Source: Calycina herbarum (taxonomy: Eukaryota; Ascomycota; Leotiomycetes; Helotiales; Pezizellaceae). From it: a stretch of DNA of 64,000 bases. Numbering within the stretch: position 1 is the stretch's first letter; each line of letters begins with the position of its first letter. The notes beneath the pieces were generated by a model, which saw only the letters and a program-made list of their open reading frames with translations, ran no database searches and had not been told where the DNA came from. Positions 1 through 64,000 of the stretch are shown here, piece after piece. Location: the NCBI GenBank assembly GCA_001414485.1, contig LLEY01000070.1, positions 62,001 through 126,000 on the forward strand, read 5' to 3'. The position numbers were made by a program, and so were the translations under genes.

Positions 1-644
1 AGGATATTCGTATACCTTCTCAGGCGAGAGTGTAAGTTTAGTTTTAGTATAACGGCCCTCTATAAATATACTATAAGAGATACTTATAGAATAGTACCTA
101 TATTCGAAGAAAACTAAACTAAAGAGAGAAGAGGAGAGTTAGTACGCTCTGTCTCTATTTATATACACTAAGCGAGACTTCGGTAGAACCTCGGCACGTG
201 ATCCAGTCGTATGTGACTGGGACTGTTATAAGTCGTTACAAACGTAGAGATACTCGAGGGATCCGTTTATAAGAAGAGAGGCTATTATAGGCGGAGAAGG
301 AGGGTTGTAATTATACTATTATAAGTATAAGATCTTCTAGCTATTATAAGCGTAGAATCCGGTTAATATTATAATCTTTTATAAAGAGTAAAAAGGGTTA
401 AGCTTTAAATAATATTATAATCTATATCTAAAGGCAAAGGTATAAGAATATATATATATATATTCGAGAATTTAAAGCTACAGTTCTAAGAACAAGGGAA
501 TATAGAATATATACTCTACGAAAAAGAGGTATTCCTACTAACTATAAAGAGCTTTTAATCTCGTTATAAATCCGTCCAAGCGTTGCGGCTCTGACGGTCA
601 CGTGTAGGACAGAGAATCACGTGTTACAGACCAGCGCCGTAACA
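1..644 (-). repeat. LTR-like AT-rich repeat, reverse strand, cut by window edge
   Basis: Read on the reverse strand, this stretch begins with TGTTACGGCGCTGG at 644, directly after the 3' end of the gypsy body at 645-6393, which is where an LTR should start. It carries a TATA-like box (near 150-160) and several CACGTG motifs. It does not resemble the 463-bp LTR at the other end of that element. A related stretch lies at about 58140-58400 on the forward strand. It may be the LTR of another family or a replaced 3' LTR. The left end is outside the window. Confidence 0.45.
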
Positions 645-3600
645 GTCCTCCTTTCTTAAGTCTTTCTCTTAAGTCCTTGTCTTCTTAGTTCTCTGCTTTT
701 AAGATAGCTTCTTTCGTTAAGTAGGTGCTTTCTAATAATACTTCTTTATTTAACCCTAGTTCTAAATTCTAGGCAGCTCTAGGTTTTGTTAGTAGAATTC
801 CTAAAGTTATATTAGGTAATAATTAAAGTTATTTTTTAGTTCTTAAGTGTTTTCTAAGTATAAGTAATCTAACTATTTAATTAAGTATTTGATTTATTCT
901 CTAATAAATCTATAGTTAAGAATCCTCTTAACTTTATACTTAGCGTTTAGGTTTACTAGTTAAATTTCTATAAGTAGAGCTAGTAGGGCTCCTAGTAGTA
1001 CTAGTTTAAGTAGAGATATATGAAATACTAAGTAGATGTTTATTGTTTTTAGTAATACTAATTTATAATTTAAAGGTCACTTAACTCGTTTATTACTTAG
1101 TCTTTTTATATTAATATTTTTCTATACTAAGTAGACTTTATCTCTCTCTTTTACTATTAGCTTCTAACTACGTTGTTTATTATAGTAGTATACGTTTCTT
1201 TTAGTAATAAACTATAAATCTTCTATAAGTTCCTTATATAACTCTTTAATTTTTAAGACCTAAATATAAGTAAGTTAATTATTAATAGTCGTAGATAGTA
1301 GTTCTTAATATACTAATAATTTATATCTATAATTAGTATAGAATAGTATAATAAGTGTTATTTCTATTACTAAGCTATTATAAGCAAACTATACTAAGAG
1401 CAGTAGTTCTACCTAGTTGTCTTACTAGTAGTTTATATAATAATAAAAGTATATTTTAACTACTTAATTTATTTATTTATTTCTTCTATTTATTTAAAAG
1501 TAGAAAGCTATAAAGAGCTTTCTTTTTATACTTAATCGTTTTATAAGAGCGATCTAAAATTTTAAGATAAAGAGTTTATCTCTATTTAAGAGTATTTTTT
1601 TAAGTAGTCTATATCTTAAGACTACTTCTCTAAGAAATGCGAATACTAATTCCTTAGCTATACTTAACTCTATATATACTACTAGAATTATATACTTTGT
1701 AAGTTATTCTATAATAACTAGGATCGTGTTATACTTAACTTCTATTATTAGATCTTTAGATTTTAGTAGTTTAATAATAAAATCTATAGATATTAATTTC
1801 TAAGGTATTTATAGTATTAGAGTAGTATTTATCTATTTATAAGAAGTATAGTAGAAAGCCTTATTTCTAGTATAGGTATTATATTCTACTATTACTTCTT
1901 TAACTATTATAGATAATCGATTAATATAGTAGTATTATCTTATTCTCTAGAAGGTTCTACGAATTCCTTAGTAGCTATAAGTAGGCGTAGTATAGTATTC
2001 TTATATAAACTCTCTTATATACGAGCTAGGAACCTATAGCTTCTCTTTCACGTACTAGTTATAACCTTTATATATACTTTAGATTTTATCTATCTAAATA
2101 TTATTTATTACTACTATCTTATATATAGTAAGTACTAAGTTGCTATTTCTATCGTATTTTAATATTATAGTATCGACGTATTTTTTGTTTTCCTTATAAC
2201 CTGGTTTCTAGCTTAGAGTATTAGCTTAAGCGTTACTTATTCTACTAATATATCGAATAATTATCTTAAATCCTACTAAAGTTTTAGACTACCTAGCTAG
2301 GCGTCTTATAATAAGTTCCTTAGTTATAGTAAATGTTTTTAGATTTAGATAATTAGTAAGTACTATTACTAGGTACGATATACTCTAGAAGTAAATCCTC
2401 TATTCTTCGAGAGCTAGAATAATAGCTATAAGTTCTTTGTTATAAATGCTATAGTTCTATTATACTATATTAAAAGTTTTTAAGAAATATACTATAAGTA
2501 TAAGTTTTCTTATCTTATTTAGTTATAGGTGTATAGCACCTACTACTATATCTAAGGCGTCTATTTCTATTATACTTAGTTTCTTATAATTAAAATTATA
2601 TAGAATAGGTTTTACTATAAACTATCCTTTGATTTCCTAGAAGGCCTTTTTAGCCTTCTTATCTTAGATAAAAGCTATAGCTTTTCTAGTTAGTATTAAC
2701 ATAGGTTTTATAATCTTTATATAGTCTTTAATAAATAGTTAATAGAAATTAGTAAATCTTAAGAAGGATTATATATCTTTAACGTTTTTTAGTAATTCCT
2801 ATTTAATAACTATATAAATCTTTTCTAGATCTATTTCTATTTTCTCTAAGCTAAATACCTATCTAAGAAAGAGAGTTTTTTTAACTCTAAACTTATATTT
2901 AAAGAGTTTTAAACAAGAGTCTACTTTAGTAAGTCTTCTTAAGACTTCTTTTACATAGCTCTTATATTCTTCTAGATTTTCTAAGAAAATTAATATATTA
3001 TCTAAGTAATATATAACAGTTACTCTTAAAAGATCTTCTAAAATACTATTATTCTATCTCTAATAAGTAGCTAGTATATTAGTTAAACTAAAAGACATTA
3101 TCGTATACTTATAAAGTCCTAATAGTAAGACAAACGTAGTCTTCTATTCATAGCCTATCTTAATCTTAATTAATCTATAAACGTTCTATTAATCTAGTTT
3201 TATAAATTTCTTTACTTAGTCTAACTTATCTTATAAGTACTAGCTAGTTAGTAACAGATAAGCGTCCTTAATTATTATATTATTTAATTCTCTATAATTA
3301 ATATATACTCGTCTATTTAGATCGTTCTTTTTCTTAATAATAAATATGTTTAAAGAGATAAACGATTTAGATTTTTAAATATATCTCTTCTTTATTCCTT
3401 ATTAGATATAACTTTCTAATAAAGCTAAGTTATTCTAGTTATATAGTCGAAGCTTCTACTTTCTAAGGTTATAACCCTCTATTAATTTAATCTTATAATC
3501 CTATAGTTAATATTTAGAAAGAGTATATATGTCTTCTAGGTCTTTAAACAACTTTATAAATTCTCTATACTATATAGGTATTTCGTTATTAGCTTTCTTA

Positions 3601-6393
3601 CTAACCTATAAAGGACCTTAGACAAGGTGTTCTAGTACTTTAGAAGAGGTAGCGCTAACCTCGTTCTAGCTTTAAAGTTATAAACATAAACCTATATATT
3701 TATATTAACTAAAGGTTATTATTCTAGCTTTCTAATCGATCTCTAGATTATATTCCTAAATCTATAGTATACTAAGTATTACTTTCTTACTCTCTATTTT
3801 AATAATATTAAATTATATATCTAAATAGTATCCTTTAATACTAACTTTCGTTAGAATAGTTTACTAATTAATAATCCTATTTTAGTATATAACATCTATT
3901 CTATTAACTACTCCTAGATAATATAGTCTTATTCCTTTAATTAGAACGTTTAGCTCCTCTTAAGCTATTAGAGAAATAAAGTTGTCTATTACTCCTAAGT
4001 CTATTATAACTTATAACTTCTTCTCTTATATTTCCGTAGTTATTACTAACTATCTTTCTCCTAAAGTAGTGTTTAACTTTATTTTAATATATTAGACTTC
4101 GAAAGATCGATTTTCTTAATTATAATTCTTTCTCTTCTCGTTCTTATACTATAGAAAGAATCTTACTCTTTCCTTATTAGTATATACTATCTTATATACT
4201 AATCTATATTCTACGATTTCTATAGTCTTAGGAATTCCTCTTATAAATCGTTTTAGTAATTATCTATAATTATATTAGATCTATTTATAACTAATTTCTA
4301 AAATAGCTTCTATAAACTATAGTTCTCTTATATTCTTCTCTCTAACTGTCTAAATCTAGGACTAAGGAAAGAATACTACTCCTTCTTTATTAGATAAAGC
4401 TACCTCGTATATCTAATAATATTCTACTATTCTAGTAGGTTCTAGTAAAATTCCTTTAAATCGCTTTTATAATAACTAGTCTATAGTTAGGCTTAGTTTA
4501 TACTATATCTATTATACTATTATTTCTTATACTGTTTTTATAAACTATAGTTCTTCTATTAATAGATAGTAAAATTCTTCTGGTTCTGTTTTAGCTTATC
4601 TAGTTATATTAAGCTCTCTTTATTCCTAGAATAGTATACTAAATAGCTACTATAAGTTATATTTTCTAAATACTAGCCTATTATTTTTAATTAATATAAC
4701 TATAATATAATATTTAAATTCTTTTAGTATAATATCTTTAGATAGTGTTCTAAGAAAAGAGGTTTTAATTTATCTCTTAAATCCTATTAAGACTTACTAT
4801 GTCTATATACTGATTTTATTCGAAATATTATATATCCTTTATACGTCCTCTGCTTTAGAGTAGCTAGGTTTTTTAGTTAGTTATTATTCGTGTTCTAGTT
4901 CTTTTCTCTTAATAGTTTCTTACCTAGTAATTAGACTAACTAGAGTTATTATTTTAGGGTTATTTCTTATAACTATATATATTATTAAGATAGTTAGATT
5001 TACCCGCTATATAGTATAAGGACTCTAGAAGTCTAGCTTCTAGTTATTAATATATACTTATCGATTTCCTTATTTAAAGGTTTTAAGAAAGGCCTATGTT
5101 TCTCTAACTTTAGGATTTTCGTTTCTAACTTCTCTCTCTAAGCTAGAAGATAAGTCTAATATTTCTAATAAACTAGTTAATAGTAGTAATTTATATTTTA
5201 TTTAAAGATATTACTTAGATACCTTATATAATTATATATTATAATTTTCTTTAAAGAGTAGATCTCTATTATTATTAGTATCTTATATATTACTAAATTC
5301 TTTATTATTTTTAATCTAGGTTCTATATCCTTATACTTCGAGTTCTTTATCTATAAGTTTAATATAATTAGTTAAGGCTACCTATTATTAAATAGTAGTA
5401 TTGATTTATTTCTTTCTCTTAGAGTCTTTCTTCTTACTATACTTATTTACTCTATAGCTAGAGAGACTATAGTTATAATATAAGTTCTACTTACGTTAAC
5501 GATTTCGCTCTTCCTAGGAAAGTCCTTCTTTCTTTAGAAAGGTTTTCTTTTATATAGTATTTACCTCCTTACTATATTTAGTATAGGAGTACTTCTACTT
5601 CTCTAATCTCTTACTCTTTTCTCTATACTTAGGGTTACTCTTCTTAAATTTATATAAGCGATTATCTAGCTAGACAACTTCCTTAATTATACCTATAATA
5701 GTTAAGAACTATATATTCTACTTAGCTATTTCCTTATAAATATATATCTTTAATCCTCTATAGAAGAGTTCTATAAGAGCGATAGTATTCTATTCTAACT
5801 TTGTTCTATATTATTGAAATTTATTAGTATAATCTATTACTAATCTAGTCTAGTATAATTCTAAAAGCTTATATATAGCTATTTAGATTACGTCGAAGTC
5901 TCTAAAGACTTTCCTAATAGTTACCTTAAATCCTCTCTAAGATTTAAATATAATCTTAGTTAATTCTATCTTTATATCTTTATTCTTATTCTTAAAGAAG
6001 TTCTCTAAGTATAGCTAAGCCTATTCTAACGCTAATCCTCTAAGGTAGGAGATAGCGAAGATAGTTTGTAAATTATAATTACCTTCGAATTTATTAGAGT
6101 TAAAGTTAAAGTAGATGTCTATTTAAAGAAGGAATAAGTCGAGTTCCTTTCACTTCTTATAATACGTGTCTAGTATCTTAACTTTAATAGATTTAAGTGC
6201 TTTAACCTTATAAAGCTCGGGGGTGTCTAGTATACTAACATTGTCGTCGTTCCTAGTTAACTATATACTAGTAGGTGTTCTTCTAGTAGTACTTCTAGAG
6301 GTTCCTATAACGTTAACTTAACTAGTATTTAAGCTAGCTGCTATAGAGGTTACTAGAGCTATAGTAACTAAACTTCTAAGCAGATACTTAAAG
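645..6393 (-). mobile_element. RIP-degraded Ty3/gypsy chromovirus body (family 1)
   Basis: The reverse strand matches, stretch by stretch, the forward gypsy copies at 37240-43087 and 46434-52128. The gag region is near 6300, the reverse transcriptase near 2900-3500, the integrase further left, and a chromodomain-like tail at about 770-1000. All frames are full of stops, mostly TAG/TAA where Trp or Gln codons would stand. This is dead sequence. It is bounded on the right by its 5' LTR (6394-6856). Confidence 0.8.
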
Positions 6394-6856
6394 TATAATA
6401 AAACTTAAATAAACTAAATAAAGATAACTAAGTCTCGAAGGTTAGTATATAGATAAGAAGTATAGATATACTAGGTTGTTTACTTAGAAGTAAACTCGTT
6501 ACTTATATTAAAGATATTAAATAAAATAATAAGATTAATAACTAAAGTTAAGTACAAAGCTCCTATCTAATAGCAGACGTGCTAGTCTTATATAGAACCT
6601 TCTGTTTATATTTAAAGTCCTTCTTAGTAGGAGTCCCGAAGATAGAGTCTGACTCTATTTCTAAGGCTTCTTAAAACTAGACTCTATTACCTAACTACTT
6701 CTAACCGAGTTACGTAATATAACTATAATAAGATCCTAGGATTGTATATCTTACTATATTTAATCCTTTCTTTCTTTCAGGGTTATAATAGTACTCGTCC
6801 TATTAGAGCGTCGCCTGGACTTCACTTCGTCACGTGCTAGCACGTGATTCGTAACA
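6394..6856 (-). repeat. Gypsy family-1 LTR (U3 type beta), 463 bp
   Basis: On the reverse strand it starts TGTTACGAATCACGTG and ends at the family-1 LTR end (TTATA in RIP form). The R/U5 half is nearly the same as in the LTRs at 36776, 43088, 45970, 52129 and 58480. The U3 half matches only the LTR at 52129-52590. It is the 5' LTR of the element to its left. Confidence 0.8.
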
Positions 6857-8030
6857 CTAAAGTAGCTTAAAAAGGTCTTTAAAAGGAATACAAAACCTAA
6901 GTTACTAAGGACCTACTAACTCCTTCTTATAGACGGCTACTCCTTATATATTAATATAAAGTTTATTAACTTTGTAGATTATTACTATATAATTATTATA
7001 ATCTTACCGCCTTATATAATATATCGATTATAGCCTCTCGACGTTAGCCTATTCAGACTACTAGCCACCTTCTACTCTAACGGACTAGACTGATTAATAT
7101 CTATTTCTTAAGAAATAGTCTCGATATTAAAGCGATTTTTCTATATAATATTTAAGTTAGAATAGGATAAGGCCTTTATAGAGTATAACATTATATATGC
7201 CTTCTATAAGTCTAGAATCTGGCTTATTACTAGACAAAAGATAATAGACTAAGTAATAAAGCCTACTTTACCTCTTCGCTCTTATACTAGAGGACTTAAA
7301 ACACCTCTTATTTCAAAAGCAATTCAACGAGCCTTCTTAGACTTTGAGAAATCACTTTTAAAGCTTAAAGCGAATAAGGTCTTCTCTTCTATCCTTACTC
7401 TCTCGAGTTAAGTTAGTATTCTTTTCTTATAAAAACGATAGACTTAAGATAGCTATTATTCTTAAGAATCAGAAAAGAAAGAAGGGAAAGAGACTCAATC
7501 TTTGTAGTAAGGAGAGTAAGGGAGTAGAAGTCTATTCTCTAGAGAAGGTTATAAAGGCTAGGGCATATTAGTAAGAGAAGGAAGAGGTTTTGAGATAAGA
7601 AGAAGAAGCAAAGGAAGAGAGAAGAGTTAAGAGAAAGGCTAGGGCACTTCTCAAGGAACAAAAGGCTAAAGAATTAGCTAATAAGAGGGCAGAAACTCAG
7701 CTTCTAAGGGAGCTAGCTACTGTAACTCCTAGGGCTCTAAAGCAGAAGAGGCCTATATAAGTTACACCAAAGAAGATTACTCCAAGGATGCCCCAAGTTA
7801 AGAAAGAGTCAAAAAAGGCTTCTAAAGAGCCTAAAAAGCCAAGTAGAATAGTAGTTCTTATAGGTGTATTTATTACACAAGGGGTAGCCTCAGTAGTTCA
7901 GAAAAGTAGGTCAGGACAGCAGATTAAAGTGCCACTTCGTACTCGCACATAGTTTTTTATACTGAATATCTATTTAACTACCTTTTATTGATCTCCTTAC
8001 TTAATTATATACAAATCTAATGAGTGGTTG
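6857..8030 (+). mobile_element. 3' part of a Fot1/pogo-type DNA transposon relic
   Basis: From about 7150 to 7950 the forward strand reads, through scattered RIP stops, as the C-terminal tail of a fungal DDE_1 (Fot1/pogo) transposase: a stretch with QRAFRDFEKSLLKLKANK followed by a long Lys/Arg/Glu-rich coiled-coil-like tail. The catalytic core is not recognisable; 6860-7150 is heavily mutated. It forms the left margin of the gene island, and composition normalises within about 100 bp after it. Confidence 0.55.
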
Positions 8031-8074
8031 TTAAGATATATGCCTTTTTAGTAAGGTAGTAAAATGGCTGAGAG

Positions 8075-8107
8075 GCGTGCACAGTCCAGGAGCGTGCACA
8101 GTCCAGG
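8075..8107. repeat. Two tandem copies of a 17-bp unit
   Basis: GCGTGCACAGTCCAGGA occurs twice back to back (the last base of the second copy differs), just inside the left edge of the gene island. The function is unknown; it lies about 430 bp upstream of the regulator gene. Confidence 0.6.
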
Positions 8108-8535
8108 GAGATCGGTTACCGCCGATGATGAGAAACTTTTTCGACATGGTAACCTTCTTTTTAAAGATGGTCATTCCCGTTGGCTTCACCCGGGAAAGCA
8201 AAGGAAGGAAACGCAAGATCAACTCTGTCGTGAAGGAAAAAGTCAATGGAAGCAAAATGGGCATTTATAGATATGGACGCCCTTCCGCAATTTCAATCTA
8301 AACCACGGCTACATATTGAGCCGTATCGTCTCGAAGTAAAGACACGAAAACTCTTGAAAGAGTATATCGTTCATCGCTCTCATACTGCCATCCCACTTGT
8401 TCCTGCTCGCATGTATTTTTTTGTGCCTCTAAACCGGAGCGATATTTACGCCGCCATCCCACCTGCTCCCGCGGCTATAAATCTCACCACCCATAACACA
8501 TCACGCTTCCATCCACCACAACCCGATACAACAAA

Positions 8536-9105
8536 ATGATAAATCCACAAAACGGAAGCAGGTGGATAGATACACCACAATTCCAATGTCCTCATCCTTC
8601 CTGCTCCAAAACATTTCTCCGACGAGAGCACCTCACACGACACGAACAGAGTCATAGTTCTATCAAACCACACCCCTGTCCTGTCTGTCCACAAGCATTC
8701 TCACGAAGGTAAATACTTCGGAACACGAGCTTTCTATTCGGAAAGTACTGATAATGATGCAGTGATATTTTAAAACGACATATGGCGTTACACACCAATC
8801 CGGGCCAACCCAAGCGGACTTTGAAAGCTTGCGAGAGTTGTAGACGGCGGAAAGTGAAATGCGATTCGAATTCTCCATGTGCTAATTGTATCTCGAGCCA
8901 TTTGGAGTGCGAACGAGAGGAGACTGGAGTTCGGCCTTGTAAGCAGGTAGCTTTGCCTGGATCGGACTCATGGAGCTCGACGAATTCTTCGGATGATGGG
9001 AGGATGGTTGATGTGTGGTCGTTTTCGACAATGGATCTACATATTGATACATTCGGTGCATCCTCTGGTGGTTGGTGTCCTAGCAAGGTCTTTCGCAGAC
9101 ATTGA
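8536..9105 (+). CDS. Truncated C2H2 + Zn2Cys6 transcription factor
   Basis: Two exons (8536-8708, 8763-9105) joined across a 54-bp GT-AG intron encode 171 residues. Two C2H2 fingers (C18/C23/H36/H40 and C48/C51/H64/H68) are followed by a complete Zn(II)2Cys6 binuclear cluster (C81, C84, C91, C97, C100, C107, preceded by basic residues). This hybrid architecture is known in Pezizomycotina regulators, which usually continue for several hundred residues with a fungal-specific middle domain. Here the frame ends 64 residues after the last cysteine, and no continuation is visible in the next 1.3 kb. It could bind DNA but probably lacks an activation region. The ATG has a good context (ACAAAATG). 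Its position suggests a pathway-specific regulator that lost its 3' part; a further cryptic exon is not excluded. Confidence 0.8.
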
Positions 9106-10420
9106 TGACTCTGGGGTTGAGTCTGTAGGTTGAATGAAAGAACGTTTGGCTTCCCAAAATGTCTTCCCAAAATAGAAATTTGTCACAGTCACACGTGAGA
9201 TCATTATGTGAAACGTCTCGAACATTGTACTAGAAAGCTTCGAACAATTAAGGGTTTGCTTGGCACCCATAATCTTTTCTTCACATAAATTGAGTTTGGT
9301 CTATAGGCCGTAGTGGCGAATTAGCAGAAGTTATACTTGCATAAATAATTCTTGCAAGGCTAGAGGTAAAACTCGCAGGAACGCGGATTTTGGTGGTGCA
9401 CTTAGAGCTTGTTTCGCACTTATAAACTCCTCTGCATATATATCCTACTTTGGTCAAAAGCTATGGTTTTTGCTACCGACAAGAACCTAATCATATCTTG
9501 ACTTTTACTAAAAATTATGTTTTGATCCTTTCTCAGAATTGCTGGTGCAAATCTTAGTTGGAGTGCCTGAACTAGCCGTCTCGGTGGTATAACAGTAGTA
9601 GCAGTTATAGAGTTTTTACATGTATATGTATATTTTACAATTAGTGAAACTCTCAGGAACACAGATTTTAGTAGTGCATATCTTATACTTATAATGTATG
9701 AGCTAAATGATCAGTTATAAATTAGTTTTAGGTGCTGCAAAAGTTAAACTTATGCGAGCCAAACAGGCCCATGTGATCAAAAGTAGGTATTTACAAGGTA
9801 CAAGCTAAATGATCGCTTGTTAATTACTTTCCAGCCAAAAGTTAGTTTTGATCAAGAGTTTCTTGGTAGTGTGTATCCTAGATTTATGCGAGCCAAACGG
9901 TGTCGACGGATTGGTAGAATCGGAATCAATCTTACGAGGGGTCTAGAAAACTTGAACTTGAGTTGATTGTTCTGGGGCTTCTAGCACAATAACAGATGAC
10001 TGTGTACACAGGAAGATGGATCAAAGTCGAAATGAAGACTTTTTGCAGCGCGGGTCTTTTTCAAATATTTCCTCTCTCCGTATTGAGATCAAACGCGAGG
10101 GAATGAACGACAGGCGGATGAAATCTCCCTGGGTTAGCTGGTTAAACATTTATTGGTCCTTCTAAAAACACTTAATTTCAGAAATGCAGCTATTCGAGCC
10201 CCTTCGTTCGTAAGCGAAAAAAAATCGAATCGACGAAACCATGCTTCAAGACCGCCGTCGGCTTCTGTATCCAACCCCCCTTACCAGGCAATGGCTGCCA
10301 GGGAGCTCGTGGGGTGACACATATTGTAAATACTTGTTTGAGATTAAAGAAAGCCGCTACTACAAAAAAAAAAAGACAAACTGATGTTAAAGTCACTGGC
10401 ATGATCCGACCCCAATTAAA
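9106..10420. other. Non-coding stretch with degenerate short repeats
   Basis: No convincing gene. Between about 9365 and 9905 short phrases recur: CGCAGGAACGCGGATTTTGG near 9373 against CTCAGGAACACAGATTTTAG near 9652; AGCTAAATGATC near 9711 and 9804; TTATGCGAGCCAAACRG near 9747 and 9885. They look like eroded copies of a small non-autonomous element. The rest shows nothing I recognise. Confidence 0.5.
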
Positions 10421-11160
10421 CTAACTACTAAGCGAATACTTCGTGTGGGATACCTGCACTAGCGGTGAAACAATGTTCTCTCTAACCTCCGTTAGATCAA
10501 TTCCCGACTGTGCCATGGTGTCCGTCTCAGTGCGATTGTTTTTCCGTATAAATGTTATCATCCCCGTAAAAGTTGCAGATGTAATTTCTGGAAGTTCGTG
10601 CTCGTCAATATCCTCCCAATCAGACTCTCTTGATCTTCTGAGTTTGCAGAGGATCCGTTCCCGCATTGTACCACTGGATGGTGGTCTCATGTATCGAGCC
10701 TTTCTATTTTTCACCTTTCGGCTTCGAGCACTGAAGAGTGTCCGGAATGCTGTTGCAGAACCCATAATAACTGCAACGCCGCCTTCGGTCCACATCCAAA
10801 ATATCTCCCATGTCAGGTCGAGAACTCCGCTTAGTCGATATCCGGCAATGCGCGCCAATGTTGCCATGACCATGACGATAGATAGGCAGAGGAAAAAACA
10901 TAGGCTCAACCGTTGGGATTGGCTCATTCTAGTTTTTCGGAGTAGGATGATGGGTATGCAGACAACTGGGAGAAATTCATCAGTGCAAATACTTCTTAGA
11001 GGGATGGGGTTATGAACTCATGACATCAGTAGTGATGTCTAGAATTGTTATGGTTATCGTCAAAGCGAGTGTCAAAATATAAGGGGTTTCCGGTGCACAT
11101 TTAACTGAATTGAAGTAAGAACTTGAACAAATGGGATTGGCTGTTTTGGGAACGCCAGTG
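10421..11160 (-). pseudogene. 3' part of a fungal rhodopsin-like (SAT4/PTH11-type) membrane protein
   Basis: Exon 10421-10965 joins exon 11018-(about 11160) across a 52-bp intron (donor GTTCAT, acceptor CCCAG), restoring the phrase ITTDVMIVCIPIILL. That is typical of the fifth to sixth helices in this family. Next comes a helix (SLCFFLCLSIVMVMATLARI), a further segment near DLTWEIFWMWTEGGVAVIMG, then a basic cytoplasmic tail ending at 10421. The first four helices are not found upstream; an in-frame TAA closes the frame near 11160 and the CFEM gene begins 280 bp further on. I read it as a truncated copy. It resembles the intact gene at 26574-27811 in architecture but not closely in sequence. 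Unrecognised N-terminal exons remain possible. Confidence 0.6.
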
Positions 11161-11440
11161 AGAACTTACTGCTATCTAGACCAAAGTGGGGGGGGCCGAG
11201 TTCTTATATAGTTCAGAGTTGTGCTAACCAATTAATTGGTGTTCTCAACGAAAATGTGCACGATTGGGGGCCCAAAATTGAATACAATGAATACAAACAT
11301 TACCAGTACAGCCATAACATAAGATGAAAGCATTTTTTATCTCGACTCCACAAAGCCTTGCATTCTCGGATGACCAATCAATTTTTTCCTTAAGCCTTGC
11401 TGTCCATTATGCGTTCAATATAATCCCGACACATCTCAAT

Positions 11441-12106
11441 CTAAAGACTTGCTAGCAGAACAATCGCTAGAACTGCGATCCAACCACTACTAGGTTGGAA
11501 GCAACTAGGAAAATCAAAGGGAGCCGTGGATGCAGTCTTGGAGGGCGTTATCGCAGAGCTAGTAGCTGCTGCTGTGTATCTTTATTCCAATGTCAGAGAA
11601 TTTACAGGGGGGATGTGCTCAAGTAAATATACATACTACTTGTTGAATTTGTGCCAGACGGACAAGAAGGTGGAGCTGTGGATATCGTGACACCAGCACT
11701 AGTGTTTATGCATTTAGTAACGAAAGGCTTCAAAAACAAGTTAATCTTCCGTACGTGTTACAGAGGTTTACAGAGAATGTAACCACAGCTAGAAATAATC
11801 AGCAGTCGAGCTTCACCACAAAGTATTATTTTTCGACATACCTGCTAGATCTGCAGCACCGCACTTAGTCACTGCACAGCACGCGATTCCGTTCGAAAAT
11901 GAAGTATCGCTACATATACAAGCAATATCGCTTGTTTTGCATTGTGGGGGAAGTCCATTCAAACAATTTTGCTAGTAGTGAGGTAATTTGATTAGTACAA
12001 AATATTTGGCAATGGCAGAGTAACTTACAGCACATTCGGGCAGTTGAGCTGAAACCTGACTGACGAATGCAAATACAAATGAAAGAAAAAGTATAAAGAA
12101 CTGCAT
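11441..12106 (-). CDS. Small secreted GPI-anchored CFEM protein
   Basis: Five exons (12029-12106, 11842-11971, 11755-11788, 11637-11698, 11441-11571) with four GT-AG introns of 57, 53, 56 and 65 bp give one open frame of 144 residues. A signal peptide (1-20, hydrophobic, ending VSA) is followed by a CFEM domain: C25, C29, C37, C44, C46, C57/C58, C63, C79. Asp41 stands three residues before C44, the position that binds haem iron in characterised CFEM proteins. There is one extra cysteine. A Ser/Thr-rich stretch (about 84-125) and a C-terminal hydrophobic tail (WIAVLAIVLLASL) indicate a GPI anchor, so the product should sit in the wall or membrane. Family members act in haem or iron capture, adhesion or host interaction; which applies here is unknown. 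No exon is long enough to show as a plain reading frame. Confidence 0.85.
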
Positions 12107-13007
12107 CTTTTAGTGAGGTGCTCTTTCGAAGTTTCGCGTGTCGTTTGTTTTTGCTACTTCGAGTTTTGACAGTATAGAAGAGTAGGAAAATATCGTAAGA
12201 CCTCGATTCCGTCGAGTGACCGACTACGTATCTCACACTACCTCATTCATGCATATAGGCTGACACACATAATCCACATACGAACTGCCCCCAAGGTTTT
12301 ATAAAGTGCCACAGCAATGACGGCTCCGATGACTTTGCTGAGACGGAGGCAAAGTCGGCTACATGAAACTGTGACTCTGCGAGCCTCTCGTGCTTACAGC
12401 ATGCAGTTCAAGATGAATCGGTATGCAAATAAATTCCAACTTTTCATATTGTCTAGCAGAACAACACACTGCCGATATATTAGCTCATACTCCGCCTTCT
12501 TTTTTTAGAGTCCACGGAAGGAGATGTCAGTAATGGGTAAAGATTAATCGCTAAGGTCAGCTACCCCCGTAAATTTACCGTCCATTGACTTTATTTTTGA
12601 ATCATTTGCTTCCTATATTACTTAATTTCAAAGTCTTTTCGAGAAATTCAGCGCTGTTCATACATGTACCCATGATAGATGAAATCATGGTATCGGTTCC
12701 AGGTCGGTCCATGGTTGCTCCCATTGTACTCCACATCAATTATGCAAAATGGTTATACGCACGAACTGGGCATAATAGCAAGCTGATGGGTCTAGGTGCG
12801 CTCCAAGTGTCGAAATAGATACTCGATACTTACCCGGCAATGAAAATCAGCAGATTTGCACGAGACACACAATTCCCGATTTTTCTAGCCTAGTCACTTA
12901 TTGCCAGGTGACAAACGGTGAAGGAAATGTCTTTTGCTCTCTCATAAAGTATTGTTTCTTTACTTTATTGTCTAATTGAAAGGATTTCTCTTTAATACGC
13001 TGAGTAA
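12107..13007. other. Intergenic, no gene seen
   Basis: It holds the CFEM promoter side (right of 12106). Several short open frames occur, none with recognisable domains or good splice structure. I see nothing else in it. Confidence 0.4.
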
Positions 13008-13605
13008 CTAACTCTGAGTCGCTGACCTTCTCTTGATTCTAAACTGTACCTTCTCGGTGGGGTGTTGGCCTCCAAATCCATCGAACAGTGGGTTCATTTG
13101 CCCAGAAGTTTTGTGATCAGAAAGTATTTCAATATCGAAAAGTGTAGTGATCGTCGCACATGCGGAAATCATAACGTGCTTCGAGAAAAACCTGTCCGGA
13201 CATGACCTTGTTCCACCACCGTAAGGGATCCACATGCCTTCTGTGCCTTCTAAAGAAAACTCCGGATCGCCATCGGTTATAGTACTCGAAATTTTCTGCT
13301 CTTGATTGGTATTTACCTGTTTTTTGTCAAGCTTTATTGGGCCGCTTTGGGGATCATTCGGGTAAACGAGAAACCTATCAGCCCAAAACTCATTCAATGG
13401 GTATGCACCATCTCTGGTGTTCAAGAATAATTATCTGTGTGGGGGGGGCTATTGCCACTAGAAGAACGCTTTCTTTGGGAATCGTCCATTCGTTGATCTG
13501 CAACTCGTCTTTTCCGGTGTAACGCACACAGCTCGTCTGGAGACGCTGTATGTCGTGTCTGTGCTATGGGCACCACGGATGAACTTGGAAGCTTAGGAAT
13601 CCATT
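13008..13605 (-). pseudogene. Frameshifted 3' fragment of a cytochrome P450
   Basis: On the reverse strand, frame 13008-13418 encodes the end of a P450: FWADRFL, then the haem loop WIPYGGGTRSCPDRFFSK and the terminal strand region. The residue after Cys-Pro is Asp where P450s have Gly. Upstream, in another frame (about 13450-13605), the meander strands are recognisable (KDELQINEWTIPKESVLLVA). The two parts are separated by a C8 homopolymer (the G run near 13441-13448) and a second one-base shift near 13430. The K-helix ExxR and everything N-terminal are missing. The copy is not functional as it stands. It lies 850 bp beyond the PKS 3' end in the same orientation and was probably a tailoring oxidase of the cluster. 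Confidence 0.8.
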
Positions 13606-14265
13606 TTTCGGATGCATGGTGGAACTTGGGGCTCACAATTGTATATCTTGTGTTCAACTTGCTGGGCTCCATGGGTCTCTATTGGTTGTTTAGAGTACCA
13701 AAAGTTGTGAGAAAGAAGGCAGAGTAGAAAAGTCTGCATTCTCAAAATCTCGTTAGCGAAATTGTCTGCTGCTATGAGCAGCTCTTATCACTTAACAAAA
13801 ATGTGAAGCGATGTAATTATCTCTCGATTGTGGAATATATTTCTTACTCCGAGAAAATCAAGGATATTTTTACTTTGCTGGGGGTTTAACTCTTGACTCA
13901 ATCTTCCTCGACTTTCTTTCAGCTGTTCTTTCCGGCTTGGCTTCCTCTCCCTTTACCGTCTGACAGCCTTCGGTCTTTCTGTGTCTGTTTGGTTATTGGT
14001 GGCTTTCAGGCTCAGTTTTGGGGCGTGGTGGTGCTGCTGACCTTGGAGATTTTTTTGGTAAAGTGGGGGTAGTACAGGTAACTTTTGGTGCTCTCCTTTG
14101 ATGAAATTGATTCTAAATATGATGTGCTGAGACTCTTTATGAATACGATAAGCATTGGTAATGGAGATGGAACCTAGTGGTATCCAAAACGTTTCCACAT
14201 TTGAAGATTGCTTCTCCTATAAATACCAAAAGTCACAAAATCAAAACATCGGAACCAAAGAATAC
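13606..14265. other. Spacer between P450 relic and PKS 3' end
   Basis: No supported gene. The reverse-strand frame at 13953-14198 has no recognisable domain. The first part of the P450 gene would be expected here and is absent. Confidence 0.4.
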
Positions 14266-17200
14266 TTAATTAACCCACGTCTCCTTCCCAATCTTACTTT
14301 TCCTCGCAACCACGAGTCCAACCTCAATACAACTTGCACCGCCCAAGATCTCAAAGCCTTGCACATCAGCTCCAAACCTTCCCATGATCCAACTTCTTAA
14401 TTCCACTACCAGCAAACTATCAACACCATACTGCACCAACGGTTTCTCAATGTCGATTTCGCCTCCACTTATATTGTTTCCCAATTTCTCAGCGAGGGCT
14501 TTTGTGACAATCGCGCCGGCTTCCCATAAAGTTGCTGCGCTCTTGAATGTACTGGTGACGTCTATGGTTTTTCCGTTCTTTGGATTTTGCGAAAGTTCGG
14601 AAGTTGAAGAAGAACCAGGAATTTGGTGAAGATGTTTGAAGAGGGAACGTGCCATCCATGGCGGGTGGTCGATACCTCGATTTTGGAGGTTGGCTGGATT
14701 TTCAAGACCTACTGCTACTTGGCAAGTTGATTCTGATAGAATTGGGAGTTCGGGGTTGCAGTAATAATCCAGAATAGCGAAAAGGTTCGCGTCTGTGATG
14801 GGAATAAATGGAGTTTCACCAACCCATTTATCCATCAAGTCCTGGTTCTCGCTTAAAGCTCCGCTGGTCAACATGGCCCCGAGATCGATTGATACGGCTT
14901 TTAGACCCCTTGAGATCCGGAATCGAGCAAGCGCATCTTCATAGTTATTCCCAGCGGCGTAGTTTGCTTGCCCTGCGCTTCCTACTATTCCCGCCAACGA
15001 CGACAACACAACAAAGAAATCAAGGTCGTTGGGGAGGAGAGAATGTAAGTTCCAAGATCCTTGGACTTTGGGTTTGATAGCTGATGTCCAGTCTTCGTGG
15101 GTCATATTTTCGAATAAAGCGTCCTTTGTTCGTTAGCATGATGATGCTTCATAAGTGAATTTTCAAAGAAGACTCTTACTCTTAAAACCATGGAACTCTG
15201 GATACACCCAGCGATTGGAGGGAGTGAGAGTCTACAGGCTTCCAAGACCAAGTCCAACGCAGATGGATCAGAGATATCGCAAGCCGGGGTTTGAACATTT
15301 ACACTCTTCATCTTTAGTTCTTCGACCAGTATTTTTGCTTCTGATGAAGTTGCGCCTGACCGAGAGAGCAAGATAAGATTTCTCGCTCCGTTAGACACAA
15401 ACCAACGAGCCATTGATCTACCAACCCCACCAAGACCGCCTGCAATCACATATGTCCTATATTCCTTGAATCGGAAACTAGGTTTAGTATCAAATTCAAC
15501 CTGATGGTAAGTCAGCCAAGCACCACACAAAGAGAACCCGAGTACAAACCTCAACCTTGTCGCTTCTTTCAATCTCTATCACGGTCTTTGTGTTATCAAA
15601 TTTCTCCAATGCACCCCCCAAAAAGGCCTTCTTAATTTCCGACAGATTGTAAATTGATAAATCTTTCCCCAACTGAATTTTCTTCTTTTCGAAAAGATCC
15701 AACACCCCCTGTAGAGCTTTCCTAACTAGAAGTGGTCGTTCCTTAATCAAAGAAGTATAATCCACAGCGCTAAAGGTGAGATTTTTCGCAAAAGCAAACA
15801 TGGGAAGCTGCTTATGGGATTGTATATTCTGGTTACCGATTTCCACGAATCGACCATGGGGTTTAATGCTTTCTAGAGACGAAAGTTGTTTTTCGCCAGT
15901 TAGCGAGTTGAGAATCACATCGGCTCCTTCTCCGCGTGTAGCTTGTTGGATACCAGCGACAAAGGATGTATCTCCGTTGAAGAGAATATGTTCTTCCGGA
16001 AGCTCATATTGCTCTCGGAGAAGTGTCCTTTCATCCTCTGTGGCAACGGTGGTGAAGACGATAGCCCCACATGCAAGAGCAATCTGGATGGAGGCTTGAC
16101 CAACAGGACCGGCCCCGGAATGAATGAGCACGGTTTCGTCTTGCTCAATCCGGGCAATATGAACCAAAGAGTGATATGCGGTTCCAAATGCTGATGGCCA
16201 GGAGGCTGCCTCAACAAAATTCATGCCATCAGGTATTGGAAGAAGCGTACGAGTATCTGATTTGGCAAAATTCTTGAAAGCATGTTCCACATTCCCGCAA
16301 ACACGATCGCCAAGTTGGAATCCACATTTGACACTAACTTGACTGACAATTCCGGAAATCTCAGAACCGCGAAGTATGCCACGTTCTTTCCCAAAAGCGA
16401 TTTGTTTGTCTTTCGAATTGACACCAATAGCCTTGACTTCGATCTCGACTTCGCCTTCTTGAAGAGGCCTGTCAAATCCCGAGTCTTCAACCAAGCACAT
16501 CGAGTCCACTTGACCAGTGGATCCCATAACCAGCTTAAGTGAAGGGCAAGTATCCAACGCCTTGATTGATTTACTCCTCGCAAGTGACATTTCGTTGATA
16601 TCCAAACTAAGTCGATTTGCTTCCACCAAACGGGGTATTTGAAGTCTTCCATTCTTTTGAATAAAGGTCAACTCGCCAATATCGCTTTCCTGAAGCAATG
16701 TCGCGCGAAGAACATCAAAAATTGTCTTTGCGGTTAAGGATTTGTTGATTCCAGGCTTTTCTAGGGCCAAAGTGCTGAAGTTCAATCCCAAAAATTCATT
16801 TCGAACTGTCTTCGAAAGCCCATCTACTATGGCGTGGTCTGGAGTTTCGTTGTCGCTAACCCAAAGTATACCTTCGCTCGCACCACACATCCATTGCAGT
16901 GCTTTCAGATGCTCCAAACTGAGATTTGGAAGGTGTGACTTTTCAAGATCGGCAAGAATGATGTGGTACAGGCCAGTTTGAATATTTCCCAGCGCGAGAT
17001 CGGAAATCCTTTTGCTTTCGCAACTGGGACATCCATTAGTCTTCAACAGAGTCTTGAGCTCGACGGCAACAGCTTCTTCATTCTCGGAAGGTGTATCGGA
17101 AAGCACCAAAACAAATTCTGGGAATACGATCCAATCCTCGCCGCCGCCAGTAGCTGTTGAGACGATCACACTACATGAACGACACTGATCATTCTCATAG

Positions 17201-20200
17201 TCAGAAAGAATGAGATCAGTCCCACTGAACCCCTGACCGCTCAAAACACTGTTCCATCTCTCTGTCGTAATAAAGGGACTCCACTGACGGAACTCCTCAA
17301 CACCCAGCCACCAACCGGGTAATAACCCAAATACAAAATTAGCATAAATAGTTTCAGGACTGGTGACTTCATAAAGCATCAATTTCCCACCTGGCTTCAA
17401 CAAGTTCCTCGTATTACGAATCGTAGCACTGATATCCTTGGTAGCATGCAGCACATTTGCAGCAATGATGAGATCATACGATTCGTTCTCGAACCCCTGG
17501 CTCTCGGGATCAACTTCGATGTTGAAAGTTTTGAAATTCATATTCGTACATCTCTCAAACTTCTCACGAGCCTTCTCAAAGAAAGAAGCCGAGATATCTG
17601 TGAAATCGTAGGTGTCGTAACGTCTTTCCCTATCTCCAGACACCAATGTTCGCATGATCATCTCCGTGGTTCCACCTGTCCCAGCGCCGATCTCGAGAAC
17701 TTTCATACCTGGGTTTTTGTGAACGGCCGCATCGAGGTATTTAGCGAATTGCTGCATGCAATTTGCACTTTCATTCATATCCTCGTAAAACTCCGTGGCT
17801 AGAGTACCATTGAAGAGAAGGGAGAGGATATCAACTTTCCCATTGATGATACCATCCAGTGCCTCGACGACTGCAACGTAAAGTGGACCTTGTCTATTGG
17901 TATTGCGTATGCGGTCACAGGCCTGTTTGAATAAGAGTTCGTCATTGACAAGTTCATTCCAGACAACAATTTTAGCCAGTGTCGAAGTTTCTTGGAACAA
18001 TTTTACTACCTTGGCCATCCACTCTTGATATCTTTGTAGATGAGGTCTTGTGGGTTCGAGATCCGAAGGAGGCGAAGATAGACTTCTCTGCATCGAAGCA
18101 TGAAGCAATATATTGAGGTCGTGAAAGAATTCAATTGGTTCATCATCTTTCGGAATCTCCTGGCAGAATTGTAAGAGTGCCGTCTGACTAAGAAGGTCGA
18201 GATCCGGCTTCCAAGCTACCCCACAGCAAAGTTGGGGTGCTGGTTCCACTTCTGCCGAGAGAGTTTGGGATATGTTGGTCATTTCTAGACCATCAATCCG
18301 CAGGAGCAAGGTTTGCGCGTCCTCATCCAATACTCTCAAAGTGCTTTCTGTGATGCGGCCATCTAGATGTGCACGAGCGGTTGCTTTGAGGGATTTCTCA
18401 TCATTGCTCATCCCCGTTTTCGAAATCCACATGCTGTTCACTCGAGTTGGGAGGCCCAAGTCAAGTTTATCTTGACATCCATTCGTCAAAGCAGCAAATG
18501 CAAGCTGAAAAATACCATCCAAAGTAGTGGGATGAATGATGTGTGGTTCTAGGTAATCTTGATAGATGTTGATACCCGCAGTAGCGGCATAATCCTCGCC
18601 AGCTAGAATGTCTGCAAAACGCTGGAAGGCTTTCCCATAATCATAACCAGCTTTCCGCAAGAAATTAAACATGTTTCTGGGAATGATGGTGTTAGGACAG
18701 AGACTCTTGATGTTTTCAAAATCTTCAAGATGTGCTTGTCGGTTGGTAGAAGTAAGAGAGACGGTCTTTCCTCTGGGTACACCTGCCTTTTTGTAAGTAA
18801 TGTGCGAAAACGTTTAGGACAATAACATTCATTCTCTGAGAACGTTTAGAAGAAGCAAGAAAACGTATTCTCAATTCTTCTAAATGCTCTTGCACAATAG
18901 TTGAAATTGTGTCAGAATTCTGGGGCAATGGAAGGATGGTGTAGGCAGAGTAAAGCCGGGGGTCTTACTCCTTTGCCAAGATGATAACTCTTCAGCAGGC
19001 AACTTGTATTCAACTTGTATGTTTCCACGACAGACCTCAGTCCAATGTCCAACGAAGGTAGATATTCTGAACTCATACCAAGTAGTAGAAGTGGCTGTAA
19101 TTTGCTCAAGCGGATGAAGAAAGCATTGTGTTTCTAGACCTTCGGGGGTGGTTGGAATTGTCATTGGAGCAATGAAGGTTGCATCCTTGATACAAAAGCC
19201 TTTGACAAGGCGAGAGTGATCGGCCAATTGATTGGCAGCTTCAATTGCCATGCACAACATTCCGGCAGCTGGATACAGCGTTGAACCGCCGACTTTGTGG
19301 TCCACAACCCATGGTAACTCCGACACTTTAACAAAATTCCTCCACCTAGCTTCATTGGGATTCCAATCGGCTACGTGTGTCCCAAGGAGATCATTTTTAG
19401 CGACTTTTCTAAGCCGTAAACCTTGACTCAAGCGTGATTCGGACCAGTAAGACTTCGAATGGTCGAACGGGTATTCTGGGAGGTCGACAAGAGGCTTTAA
19501 ATCCGTACAATGTTCCATTTGATTTACACGAAGTAAATTGATGGGATATCCCAGAGAGTGGAGATTTCCCATAGCTGTCAAAGTTGTCGTCATGGCGCTG
19601 TGATTTCGAACCAAAGCAGAGAAGTAGCGTATGCTGCTGCTTTTACCTTGTGTCACAAGGGTGTCTCTTATGGGTCCTTGTAATGCAGAATGTGGTCCGA
19701 TTTCTAGTAAGTCATTGACATACGCGAGATCTCGGTGAGTTCCATTGAGCTTCTTTCTTATTTTACCAGTATTGATACGGAATTTTGTGAGCGCCTTTGC
19801 AAAGTTGACCGGTGAAACCATATTTGCAACCCAATATTTTCCACAAGATAATTCTTGGGGAGGAACTCGCGATCCTGTCAGAGAAGATATCATGTCCACG
19901 CCTGATTTTGGTTTAATTTCATCGGATTCTAAATTGTCGAGAAGGCCCAAATATTCATCTGCGATGGCGTTCATCATCGGGGAATGATAAGCAACTGGGA
20001 CATCTAGTACACGAGCGAAAATAGCGTCTTCGTCCAGTAACTGCTTTAAAAAATTGATATCGGCTTTCCTTCCCGAGATTGTAGTACTTTTCGGACTATT
20101 CACACAAGCAACGGTGAGACTTTGTCGATTGGTTTCTCTGAGAACGAGTTGGAAGTATGGCATAACTTGCTCTTCAGAAATACCGACAGCCATCATAGCT

Positions 20201-23200
20201 CCCCGGTCTTCTCTACTTGAAGCAGCGAGCTGCGACGACAGAAGACCTCGGAAGTATGAAATGCGACAAGCCGCCTTAGCTGAAATAGCGCCTGTGGTAT
20301 ACCTGGAATGATTTAGCGATAAACACTTCAGGTTCGTACCTGCCCATCTAGCTCATTGTCCCAACTTTTTAAGGTAACTTATGTAAATTATCCTGAATAC
20401 TTGGAACAATTCAAAATATTACCCTATGTGTTTAGAGCAACCATGTTTCATTGTTCTAAAGTATTTAGGGCAATACCAAAATTGTGCTGAACTTCCTATA
20501 TCGTAAAGAAAGTTAAACTTACGCAGAAGCGATCTCCCCACTGGAATGACCAACCACGACAGTGGGGGTGACACCGAAGTGCCTTAACAGAGCCACTACC
20601 GCGATTTGGATAGCAGTGCAAATAGGTTGACTGAATTCTGGTTGACTGATTGAAGAAGTCAACTTGTCTCGAAGAAGCTCATCTAAAAAGGTCAGTTGTG
20701 ACAATCAAGAGAAGGATCATCACTTACCCATCAACGACCATTGACAGCCAATATCCTGAAGGTGTTCTGAAAACTGTAGAAGAGAGTCTTTGAATACTGG
20801 AAACGATAATAATTCTCTACCCATAGCAAACCACTGAGCCCCTTGTCCTGTGAAAACAAATCCCAGCCGAGGTTCGGAAACACATGTTTGCTTTGGGGAA
20901 AGATGGGGTTGGAGCCCACTCATCTCACGAATCGAATTCATCAGCGCCCAGGTTCGGCATTGAAACTTTGTTCGCCGTGAATTCAAAGTATAAGCTAAGT
21001 TCCTGAATTGATTGTCGACTTCCATCGAGATAGATGATTTCTTGTATGTGTGGTGCTCATACTGATCCGTAACAGTATTCAGAGCCTTCTCATCAATCGC
21101 CGACCAAGTCAACAGGAGAGGGCGATTGTTATCGGAGGGTATTGAGCCACTCTCAGAGCTTTGTGTATTGTATCCCTCATCAGAGATGGCGGGTGACTTT
21201 GGCGTGCCTAGGTTGGGAGGATGGACAACGGTCTGATGGTTGCCCAGTAAATTTCGAGCTTGGAGGTAATGGAAAGCATCGTCTAACAAGCAGTGTTATT
21301 AACTCCAGATTCCAAATACTCCACGAGACGAACAACGTACCTAAAACAACATGCTGTGGATGATCCCGGAGTCAGTATTGCCCTTTCTAGAGGTATGTTT
21401 GAGGAAAAGGAGGATAGAACAGAGTTATGAGAGGATGTAAGTTGTCTGAGGAAGAAATGGTGTCTTAATCCTCCTATAACAACCTGAAAGAGGAAAATAG
21501 AACTAGAGATTACTCACACTATTTGAACCACCAAATCCGAAGGAATTAACCGAGGCGCGGCGTAGACCATCACTAGGCCAAGCAGTTGCTTCAATGGGAA
21601 ACTGTTCTCTGTTATTAAGCATGAGTAGTGAAAGGGAGTCCGTTCTGGTCAAACATACCTCAAGGTTCTGAAATTTATGGTCGATTTTGGTGTTCAACTT
21701 CTCGAAGTTGGCGTTTGGTGTTATCAACCCATTCTCAAGTATGAGCACTGTCTTTATTATTCCACCAAGACCACTGCATCCTTCTAAATGTCCGATTATG
21801 GACTTGACCGCCCCACTAAATTTTCGATATATTAGGATAGTAAGAGAGACGGGCTTTCTTTTGAGTACACCCCCTTTCGTAAATATTGTGCGAAAGGGTC
21901 TAGGACAAAATCGTCTATTGTCCGACGCGGTCTAGAAGAATCGAGAAATCGACTTCTCAATTCTTCTAAACGCTCTCGCACAATGATTTAGATTGTATAA
22001 GAGTTCCTAATGAAGGGGATGTACGCAGAGCAAAGCTCGGGATTGTTACCCACGGACCGAACGGAGCTACTTACATGTAGAACGGCTCTTCAGGACTGCG
22101 AAACTTTCTAAAGCAGGCACCTATTGCATGCGCCTCGATAGGGTCTAATTGTCCACATAAACATCATAATTTGCTTGTGGTAGGGATAATTTGATACGTA
22201 CCTCCTGCGGCAGTGCCAGTGCCGTGCGCTTCCATAAATCTCGTAACAGACATGTCCAGGTTTGCTTTAGCATAAGTCTCTCTTATCAAGCTTTCTTGTG
22301 CTTCTGGGCTTGGCTGTGTGATTTGAGCGGTTCTTCCATCAGAATTTGATCCACAAGAACGAATCACAGCACGAATGTTGTCTCCATCACGGATTGCGTC
22401 CGACACTCGTTTGAGGACAATGACACTCACGCCCTCGCCTCTTCCATAACCATTCCCGCGTTCGTCAAAACTGAAGCATTTCCCGTCTGGTGATAGAAAA
22501 CTCATTTTCGACAGAAGTAACATCCAATCGATATTTAGGATCAGATTGCTGCCAGCAACGAGACTCTGGACAATAGTTAGAGGTGTGCAAAGAGTTTCGG
22601 AATGAGATTTACCATATTTGCATCTCCATTTCTCAGACCTTGGCATGCAACATCCAATGCCATCAAACTACTCGAGCACGCAGAATCGACATTGAAAGAG
22701 GCACCATGCAGATTGTAGAACCAGCTAATGCGGTTTGCTAGCATATTTGGCGATAACCCACTGCGGAAGATCTCGAAGTCAGTATTGCCTTTTCTAGAAG
22801 TATGTCTGAGGAAGTAACAGGGTAATGGGGAGAAAACAAAGCCGTCTAAGGAGGAAATAGTGTCTCAATCCTCTTGAAACAATCCGAAAAGGGAAACAGT
22901 AACTCGGAGAATACCCACTTTGCACCATAACTAGAACCATTCTCGGGGTCTTTCGCGTTGATACTCTTGTAGTCGTCGGTAAAGGATGCAGAATAAACAG
23001 AAGTGCTCGAGTGTGAAATCTCATTTATGGAAATCCCGGCTAACTAGATTAGTCTTTATAACACCCACTCAACAGAGACAACATACCACTTTCAAGTGCT
23101 CTATAACTCGCTTCCAACAATAGTCGTTGTTGGGGGTCTAAGCCGGCAGCCTCCGTTGCAGATATAGAAAAGAATGGTGCATCAAATGCAGCAATATCTT

Positions 23201-23478
23201 CTTTTATGAAGTGACCACTAAGGCCATTGAGCTGTTTTCTTGTCAGTGTGATCAATCGTCTTCAGCATTAGGGTGCATACCGTGTCTGTTCTTGTTTTAT
23301 CCTGATGATAGAATGAGGGAGCTTCCATTCTCTCGGGGGGTATTTTGGTTGAGAGACATCTTCCTTCTAGCAAAGATTTCCAAAAAGAGTCTGGAGAGGT
23401 TGCCTCTTGAGGGAACTTCAGTGCCATGCCAATAATAGCGATTGACTCCAACTCGTCGGGAATAGGTGGGGAATCCAT
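14266..23478 (-). CDS. Highly reducing type I polyketide synthase, complete (2570 aa)
   Basis: Exons, 5' to 3': 23281-23478, 23087-23231, 22919-23039, 22613-22760, 22202-22565, 22075-22144, 21659-21815, 21518-21601, 21341-21353, 20728-21282, 20523-20682, 18969-20302, 15550-18734, 15180-15500, 14266-15123; total 7713 nt, one open frame. Domains: KS about 10-430 (Cys183 in DSACSSS, His318 in EAHGTGT, His358); AT about 572-890 (Ser665 in GHSSGE); DH about 975-1270 (His1007, Asp1189); C-methyltransferase about 1400-1620 ([12 protein letters not shown] at 1463); ER about 1850-2170 ([10 protein letters not shown] near 1988); KR about 2190-2400 (GGLGGVG, Tyr2340); ACP (Ser2521 in GVDSL). All catalytic residues I can check are present and there is no thioesterase, so release needs a partner; the hydrolase 723 bp upstream fits. 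Five introns are unusually long (see introner entries) and exon 9 is only 13 nt. The product should be a reduced, methylated chain; its structure cannot be read from sequence. Confidence 0.95.
18735..18968 (-). mobile_element. Introner-like element, family A copy 1 (PKS intron 12, 234 bp)
   Basis: The intron interrupts the DH domain. Imperfect inverted repeats of about 40 bp (AGTAAGA...CTTT...TACACC) lie at 18756-18800 and about 18925-18969. The GTAAGA of the outer terminus is itself the splice donor; the acceptor lies 21 bp beyond the other terminus. Inner palindromes repeat a core like AACGTTTAGAAGAA, so the transcript could fold into one long hairpin. It resembles 21816-22074 across its length in the same orientation. 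Confidence 0.8.
20303..20522 (-). mobile_element. Long intron with MITE-like core, family C (PKS intron 11, 220 bp)
   Basis: It splits the AT domain just after GHSSGEIAS. Its middle (about 20420-20482) shares a core with the intergenic repeat at 25141-25273: an ATTACCC-like phrase, TTTAGARCAA, CATGTT, then TTTAGGG and AATAYYAAA. Inner inverted repeats (GGAACAATTC / GTTCTAAA-type) suggest a hairpin. The similarity does not obviously reach the splice sites, so this may be a small element inserted in an older intron. Confidence 0.55.
21341..21353 (-). other. 13-nt PKS microexon
   Basis: CATGTTGTTTTAG lies between intron 8 (21354-21517) and intron 9 (21283-21340). Only with it does the KS end read SNSHVVLDDAF in frame, the usual phrase after the GFGGSN motif. 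It is already counted as PKS exon 9. Confidence 0.8.
21354..21517 (-). mobile_element. Introner-like element, family B copy 2 (PKS intron 8, 164 bp)
   Basis: It runs from donor GTGAGTAATCTC to acceptor CATCCACAG near the KS end. It aligns from donor to acceptor with PKS intron 3 (22761-22918) and, more weakly, with NRPS-like intron 2 (29389-29536). Shared blocks: GGATT(A/G)AGACAC, CTCAAACATACCTCTAGAAA and ATACTGACTCC near the 3' end; the last contains a CTGAC branch site. Confidence 0.85.
21816..22074 (-). mobile_element. Introner-like element, family A copy 2 (PKS intron 6, 259 bp)
   Basis: It splits the KS domain before the third catalytic His. Bases 21838-22055 match family A copy 1: AGTAAGAGAGACGG at one end, TACACC, GTGCGAAA, TCTAGGACAA and TCAATTCTTCTAAACGCTC inside, and a GCAGAGCAAAGC-like end. 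About 19-22 bp of other sequence lies on each side, including donor GTAAGT and a branch-like CCTAAT before the acceptor. Confidence 0.8.
22761..22918 (-). mobile_element. Introner-like element, family B copy 1 (PKS intron 3, 158 bp)
   Basis: The intron runs from donor GTGGGTATTCTC to acceptor CTTCCGCAG and interrupts the KS about 28 residues before the catalytic Cys. It aligns across its whole length with 21354-21517, for example TTGAGACACTATTTCCTCC, GACATACTTCTAGAAAAGG and CAATACTGACTTCGAGATC. Confidence 0.85.
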
Positions 23479-24201
23479 GGTAGCACTTCGATTTGCTTGG
23501 GATGCAGTTTGTTCTTCTACTTGGGTTCAAGAATTTATATAGGGGCGACCAAACCAAATTGAAAGATCCCTCGATGTGTCCGCCTAAGAATTTGAACGTC
23601 ACCGACTTTAATGGGATTAAGGATTTTTTTTTCTTGCAGACAACAATTTCGGTTGAAGACAATATCACAAATTGGATTTGGAGAATGAAATTTATCACAT
23701 TTAAAGCAGCTTGAAGGAAAGTTGTCAGTCCAAAAAGCCAAATTGACACTAAACGAGCAGGGAGCAATCCTACACCGCCAATAAGGGTCCTTCTGCTGAG
23801 AAGACGTTTTAGGAAGGACTCCTCGCCTACGAGTCGCACATTGTAGTCCAGTCAAGTGTCGTCAAAGATGGGATCGGTGATGACTTGAGAACTTGGGCAA
23901 TGAAGTGTCCGAAGTATGGGTCTTATCTACTGTGCCGCTCGGGCTCGTAAGCTGTGCATAGACAGGTCAACGGGTTACCACAGAGTCCAACTGCCGTTGA
24001 GAATCCACAAGCTAAACCTGATTTATTCAACACTTTCGTGGCTTTTATTTCTATCAGGACTAGCTTAAAAGTACCAATGGTTGACTCGAAACTTTTGGAC
24101 AAAGTGCTACTACATAAGTAGAAATTGTCCAGAAGAAGGCCCAAATATCCAATGATAGACAATCAACATTGAGAATCAACATACTTCTACACCAGAACAA
24201 C
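23479..24201. promoter_or_regulatory. Divergent promoter region of PKS and hydrolase
   Basis: This 723-bp space separates the start codons of two divergently transcribed genes and so must hold both promoters. No coding frame is convincing. I could not assign a factor-binding site with confidence. Shared control of the pair is an inference from the layout. Confidence 0.5.
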
Positions 24202-25066
24202 ATGCGCTTCTTATGTCTCCATGGCAAAGGCACCAGCAACAAGGTACTTTCTAGACATGAAACCATTGAAAGAAATCAGTACTAACTTGAGAAAATATTA
24301 CAGGTTCTCGAAATGCAAATTGGTAGGTGATAATGGCAGAAAATGTCTCATCTTCGAAAATCTCGTCGGTTAACATATCGAAGCAACGTTGAGAAATGAG
24401 ATTGGAGGAAACCACACGTATGACTTTGCGGAAGGCTCTTTCCTGGTCGAAGCCGAACCAGGTATGTTGATTGCTGTAAGGCACAGTGTTGGAAGGGAAG
24501 TCTACTGATTTTCCGCAGGCATCAAACATCTATTCCCGGCTGAAGATGAATACTTTTCCTATTTCGAACCCGCCAGAACAGGAAGTCTCGCCACCGCGTT
24601 GGCTGACCTGGAGAACTATATTGCCACCGAAGGGCCTTTCGGAGGGATTATCGGCTTCTCCGCCGGGGCTGGCTTGGCTGCAACGTTGATACTTCGAGCT
24701 GCATCCAACGGTATGAACGCGGCGCCGTTTCAATGTGCAATTTTTCTGTCCGCAATGGTGCCATTCGATGAAGATCTGAAGCAAGAAAATGGCGCTGTCG
24801 AATTGTTGGAGCTTCCGACAGGTCAAAAAAGGATCGAGATCCCTACTGCTCATATATGGGGTTCCAATGACGAATGGCAAGGCAAAGCGGAAATATTAGC
24901 AGGCATGTGCAAGGAGGAGAACAGATCCATTTATGTCCATCAAGGAGGACATGAGGTCCCCAGTAGCTCCAGGTCAAGGGACGCAGTTACCAAGGCGGCA
25001 CATATCGTCAAAAGGGCGATCTGCTTGGCTGAAGATGAGCATGTTATTTGCAGGGAGCGCTTGTAG
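24202..25066 (+). CDS. FSH-type serine hydrolase (LovG-like), likely polyketide-releasing
   Basis: Four exons (24202-24243, 24304-24322, 24384-24461, 24519-25066; introns 60, 61 and 57 bp) give 228 residues. The start MRFLCLHGKGTSN has the LHG motif typical of the FSH1 alpha/beta-hydrolase family. The nucleophile is Ser94 in GFSAG; likely acid Asp164 (WGSNDEW) and His191 (HQGGHEVP) complete the triad. Length is normal for the family. Fungal members next to highly reducing PKS genes (LovG is the known case) free the chain from the ACP; the divergent position beside a PKS without thioesterase supports that role. All four exons agree in phase. Direct proof of substrate is not visible. Confidence 0.9.
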
Positions 25067-25140
25067 GGCCAAATGGTAAGAGGAAGGAGCTTTGCGATGA
25101 ACAGCAAAGCGGCAGTATGTACTTTGAGTTCCACAAGTTT

Positions 25141-25273
25141 ATAGCTCTCGTTGTTCTAAATTTCTAGGAGCATTTTGATATATTAACCCAAATATTTAGA
25201 ACAAGCATGTTCAACTGTCTGGATTTTTTTAGGGTAATATTAAATGCTACTAGAAAGCAAGAACAATGAGAGC
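25141..25273. mobile_element. MITE-like element with about 38-bp inverted repeats (family C)
   Basis: The left end AGCTCTCGTTGTTCTAAATT and the reverse complement of the right end AGCTCTCATTGTTCTTGCTT stay alike through TTTCTAGNAGCATTT. There is no coding capacity. It sits 75 bp after the hydrolase stop codon, and its core recurs inside PKS intron 11. Confidence 0.75.
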
Positions 25274-26402
25274 TGCTCCTGTTTACTGCCGCTTTTGCTG
25301 TCCATTGCGAGGGTGGTCACAGCCTTAGGGACGGGGAAGATGGAGAAGTCTTCGGGAGAAGTCTAAGGACAGTCAGCACCAGAAATATCAAGTGTACTAT
25401 CTCATAAATGATTATTACTCGCCTACTACCGTTGAAACTCGACTCTAAGGTCATGGTGGATCAAATGGTGGGATTAAGCTACTTGGCGTGAAAAGAAAAG
25501 GTCTCATCTTCTTGATATGCCTCCTTCTCTCTGGCCAGTAGGGATCGCCATACTTGCCAACACGAAGACATCGATCATCCGACATTTTGATCCACTCGAC
25601 ACGGTACCGTTACATGTTGGATTGCGTTGTAGTTGAGAAGTGGGGCCACAAATGGGAGGATTGGGTTCGTACATCTGGGGGACGTTTCTGATGTGATCTG
25701 ATCTGCGCGAGGTTAGTTTAACTGGAGATGAGACAGAATATGGTCTATACTTGGTCCTTGATATGAGTTTAGACCTCAAATAACTCGCCTTTTAGTATAT
25801 ATTATCGAAATTATTAAGTGTATTAGTTGTAGAGATTTAGTAGGAGAAACACACTTCTACTAATTTGTGTCAAAAAGCGGAGATGCCCAGATGTCGTGAG
25901 ATGTTGAAGCTAAGCATATGACTGCGCTTAGTAGACCAATCACCAGTTGAATCTCGTGTGGGTAATTCTATTCAACCGGTCCGTGCCGCACCGCCGCGGG
26001 TTCCTTCCCCTTTAGGCGGAGCTCCTTCAGTACCATAATCTGCGTCCTGTATCGTATCAGTAAAACTGTACCCGAATCCACCCAGGTACTATATTTCGAC
26101 TCTGACTATTCAGCCCTAGACTTTGGCTATTTGGCCCTAAGCTAACCTAGTCGGGCAGTCTGTCCAACATACAAACCACAACCAAAGGGTATTCCACTAA
26201 TCCTTACGCTTAGACCTAACCTAAACCCGAGCTCTAACTCTAACTAACCCTAACTAGCACAACTCTAGCCACTAACCCTAGCCTATCGAACCAAGTTACT
26301 ATCCCGTTGATTTGTGAAGTAGAAAGTAGCAGGGTTGATGCTTATGAGTCGCGAAGGATTCCTCGGAACACCCATATCGGTTCACATTTACTGCCACTGA
26401 TT

Positions 26403-26451
26403 TCTTGGAATCTCTTGGAATTCTCTTGGAATTCTCTTGGAATTCTCTTGG
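26403..26451. repeat. Tandem repeat, unit TCTTGGAATTC, about 4.5 copies
   Basis: Four near-identical 11-bp units and a partial fifth can be read directly. It lies about 120 bp beyond the 3' end of the PTH11-like gene. Confidence 0.85.
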
Positions 26452-26573
26452 GAGTATGGAGAGGCCATTAAAGGTTTAGTTATACGAGTACAAGACACTT
26501 CTTCGCAATCTTTTTTACAGCGAATATCCACAGTCCGAAACCCCTGCGCTCGATCGACCCCAAATCGTATGTC

Positions 26574-27811
26574 TCATCGAGCGGGCTGACGTGATGCTAG
26601 GGATACCTCGTAATCTTGCTTGACGATAATCTGGTGCTTTCCAAACGCAGTCCCGTCTTTCGGACTCGCCATACATGCAGCACTGTTTTTGTAATTGCCT
26701 CCATGCTCTTCAACCCCAAGGGCGCCATTGAATCCCCCCCCTCCCATCTGAGGTTCCATCGAAGCGAGTGGCACATCATGGTTTCCCGAAGAGGAGATTT
26801 TGTATCCGCGGGGCCGTGACTTTTGGGTAGTATATGTTCCCAGCGAACTTCCGTGTCGCAAATGTCGAATCAAGGGACGCATGGTAACCAAACATGCTGC
26901 AATAAGATACATTCCTGGCTCGATGATGGTCCACAACATCAAGTCCGCGGACGCCATAGTTGCGTCTGCGAGTGCGTCCTTCCCAAAGAACGTTGCAAAT
27001 CGAATGATGGAAATGATCAAGCCACTGCAAGAGAGTCAGTAACTATTTGGTAGATAAACCGGGAAGGGAACATACGTGCTCCCCGTCAAAAATGTCACTA
27101 CCAAGCCCAACTTCTGGTTTTTGGTCGAGTGGAGGCCGTATATGAGTGGCAGCGGAAGGACCAAGATGCCAACATCAGTCAAAATGTTTGGAAAGCTAAT
27201 CCATCGGAAGAAGGCATTGGTATTAATGCAATGTCCCGGGAGACTCTTGTCCCAAAACTTTGCTAGAGGAATGCAACTCAAGCTTGAGGTCAACCCACCA
27301 GCCAGAAAGTTGCCTATGACGACCGCGACCAACAAGTAACAAGTCATCCGGTAGGCTTTCTGCGTGAAGATTCGAAGATACAATACTATCACGCAGATCT
27401 TGGGTAACGTGACCGCCGTTATGTATATCCACTGTATAGCCAGGAGAAGTTTGGCCCAGATCACAATCTTATGGGACTCTCCCAGCATTGCCAATGCCGA
27501 AACATGGCGTCCCACGCCTCCATAATCTACCATTACTATTTCGCTTGTGTCAGTAACAGCAACTGCATCGCCGGGGCTTTCCATTTCATACCAAATCCAA
27601 TTATGTTAATGGCAAGACAAAGTACCAATGAAGGCCAGATCAAAATATCATCCAACCCCATCTTCGCATCAGACAAAGTTCTCGACCATGTTCTCAGAAG
27701 CACGAAAATTATCTCCAACGGGATGAAAAAGGCGGCAAGTACAACAAGCTTCAGCCCGTGGTACTCGTAGAGGTATTCTCCTGTTGCATGATGGGCGGGA
27801 GCAGAAGCCAT
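26574..27811 (-). CDS. PTH11/SAT4-type seven-helix membrane protein
   Basis: Exons 27619-27811, 27076-27562 and 26574-27024 (introns 56 and 51 bp) give 376 residues. Several hydrophobic helices follow a short N-terminus: LKLVVLAAFFIPLEIIFVLL, then the family's DDILIWPSLVL, the YGGVGRH loop, helices around WIYITAVTLPKICVIVLY and LLVAVVIGNFLAGG, the FPNILTDVGILVLPLPLIYG helix, two more helices and a polar tail with Gly-rich and basic stretches. These match the fungal rhodopsin-like integral membrane family, often called PTH11-like receptors. No CFEM domain is attached. The start at MASAPAHH leaves a normal short N-terminus; an in-frame Met at 28039 would add 76 residues. The first intron has a weak donor (GTCTTG), so that junction is less sure. 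Ligand and pathway are unknown. Confidence 0.85.
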
Positions 27812-28673
27812 AGCTGCTAGCGTACGGTTTTGAGAGCAAAGCTTTGCGTTATCTGGTGGGATGTACGATGAAGAAAATGGACTGGCTATCAGCTTATGAA
27901 GCGTTACAGTATTAGATGCCTCCCTTGTCAAGCCTCCTGCTGAAGAGGCTGAGCAAAGTGGGCTATCCTTCCAAACCCATTCTTCCTCCACAGGAGATGG
28001 AAGATGGCTCCCGCCGAGGAAGGAACGACATTCATTCATGGTTATCTTCTATATCCCTTTTGAGGAGAGTATCCCGGGGGATCTATGCACCTGTGAGGGG
28101 GGGGGGTTGGCGTACAGTAAGACAAAAATACTTTCGGCTCCATGTTTCTCATGGCAAACGGTTGGCGCCAATGGAGAGTTTCTGTGCCTTTTTCTTGCTT
28201 AATCTTGATGCACCTTTGGGAATTGTAGTTTGAACTAGTAGGATCTGCATGGAAAGAACCATGCAGGTTTTTCAGAGCGCAATTCCGTTTTGAGACCGAC
28301 CATAGGTAGTACACGCCTTGTAAGAACGATCGCACACCAACACCAACACCAACAATCTCGAAACTCCGAAAAGACTTTTCAACCTCCCCCTCTGACTCCC
28401 CACAATTCTGGTTAATTGCCCCAGTCGATTCAGGGATGCAATTGAAGGATGCCAACCATGTTGCAGCTGAAAGGAGCTTTTAATGTTGGCGGGACTGCCA
28501 AGGTTCCCCTCATCTACTCGACCAGCTTCCAACATAATCGATGCAGTGAGAGCTGTTGATAGTGGTTGTGATATTCACTTCCACAAAATACCTCTACTGT
28601 AGACATCTTCCTCGCAGCTTTAAAGCAACAGTCTTATCCTTTCATCACCACATCCACCACCACTTACAGCATC
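27812..28673. promoter_or_regulatory. Divergent promoter region of PTH11-like and NRPS-like genes
   Basis: This 862-bp space lies between divergent start codons. A CT/CA-rich stretch (CATCACCACATCCACCACCA, about 28640-28660) precedes the NRPS-like ATG, as is common for fungal 5' leaders. Overlapping short frames here have no recognisable domain. Confidence 0.45.
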
Positions 28674-31600
28674 ATGGCAAACAATACCTCTCCAAGCTCC
28701 AATCTTCCCGAATACTATCCGGGAAAGAAGGATACTCTTACCAACATCGTTGACTTTACAGCCCGCAAAACACCCCAAGCTCTCTACGCGGAATTTCCCA
28801 TCTCACCAACCTCATACGATGCTGGATATCGTAAAGTCAACTACAAGACCTTTGCAAATGCCATCAATGGCACTGCCTGGTACCTCCACGAGACCCTCGG
28901 GCCGGGCAATGACTTTGAGACTTTGGCATATATCGGTCCCAATGATATGAGGTACAACGTTTTTGCCTTGGGTGCCGTAAAGGCGGGGTATAAAGTTCGA
29001 ATCACCATTTCGTATTTTGAATATGAATACAGCTGATAATTGGAATAGATGTTCTTCTCCTCACCCCGAAACAGTGTTGCGGCTCACACCCATCTTCTCG
29101 AAGCTGTTGACTGCAAGACAATCTTGGTTCCAGATCCACAACCAGCAATGATTCCTTCCATTCTTGCCGCATTCCCTCTGAAAGTTATAAAAGCACCGAG
29201 TGTTGATGAACTTCTCACTAAAACGTACCCGCCTTATCCCTATAATAAGTCTTTTGAGCAAGCCAAACTCGACCCCCTTATCGTTTTCCATACGTCAGGC
29301 TCAACCGGTCTTCCGAAACCGGTAACATGGAATCATGATTATGCGGCTGCCTACTTCAACATGATTCAACTTGATCCCCCACCAGGATGTGAGTACCCTG
29401 CTTCTCTGAGTGAGTTTCTTCTTTGGGTAAAAACCAGAGCTGAGACATTCCTCATTCTTAAACTTTCTTTGAGGCTCTTACTCCTTCTACTCCTCAAATA
29501 TTCCCAAAGAAGTAAACTGACTCCGAGATCCTGCAGACGAGAGCAACGATAGGTTGGTCCAAGCAAACCGGGTGTTTTTCATGCTTCCTCCATTTCACGT
29601 AAGTCTCTTCAGTGGTCTGTCTATCTTCAATTACTTACGTCTCACTTAGGGTGCAAACCATCTGATAACTCTCTGCGCGGCCATTGCCACTAGAACAGCA
29701 TGGATTTACCCATTGGCGTCTGCCATTCCATCTGCGAAGGTCTTAGCCGATGGCCTAAAACACACTATTGCAGATGCTGCCCTCATCGCGCCCCCAACTG
29801 CAGTTGACCTCGCAAAGGATGCAGAAACTCTTGATTTCGTTTCCTCACGGTTGGATACAATGATTTTTGCCGGTGGGGATTTGCCTCAACCTTTCGGAGA
29901 AGCCATCTCGAAAAAGATGCGCCTTGTCGATATATATGGAGCTTCCGAGGTTGGAAATCTGCCTTCCCTTCGTCCTGAAGGCGATTTCGTTCGCGAGGAC
30001 TGGCATTATACGCATTTTCATCCAAATGTTGGGCTCGAGTTTCGACATCTGAATGAGAATCTTTACGAAATGTGGGTGGTACGTGACCCAGCTATCGAAG
30101 AGCATCAGCCCATCTTTAAATTGTTTCCCGAACTTACCGAGTATTCCACCGTAAGTTTTTCCCCCACATAAAATAAGAAGATTTTCTAATCTAATACACT
30201 TTCAGTGTGATATGTATACGCCTCATCCAACCAAACCCAATCTCTGGGCTTATGGCGGGAGAAGTGACGACATTATCGTGTTCCTTACAGGCGAGAAGAC
30301 AAATCCTACGACCATGGAGCACCAAATCACTAGTCATCCTGAAGTTAAAGCGGTTCTTGTTACTGGAGCTCAAAAGTTCCAAGCGGCTTTGCTCATTGAG
30401 CTCATCGATGAAAAAGAGCTAGGTCCTTCAGAACGTGCGGCAGTTATTGAGCGTATTTGGCCAAAGGTCCAAGAAGCCAACCAGGTTTGCCCAGCTCATG
30501 CGAAAATCGCAAAGACACACATACTTTTGGTAGATCCAAAAAGACCTATGGGAAGAGCTGGCAAAGGAACGGTATGTGAAATTCCCATAAATGCCTCATC
30601 TCACAGATGTGGGACACATCTTTTACGATCACTTGCTCATCCCTTTCCAGATTCAAAGACCATTGACAGTGGCTATGTACGCTACGGAACTCGAAGCATT
30701 ATATGCCGACGCCGAAAAATTGAAGTCATCATCGACAAACCCTGACATGAAACCAATAGATGGCCCACTAACACTTGAGAGGGTCAGTGCTATCTTGGAA
30801 AAGCTCGTAAAGCTTCAAACTGGATGGCAGAAAATTGACCATGCAGACAATTTCTATGTTGTTGGTATGGACTCATTGCAAACGTTACTTCTCACGCGAG
30901 ATATGAAGCAGGCTTTTCTGCTTCCAGAGATTGCTCCAAGTACCGTGTACACAAACCCGTCGATCGCACAACTTTCGCAAGCCGTCCTGGATATCTCCCA
31001 ACAGATCAAACAATCCGGAGAACAAGCAGAACAAGAAAGAAAGCGTGCCATCAACGAGACACTTGACAAGAAATTCAAAGTCATCGACGATATTGCAGCT
31101 GCATCTCCAATAACAAATGGACAAAACGGAGTCGCCAGCGATAAACAAACCGTGATTCTTACCGGATCCACCGGAAGCTTGGGCTCATACTTATTACATG
31201 CGCTTCTCAATACTCCTTCGGTCTCCCACATATACTGTCTTAACAGAAGCCCCGATTCTCAACAAGTCCAAGTCAAGCGAAACGCTTCCCGTGGACTACC
31301 AATCGACCTCCCTACCGACAGAGTCTCCTTCCACACAGTCGACTCGGCCAAAGAAAAGTTCGGCTTAGATCTATCAACCTACAACACCATCCTCCAAACA
31401 ACCACAAAGATATTCCTAAATGGCTGGTCTGTAAACTTCAACACCCCTCTTTCCTCCTTCGAACAACAAATCGACGGCGTGATCAACTTTGCCAAATTCG
31501 CAAAACAAGCTCCCTCCCGCCCCACAATCTTCTTCGTCTCCTCCATCAGCTCGGCTCGTGGTCTTTCTGATACAACGACCCAAATCCCGGAGGAAATCAT

Positions 31601-32273
31601 CAAAGACCACTCGGCACCCACCAAAATGGGTTATGGGGAGAGTAAATACGTTGCCGAACGCCTTCTCGATTACGCAGCAGAGAAACTACACATCGATACT
31701 CGTATCGCTCGTGTAGGTCAAATCGCTGGTCCGGTTGTTTTGCCAGGCTTGTGGAATAAATGGGAATGGTTTCCAAGTCTTGTGCTGAGTTCATTGTATA
31801 TCGGTGCTTTACCTGATTCTCTTGGTAGTGGGTTTGACAAGATCGATTGGCTACCTATTGATGTACTCGCGGGTATAATCGTGGACTTAACTCTAGCCAG
31901 TCAGACGGGAGATGGTGGAAAGGCGAGTGTTTTCCACCCACACAATCCTAATACCACGACTTGGGAGGAGCTCATTCCTCAAGTCATAAAGAGCATCACC
32001 CCTTCAACTTCGACTTCACTTGAAATCGTTTCGTTCGAGGAGTGGTTGAGGAGGGTTTCTGGTAATGCTGAAGCGAGTGGTTTGAAGATTGAGAAGATTG
32101 TTAAACTTAATCCGGCTGTTAAGTTACTAGATACTTATAAGAGTCTTTTGGGTGAGGGGAAACTTCCGGACTTTGAGGTAGCGAAGACAGTTGGGGTAAG
32201 CGAGAAGTTGAAGAATGCGCAGGCGATTAAGATGGAGTGGGTGGAGAAGTGGTGTAAAGAGTGGTTAGCATAG
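28674..32273 (+). CDS. NRPS-like enzyme, adenylation-thiolation-reductase (1070 aa)
   Basis: Six exons (28674-28994, 29049-29388, 29537-29598, 29650-30150, 30206-30571, 30651-32273) encode 1070 residues in one frame. The adenylation domain (about 20-520) has the AMP-binding motif HTSGSTGLPKP at 188. A carrier domain has Ser605 in GMDSLQ. The terminal reductase has the NADPH motif TGSTGSLGSY at 701 and the Tyr858-x3-Lys862 pair (YGESK). This order (A-T-R, no condensation domain) is that of aminoadipate-reductase-like and other NRPS-like carboxylate reductases: an acid is adenylated, loaded and reduced to aldehyde or alcohol. Length is normal. Its acid could be the released polyketide or an aryl acid; the specificity residues were not decoded. 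Intron 2 (148 bp) is a family B introner-like copy. Confidence 0.92.
29389..29536 (+). mobile_element. Introner-like element, family B copy 3 (NRPS-like intron 2, 148 bp)
   Basis: Donor GTGAGTACCCTG, acceptor GATCCTGCAG. Shared with the two PKS copies: the start GTGAGTA, a CTGAGACATTCCTC block, ACTCCTCAAATATTCCC followed by AGAAG, and AACTGACTCCGAGATCCT before the acceptor, again placing CTGAC as branch site. It is more diverged but colinear, and in the same orientation relative to transcription although its gene is on the other strand. Confidence 0.75.
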
Positions 32274-32742
32274 ATGCATCATGTAAATGATTTAGGCTAT
32301 CTTTGGGAACATCTGCTTTACAGTTGTACACGATAGTCTAGATGAAGTAAAACTATTGCGCGAGATAGTGCAAGGGAATTGGAGAACATATTTCTTAATT
32401 CTCCTAAGCATTTTCGGTTGAGATACCTGAAACAAAAATGGTTTGGAACTCACACGCCACGTCGCGTCTTTTTTATTATTAAAAAAACGCGAAATCAGCC
32501 GACCTGTCAAGAATATCGATTAAAGTGGTTAAAATTAGTGATGATATTGTATTCTTTTTGTCTATGATGTAGATCAAGACTCCTAATGTCAAGAATGGGG
32601 GATGGAAGTGATGGTTTTGATCTGTATATTGATGGATTCGATGGTTACGAGTCTAAGTTGTCCATACGGACAAACAGTCTAAATATGTTCCAAGGGCTTA
32701 TTAAGCACCAAGATTTGGCCCCTAAATCACCTGATTTCTGAC
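32274..32742. other. 3' flank of the NRPS-like gene, island edge
   Basis: No gene seen. At 32392-32416 the sequence resembles an inner arm of family A introners (19 of 25 positions, all differences transitions), inside a local hairpin GGAGAACATATTTCTTAATTCTCC-like stretch. After about 32740 the sequence becomes RIP-degraded. Confidence 0.4.
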
Positions 32743-33610
32743 ACTCCCCTATGCGTAATAAGCTCTTGATCCCACTTGTCAAAGTGAAGCTATTCCTACT
32801 TACTAAGCCTCCTTAAATTGTTATTTTGCCAAGTTTGTAAAGTTAATCTCTTAAGCCTTCTTAACTCCTGTAACAACCTACAGTTATAGTACCTACGTCT
32901 CCTCTTTGGAAGTTCAGCAGCTCTACGAAGTGCCTTACACTTGTGCCACGGTATAAGAGTACTTAATCCTTCTTTTTCATCTTAAGTATTCGATAATATA
33001 TATTAAACGTATCCTTTATAAGTTATTTAGTAAGGATATCGGTAGGTTAGTCCTTTCCTAGTATTTTAAGAACTTTAAAGCGATTTCTTTAAACTATGTC
33101 GTTTCGTATATATAGGTGTTTAGTCTTAATATACTTAGATCTTTAATAGAACTTAGTATCTTTACAAAGTTATATAGCTGCCTTATTATTATAGTAAAGT
33201 AAGAGTATTATAAATATCTCTCTTAGATCCTTCTATAGCTTCTTAAGCTACGCTGCTTCTCTTACTTCTTTACTTATAACTAATATCTCTAAATCTATAG
33301 CACTTAAAGCTATATACTTTTACCTTTAAATAACCTAAGAGACTGTTCCTCTATATCGAGTTACTACCTAGCTACTAAACGACTTACGATCGTCTTTAAT
33401 AACTTAGGTAGTATTACTATAAAGTATAAAGTTACTTAAACTATAAACTACTCGAGTATATATATTAAAGCCTTAAGTTACTATTTATTCTTCTTATTCT
33501 CTATATATAATACTATTATTAATCGATTCTTTAAGATACTATATAAGATGCTTTATATATTATAAATACTCGGTTATTAGATTTAATATATACTTTATAA
33601 GTTATTCTAC
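32743..33610 (-). mobile_element. Ty1/copia relic, RNase H end
   Basis: The reverse strand reads as the copia RNase H and preceding RT tail: WYLKESINNSIIY, DDRKSFSS, the ALSAIDLEILVISKEVREAAWLK region, KTKHLYIRN and DILTKWL, all with RIP stops or substitutions. It is interrupted at 33611 by the Fot1-like element and seems to resume at 35477-35640. Confidence 0.75.
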
Positions 33611-35476
33611 TATAACGTAGTATACTAGGACCTTGTAATTATCAGGACCTTGTGAATTTTTTCTCTACTCTACTACCTTTAACTTTAACACGCGTTTTCT
33701 TAATAACTACTTAATAGAATCTTAAACCTAAGAAGCTCGAATTATCCTAGCTATTAAAGCTATTCGATTATCTAAACGAATAAACCGTAGTAAAGCTACG
33801 AAGCTATATAGAGTCTCTTATTCTACACTTACCGATAGAATAGCTGGTCGAACTACTCTTAGCGAACGCTAGCTAGCAAATCATAAAATAACTATAATAG
33901 AAGAGGTGATTATTTAAAATATACTTAATCTAGATATAAGAGGATTTGCGCCCTAGCTAAGTAGTGTAGAAGATATAGCAAATTATATACTCGAGTTGTA
34001 TAGAGGATAACGTATTAGAAAGAACTAAGTATAACGATTTATACAACGACGTCTAGAACTAAAGACGTGTTTTAATCGCGTTTACGATTTCTAAAGAGCC
34101 TTATACGAAGATCCTAAGCTAATTAGTACGTGGTTTCGACTAGTAGAGAATATATAGGCGAAATATAGGATCTAAGACTACGATTTCTATAACTTTAACG
34201 AGACTAGTTTTATAATAGATGTTATCTACGCTGGAATAGTTGTTATATACGCTGATCGACGTAGTAGAGGTAAGACTATCTAGCTAGGTAATCGGGAATA
34301 GGCTATAGCAATTGTCTATATTAATAGAGAGAGTTTAAGCATCTCTTTATTCTTAGTAGTTTAAGAGAAAAATCACCTTACTAGTTAGTATACTAAGGGC
34401 AGTCTTCCTAATAACTAGGTTATTAAACTAACTAGTAATAGATAGACTAATAATAAGACGGGCTTGGAATAGCTAGAACACTTCGATAAGTATACTCGTA
34501 GTTATATAAAAGAGCTATATCGAATATTAGTTCTAGATAGGTATAAGAGTTATAAATCAGTAGTATTCTAAGAGTATTATAAGTTATATAATATTATTAC
34601 TCTTTACCTACCTCCTTATTCGTCTTATCTAACCTAGCTACTTAACGTTAGATGTTTTAGTATTCTTAAACGTATATATAAGCGTTAAATCGAGACTTTT
34701 ATTAAAGCTTATATAAACTATATTACTAAGGTCGAGTTCTTTCTTACGTTTTATATAGCTTATAACTAGTTAATAACAACCTAAAACGCTAAAGCTAGGT
34801 TCTATAGAGCTAGTCTAGTACCTCTAGAACCCTAGACTATGATCTTAAAGCTTGATATTAAGTTATAGACTTCTATACCTACTAGACCCCCCTCTGCCGA
34901 CGCTACCTCTTAGGTCTTCTAGACTCCTCGTAACTCTTCTAAAGCTCTTTCGTAATCAACTCTTATTAAGGATCGTATTACTCGTTACTAAGGAAGCTCG
35001 CTAACACTTATTTTCTAGATAATCGCTTTGTTAGTAAAAGGTATAAAGCGATTAGCTTATAAGGTAACCCTCTTATTAGCTTAGGTCTATATACTTTAAA
35101 TAGTAAATAAAGCCCTTAGCAAACGCTAGAGAGCTAAAAATACCCGTGTCTAAGAAGGAGGTATACTTACTATAGAGGATATATAGGACGGATTAGCTTA
35201 GAAGAATATAGAGAAGCAGGTTCGACGTAATAAGCGCTCTAGAGAGAGTAGAGAAGATAAAGGATAAACGACTTAGTAACGTTATAGCACTTATAGAAAA
35301 ACTGGTTATAATACGCGGACGTGTTAAGAAGTTGTAGATATATCTAGTTTATTAGATTCTAAGTAGTTTTAATTAATTTAATATATTATAGTAGTTTTAT
35401 TATATTTTAAAGTAGTAGAGTAGGAAAAAATTCACAAGGTTCTGATAATTACGAGGTCCTAGTATACTACGTTATA
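33611..35476 (+). mobile_element. Fot1/pogo-like DNA transposon with inverted repeats
   Basis: Inverted repeats of about 65 bp end both sides: ACGTAGTATACTAGGACC with TGTGAATTTTTT further in at 33613-33675, and the reverse complement at about 35405-35474; TA lies at both outer ends. Between them the forward strand reads, through TAG/TAA stops, as a DDE_1 transposase: CENP-B-like DNA-binding start, NFNETSF, the NRWTNNKTGLEWLEHFDKYT block, ILVLDRYKSY and LPPYSSYL. Total length about 1.86 kb, normal for Fot1. A reverse copy lies near 44600-45660. Confidence 0.85.
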
Positions 35477-35640
35477 TATAATATCGAATCTTATACTATT
35501 TAAGAGCTATATTATACTTCTAACGATTTACTAGTATAATTTTAATTCTTTATATATAACTTCCTCGCCTTTAAGTTATAGTTTAAGATACTATTCTAAG
35601 TATAAAAGACATAGAAACTAGGTTATATTTATCTATTAAA
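35477..35640 (-). mobile_element. Continuation of the copia relic
   Basis: The reverse strand shows a hydrophobic, Trp/Tyr-rich reading that fits the RT stretch upstream of the part at 32743-33610. The identification rests mainly on position across the Fot1-like insertion. Confidence 0.4.
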
Positions 35641-35789
35641 AGTCTTATAAGTAATTACTATAACGTGGTTTATTAGAACCCCGGTTATATTAGAACCCCG
35701 ATTAATTTTCCTTAGTATATAACTTTAAACTTAAATAACTTAACTATAATATATTAAATTAACTCTTTATAATCGGAGTCTAATACAGT

Positions 35790-36775
35790 TACCTACTTTA
35801 AGTAAGGGCCTACTCTATTAAAAAGTCGCGACGCGTTTTTAAGACTCCTATAACAACACTATACTATGCTACTACAACGCACTCCCCTACGCTCTGTCAG
35901 CGGTAATAGGCCCCGTAGATCGGAAACTTCACCTTATAACCGAGGGAAATGCGTTGGCATACGTAATACAGGCGTATCTCAACGCTAAATCGCCGCCGAT
36001 ATTAGGCTCTCTCGCAAAGCCGTAAGAGAGGCTATTAGACTCGACAACTATAAGAGACAGGGTGCCTCTCTGCCCCGGAGCGGTTGTCCACCTACTTATA
36101 CAGACTGAGACAAAAGATTAATACTACGCTATATACGAATGTACCCTAAGTTATCCTTTAACGAGCGACGCGCCGAGACTGGTCTTATAATAAGCAACAC
36201 CTATATTAAGGACCTTTGCTACGCGGAAGGTATAACACATTAGTGTACGAAGAAGCGGCCGGAACTTACAGAGGAAGTAGCAGCGAAAAGGCTTTTCTGG
36301 TGCCGGTGTAAAGCTTATTAGAACGTTGTACAGTAGAAAACTTATATATGAAGTGACGAGTGTTCGGCGGAGCGGGGTAAGGGGCAAAAACAGGTCTGGG
36401 TTTGAGGTACGCCGGCTGATAAATGGAAGCTATCCCACGTTATAACCTATAAGAAAGGAAAGCAGCTGCGTACTATAGTATAGGCTTGTTTTTAGGGGGA
36501 TGTGCAACGTTCTCCCTTATATATCATAGACCGAGACTTTGAGTCAAAGAAGCATAGGTATACCGCCAACTCCTATATCGAAGTCCTAGACGCGAACCTC
36601 ACCGAGTACTACTCTAACGACCTGATCTTTATATAGGATAATACGGCTATATATACAGCTTACGCGGTTAGGGAGTAGTTTGAGTTAAATGGTATTAGGA
36701 CTATAGATTAGCCACCTTATTCCCCTGATCTTAACCCTATTAAGTATGCTTAGAAGGCTCTTAAGGAGATGGTTT
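35790..36775 (+). mobile_element. Tc1/mariner transposase, 5' part, RIP stops
   Basis: The forward frame encodes a Tc1-type transposase: helix-turn-helix region (RKAVREAIRL, GCPPTYTD), then WSDECS, NTAIYTAYAVREWF and PPYSPDLNPIKYAW. Nearly all stops are TAG where Trp is expected, and the third catalytic residue (Glu in NPIE) reads Lys, again a G-to-A change. Apart from that the frame is well kept. The frame is broken at 36775 by the gypsy element and resumes at 43552. I could not find clear terminal repeats. Confidence 0.85.
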
Positions 36776-39700
36776 TGTCACGAATCACAGTATGCGTAGT
36801 AAGTAGTTTAGACGGCGTTCTGACAGGACAAGGCATAATATCCGGGAAAGGAAAGTAACATAAGAGGAAATCAGTAATACAGAAGGATATTAGGGATTTC
36901 AGGATCTTACTATTATAGTAATATTAGAAGTTACGTGGGGTTATGTAACGTGATCGCCTACATTACTCTAATTGCCTTAATTACGAGCGACGTAAGCGAC
37001 GCGAGCGATATAAGCAACGTACTTAGGAAACGAAGGCTCTATATAAGACTAGCACGTCTGCTATTAGATAGGAGCTTCGTGCTTAACTTTAGTTATTAAT
37101 CTTATTATCTTATTTAATATCTTTAATATAAGTAACGAGTTCACCTCTAAGTAAACAACCTAGCGTATTCCTACTTCTTACTATATACTAACCTTCGAGA
37201 CTTAGTTATCTTTATTTAGTTTGTTTAAGTTTCGTTATACTTTAAGCACCTACTTAGAAGTAAGATCGCTACTATGTCGGCAACCTCTTCTACCCTAAAA
37301 AACACCCTACCGAAGCCAGCTGTGGACCCCCTAGTTATACTAGTTACTACCCTTCGAGAGGAAGTGAAACTTCCTCTTCCGAAGCTGTACGATAGCTTGC
37401 CTAAGAAACTAGCTGAATTCTTAATAAAAGCTTCCCTCTACTTAAGTTTTTATTATACTTAGTTTAGAAGTAAAACTAACTAGGTTATATAGTTGTCTAC
37501 CTATCTTAAAGAGGCAGCTTATAACTAGTTAGAACTATACCTAGAGGATTACTAGGTAAATAAGATAGCTAAAGAAAAAGTCTCTCTTTAAATGTCTAAG
37601 AAGATAAGGGATTTGTTTAGAAATGTTCGAGGGTTTAGAGAAGGAATTAACTAGGCTTTTAAGGATGTTAATACGAAGAAAAAGGCAGTTAGAGCTCTAT
37701 ATACGCTTAAGTAAAAGGGGTTAGCTGCTAAGTATGCCTTATAATTTTAATAGTACTTAGTATAGATAGGATAGAACGACGAAGTATTATGTAAATAATT
37801 CTATTATAGATTTAAGGATAATATAAAAGATGAACTTATATAAGAAGATTTTCTAAATACGTTAAATAAATTAACGAATAACGTAATTAGGATCGATAAC
37901 TATATTTATAAAAAGAATCTAGAGAAGAAAGGAAGTTATAGTTATTAATATAGAAAGAGTAGACGAAAAGATTATAAAGATCTTATAGAAATCGACGCTA
38001 CTTAGAAATCATAGGTTCTAGGGAAGGAATCTAAGAAAGAAAACTCCTAGAAGGGAGGACTATCCTAGAAAGAGTGAAATCGTTAACGCGAGTAGAACTT
38101 ATGTTATAACTATAGTCTTTCTAGCTATAGAGTAAATAAGTGTAGTAAGAAGAAAGACTCTAAAGGGAAGTAAGCTAACGCTACTATCTAAAAAGAAGTA
38201 GCTTTACTAGAAAAAATCGAACTTATAAATAAGGAACTCGAGGCTAGAGGTTATAGCACGTAAATTAAAATAGACGTTATAGATATAATAGTAGACGCTA
38301 TATACTTATAGTTAAACGAAGGAATTAAGTTATAAGTTAGTAAGGTATAGGATACTAATAATAATAGGGATCTATTACTTAAAGAATATTATAATATATA
38401 GTTAGAAATAGATTATAAATTACCCTCTTAGGTAGAATATGAATTACTACTATTAATAAGTTTATTAGAGTTATTAGAATCGATATCTAACTTATTAGAG
38501 GTAGATCTAGGAATATATAAGCTTAAATAAGGCGAAATATAGGTATTTATTAGAACCTTTAAAAGAGGGAATAGATAGGTATATATAGAAAACTAGAAAC
38601 CTAATTTCTAGAGCCTATATTCTACTTAAGGAATTAACTCTACTATTTTAACTACTTATAAAATAGTTTAGAATAAATAGGATAGAATAACTTTAGTAAG
38701 CCTTATTACTAGAAGGAAAACCATTGAATTTAAAGAACCTAGACTAAAATAAGTAGTATCTAGTAAGCTATCTAGTATACCTAAGATAGGAGATATTTAG
38801 ATAGTCGTAGATATATAAGAAGAAAATAGCTTATAGTAATAGTAGGGTTCTAACGACTTTATAAGACGCTCTAAACCTAGTTTTTTAAGTATACTACCTG
38901 ATAGCAAGGAAGCTATACTAGAAATAGGAGGCTAGTATACTATAGTTACTTTAGTTAGAGAAGTTAGAGTAATATTTTAAGAATTAGGAAGTAGAAAGTT
39001 ATTTAGTATAATCTTCTAAGAGATAAACGAATACGATATAAACTAAGAAACGGAGTTAGTATAGAGAGAGCTCTACTAACTAATAATTAGAGAACTAAAC
39101 GCTACCTCTAGAGAGAATCAACTTATAGTAATAGCGAAGATAAGAGGAAAGGAACTCTAAGTCTTGATTAATTTAGGAGTAATAGGTAATTTCTTTTCCC
39201 TAATAGCTTAGAAGAAGCTAAACGTTCTAATTAAAGGCATAAGGCTATACTACTTAGGAGTAGTTAACGGAATAGACGTTATATATTAGGATAGAATTAT
39301 CAACTAGTAAACTATTCTAATAAGTATTACTATTAAAGAATACTACTTAGACATATAATTCAATATTATTAAAATAGGAAGTAAGGAAGCGATACTTAGT
39401 ATACTATAGATTAAGGAATATAATCCGGATATTGATTAGAAGGCTTAAATAATAACCTTTAGTTAATATAATTATATAGGCTTATAATTATAACTTCAAA
39501 GCTAGAACGAGGTTAGCGCTACCTCTTCTAAGATGCTAAGACACCTAGCCTAGGGTCCTTTATAGGTTAGTAGGATAGCTAATAACGAAATACCTATATA
39601 GTATAGAGATTTTAAGGCTTTGTTTAAAAATCTAGAAGACTTATAAGCTTTGTTAGAACATTGCTTATAGGATTATAAGATTAAATTAAAAAAGAATTAT

Positions 39701-42700
39701 TACCTCTTAAAGTAGAAGCTTCGGTTATATAACTAGAAAAGCCTATAGAGGATAGAAAGTTATATAAAGGAAGGTATTAAAAAGAAACATATTAGAAAAT
39801 TTAAGTTACTAATTACCTTAAATATACTTATTATTAAGAAGAAAGACGATCTAGATAGAAGAGTATATATTAATTACTAAGAAGTAAATCACACTATAGT
39901 TAAGGACGCTTATCTACTACTACCTAGCTAGTACTTATAGGACAAGTTAGACAAGGTAGTACGATTTATAAAACTAGATTAATAAAACGCTTATAGACTT
40001 ATATAAATAAAAGTCAGAGATAAATAGAAGATAGCATTTACCTTATTATTAGGCCTTTATAAGTATATAGTTATACTATTTAGACTCTATAACGTACTAG
40101 CTATATATTAGAGATAAAATAATAATATTTTAGAAGATCTTCTAAGAATAATAGTAATCTATTACTTAGATAATATATTAATCTTCTTAGAAAAAGAAGA
40201 AGAATATAAGAAATACGTTAAAGAAGTCTTATAATAACTTATAAGAGTGAATTCTTAGTTAAAACTCTTGAAATACGAGTTTAGAGTAACTTAGACTCTT
40301 TTCCTAAGATAGGTATTTAGCTTAGAGAAAATAGAAATAGATTTAGTAAAGATCTAGGACGTCTTAAACTAGAAGTTACTAGAGAATATAAAAGACGTAT
40401 AGTCCTTCTTTAGATTTATAAACTTTTGCTATCTATTTATCTAAGACTATATAAAGATTACTAAACCAATGTCGAGACTAGTTAAAAAAGCTATTAAATT
40501 TATATAGAATAAATAGGTAGAGGACGCTTTTTAGAAAATTAAAGCGAAGTTTATAGAAAAACCTATTTTATACGATTTCGATATAGATAAGCCTAGTATA
40601 GTTAAAACAGACGCCTTAGACATAGTAGTAGGTGTAGTTTACCTATAGCTAAATAATAAGAGAAAACCTATACTTATTATATATTATTCTAAGATATTTA
40701 ACCTAGTATAATAAAACTATAGCATCTTTGATAAGGAATTACTTACTATAGTATTAGCTTTAGAATACTAGAGAATCTATTTATAGCTAGTAAAACACCT
40801 AGTTATAGTTTTATCTAACTATAAGAATCTTAGGATATTTATAACGACTAAGGAACTTATAACTAGACGATTAGCTAGATAGTTAGAGATATTAGAAGGA
40901 TTTAATATTATTATTTAATATATAAAGGGAATGTTAAATACTTAAGCTAATGCTCTTAGCTAGAAACCTAGATACGAGGGAAATAAGGAGTATAAGAAGA
41001 TTACGATCTTAAAAACTCTTAAGAATAGAGACTTAGTACCTACTATATATAAGATAGTAGCGATAAACGATATCTAGATAGATAAAATTTAGAATATATA
41101 TAAAGGTTATAACTAATATATAAAAAGGAAGTTATAGGTTCCTAGCTTATATATAAAGGAGTTTATATAAGAATACTATACTATACCTACTTATAGATAC
41201 TAAGGAATTCGTAGAACCTTCTAGAGAATAAGATAATACTACTATATTAATCGGTTATCTACGATAGTTAAGGAAGTAATAGTAGAATATAATACCTATA
41301 CTAAGAATAAGACTTCCTACTATACTCCTTATAAACAGATAAACACTACTCTAATACTATAGATACCTTAGAGATTAATATCTATAGATTTTATTATTAA
41401 ATTACTAAAATCTAAAGATCTAATAATAGGAGTTAAATATAATACGATTCTAGTTATTATAGAACAACTTATGAAATATATAATCTTAATAGTATATATA
41501 GAGTTAAGTATAGCTAGGGAATTAGTATTTATATTCCTTAGAGAAGTAGTCTTAAGACATAGACTATCTAAAGAAATACTCTTAGATAGAGATAAGCTCT
41601 TTACCTTAAAATTTTAAATCGCTCTTATAGAACGATTAGGTATAAAAAGAAAGCTTTTAACAGCTTTTTACCTTTAAATAAATAAAGGAAACGAACAGAT
41701 GAATTAAGTAGTTAAAATATACCTTTATTATTATATAAACTATTAGTAAGATAACTAGGTAGAACTGCTGCTCTTAGCATAGTTTACTTATAATAGTTTA
41801 GTAACGGAAACAACACTTGTTATACTATTCTATGCTAATTTTAGATATAAATTGTTAGTATATTAAGAACTACTATCTATGACTATTAATAACTAACTTA
41901 CTTATATTTAGGTCTTAAAAATCAAGAGTCTATATAAGGAACTTATAAAGGACTTGTAATTTATAGTAGAAAGAAACGTATACTACTATAATAAACGACG
42001 TAGTTAGAAGCTAACACTAAAAGAGAGGGATAAAGTCTACTTAGTATAAAAGAATATCGATATAAAAAGACTAAGTAATAAACTAGATTATAAAAAACTT
42101 AGACTATTTAAAATCAAACGAATTAAAGGACCTTTAAATTACAAATTAGTACTATTAAGGATAATAAACATCTACCTAGTATTCTATATATCCCTACTTA
42201 AACTAGCACTACTAGGAGTACTACCAGCCCTATTTATAGAAATTCAACTAGTTAATCTAAACACTAAATACAAAGTTAAAAAAATTCTTAACTATAAGAT
42301 CGTTAGAGGTAAGATTAAGTACTTAATTAAATAGTTAGATTACCTATACTTAGAAAATACTTAGGAACTAAAAAGTAACCTTAACTATTACTTAGAGGAA
42401 CTTTAGAAGTTCTACTACTAAAACCTAGGGTTACCTATATCTTATAGTTAGAAGGGAAAGCCTCGAGGAAAGCTAAATCAAGGGTTAGCTTAGTAACAAA
42501 AGCAGGGTTACTAGAAGAAGAGGGGGCCGCTAGCTAGGCGACCTCTAATTCCCTCTCTTCTTTCTCTTTCTCTACTCTTTCTTTTTCATCAGCTTTATTA
42601 AGTTCTTATAGGTTAGTAAGACTACGACGAAGCATCTCTTACTCCTGCTCTATAAGGAAGCGTTATTGTTTTCGTAAACGAAGGATCTTTTATATAGCTT

Positions 42701-43551
42701 CTTCCTAAATCTTATAAGCTGTCTCTTCCTTCTACTATAACCTCCGCTTCTAGGCATTAATAGATTCCTACTCGAAGATTAAGGGTATTCGATTTTATAA
42801 CTCGATATTATAAGATTTGCTCTTCTTAGTATACTTAGAATACTTAGAACTACTAGGAATACTAATATATTGACGACTGGTTTTCGCATTTATATAACGA
42901 GTATAAGGAATCATTTTACGTCTTAAACGTTCGATTCGAAGAGCGTTAAGGGTCCTATATTATTTAAGCTTATCTTTCGAGAGAGGTGTTAATAACATAA
43001 TAGGAACTAGGGAGGCTGCTAGCCTCTTAACGATATTTCTTAGGCTATACTTAAGCATAGGGACACGCTAGTCTAAGAAGAGGATAGTATTATAAATCAC
43101 GGTATACATGGTAAGTAGTCTAGATAGCGTTCTAATAGGACAAGGTATAATATCTAGGAAAGGAAAGTAATATAGGAGGAAATCAGTAATATAGAAGGAT
43201 ATTAGGGATTTTAGGATCTTACTATTATAGTAATATTAGAAGTTATATAGGGTTATATAACGTGATCGCCTACATCGCTCTAATCGCCTTAATCGCGAGC
43301 GACGTAAGCGATGTAAGCGATATAAGCGACGTACTTAGGAAACGAAGGCTCTATATAAGACTAGCACGTCTACTATTAGATAGGAGCTTCGTACTCAACT
43401 TTAGTTATTAATCTTATTATCTTATTTAATATCTTTAATATAAGTAACGAGTTTACCTCTAAGTAAACAACCCGGCGCATTCCTACTTCTTACTATATAC
43501 TAACCTTCGAGACTTAGTTATCTTTGTTTAGTTCGTTTGAGTTTCGTTACA
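36776..43551 (+). mobile_element. Full-length Ty3/gypsy chromovirus with two LTRs and 5-bp target duplication
   Basis: LTRs at 36776-37239 and 43088-43551 are both 464 bp (U3 type alpha). GGTTT stands directly before (36771-36775) and after (43552-43556). The gag frame begins at 37274 and stays open for 62 codons; a zinc-knuckle-like Cys region is near 38100. Protease, RT, RNase H and integrase follow (about 39100-42200), then a chromodomain-like tail (about 42270-42415). All coding parts carry RIP stops. The element is inserted in the Tc1 transposase gene. Confidence 0.9.
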
Positions 43552-43760
43552 GGTTTGCCAGATATACTCTATACTATAGAATTCTAAGAGTGAAAGTGAG
43601 GCTGATAGAACTGCTTTAGAGGAAGCTTTGAAGGTAGCGTAGGACGCTCTCTCTAACTCCCTCTTTAAGGATCTTATAGCTAGTATACTAGATAGAATTA
43701 CAGCTTATATTATAGCAGATAGCTAGTATACTAAATATTAGGGCTAAGGAGTATAGAAAC
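43552..43760 (+). mobile_element. Tc1/mariner transposase, 3' part
   Basis: After the GGTTT duplication the frame continues directly from 36775, giving the usual fungal Tc1 C-terminus with DRITAYIIADS and a TKY-like end. It shows that the gypsy element at 36776-43551 is an insertion into this gene. Confidence 0.8.
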
Positions 43761-44600
43761 CCTATATAAAAAGTTAATAAAATTATTTATATATATATAC
43801 TCTTACTTTATATAAAATACTAAGGATTTCTAGCTTATAGTTAACTAATAATATATAAAATAGTATTTTAGATTTTTTATAATTTTCGTAAGAACGGGAA
43901 GGTAGTATAACGGCACGAAACGGATACTACTACAAAAGAGGCATATAGAAGTGCGTTCAATAGAATGACATATCCGAATACTAGGCTCTAATACGAAGGA
44001 AAAGACTAAATTAGTCTTTCCCGATAGAGAGGAGGCAGCTATTTACAAGAGGTTCGGACAATAGTAAGTCCGGAAGCCATCTGGCTTTTCCAAATCCTGA
44101 AACAACATCCGTATCGTATCCTATTCAGCACGTAGACTCGGCAATTCCAATTCCGATCATTCCTAATAGTTCTATCACAGGTAGGCTCTTACTTCCCGTC
44201 TAGTACTATATACTAGATATATTTACAGCTTCTTAACAAGTTTATACGTTATAACTAGCTTTTCTATAGGTTTTACAGTATTATCTAAACAGTTGCCTCT
44301 TCTTATAACTATCTCTTACTATACGTATATCGCGTTATACCTGCTTATCTACGTCTTTCTAGGTTATAATATCCTATATATCCTCTATAATAAGTATACC
44401 CCCTTTATAGACACGAGTCTTTTTAGCTCTCTAGCGTTTACTAAGAGCTTTATTTACTATCTAAAGTATACGTACCTCGGTAGATAGAAGAGTTATCTTA
44501 TAAGCTATTCGCTCTATACCTTTAGCTAGTACTACAACTGTCTTATAGAGAGGTTAGTAAGCTTCTCTAATAACGAGTAATTCGATTTTATATAAGAGTT
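43761..44600. other. Mixed-composition stretch, unrecognised
   Basis: Between about 43890 and 44180 the sequence is less RIP-altered than its surroundings (for example AACAACATCCGTATCGTATC), but I recognise nothing. The 64-codon frame at 44293-44487 is Tyr/Leu-rich, as expected for AT-rich sequence read by chance. Confidence 0.35.
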
Positions 44601-45660
44601 AACTATAAAAGAGCTTCTATTAGATTAGAAGAGGTCTAAGATTCCTATAGAAGAGTATTAGCAGTAGAGAGTCTAGAGAGTATTAGAGTCTATAACTTTA
44701 TATTAAGCTTTAAAATCACTACTTATAGATTAAAAGGCACTAGGCTAGCTCTATAGAATCTAGCCTAAGCGTTCTAGACTATTATAGATTCTCTATATAC
44801 TACTATAAAGACTAGAAAGAACTCTACCTTAGTAATATAGTTAATATAAGCTTTAATAAACGTCTTAATTTATCGACTATATACTTGTTTTAATATACTA
44901 AAACATCTAATATTAAGTGATTAAGTTAGATAAGACGAGTAAGAAAGTAATCTAAGAGTTATAATATTATATATCTTATAATACTCTTGAAATTCTACTA
45001 ATTCATAGCTCTTATGTTTATCTAACACTAGTATTCGATATAGCTCTTTTATATAAGTAGTAGTATATTAATTAAAATATTTTATCTATTCTAGACCTAT
45101 CTTATTATTTATCTATCTATTAATTATTAGTTTAATAACCTAGTTAGATAGAAGACCGCTATTAGTATACTAATTTATAAGATAATTCTTTTCTTAAACT
45201 ACTAAAAATAGAGAAACACTTTAGCCTTTACTATTAATATAGACAATAGTAGTAGCTTATTCTCGATTCTCTAACTAAACTACCTTACCTCTACTACGTC
45301 GATCTATATAAGTAATAACTATTATAGAATAAATTATATCTATTATAAACCTAGTTTCGTTAAAGTTATAGAAGTCGTAGTTTAAAACTCTATATTTCAC
45401 TTATATATTCGTAACTAGTTAAAACTATATACTAATTAGCTTAGGATCTTTATATAAAGCTCTTTAGAAATTATAAACGCGATTAAAACGCGTTTTAAGA
45501 GTTAGTTATCGTTGTATAAACTAATAAGCCTAGAGCTTACTAACGCGTTTTCCTCTTTATAACTTAAGAATAAAATTAGCTATAGCTTCTATACTAGCTA
45601 GCTAGGGTATAAACTCTCTAGAATCTATATTAAGTATATTCTAAATAATTACTTCTTCTT
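44600..45660 (-). mobile_element. Reverse copy of the Fot1/pogo-like transposon, partial
   Basis: The reverse complement matches the transposase region of 33611-35476, for example the segment 45060-45180 against about 34380-34490. Neither inverted repeat is clear, so the copy is probably truncated. RIP stops occur throughout. Confidence 0.7.
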
Positions 45661-45709
45661 CTATCTTAGATAATTTAAGGTTTACTAGTTAACGGTTAGC
45701 TAGAGAAAG

Positions 45710-45969
45710 TGTTACGAATCACGTGTAAGTATGTAATAAGTAAAGACTAGGCGGCGCTCTAATAGGTTAAGCACTATCGGAAACTCTTATAAGTAAAAAG
45801 AGGGATCCTTAGACTAGCTAAGCGATCTATAGATTTCCTTTAGTAAGAAGTATTACGTAACCTAGTTGCCTAAGTCGCCTAAGTCGCCTGTCGACTAAGG
45901 CGATCAGGGCGAGCAACTAGAGCGACTGGAACAGGAGACTATAGTTCTATATAAAGACTAGCACGTCTG
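45710..45969 (+). repeat. Truncated gypsy LTR (U3 type gamma)
   Basis: It starts TGTTACGAATCACGTG and shares the downstream phrase TATATAAAGACTAGCACGTCTG with other family-1 LTRs, but its U3 differs from alpha and beta. It stops at GCACGTCTG, exactly where another LTR (45970) begins. Confidence 0.75.
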
Positions 45970-46433
45970 TGTCACGAATTATAGTATACGTGGTAAGTAG
46001 TCTAGACAGCGTTCTAATAGGACAAGGTATAATATCTAGGAAAGGAAAGTAACATAGGAGGAAATCAGTAATATAGAAGAATATTAGAGATTTCAGGATC
46101 TTACTATTATAGTAATATTAGAAGTTACGTGGGGTTATGTAACGTGATCGCCTATATCGCTCTAATCGCCTTAATCGCGAGCGACGCGAGCGACGCAAGC
46201 GATATAAGCAACGTACTTAGGAAACGAAGGTTCTATATAAGACTAGCACGTCTGCTATTAGATAGGAGCTTCGTGCTTAACTTTAGTTATTAATCTTATT
46301 ATCTTATTTAATATCTTTAGTATAAGTAACGAGTTTACTTCTAAGTAAATAACCTAGTATATTTATACTTCTTACTATATACTAACCTTCGAGACTTAGT
46401 TATCTTTATTTAGTTTATTTAAGTTTTATTATA
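45970..46433 (+). repeat. Gypsy family-1 LTR (U3 alpha), 464 bp
   Basis: Same length and U3 type as the LTRs at 36776 and 43088. It is followed directly by the leader and gag start of the next element (ATG at 46468). Confidence 0.85.
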
Positions 46434-49400
46434 CTTTAAGCACCTACTTAGAAGTAAGATCGCTACTATGTTAGTAACCTCTTCTACTCTAAGAACTACC
46501 CTACTAAAGCTAGCTGCGGACCTCCTAGTTATACTAGTTACTACTCTTCGAGAGGAAGTGAAACTTCCTCTTCTAAAGCTGTTTAATAGCTTGCCTAAGA
46601 AACTAGCTAAGTTCTTAATAAAAGCTTCTCTCTACTTAAACTTTTATTATACTTAGTTTAGAAATAAAACTGATTAGGTTATATAGTTGTCTACCTATCT
46701 TAAAGAGGTAGCTTATAACTAGTTAGAACTATACTTAGAGGATTATTAGGTAAATAAAATAGCTAAAGAAAAAGTCTCTCTTTAAATATCTAAGAAGACG
46801 AGGGATTTATTTAGAAATGTTTAAGGGTTTAGAGATAGAATTAACTAGGCTTTTAAGGATATTAATATAAAAAAGAAGGCAGTTAGAGCTTTATATATAC
46901 TTAGGTAAAAGGGGTTAGCTATTAAATATACCTTATAATTTTAATAGTACTTAGTATAGATAGAATAGAACGACGAAGTATTATGTAAATAATTCTATTA
47001 TAGACTTAAGGATAACGTAAAGAATGAACTCGTATAAGAGGATTTTCTAGACACGTTAAATAAATTAACGAATAATATAATTAGGATCGATAACCGTATC
47101 TATAAGAGGAACCTAGAGAAGAGAGGAAGTTATAGTTATCGATATAGAAAGAGTAGATAGAAAGATTATAGAGATTCTATAGAAATTAACACTACTTAAA
47201 AATTATAAATTCTAGGGAAGGAATCTAAGAAAGGAAACTCCTAAAAAAGAGGACTATCTTAGAAAGAGCGAAATCGTCGACGTAAGTAGAACTTATATTA
47301 TAACTATAGTCTTCCTAGCTATAGAGTAAATAAGTATAGTAAGAAGAAAGACTCTAATAAGAAGTAAGCTAACGCTACTATCTAAAAAGAAGTAGCTTTA
47401 CTAGAAAAAATCGAACTTATAGATAAAGAACTTAAGGCTAGAGGTTATAGCATATAAATTAAAACAGATACTATAGATATAATAACAGGTGTTATATACT
47501 TATAGCTAGACGAAGGAATTAAGTTATAAATCAGTAAGGTATAGGATACTAATAATAATAAGGATCTATTACTTAAAGAATATTATAATATATAGTTAGA
47601 AATAGATTACGAATTGCCTTTTTAAGTAGAATATAAGTTACTACTATTAACGAGTTTATTAGAGTTATTAGAATTAGAATCCGATTTGTTAGAAGTGAAT
47701 TTAGGAATATATAAGCCTAAACAAGGCGAGATATAAGCATTTACTAGAACTTTTAAGAGAGGGAATAGATAGGTATATATAGAAAACCAGAAACCTAATT
47801 TCTAGAGCTTATATACTACTTAAGAAATTAACTCTACTATTTTAACTACCTATAAAATAGTTTAAAATAAACAGGATAGAATAACTTTAGTAAGCCTTAT
47901 TATTAGAAGGGAAACTATTAAATTTAAAGAACCTAGACTAAAATAAACAGTATCTAATAAGCTATCTAGTATACCTAAGATAAGAGATATTTAAATAGTT
48001 ATAGATCTATAAAAAGAAACTAGCTTATAGTAATAGTAGGGTTCTAATGACTTTATAAGACGCTCTAAACCTAGTTTTTTAGATACGCTATCTGACGACA
48101 AGGAAGCTATACTAGAAATAGGAGGCTAATATACTATAGTCGCTTTAATTAGAAAAGTTAAAGTAATATTTTAAGAATCGAGAAATAGAAAATTATTTAG
48201 TATAATCTTCTAAGAGATAAACAAATACGATATAGATTAAGAAACAAAGTTGGTATAGAGAGAGCTCTACTAACTAAAAATCAGAGAATTAAACGCTACC
48301 TTTAGAGAAAATCAACTTATAATAACAGCGAAGATAAGAGGAAAGGAACTCCGAGTCTTAATTAATTTAGAAGCAATAAGCAATTTTCTTTCTCTAGTAG
48401 CTTAGAAGAAGCTAAACGTCCTAATTAAAGGTATAAAGCTATACTGCTTAGGAGTGGTTAATAGAATAGACGTTATATACTAGGATAGAATTATTAATTA
48501 ATAAACTATTCTAATAAGAATTACTATTAAAGAATACTACTTAGATATATAATTTAATATTATTAAAATAGAAAGAAAGGAAGCGATACTTAGTATACTA
48601 TAGATTAAGGAACATAATCTAGATATTAATTAGAAGGCCTAAATAATAACCTTTAGTTAATATAATTATATAGGTTTATAATTATAACTTCAAGGCTAGA
48701 ACAAGGTTAGCGCTACCTCTTCTAAGATGCTAGAACACCTAGCCTAGGGTCCTCTATAGGTTAGTAGAATAGCTGATAATAAAATACCTATATAGTATAG
48801 AGATTTTAAGGCTTTGTTTAAAAACCTAGAAGACTTACGAGCTTTGCTAGAACATTGCTTATAGAATTATAAGATTAAATTAAAAGAGAGTTATTACCTC
48901 TTAAAGTAGAAGCTTTAGTTATATAACTAGAAAAGCCTATAAAGAATAGAAAGTTATATAAGAGAAGGTATTAAGAAGGGATATATTAGAAGATCTAAGT
49001 TACTAATTACCTTAAATATACTTATTATTAAGAAGAAAGACGATCTAGATAGAAGAGTATATATTAATTACTAGGAAGTAAATCACGCTATAGTTAAGAA
49101 CGCTTATCCGCTACTACCTAGCTAACACTTGTAGAATAAGTTAGGTAAGGTAGTACGATTTATGAAACTAGATTAATAAAACGTCTATAAACTTATATAA
49201 ATAAAAGTTAGAGATAAATAGAAGATAGTACTTACCTTACTATCAGGTCTTTATAAATATATAGTTATACTATTTAGACTCTATAACATACTAGCTATAT
49301 ATTAGAGATAAAATAATAATATTTTAAGAGATCTTCTAAGGGTAATAGTAATTTATTACCTAGATAATATCCTAATCTTCTTAGAAAAAAGAGAAGAATA

Positions 49401-52128
49401 TAAGAGATATATTAGAGAAGTTTTATAATAACTTATAAAAGTAAATTCTTAGTTAAAACTCTTGAAATACAAGTTTAGAGTAACTTAAACACTTTTCCTA
49501 GAATAGGTATTTAGCCTAGGAAAAATAGAAATAGATCTAGTAAAGATCTAAGATATTTTAAACTAGAAATTACTAGAGAATATAAAAGATATACAGTTCT
49601 TTCTTAGATTTATAAACTTTTACTATCTATTTATATAAGATTATATAAAGATTACTAAACTAATGTTAGTACTAGTTAAGAAAGCTATTAAGTTTATATA
49701 GAGTAAATAGGTAAAGAATACTTTTTAGAAAATTAAAGTAAAGTTTATAGAAAAACCTATTCTATACGATTTCGATATAGATAAACCTAGTATAGTTAAA
49801 ATAGACGCCTTAGACATAGTAGTAGGTGCGATTTACTTATAACTAAATAATAAGAGAAAACTTATACCTATTATATATTATTCTAAAATATTTAACTTAG
49901 TATAATAAAACTATAGTATCTTCGATAAGGAACTGCTTACTATAGTATTAGCTTTAGAATACTAGAGAATTTATTTATAGCTAGTAAAATACCTAGTTAT
50001 AGTTTTATCTAACTATAAGAACCTTAGAACGTTTATAACAACTAAGGAACTTATAATAAGATAATTAGCTAGATAGTTAGAGATATTAGAAGGATTTGAT
50101 ATTATTATTTATTATATAAAGGAAACGTTAAATACTCGAGCTAATACTCTTAGCTAGAAACCTAGATATAAGAGAAACAAGGAGTATAAGAAGATTACGA
50201 TCTTAAAAACTCTTAAGAATAGAGACTTAGTACCTACTATATATAAGATAGTAGTAATAAACAACATCTAGATAGATAAAATTTAAAACATATATAAAGG
50301 TTATAACTAGTATATAAAAGGGAAATTATAGGTTCCTAGCTTATATATAAAGGAATTTATATAAGAATACTATACTATACCCGCTTATAGTTACTAAGGA
50401 ATTCAAAGAACCTTCTAAAGGATAAGATAATACTACTATATTAATCAGTTATCTACGATAGTTAAAGAAGTAATAGTAGAATATAATACCTATACTAGGA
50501 ACAAGGCTTCCTACTATGCTCCTTATAGACAGATAAACACTACTCTAATACTATAAATACCTTAGAGATTAATATCTATAGATTTTATTATTAAACTATT
50601 AAAATCTAAAGATCTAATAATAGGAGTTAAGTATAACTCGATCCTAGTTATTATAGAACGACTTACGAAATATATAATTTTAGTAGTATATATAGAGTTA
50701 AGTATAGCTAAGGAATTAGTATTCGTATTCTTTAAGGAAGTAGTCTTAAGATATAGACTATCTAAAGAAATACTCTTAGATAGAGATAAACTCTTTACCT
50801 TAAAATTTTAAATCGCTCTTATAAAACGATTAAGTACGAAGAGAAAGCTCTCTATAGCTTTTCACCTTTAAATAAATAGAAGAAATAAACAGATAAATTA
50901 AGTAGTTAAAACATACTTTTGTTATTATATAAACTACTAGTAAGATAACTAGGTAGAACTGCTACCCTTAACATAGTTTACCTATAACAGTTTAGTAACA
51001 GAAATAACACTTATTATACTATTCTACGCTAACTTTAGGTATAAGTTATTAATATATTAAGAACTACTATCTATAACTATTAATAACCAACTTGCTTATA
51101 TTTAAGTCTTAAGGATTAAGAGTCTATATAAAGAACTTATAAAGGACCTATAATTTATAGTAGAAAGAAATATACACTACTATAATAAACAACGTAGTTA
51201 GGAGCTAATACTAAAAGAGAGGGATAAAGTCTACTTAGTATAAAAGAATATTAACATAAAAAGACTAAGTAATAAACTAGATTATAAAAAACTTAGACTA
51301 TTTAAAATCAAACGTGTTAAAGGACCTTTGAATTATAAATTAGTACTACTAAAGATAATAAACATCTACCTAGTATTCTATATATTCTTACTCGAACTAG
51401 TACTACTAGGAGTACTACTAGCTCTATTCATAGAAATTTAACTAGTAAACTTAAACGCTAAATATAAAGTCGAGAGGATTCTTAACTATAAACTTATTAG
51501 AGGATAAGTTAAGTATTTAATTAAATAGTTAAATTACCTATACTTAGAAAACACTTAGGAACTAAAAGGCAACCTTAACTATTGTCTAGAGAAACTTCAG
51601 AAGTTCTACTAATAAAACCTAGGGCTGCCTAGAATTTAGGACTAGGATTAGACAGGGATATATCATCGGAAAGTACCTGTTTAATAAAAGAAGCTATTTC
51701 GAAGGTAGGAAACTAGGCAGAAGAAGACTCGGGAGGAGGACTCGAGAGAGGAGGACTCGGAGGAATAATAGGAAATCGTTTATATATAGGGCTAAAGAAG
51801 AATCGATACATAGGTTTTCGAGGTCTAAGGACAGGAACGACGAGATAGCTAGAGCTATCGTAGAACCTTTTTAACCGGATATACTTAGAACAGCGAGAGG
51901 ATTTAGAGAGCTCTAGAAGACATCGACGGGACTGTTTATAACAAAAAGAACAAGTCTTAGCTAGACGCTACGTGGTTTCGATCTGTATAGTAAGAGCTAA
52001 ACGCTCTTTTCGTTTAGTATATAAAGAGGACATGTTTGTATATAAGAGAAGGTCGATATCTTTTCAAGATAAATGTATTTTAGGTTCATATTCTAGCGTA
52101 GGGACACGCTAGGCTAAGAAGGGGATAG
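46434..52128 (+). mobile_element. RIP-degraded gypsy chromovirus body (family 1, second forward copy)
   Basis: It is colinear with 37240-43087: the gag start at 46468 is open for 62 codons with a near-identical reading, then zinc-knuckle region, protease, RT, integrase and a chromodomain tail (about 51470-51610, with YLIKWLNYLYLEN). About 510 bp of AG-rich 3' leader follows, different from the first copy's 3' region. All frames are broken by RIP. Confidence 0.85.
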
Positions 52129-52590
52129 TGTTACGAATTACGTGTTAGTACGTAACGAAGTGAAGTTTAGGCGACGCTCTAATAGGACGAGCACTATTAT
52201 AACCCTGAAAGGAAGAAAGGATTGAATATAGTAAGATATACAATCCTAGGATCTTATTACAGTTATATCACGTGACTCGGTTAGGAGCAGTCAGGTAATA
52301 GAGTCCAGTTTTAAGGAGCCTTAGAAATAGAGTCGGACTCTATCTTCGAGACTCCTGCTAAGAAGGACTCTAATATAAACGAAGGTTCTATATAAGACTA
52401 GCACGTCTGCTATTTAGATAGGAGCTTCGTACTCAACTTTAGTTATTAATCTTATTATCTTATTTAACATCTTTGATATAAGTAACGAGTTCACTTCTAA
52501 GTAAACAATCCATCGCGTCTATACTTCTTACCTATATACTAACCTTCGAGACTTAGTCACCTTTGTTTAGTTCGTTTGAGTTTCGTTATA
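52129..52590 (+). repeat. Gypsy family-1 LTR (U3 beta), 462 bp
   Basis: It starts TGTTACGAATTACGTG and ends GTTTCGTTATA. The U3 matches 6394-6856, not the LTR at 45970 on the other side of the same body. No matching 5-bp duplication is seen (GTCTG before 45970, TAAGG after 52590). Confidence 0.8.
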
Positions 52591-55500
52591 TAAGGCTTCT
52601 AGTAGCTTGTTTTAAACTGCTCTAGAACCTTTATAAGTAGATAGTACCCTAGTCTTCTCTATTATAAGTAAGTCTACTATAGACGAAAACGCTCGCTTAC
52701 GAGCTAAAGTTAAGTCGCTATAAGCGCTTTTAGACTATAATACTTTATTATAGTCTATAACTAACCTAGATAACCTTCTCTCTAGCCGAGAGTTCTCGTA
52801 GTTACTTTAGAAAGCTATAGCCGACTTCTTCTATTCTCGATATAGTTTCTCTAACAGCTCCGCTTATAAATTTTAAAATAGCGAGAAACTTAAGAATAGT
52901 ACTTCTCTATCGTATAAGGCCTAGCGTATTATCCTAGCTAGTAAAATAAGAAAGAACGTCTTTAAGAACGAATAAGATAAACTTACGTTTATCTTCCTTA
53001 CTACTTCTAAAGTAGTATAAAAACACCTCGAGTCTTAAATAGATTTTAACTCTTCTACCTCGTTTATAGACGTTACTAAGATACTTATATATCTAGATAT
53101 CTTATTTATAAATAGTAACGAAACTATAGAAGCTTATAAGCTCTTTCGTAAACTCTTAATATAAGAAGACGAGACTTTTACTACTTTTAAAGCTACTTTT
53201 CTAAGTCTTATAACTACGGCTTATATCCTATTAAGCGAGTAGCTAGAGGATCTTTACTAGAAGCTTACGCTAACGCTTTAAGTAAGTCTTTCGCTAGTTT
53301 ATATCTTTCTAACAACCTTTACCTAGTTATATAACTACTGTTACTCTATCTACTAAGATATAGTAACGATTAAGAAACGTCTTATAGCTCGCTATAACCA
53401 CCGCCTACCTACTAGAGGTCTCTCTACTACTTATAGATTAGCTTACTAACTTCTAGCTCTCTATACTACTATTAGTTATTCGCTAGTTATAAACTATAAA
53501 GCTACTTTCCTCGCTTATAAGAGTATAACTCCTACTAGAGATATAGCAGACGTTCTTTATATAACAGACGTGCTTTAGATAAGACTTAGAATAAACAATA
53601 CTCTATTCTTAGAACAAAAGACGAGAAGAGTAGAAGAGCTCGAGAGAACCGGGAACTAAATACAAGTTATCCGCGCTAGTGCGTGCGCTAGTACTAGCGT
53701 GTATCTAAGCGAATATATAATATCTAGTAGCCCTCGTAACTATAACCGTTACACTTTACTATAATTATAATAAAACCAAGTATTATACGAATAAATACTC
53801 TTTTTCTTATAAACTCTCTATAGCTATTAAGCTACTATAGAAAGAAGTCGAGGGTTCGTAAGCGTCTAGCGAAGAATCAGCTAATAAGGAACTTATCTAT
53901 AAGAACCCGGGAAAAGAACCGCTCTAAAGTAAGTCTCCTCTTTAGAGTAAAACGAACTTAGATCTTAATCTCTTAATCTAAGTTATATAATAGATAGAAA
54001 AGCTTTTATAACTATATATACTTTAATTAAAAATAGATATACTTTTAATACTACTAGACTTATTAATACTAGAGTAAACGGATAGTTATTTATTAACACA
54101 GCTTTAGCTAACTAGTTAAGTTAATATTATAGACAGACTACGGAAGAGCTATCTTATATAATATCAATTACAGGTTTTAATAGATATAAAGAGCTAGCGA
54201 TTACTCGTGTTATTCGCTTAATACTAAGTATTAATAGACGACAGTTTACTAATACTCTCTTTCTAATTACTAATATTAGTAGATATAATATTATTATTAG
54301 TCGTCGATAGCTTATAAACGTAAACGTAAAGTTAGCGGTTCGTAGCTATAAGATTAAGTAGCTAGAATCCCTTTCTCTAGCCTATCGATTCGATTACTTA
54401 GTATCTATTACTAGGGAATCGATAACTGTCTCTCTACTAGACCTCTAGGCTTAGAAGGATATAGAGTACCGCGACCTTTACTAGAAGGCTATAGAAAAAC
54501 CTATATTAATTTACTCGATACTATCTCGAGGCTAGGGCTAGTACTAACGTTAAACCCCGCTACCAGTTACTATCGAGGACATTCTAGACGAAAGTTTTTA
54601 ATAAGACCTCGTCTCTACTAGGAACGGAATATAGGTTCTTATCTCTAACCGCTAGTAACGTCGTCGGTTCTTCTTAGGAAAACGGTTAAAAGCAGCTATA
54701 AGCTCGCTTATAGAAGACTTGCTTACGGAAGACTCGCTTACGAAGCTTATAAACACCTATAAACCTACGGAAGACTTCGCTATTAATATCTATTATATTA
54801 GAGCTACTGCTTTTTAACTTAACTTTTAAAAACGCGATAACGAAGTCTTTACTACTAGCTTATAAGAGATCGATTATACTCTTATAGACAGGTTATATAT
54901 AGAGCTTTCTTCTATAGATTATACTTTAGATAAACAACTAGTAGAATAGAACCTTTACTAGGAATATACGATATTTAAGAATATCTTTTCTAAGAGAGCT
55001 TTAGACGAGCTTTCTCTACTATAGAACTAAGTTAACTATAGAATCGAGCTTATAAGTCTAAATACCCTCTTATATAGCCTACTATATAGAATAACAACCG
55101 GGGAACTTCTAGCTATTAAGTAGTATATTCTCGATAACCTTAATAAAGAGTTTATTATTCCTAGCTACGTCTCTTTCGCTTCTCTAGTACTGTTTATAAA
55201 GAAGCTAGACAGAAGCTTATAGCTTTATATCGACTACTATAAACTTAACATTCTTACGTATAAGGACTAGTACTCTCTTCTACTAATTAATAAAACTCTT
55301 ATACGAATTACTAGTACTAAAATCTTTATAAAGCTCGATATTCGTTAAGCTTTTAACTATATTTAAATAGATCTAAACTCTAAAGAGCTTATAACCTTCT
55401 AGACCTACTATAGTATATTTAAATATAAGATATTACCTTTTAGCTTAACTAACGGTTCTACTATATACTAGAGATATATAAATAACGTTCTTATAAAGTA

Positions 55501-57224
55501 TCTTAATAACTTCTATATAGCTTATCTTAATAATATTCTTATATACTCTAATAATAAGCTTAAACACGTTAAACACGTCTATAAAGTCTTAGAACAGCTC
55601 TATAAAGCTAGACTATAAGTAGATATTAAGAAGACACAGTTCTATATTACTTATATAAAGTACCTTGGTTTTATTATCTCTATAGACGAAATCGAGGTTA
55701 ACTCTAAGAAGATCTTTATAATTATTTTCTAGAAATATCCTAGTACTATTAAGAGTATCTAGTTCTTTCTAGGTTCTTACAACTTCTACTAACGTTTTAT
55801 TTAGAATTATAAACAGATTACTTATCTACTAAACTACTTTATAAGTAAGAAAGTACTATTTAATTTCAACTTAGACTATAAGAAGGCTTTTAATACGTTA
55901 AAAGAAGCCTTAGTTACTACACCTCTCTTATACTATTTTATAGCTGATTTAGAGACTATAGTAGAGACTAACGCTTCTAACGAAGTAATTACAGCTATAA
56001 TATTTTAACGTATATCTGAAACTAAACTATAAAGATCTATAGAGTACTTCTTAAAGATAATAAACTCTACTAAGCTGAATTATCAAATCTACGATAAGAA
56101 GATATTAGCTATTATCTACTCTTTTAGAGAATAGCGAGCGGATCTTACTTAAACTAGCGGTAAGCGAGATAGGCAGAGTTTCTATTAGAATTATACTTTA
56201 TAATTACATTTTAAGCTAGTAAGTAAAACGAAAAAATAGACACGCTAATACGCCGAGAGTAAGACGTTAGCTCGTAGAATAACCTAAAAACGTCTATAAG
56301 ATAATAAACCCTACTAATATCTAATTAGTTAGATCTACGTATTACTACTTAATTAGAACCTTCTATAACGCTAGCTCTAGTTATCTTAGAACCTTTGCTT
56401 AACCTTATTAACTAGTTACTTACTACTAACTATAACTCTTTAGACTTAGAAGAAGACTAGACGAAAACTACTTATAAAGACTAGAACTAGATAATAGAGA
56501 ACAGATTACTTCTTTAGTAAAAGAGACTCGTAGTTCTAGATTAAGAAACCTTATAAATAGATCTAATCTATAAAGCTTACGTATAAGTTTCTATAGCTTA
56601 TCTTAGACAGACAAAGATAGTAGCTATCCTCGCTTATAGATACTAGTAGAAAGGTTTATAGACGTCTATAGAAACCTATATTAGTAACTATAGAGACTGT
56701 TAACGTACTATAGCACCTTATAACTATAAACCTAGCTTTTTACACCTGTTACTAGTTCTAAAGCGTCTCTAATAATATATTACTATAGACTATAAGTCTT
56801 TCTATACTAATAAGCAAGGTTATAATACCTTATAAGTAGTTATAGATCGTCTAACTAAGTAATTATTCTCGATCCCCTATCTAAAGATAGTTATAGTACG
56901 AGATATAGCTTAAATATACGTTATATAGATATATTAAACCTATAACTATCTATAAAGTATTATTTTAGACTATAGACTATAGTTCGTCTCTTCTTTCTAG
57001 TCTAAATTCTATAGAATCCTTAGTATAAATCTTAAGCTATCTACTACTTTCTACTCTTAAACTAACGAATAAACTAAAATAATAAACTAATAGAATAATT
57101 AACGTCTATAGCCTTTTATTAGTTACTACTAAGATAACTAGAGCGAACTTGTCTCTATTTTAGACTACGCCGAGCTTACGCTTCTATATAAGAGCCTAGG
57201 AAGGCTTTGGCTCTTTAAAGTAAT
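52591..57224 (+). mobile_element. Second Ty3/gypsy family, body, RIP-degraded
   Basis: The RT core is readable near 55165-55270 (SFASLVLFIKKLDRSLW, then LYIDYYKLN), with gag and protease upstream and RNase H and integrase to about 57170. The sequence differs from family 1 throughout. Its 3' LTR follows at 57225. The 5' LTR is missing; a family-1 LTR (52129-52590) stands in its place. Confidence 0.75.
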
Positions 57225-57740
57225 TATTAAAATAGTTACGTAAGAGAGCAGAAGGCAGAAGTCAAGGGTATAAATTATATATATATATATATGTATATAT
57301 ATGTATATGTGTGTATATATGTGTATATGTCCTAGGTAGACGTCCTAGGGCCTAGTTATATATATATGTGTACAAAGGACTCTTTTGTATATACGTATAC
57401 GGAATACGTATATAGTGTACAAAGGCCTCTTTGTATATACGTATTCGGAATACGTATACGGTGTATAAAGGACTCTTTGTATATACGTATTCGGAATACG
57501 TATACGGGGTATAAAGGACTCTTTATATATACGTATACGGAATACGCTATAAAACGCCACTTCTGTAAACGGAATACGTATACGGAAGTATATGTAATTA
57601 ATATATAAAACTTAACACGTTGCTCTAGAGTGCTCTAGACACATCAGAACCGCGAGGTTACGTGGTATTCTGACTAAGCTTAACTTTTAGGTCTATATAC
57701 ACTTAAGCACTTATGTCTAAGTATACTAGATACTAATATA
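57225..57740 (+). repeat. Family-2 LTR with internal palindromic tandem repeat
   Basis: It starts TATTAAAATAG (TGTTAAAATAG in its partner), then a TA/TATG-rich stretch, GTCCTAGGTAGACGTCCTAGG, and about four units (57366-57560) each holding the palindrome TACGTATTCGGAATACGTA or a variant with TATACGGAATACG. It ends near GATACTAATATA. The reverse partner is at 60552-61083. Confidence 0.75.
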
Positions 57741-58479
57741 TTATTATAATTATCTATATAAATTATACGACTTTTACCTCGCTAATCCAGCCCGCGCTAG
57801 TCTACTAAAAGCCTTACAAAGCTAGATACGAGCGTAGTAGAACGGTATAGACGATTACGACTATCTTACTAATAACTTAGTTATAATACAAAGCTTATAA
57901 ACAAGCTTTTTCAAAAGAGAGAGGTAATATTACAGCGCTGGTTTATAACCTAGAAGAATATATATAATACGACGTAATACTACGTAATACTACGTAACCT
58001 CGGTAATTACCTCGAGATATATAGATCTATAACAAGAGCTATAATAAGAGCTATAGCGAGATCTCAGCTTCTTATAACTATAACGAAAGCTATAGCGAGA
58101 TCTTAGCTATACGTAATTCTAGCTCTTTATAGCTCGTACGAGATTTCAGCTTCTTATAGCTTATACTTACTTAGTAACCCCTTTTCTCTAGATATATAAC
58201 CTACGTTACCTTCGTAGATAGAACTATAGCTTTAAATTCTCGTATTTATATATATATACTTTTATACCTTTACCTTTAGTTATAGTTTATAATATAAAGC
58301 TAAGTTTTATAAACTTCTTAATAACTTTTTAGAGCTATTTATACAGCGCTTGTTTTAAGCTATATAAGAGCTTCTTAAGCTTTAGGAATCCTTATTAAGT
58401 CTAAGTTTCTAGATAGATAAGATAGAAGTAATCTAGGAATTAGTAGTATATATCTTTCTTAAGATTAGAGTAGATAAAG
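57741..58479. other. AT-rich repeat debris
   Basis: Repeated phrases such as AGAGCTATAGCGAGATCT and GCTTCTTATAACTATAACG occur at 58030-58150. Part (about 58140-58400) resembles the LTR-like sequence at 1-644. No gene. Confidence 0.5.
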
Positions 58480-58935
58480 TGTTACGAATCATAGTTACGT
58501 AGTAAGTAGTCTAGACAGCGCTCTAATAGAATAAGGTATAATATCTAGAGGATAGAAGGTAATATAAGAGGGAATTAGTAATATAGAAGGTATTTAAGGG
58601 TTTTAGGATCTTACTATTATAAGACTATTAGAAGTTATATATAGTTATGTAATATAATCGTCTATATCGCTCTAATCGCTCTAATCGCGAGCGATATAAG
58701 CGATATAGATAATATACTTAGAGAACGAAGGTTCTATATAAGACTAGTATATCTGCTATTAGATAGAAGCTTCGTACTTAACTTTAGTTATTAATCTTAT
58801 TATCTTATTTAATATCTTTAATATAAGTAACGAGTTTACTTCTAAGTAAATAACTTATCGCGTCTATACTTCTTATCTATATACTAACCTTCGAGACTTA
58901 GTTACCTTTGTTTAGTCTGTTTAAGTTTCGTTATA
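58480..58935 (+). repeat. Gypsy family-1 LTR (U3 alpha-like), solo, 456 bp
   Basis: It starts TGTTACGAATCATAG and ends GTTTCGTTATA. What follows is the middle of pol rather than a leader, so this is not the 5' LTR of the adjoining fragment. Flanks TAAAG and TAGAA differ only by transitions and could be a RIP-altered target duplication. Confidence 0.7.
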
Positions 58936-60480
58936 TAGAAGGGAATTATTAATTAGTAAACCTATTCTAATGAAAAGTAATATTAAAGGATACTACTTAG
59001 ATATATAATTTAATATTATTAAAATAGAAAGTAAGAAAGTAATACTTAGTATATTATAGATTTAAGAATATAATCTAGATATTAACTAGAAGGATTAAAT
59101 AATAACCTTTAGTTAATATAAATATATAGGTTTATATTTATAACTATAAGACTAGAACGAGGTTAACGCTACCTCTTCTAATATACTAGAATATCTAGCC
59201 TAGAGTCCTTTATAGGTTAGTAAGACAGCTGATAACGAAATACCTATATAGTATAGAGAATTTAAGGCTTTGTTTAAAAACCTAGAAGACTTATAAGCCT
59301 TACTAGAACACTGCTTATAGGATTATAAGATTAAACTAAAGAAGAGTTATAACCTTAAAAAGTAGAAGCTTTAGTTATATAACTAGAAAAATCTATAGAG
59401 ATTAGAAAGTTATATAAAGAAAAGTATTAAGAAGAGATATATTAGGAAATCTAAGTTACTAATTATCTTAAATATACTTATTATTAAGAAAAAAGACAAC
59501 CTAGATAGAAGAGTATATATTAATTACTAAGAAGTAAATTATACTATAGTTAAGAACGCTTATCTATTACCTAGTAGCTAGTACTTATAGAATAAGTTAG
59601 GTAAGGTAGTACGATTTATAAAACTAGATTAATAAAACGCTTATAAACTGATATAAATAAAAGTTAGTAACGAATAGAAAACAGTATTTACCTTACTATT
59701 AGGCTTCTACGAATATATAGTTATGCTATTTAGACTATATAATATACTAGCTATATACTAGAGATAAAATAATAAAATTTTAAGAGGTCTTCTAGAGATA
59801 ATAGTAATTTATTATCTAGATAATATTCTAATCTTCTTAGAAGAAGAAGAGGAATATAAGAGATATATAAGAGAAGTTCTATAATAACTACTTAAGATAG
59901 ATTCCTATCTTAAACTTTTAAAATACGAGTTTAGAGTAACTTAGACACTTTTTCTAGAATAGGTGTTTAGCTTAGAGAAAATAGAAATAGATCTAGGAAA
60001 GATCTAGAACGTTCTAAACTAGAAATTACTAGAGAATATAAAGAATATATAGTCCTTCTTTAAATTTATAAACTTCTACTATCTATTTATTAAAGACTAT
60101 ATAAAGATTATTAAACTAATATTAGTACTAGTTAAGAAGACAATTATATTTATATAGAATAAATAAGCTAAGAACGCTTTTTAAAAAATTAAAGTAAACT
60201 TTATAGAAAAACCTATTTTATATAATTTTAACGTAGATAAGCCTAGTAAAGTAGAAATAGACGCCTTAGATATAGTAGTAGGTATAATTTACTTATAACT
60301 AAATAATAAAGAGAAGCTTATATCTATTATATATTACTCTAAAATATTTAATCTAGTATAACAGAACTATAGTATTTTTAATAAAGAATTACTTATTAAA
60401 GTACTAACTCTAGAATACTAGAGAATATACTTTTAAAGAGTAAAATATCTAGTTATAGTTCTAACTATAATAATATATAA
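58936..60480 (+). mobile_element. Family-1 gypsy pol fragment (protease end to RNase H)
   Basis: It matches 39290-40830 and 48480-50000 closely, beginning at the end of the protease and ending in RNase H. It is truncated on both sides and full of RIP stops. Confidence 0.8.
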
Positions 60481-60551
60481 ATAAATAGTATAAATATAAG
60501 AGATTAAGTGTAATTAATATCTAAAGAAAATACTTTATTATAAACAATTTA

Positions 60552-61083
60552 TATATTAGTATCTAGTATACTTAGACATAAGTATTTAAGTGTATATAGA
60601 CCTAAAAGTTAGGCTTAGTCAGAATATCACGTGACCTCGTGGTTCTGATGTGTCTAGAGCACTCTAGAGCAACGCGTTAAGTTTTATATATTAATTACAT
60701 ATACTTCCGCATACGTATTCCGTTTACAGAAGTGGCGTTTTATAGCGTATTCCGTATACGTATATATAAAGAGTCCTTTGTACACTATATACGTATTCCG
60801 AATACGTATATATAAAGAGTCCTTTATACACCGTATACGTATTCCGAATACGTATATACAAAGAGTTCTTTATACATCGTATACGTATTCCGAATACGTA
60901 TATATAAAGAGGCCTTTGTATACTATATACGTATTCCGTATACGTATATACAAAAGAGTCCTTTGTATACATGTGTATATAACTAGGTCCTAGGACGTCT
61001 ACCTAGGACATATACACATATATATATATATAATTTATACCCTTAACTTCTGCCTTCCGCTCTCTTACGTAACTATTTTAACA
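60552..61083 (-). repeat. Family-2 LTR, inverted copy
   Basis: Its reverse complement starts TGTTAAAATAGTTACGTAAG and follows 57225-57740 closely, with five palindromic units instead of four (60724-60993). Together the two make inverted arms around a 2.8-kb middle. Confidence 0.8.
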
Positions 61084-61399
61084 CCTTCTTCTCTAGGTTA
61101 TTTAATTTAAGGTTTAGTAGTAGACGTTTATAAAGAGTAGTATAACTGTTTATTCAAAGTCGAAGTATAGATTTAAGAATATTATAGATTTTTATAGTAG
61201 ACCGACGACTTAGCTTTTTAGCTATATAGATAGCCTCGATAGCTAAGATAATTCGTACTTCTTACGTTTAAATTTCTATTTAAAGCGGTTGAGAAAACAC
61301 GTGTTAAAGTTAGAGTATAGTTAGTAAAGGAAAAGTACGTAGAGTACTAATATACGTAGAGTACTAATAAACCACGTTATACTCTCTAATATATTATTA

Positions 61400-61900
61400 G
61401 TAAAAGTTAGTAAATCCTTAGAATAATTAAACGTCTTTAACGTTCTTTAGTAATTTCTATTTTTCTAGAGAAGATCTTATAAATAAGAAAGGTAGTTTAG
61501 GTTACTTTAAATTCGTACTTTAAAAGCTTAAAATAAGAGTCTATAGTAGTAAGCCTTTATAAGACTTCTTTAATATACCTCTTATATTCTTCTTTAAATT
61601 TAGAGAATATAAGAATATTATCTAGATAATATATAATAGTTACTTCTAAAAGATTCTTAAGTATTTTATTATTCTATCTCTAGTAGATAGCTAGTATATT
61701 AGTTAATCTAAATAATATTACTATATATTTATAGAGACCTAATAGTAAGAAGAATACTATCTTCTATTTTTTCTCTCGCTTAATCCTTATTAAGCTAAAG
61801 GTATTTTATTAGTCGAGTTTTTTAAATTTCTTAGCTTTTCTAATCTTATCTTATAAGTACTAGCCTTCTAATACTAGATAAGCGTTCTTAACTATTATAT
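61400..61900 (-). mobile_element. Gypsy RT relic, reverse strand, left part
   Basis: The sequence follows 2780-3290 (family-1-like RT on the reverse strand) but is clearly diverged, so it belongs to another copy or family. It is interrupted at 61901-61914 by the LINE-like insertion and continues at 62891. The stretch 61084-61400 is similar AT-rich debris. Confidence 0.65.
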
Positions 61901-62890
61901 TATTAACGTCTTAAAAGAAGACTATTAAAGATAGAAAAGGCGATACTATGCTCTTAGAAAGCGAGACAGGAGTAGAAAGGAAAGTAGGAAATAGAGAGAG
62001 AGAGGTTCGAGTATAACGCTACGCTCGAAGAATAGAGAAAGCGTCTAGAAGCCTAGAGAAAAAGAACTTAGAAGAAGAACCCTACGCGGTATATAGAAGT
62101 GTTAGACGAGGTAGACCTCGACGATTATAAGCTATAGAAGGTATATAAGAGACTTGCTAAAGCAAAGAGCTCGCTACTTATATAAGCACGAACAGGAGTA
62201 ATAAGGCTTAACGCCTTCCTCTTCTTAAGAAGAGTACTAGACTAGCTTATACTATAGTATATATACGTAGATAGTAGAGAGATAGTAGAGTACCTTATAC
62301 TGTTTTACTACGAGATTCTATAGAAGAGAGAAGCGCTTATAAGAGCTCTTAGAAAGCGGATTAGAGATCTTAGAGAGCTAAGAGAGGCGCTAGCGAATAG
62401 AAAGCTAGCGCCGAGGATTACTACTTAGCTACTAGGGCTAGGAAGACTCTAGAAGTATAGGCTCGCGCTAGAATTACTAGAGGAAGATAGAGAGAAGAAT
62501 AAGAAGGAGGTAAGAGAGAGAGAGGAAGAGGAGAAAGCAGCTAAGGCGTGTCGAAAGATAAGACCTAGGCTTAGATAGTTCTAAGAAGACGCTTAAGAAG
62601 TGCTAGAGACAGTAGATATACCCGCGGCCCTTATACTACTAATAAACGCTTTAGCAGTTAAGTACTTTAACCTACTACCTTTTATATTACTAAGTTAGAG
62701 AGACGAGCTCTAAATAGACAGTAGTAGAACTCGGAAGAGAGAGTCGTACGCTCGAGAGAAAGCTTAAGAAGCGACGGAGAACGAGCTAAAAGGCTTTATA
62801 AACTAGAATAGAAGATATACTACTTACTCTTAGAGCTTAGTCTACGGCCTACGTAGCGTAAGAATAATAATAATAATATTAACGTCTTAA
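61901..62890 (+). mobile_element. LINE-like (Tad-type?) retroposon insertion with 14-bp target duplication
   Basis: The direct repeat TATTAACGTCTTAA stands at 61901-61914 and 62877-62890. The 962 bp between end in an (AAT)n tail just before the second repeat, as for target-primed insertions. The inside, read through RIP stops, is Arg/Glu/Leu-rich and resembles the far C-terminal region of Tad-type LINE proteins (REALIRALRKRIRDLRELRE, then LAPRITTWLLGLGRL). No RT is present, so it would be a 5'-truncated copy. A SINE or other retroposon is the alternative. Confidence 0.65.
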
Positions 62891-63120
62891 TAGTTAATAT
62901 AAACTCTTCTATTTAGATCGTCCTTCTTATATATAATAAGTATATTAGAGACAGCTAGCGAGTCTGATTTTTAGATATATCCTTTTTAAATTCCTTTCTA
63001 TATATACTTCTTAAGAAGCTATAGGTTTCTCTAATTATAAAGTTAAAGCTTCTGCTTCTTAAGATTATAACTCTCTTTTAATTAATCTTATAATTCTATG
63101 GTTAATATTTAGAAAGAGCA
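62891..63120 (-). mobile_element. Gypsy RT relic, reverse strand, right part
   Basis: It continues the match to about 3290-3530 directly after the target duplication of the LINE-like insertion (for example ATTTAGATCG). Confidence 0.6.
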
Positions 63121-63329
63121 CGTATATATAAAGGGTTATACCTATAGAGTAGGTCTTAAAGTACTCTAGCAACGTATTTACGTAACCTCGCTTAGTAACG
63201 TATAAACATGAGAGAACCTTTAAGAGTATACTTAGTAGAACGTACGCTTATATACGCTTATAAATAGAACCTTCTAGAGTACTCTTAATAGAATCCTCTA
63301 GAATAAGTAGACTAAGTATAGAATAAAAG

Positions 63330-63735
63330 TATAGATATAAGAGATTAAGTAAAAATAATATTAGATATAATTCTATCTTAGTATCTAGTATACTTAGAGT
63401 CACGTGCTCGAGTATATATAGACCTAAAAGTTAAGCCTAGTTAGGATGACTAAGCAGCTACTAATTTCCAACGCGTCTAGAACGCTCTAAGAGTAACGCG
63501 TTGTTTTCGGATATTATTCTCTTTATTCTTCTTTATTCTAAGACTACTTCCGTATCCGGCATCCTTTCCGCATCCGGACATCCGCATTCGGACATCACGT
63601 AACATATCCGTATTCGGAATCCTTTATATATATATCTATATAACTAGGCCCTAGGACAGATATATATATATATATAATATATATCCTTGTCTTCTATCTT
63701 TTGTCCCTCTTATATAACTATTTTTATACTAAGTA
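63330..63735 (-). repeat. LTR related to family 2, reverse strand
   Basis: The reverse complement carries TAAAAATAGTTATATAAGAG, CCTAGGGCCTAGTTATATAG, GGATGCGGA-type repeats and GACCTAAAAG-like ends in the same order as the family-2 LTRs, but diverged. It holds CACGTG and ACGCGT sites. 63121-63329 shows only AT-rich debris. Confidence 0.55.
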
Positions 63736-63862
63736 TATAAGTTAGTAAGAACTCTACTCTAGAAAGGATAATCGAATCTTCTTATATATAGACGCCTCTA
63801 TAGTTTAAATTATTAGTATTTACTATAAGCTCTAATATTAGATTTAATTCCTCTCTTTTTAT

Positions 63863-63946
63863 AGTAATACTAGAATATAAGAGCCTTTATAGTAATACTA
63901 GAATATAAAAGCCTTTATAGTAATACTAGAATATAAGAGCCTTTAT
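63863..63946. repeat. Three tandem copies of a 28-bp unit
   Basis: AGTAATACTAGAATATAAGA followed by GCCTTTAT occurs three times in a row with one base change in the middle copy. It lies in AT-rich repeat sequence at the right edge; 63736-64000 holds nothing else I recognise. Confidence 0.85.
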
Positions 63947-64000
63947 AGTATTTATAGAACTTATAGACTATAAGAGAACTATAGAGAAGTAGTACGTTAG

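Follow-up and report, generated by a model that had tools for sequence, protein, structure and literature searches.

Two related subfamilies of introner-like introns in the genome of the helotialean fungus Calycina herbarum

Introduction

In a 64-kb window of the Calycina herbarum genome (the whole stretch of DNA that was analysed) a polyketide synthase (PKS) gene and an NRPS-like gene harbor three long introns, and the locus raises the question of how introns that resemble each other from donor to acceptor came to interrupt two different genes. Introner-like elements (ILEs) were reportedly described from Dothideomycetes by van der Burgt in 2012, and spread of the three introns as a mobile unit had been put forward in the original prediction.

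Results

The three introns and their host genes

The coordinates claimed for the three long introns were confirmed, with GT...AG ends present on all of them (Table 1). Two of the three are housed by one KS domain of a single gene, the PKS, which contains nine introns within its assembled part and in which the start of the acyltransferase domain was recognised by eye. Across the junction of NRPS-like intron 2 the homologues P0002, P0003, P0006 and P0007 are collinear, as read by eye. The other introns had been given as 45-79 bp long, which is not quite correct, as PKS intron 6 measures 259 bp (21816-22074); this intron holds another, different dispersed hairpin repeat. An Rfam scan of the 64-kb window returned no match, and an rRNA search with RF00002 was likewise empty. 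In a protein database clustered at 90%, one protein matched a cluster representative named Hymenoscyphus albidus at 94%, the next hit being at 81%.

Table 1. Positions of the introns, their host genes and the inverted arms within the window.
Feature	Positions	Strand	Description
Host gene 1: polyketide synthase, 5′ part	20800..23478	(-)	KS; from spliced translation and KS paralogues
PKS intron 8	21354..21517	(-)	164 bp; assigned to introner subfamily B1; phase 0; between S and H of KS motif GGSNS|HVV
PKS intron 3	22761..22918	(-)	158 bp; assigned to introner subfamily B1; phase 2; KS ...SSYGA(N)
Host gene 2: NRPS-like / AMP-binding enzyme, adenylation-domain part	28800..30200	(+)	from spliced translation and homologues
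NRPS-like gene intron 2	29389..29536	(+)	148 bp; assigned to introner subfamily B2; phase 1; adenylation domain LDPPPG(Y)ESNDR
B2 5′ near-terminal inverted arm	29403..29427	(+)	intron positions 15-39; copy in NRPS-like intron 2
B2 3′ near-terminal inverted arm	29503..29528	(+)	intron positions 115-140; overlaps branch-site region ACTGACTCCGAGA

Kinship of the introns

A search of the 64-kb window aligned PKS intron 3 with PKS intron 8 at 72% over 168 columns (E 1.4e-18). Global alignment yielded scores of 142 for this pair, 62 for PKS intron 3 and NRPS-like intron 2 and 48 for PKS intron 8 and NRPS-like intron 2, compared to -17, -19 and -19 in dinucleotide shuffles, and in each case none of 500 shuffles reached the observed score. 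When only the interiors were shuffled and the splice ends kept fixed, the score was still reached by 0 of 500 for the first two pairs and by 5 of 500 for PKS intron 8 and NRPS-like intron 2, a pair which, taken alone, is weak evidence of kinship. The expectation that the introns align better than shuffled ones thus holds for all pairs against full shuffles and has to be qualified for this pair when only interiors are shuffled.

The profile searches make the link clear. The B1 HMM, for which relatives of PKS intron 8 were the sole seeds, matches NRPS-like intron 2 in the window with E 2.1e-5 over profile positions 8-162 as well as B2 copies with E down to 1.5e-5, many of these matches spanning positions 8-162, and the B2 HMM in turn matches the B1 copy L031 (E 1.2e-7, positions 14-155). 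Neither HMM detected further copies in the window at E < 0.1. A GTGRGTA donor, a CTRAC branch site and an AG acceptor are common to B1 and B2. Judged by sequence, PKS introns 3 and 8 represent subfamily B1 and NRPS-like intron 2 represents the related subfamily B2; the three introns are alignable from donor to acceptor, as had been claimed, and they belong to two related subfamilies, not to one tight family.

Copies throughout the genome

Within the 68.8 Mb of genome scanned, a 28-base 3′ pattern of B1 occurs at 134 sites, a 5′ pattern of B1 at 99 sites and a joint 3′ motif at 199 sites, with 0 occurrences in each control. PKS intron 8 as query retrieved 41 matches in its own genome, itself included; 40 of the 149 candidates for this query were scored. 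For B2, 40 copies were scored, 31 of which span all 148 bases; besides NRPS-like intron 2 itself, four copies show 94-96% over 148 of 148 bases, the nearest being 96% identical. The 40 B1 and 40 B2 places scored, the window copies among them, are mostly near full length, and at full or near full length their identity to the query is 79-86% for B1 and 70-96% for B2. The closest pairs of copies are 97.0% (B1) and 96.7% (B2) identical, and recent activity is therefore indicated. Many introns that are similar over their full width and reside in unrelated genes of one genome are the mark of introners, and the three pattern counts bear out the anticipated presence of many copies delimited by GT and AG within genes that are unrelated. 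An accidental likeness of unrelated introns, brought about by splice signals and pyrimidine-rich composition, would fit the five interior-only shuffles mentioned above, but it is refuted by identities of up to 97% between copies, by the three empty pattern controls and by the profile E-values, which leave it a negligible probability.

Coding context and host proteins

For 70 of 74 copies a table of coding context was compiled, the other four (L008, L018, L077 and the window's PKS intron 3) being left out as the branch-site pattern was unmatched. Removal of a single GT..AG intron joins open frames in most of these 70 copies. In 61 of the 70 each flank stays open for 20 codons or more with the phase consistent, compared to 55% of random GT..AG pairs in sense and 40% in antisense at the same loci; at 50 codons the values are 37 of 70 copies versus 16% and 4%, respectively. 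Since the loci are gene-dense, the open-frame statistic alone is only moderate evidence. Seven of the 70 copies have a flank with less than 15 open codons, and for L059 a coding context is not evident. A codon-usage model, trained on 42 of the copies with the tested copy left out, exceeded the score limit in 95 calls for 140 flanks, of which 87 were in sense and 8, pointing the wrong way, in antisense; both-side in-phase support was obtained for 26 of the 70 copies. Of 20 spliced proteins, 14 have a Pfam match that spans the junction, 12 of them above the curated cut-off; these 20 were chosen by eye, in part because they were likely to be recognisable, among 30 of the 42 copies in which either flank has 45 or more open codons. 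GT and AG thus coincide with the ends of the element and removal restores the host reading frame, as expected of introners at the sequence level, and the copies are presumably spliced.

Gene or segment duplication, or gene conversion between paralogues, might have taken the introns along, and one pair of copies conforms to this: the genes of L062 and L064 are paralogues, their proteins being 82% identical over 50 aa, and have the same B2 intron. It is, however, the sole such pair among the 70 copies. Other flank similarities among them are confined to L009/L011 (a HET pair, 34%), the insert common to L086 and L087 and a pair of short matches, 21 and 31 bases long, and the scanned host proteins are spread over many Pfam families. 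Furthermore, with paralogues within the genome serving in place of orthologues, all 18 KS paralogues reading across the site of PKS intron 3 are without it, and the same is true of 18 of 18 for PKS intron 8; a site was taken as intron-free if a single match ran over it with fewer than 50 extra codons, and KS places with a match split at, or starting or ending near, the sites were left uncounted. The acceptor of PKS intron 7 in the KS query was picked by eye. Duplication is largely refuted by these observations and appears highly improbable as the general explanation.

Two loci, L086 and L087, contain B2 copies of 404-418 bp with a common hairpin insert. They are 90% identical over 342 bp, and their 300-base flanks are unrelated; the intron was therefore copied together with its cargo.

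With many copies, unrelated flanks and genome-wide patterns that are absent from the controls, the proposed spread as a mobile intron unit is supported, and the three introns of the window are very probably members of one ILE family spreading by copying of whole introns.

Target sites

No robust target-site duplication (TSD) was detected in 37 B1 and 26 B2 copies for k of 2-5 at 18 offsets, the best uncorrected p among the 72 tests being 0.022 (B1) and 0.09 (B2). Among 86 of 88 B1 copies (L011 and L059, having no clear acceptor, were left out) insertion sites are not fully random, and there is likewise no robust TSD; in five of the 86 the last three bases of the exon equal those of the intron (p 0.019, uncorrected), and four of these five have unusual 3′ ends. 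This weak excess would fit an occasional TSD. Apart from this one weak, uncorrected signal, the copies agree with ascomycete ILEs in the lack of TSDs.

A MITE-like, non-autonomous DNA transposon that is spread by a transposase and bears inverted repeats along with fortuitous splice signals would account for that slight excess as well as for the near-terminal inverted arms of both subfamilies described below, and according to passages of Gozashti et al. 2022 (PMC9860276) most non-ascomycete introner families possess TSDs or TIRs. The missing robust TSD argues against such an element, as does the coincidence of its ends with the splice sites. The copies are moreover mostly in sense orientation and within open frames, whereas a DNA element would be expected in antisense and in intergenic DNA as well, and among the copies examined the two composites are the only longer elements sharing these ends that were noticed. 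We therefore regard a MITE-like origin as unlikely.

Near-terminal arms and fold

Both B1 and B2 contain complementary near-terminal arms, and their consensus duplexes were matched by 0 of 500 shuffles. For B2 the consensus duplex has -29.1 versus -12.6 ± 2.8 in shuffles (0 of 500) and the window copy, with an arm self-match of 88% over 26, has -36.5 versus -14.6 (0 of 300). The arms are imperfect and interrupted, and in B2 they do not reach the exact ends. In the two subfamilies 94.0% and 92.7% of arm cells are paired compared to 34-59% when the arms are slid, a control which favors the arms as the structure was taken from the consensus. Fold z values of the consensus are -3.4 (B1) and -2.3 (B2), and 29 of 40 single copies of B1 and 7 of 26 of B2 have z below -2. 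Consensus folds by RNAalifold are weak (-5.1 for B1 and -0.5 kcal/mol for B2), and the subfamily alignments (both L086 copies, L087, L059 and L082 left out, PKS intron 3 restored) show no covariation inside B1 or B2. Between B1 and B2 eight arm pairs are identical and in the same columns; the inner arm pairs are in shifted columns and have partly different bases, so that compensation was not counted column by column. Given the missing covariation, the weak RNAalifold folds and the small share of B2 copies with z below -2, the arms may simply be an inherited ancestral feature. A predicted stable fold or internal symmetry, as described for ascomycete ILEs, is nevertheless present in the arm duplexes.

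Discussion

The B1/B2 introns are an introner-like family in Helotiales, of a kind already known. ILEs have been described from the Dothideomycetes Fulvia, Dothistroma and Zymoseptoria, and passages of Collemare et al. 2015 (PMC4457414) depict them, as found here, as spliceosomal introns that recur in near-identical form in numerous unrelated genes, with several families of differing age per genome. The host class here is Leotiomycetes, and the likeness to these ILEs is one of description. With the introners in passages of the survey by Gozashti et al. (PMC9860276) the family shares the full-width likeness in many genes and with its ascomycete families the lack of a robust TSD, whereas those families are described there as having no TIRs and B1/B2 have imperfect near-terminal inverted arms.

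The copies examined here are, as far as can be seen, canonical single introns and not twin introns. A [D1,2] stwintron consists of two nested introns, starts with GGT and contains internal donor and acceptor pairs. Hypoxylaceae and Xylariaceae harbor proliferating sister stwintrons as well as cropped sister introns (Fekete et al. 2021, PMC8469720; PMC9024468; PMC12403724), and the passages concerned describe features also seen in B1/B2, namely seamless insertion without TSD, terminal or near-terminal complementary repeats with the 3′ member between branch site and acceptor, and loss of symmetry in older copies. The B1 3′ arm has CTTCTAGAAA, one base off the palindrome WTTCTAGAAA published for sister stwintrons. 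Compared with what those passages report, the B1/B2 copies are more numerous in one genome, and their near-terminal stem has a central mismatch. Within the literature searched, with the supplementary tables of Gozashti et al. 2022 lying outside it, no report of the B1/B2 family was found, and to that extent the suggestion of a new family stands.

Very probably, B1 and B2 are U2-type spliceosomal introns of which the whole length from donor to acceptor is copied, in sense orientation and leaving the protein unchanged, to new sites in the exons of other genes. As to the route of copying, we favor, with slightly better than even confidence, an RNA-linked one. The excised intron RNA, held as a rod by its paired arms, would enter the DNA of transcribed genes by way of reverse splicing, or of a similar step linked to transcription, and then be copied to DNA, after which the copies would decay. 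The arms were kept in B1 and B2 despite partly diverged sequence, and they are placed as in the sister stwintrons of Xylariales; on this basis it may be proposed, quite tentatively, that the RNA rod and not a transposase is the mobile entity, that the arms make the intron mobile, that one mechanism operates in Leotiomycetes, Sordariomycetes and Dothideomycetes, and that foreign cargo can be carried.

The origin of new spliceosomal introns is a long-standing question, for which introner copies that are recent and have remained similar provide natural experiments of a rare kind. The genome of C. herbarum seems to record recent births of new introns, and it lends itself to their study through two subfamilies in which copies are as much as 96-97% alike, a fold open to mutation and composite introns bearing cargo.

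Relationship of the three window introns

Re-reading of the sequence bore out the positions proposed for the three long introns, namely i3 and i8 in the ketosynthase (KS) domain of the PKS gene and NRPS-i2 in the NRPS-like gene. The homology described in the original prediction holds: i3 and i8 are close relatives (72% identity over 168 alignment columns, E 1.4e-18), and NRPS-i2 is a more distant one. None of 500 full shuffles matched its global alignment score against either PKS intron; when the splice ends were kept fixed, however, 5 of 500 reached the score of the i8/NRPS-i2 pair. A profile of subfamily B1, to which i3 and i8 belong, finds NRPS-i2, absent from its seed, at E 2.1e-5 (profile positions 8–162) and no additional copy in the window with E below 0.1.

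Introns and hairpin repeat copies in the window
Feature	Position	Strand	Source
PKS intron 3 (i3), 158 bp, B1	22761–22918	-	sequence re-reading
PKS intron 8 (i8), 164 bp, B1	21354–21517	-	sequence re-reading
NRPS-like intron 2 (NRPS-i2), 148 bp, B2	29389–29536	+	sequence re-reading
PKS intron 6, 259 bp, with ~210-bp hairpin repeat	21816–22074	-	genome search
Second hairpin repeat copy	18751–18968	-	genome search

The GC content is 25–33% in window positions 1–8000 and 32001–64000 versus 43–47% in the 8–32 kb block. AT-rich compartments of this kind are a feature of repeat-mutated fungal genomes, which the low-GC parts resemble.

Copies in the genome

The genome searched comprises 68.8 Mb and includes the window. 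With i8 as query 41 matches were obtained (40 scored of 149 first-look candidates): i8 itself, 39 others covering most or all of its length at 79–86% identity, and one 54-base piece. NRPS-i2 likewise gave 41 matches (40 scored of 54 candidates), one being a 43-base piece and 40, itself included, extending to its 3′ end; 31 of these 40 span all 148 bases. Identities range from 70% to 96%, and four copies besides NRPS-i2 itself reach 94–96% over the full 148 bases. The further copies anticipated by the original prediction are also numerous in pattern searches, with 134 sites for a 28-base B1 3′-end pattern (up to 3 mismatches; reversed control 0), 99 for a 33-base B1 5′ pattern (control 0) and 199 for a joint 3′ motif (1 mismatch; control 0), counts which overlap one another and the query searches and are not additive.

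The 90 loci fetched, which overlap in many cases, represent 74 unique copies, 44 of B1 and 30 of B2. The two subfamilies are related, since the HMM of each matches members of the other, several over most of their length. Mean pairwise identity in the aligned sets is 82% for B1 (40 copies) and 85% for B2 (26 copies); the most similar pairs share 97.0% and 96.7%, respectively, and some copying is therefore recent. Close to three copies (L003, L008 and L021) there is another, incomplete B1 or B2 piece at a distance of about 30–115 bp, so that some genes may have received insertions more than once.

Probable insertion into coding sequence

At 18 paralogous KS places in the genome a single match runs across the i3 site, with at least 50 extra codons in none and 8 or fewer in 14, and at 18 one runs across the i8 site (none and 16, respectively); this count takes only unbroken matches that neither start nor end near the site, so that an intron-bearing place would split and drop out. 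The flanks of the copies are unrelated except for L062/L064, a paralogue pair with the same intron in common, L009/L011, the insert common to L086 and L087, and two matches of short length. Together, the KS paralogues and the unrelated flanks suggest that the copies are insertions rather than old introns. In L009 and L011, distantly related HET-domain genes (34% identity), the B1 copies lie about four bases apart (offset read by eye), possibly a parallel insertion.

For the 70 copies in which the branch-site pattern was matched the intron was taken from the donor to the first acceptor past that site. At least 20 codons are open on both sides in one phase in 61 of them, compared with 55% (sense) and 40% (antisense) of random GT..AG pairs from the same loci; at 50 codons the figures are 37 of 70 versus 16% and 4%. 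Seven copies have fewer than 15 open codons; in L015 an alternative acceptor lengthens the open frame, and the coding context of L059 is unconvincing. Phases 1/2/0 are distributed 21/9/7 in B1 and 12/4/10 in B2 (copies with at least 15 codons). A codon-usage score, for which 42 of these copies served as training set and each tested copy was left out, exceeded its limit in 95 of 140 flanks of 150 bases (87 sense, 8 antisense) and supported both sides in one phase in 26 of 70 copies, the test being noisy owing to other introns nearby.

Among the predicted spliced proteins of 20 copies a Pfam domain match spans the junction in 14 (HET twice, GH47, acyltransferase, Ldh_2, GST, enoyl-CoA hydratase, P450, two transporters, tyrosinase, GH18 and two matches below the curated cut-off); it stops short of the junction in two, and four have no match. 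Four homologues each of the NRPS-like enzyme and the Ldh_2 host are collinear across the junction, as read by eye. A Hymenoscyphus albidus protein shares 94% identity with one host protein over the full length of the latter (next match 81%), by which the genome probably belongs in Hymenoscyphus or close to it (Leotiomycetes, Helotiales).

Near-terminal arms and boundaries

Both subfamilies contain complementary arms near the intron ends. The consensus arm duplex has -29.5 kcal/mol in B1 (shuffles -18.0 ± 3.4) and -29.1 kcal/mol in B2 (shuffles -12.6 ± 2.8), reached by 0 of 500 shuffles in either case; the arm duplexes of the single copies i3, i8 and NRPS-i2 were matched by 1, 2 and 0 of 300. 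Arm cells are paired in 94.0% (B1) and 92.7% (B2) versus 34–59% once slid, a control favouring the structure, which came from the consensus. The outer helix, UCUC.GAGU with ACUC.GAGA, forms eight pairs in the same columns of B1 and B2, while the inner helix pairs at shifted columns with partly different sequence. Of the copies folded singly, 29 of 40 in B1 but only 7 of 26 in B2 have z below -2, RNAalifold consensus folds are weak, and no covariation was found among the aligned copies of either subfamily. A fold that the copying master requires and that is later not maintained would fit, short of proof.

No target-site duplication stood out at 18 offsets (best p 0.022, uncorrected). In 5 of 86 B1 copies the upstream exon and the intron end in the same three bases (p 0.019, uncorrected), and at these 86 sites the exon bases upstream are correlated with base +1, both at -1 (-1|+1 being A|T in 15, G|G in 19 and A|G in 0; p 0.005), where A|T and G|G are favoured, and at -2 (p 0.003; nine tests); the end match and the correlation are leads rather than results. 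In the CCGTAG-ending B1 subgroup A|T occurs in 7 of 14.

Comparison with known introners

Introners are known from many eukaryotes (PMC9860276); introner-like elements have been described in Dothideomycetes (PMC4457414), and related proliferating introns and stwintrons in Xylariales (PMC8469720, PMC9024468, PMC12403724). Ascomycete introner families are without TSDs and TIRs according to the survey (PMC9860276), and the Xylariales papers report inverted repeats in terminal or near-terminal position. In the 2025 Xylariales paper the 3′ repeat member lies between branch site and acceptor, as it does here; the B1 3′ arm has CTTCTAGAAA, a single base different from the palindrome WTTCTAGAAA given for Hypoxylon sister stwintrons. 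Searches of the introner literature yielded no report for Leotiomycetes, Helotiales or Hymenoscyphus, the papers listed being on Dothideomycetes to judge by title and opening of the abstract; supplementary tables may list this genome already.

Composite introns and proposed mechanism

Two B2 introns, L086 (418 bp) and L087 (404 bp), carry the same internal insert and match at 90% identity over 342 bp, and their 300-base flanks are unrelated; thus it seems that an intron, having acquired a repeat, was itself copied as such. Open codons around L087 number 407 and 109; L086, with 18 and 48, has the weaker coding context. There is similarity between the insert and the hairpin repeat of PKS intron 6 (77% over 69 bp, E 2e-9 with two sequences compared). 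This repeat has 57 matches in the genome (40 candidates scored), some on both strands, and may be another mobile intron family.

The main rival account of the spread of B1 and B2, a DNA element moved by a transposase, is considered rather unlikely. Insertion of an RNA-borne intron fits the sense orientation within exons, the intron boundaries, the lack of a robust duplication and the copied composites; the intron itself would insert via RNA at transcribed genes, with the arms serving the insertion step.
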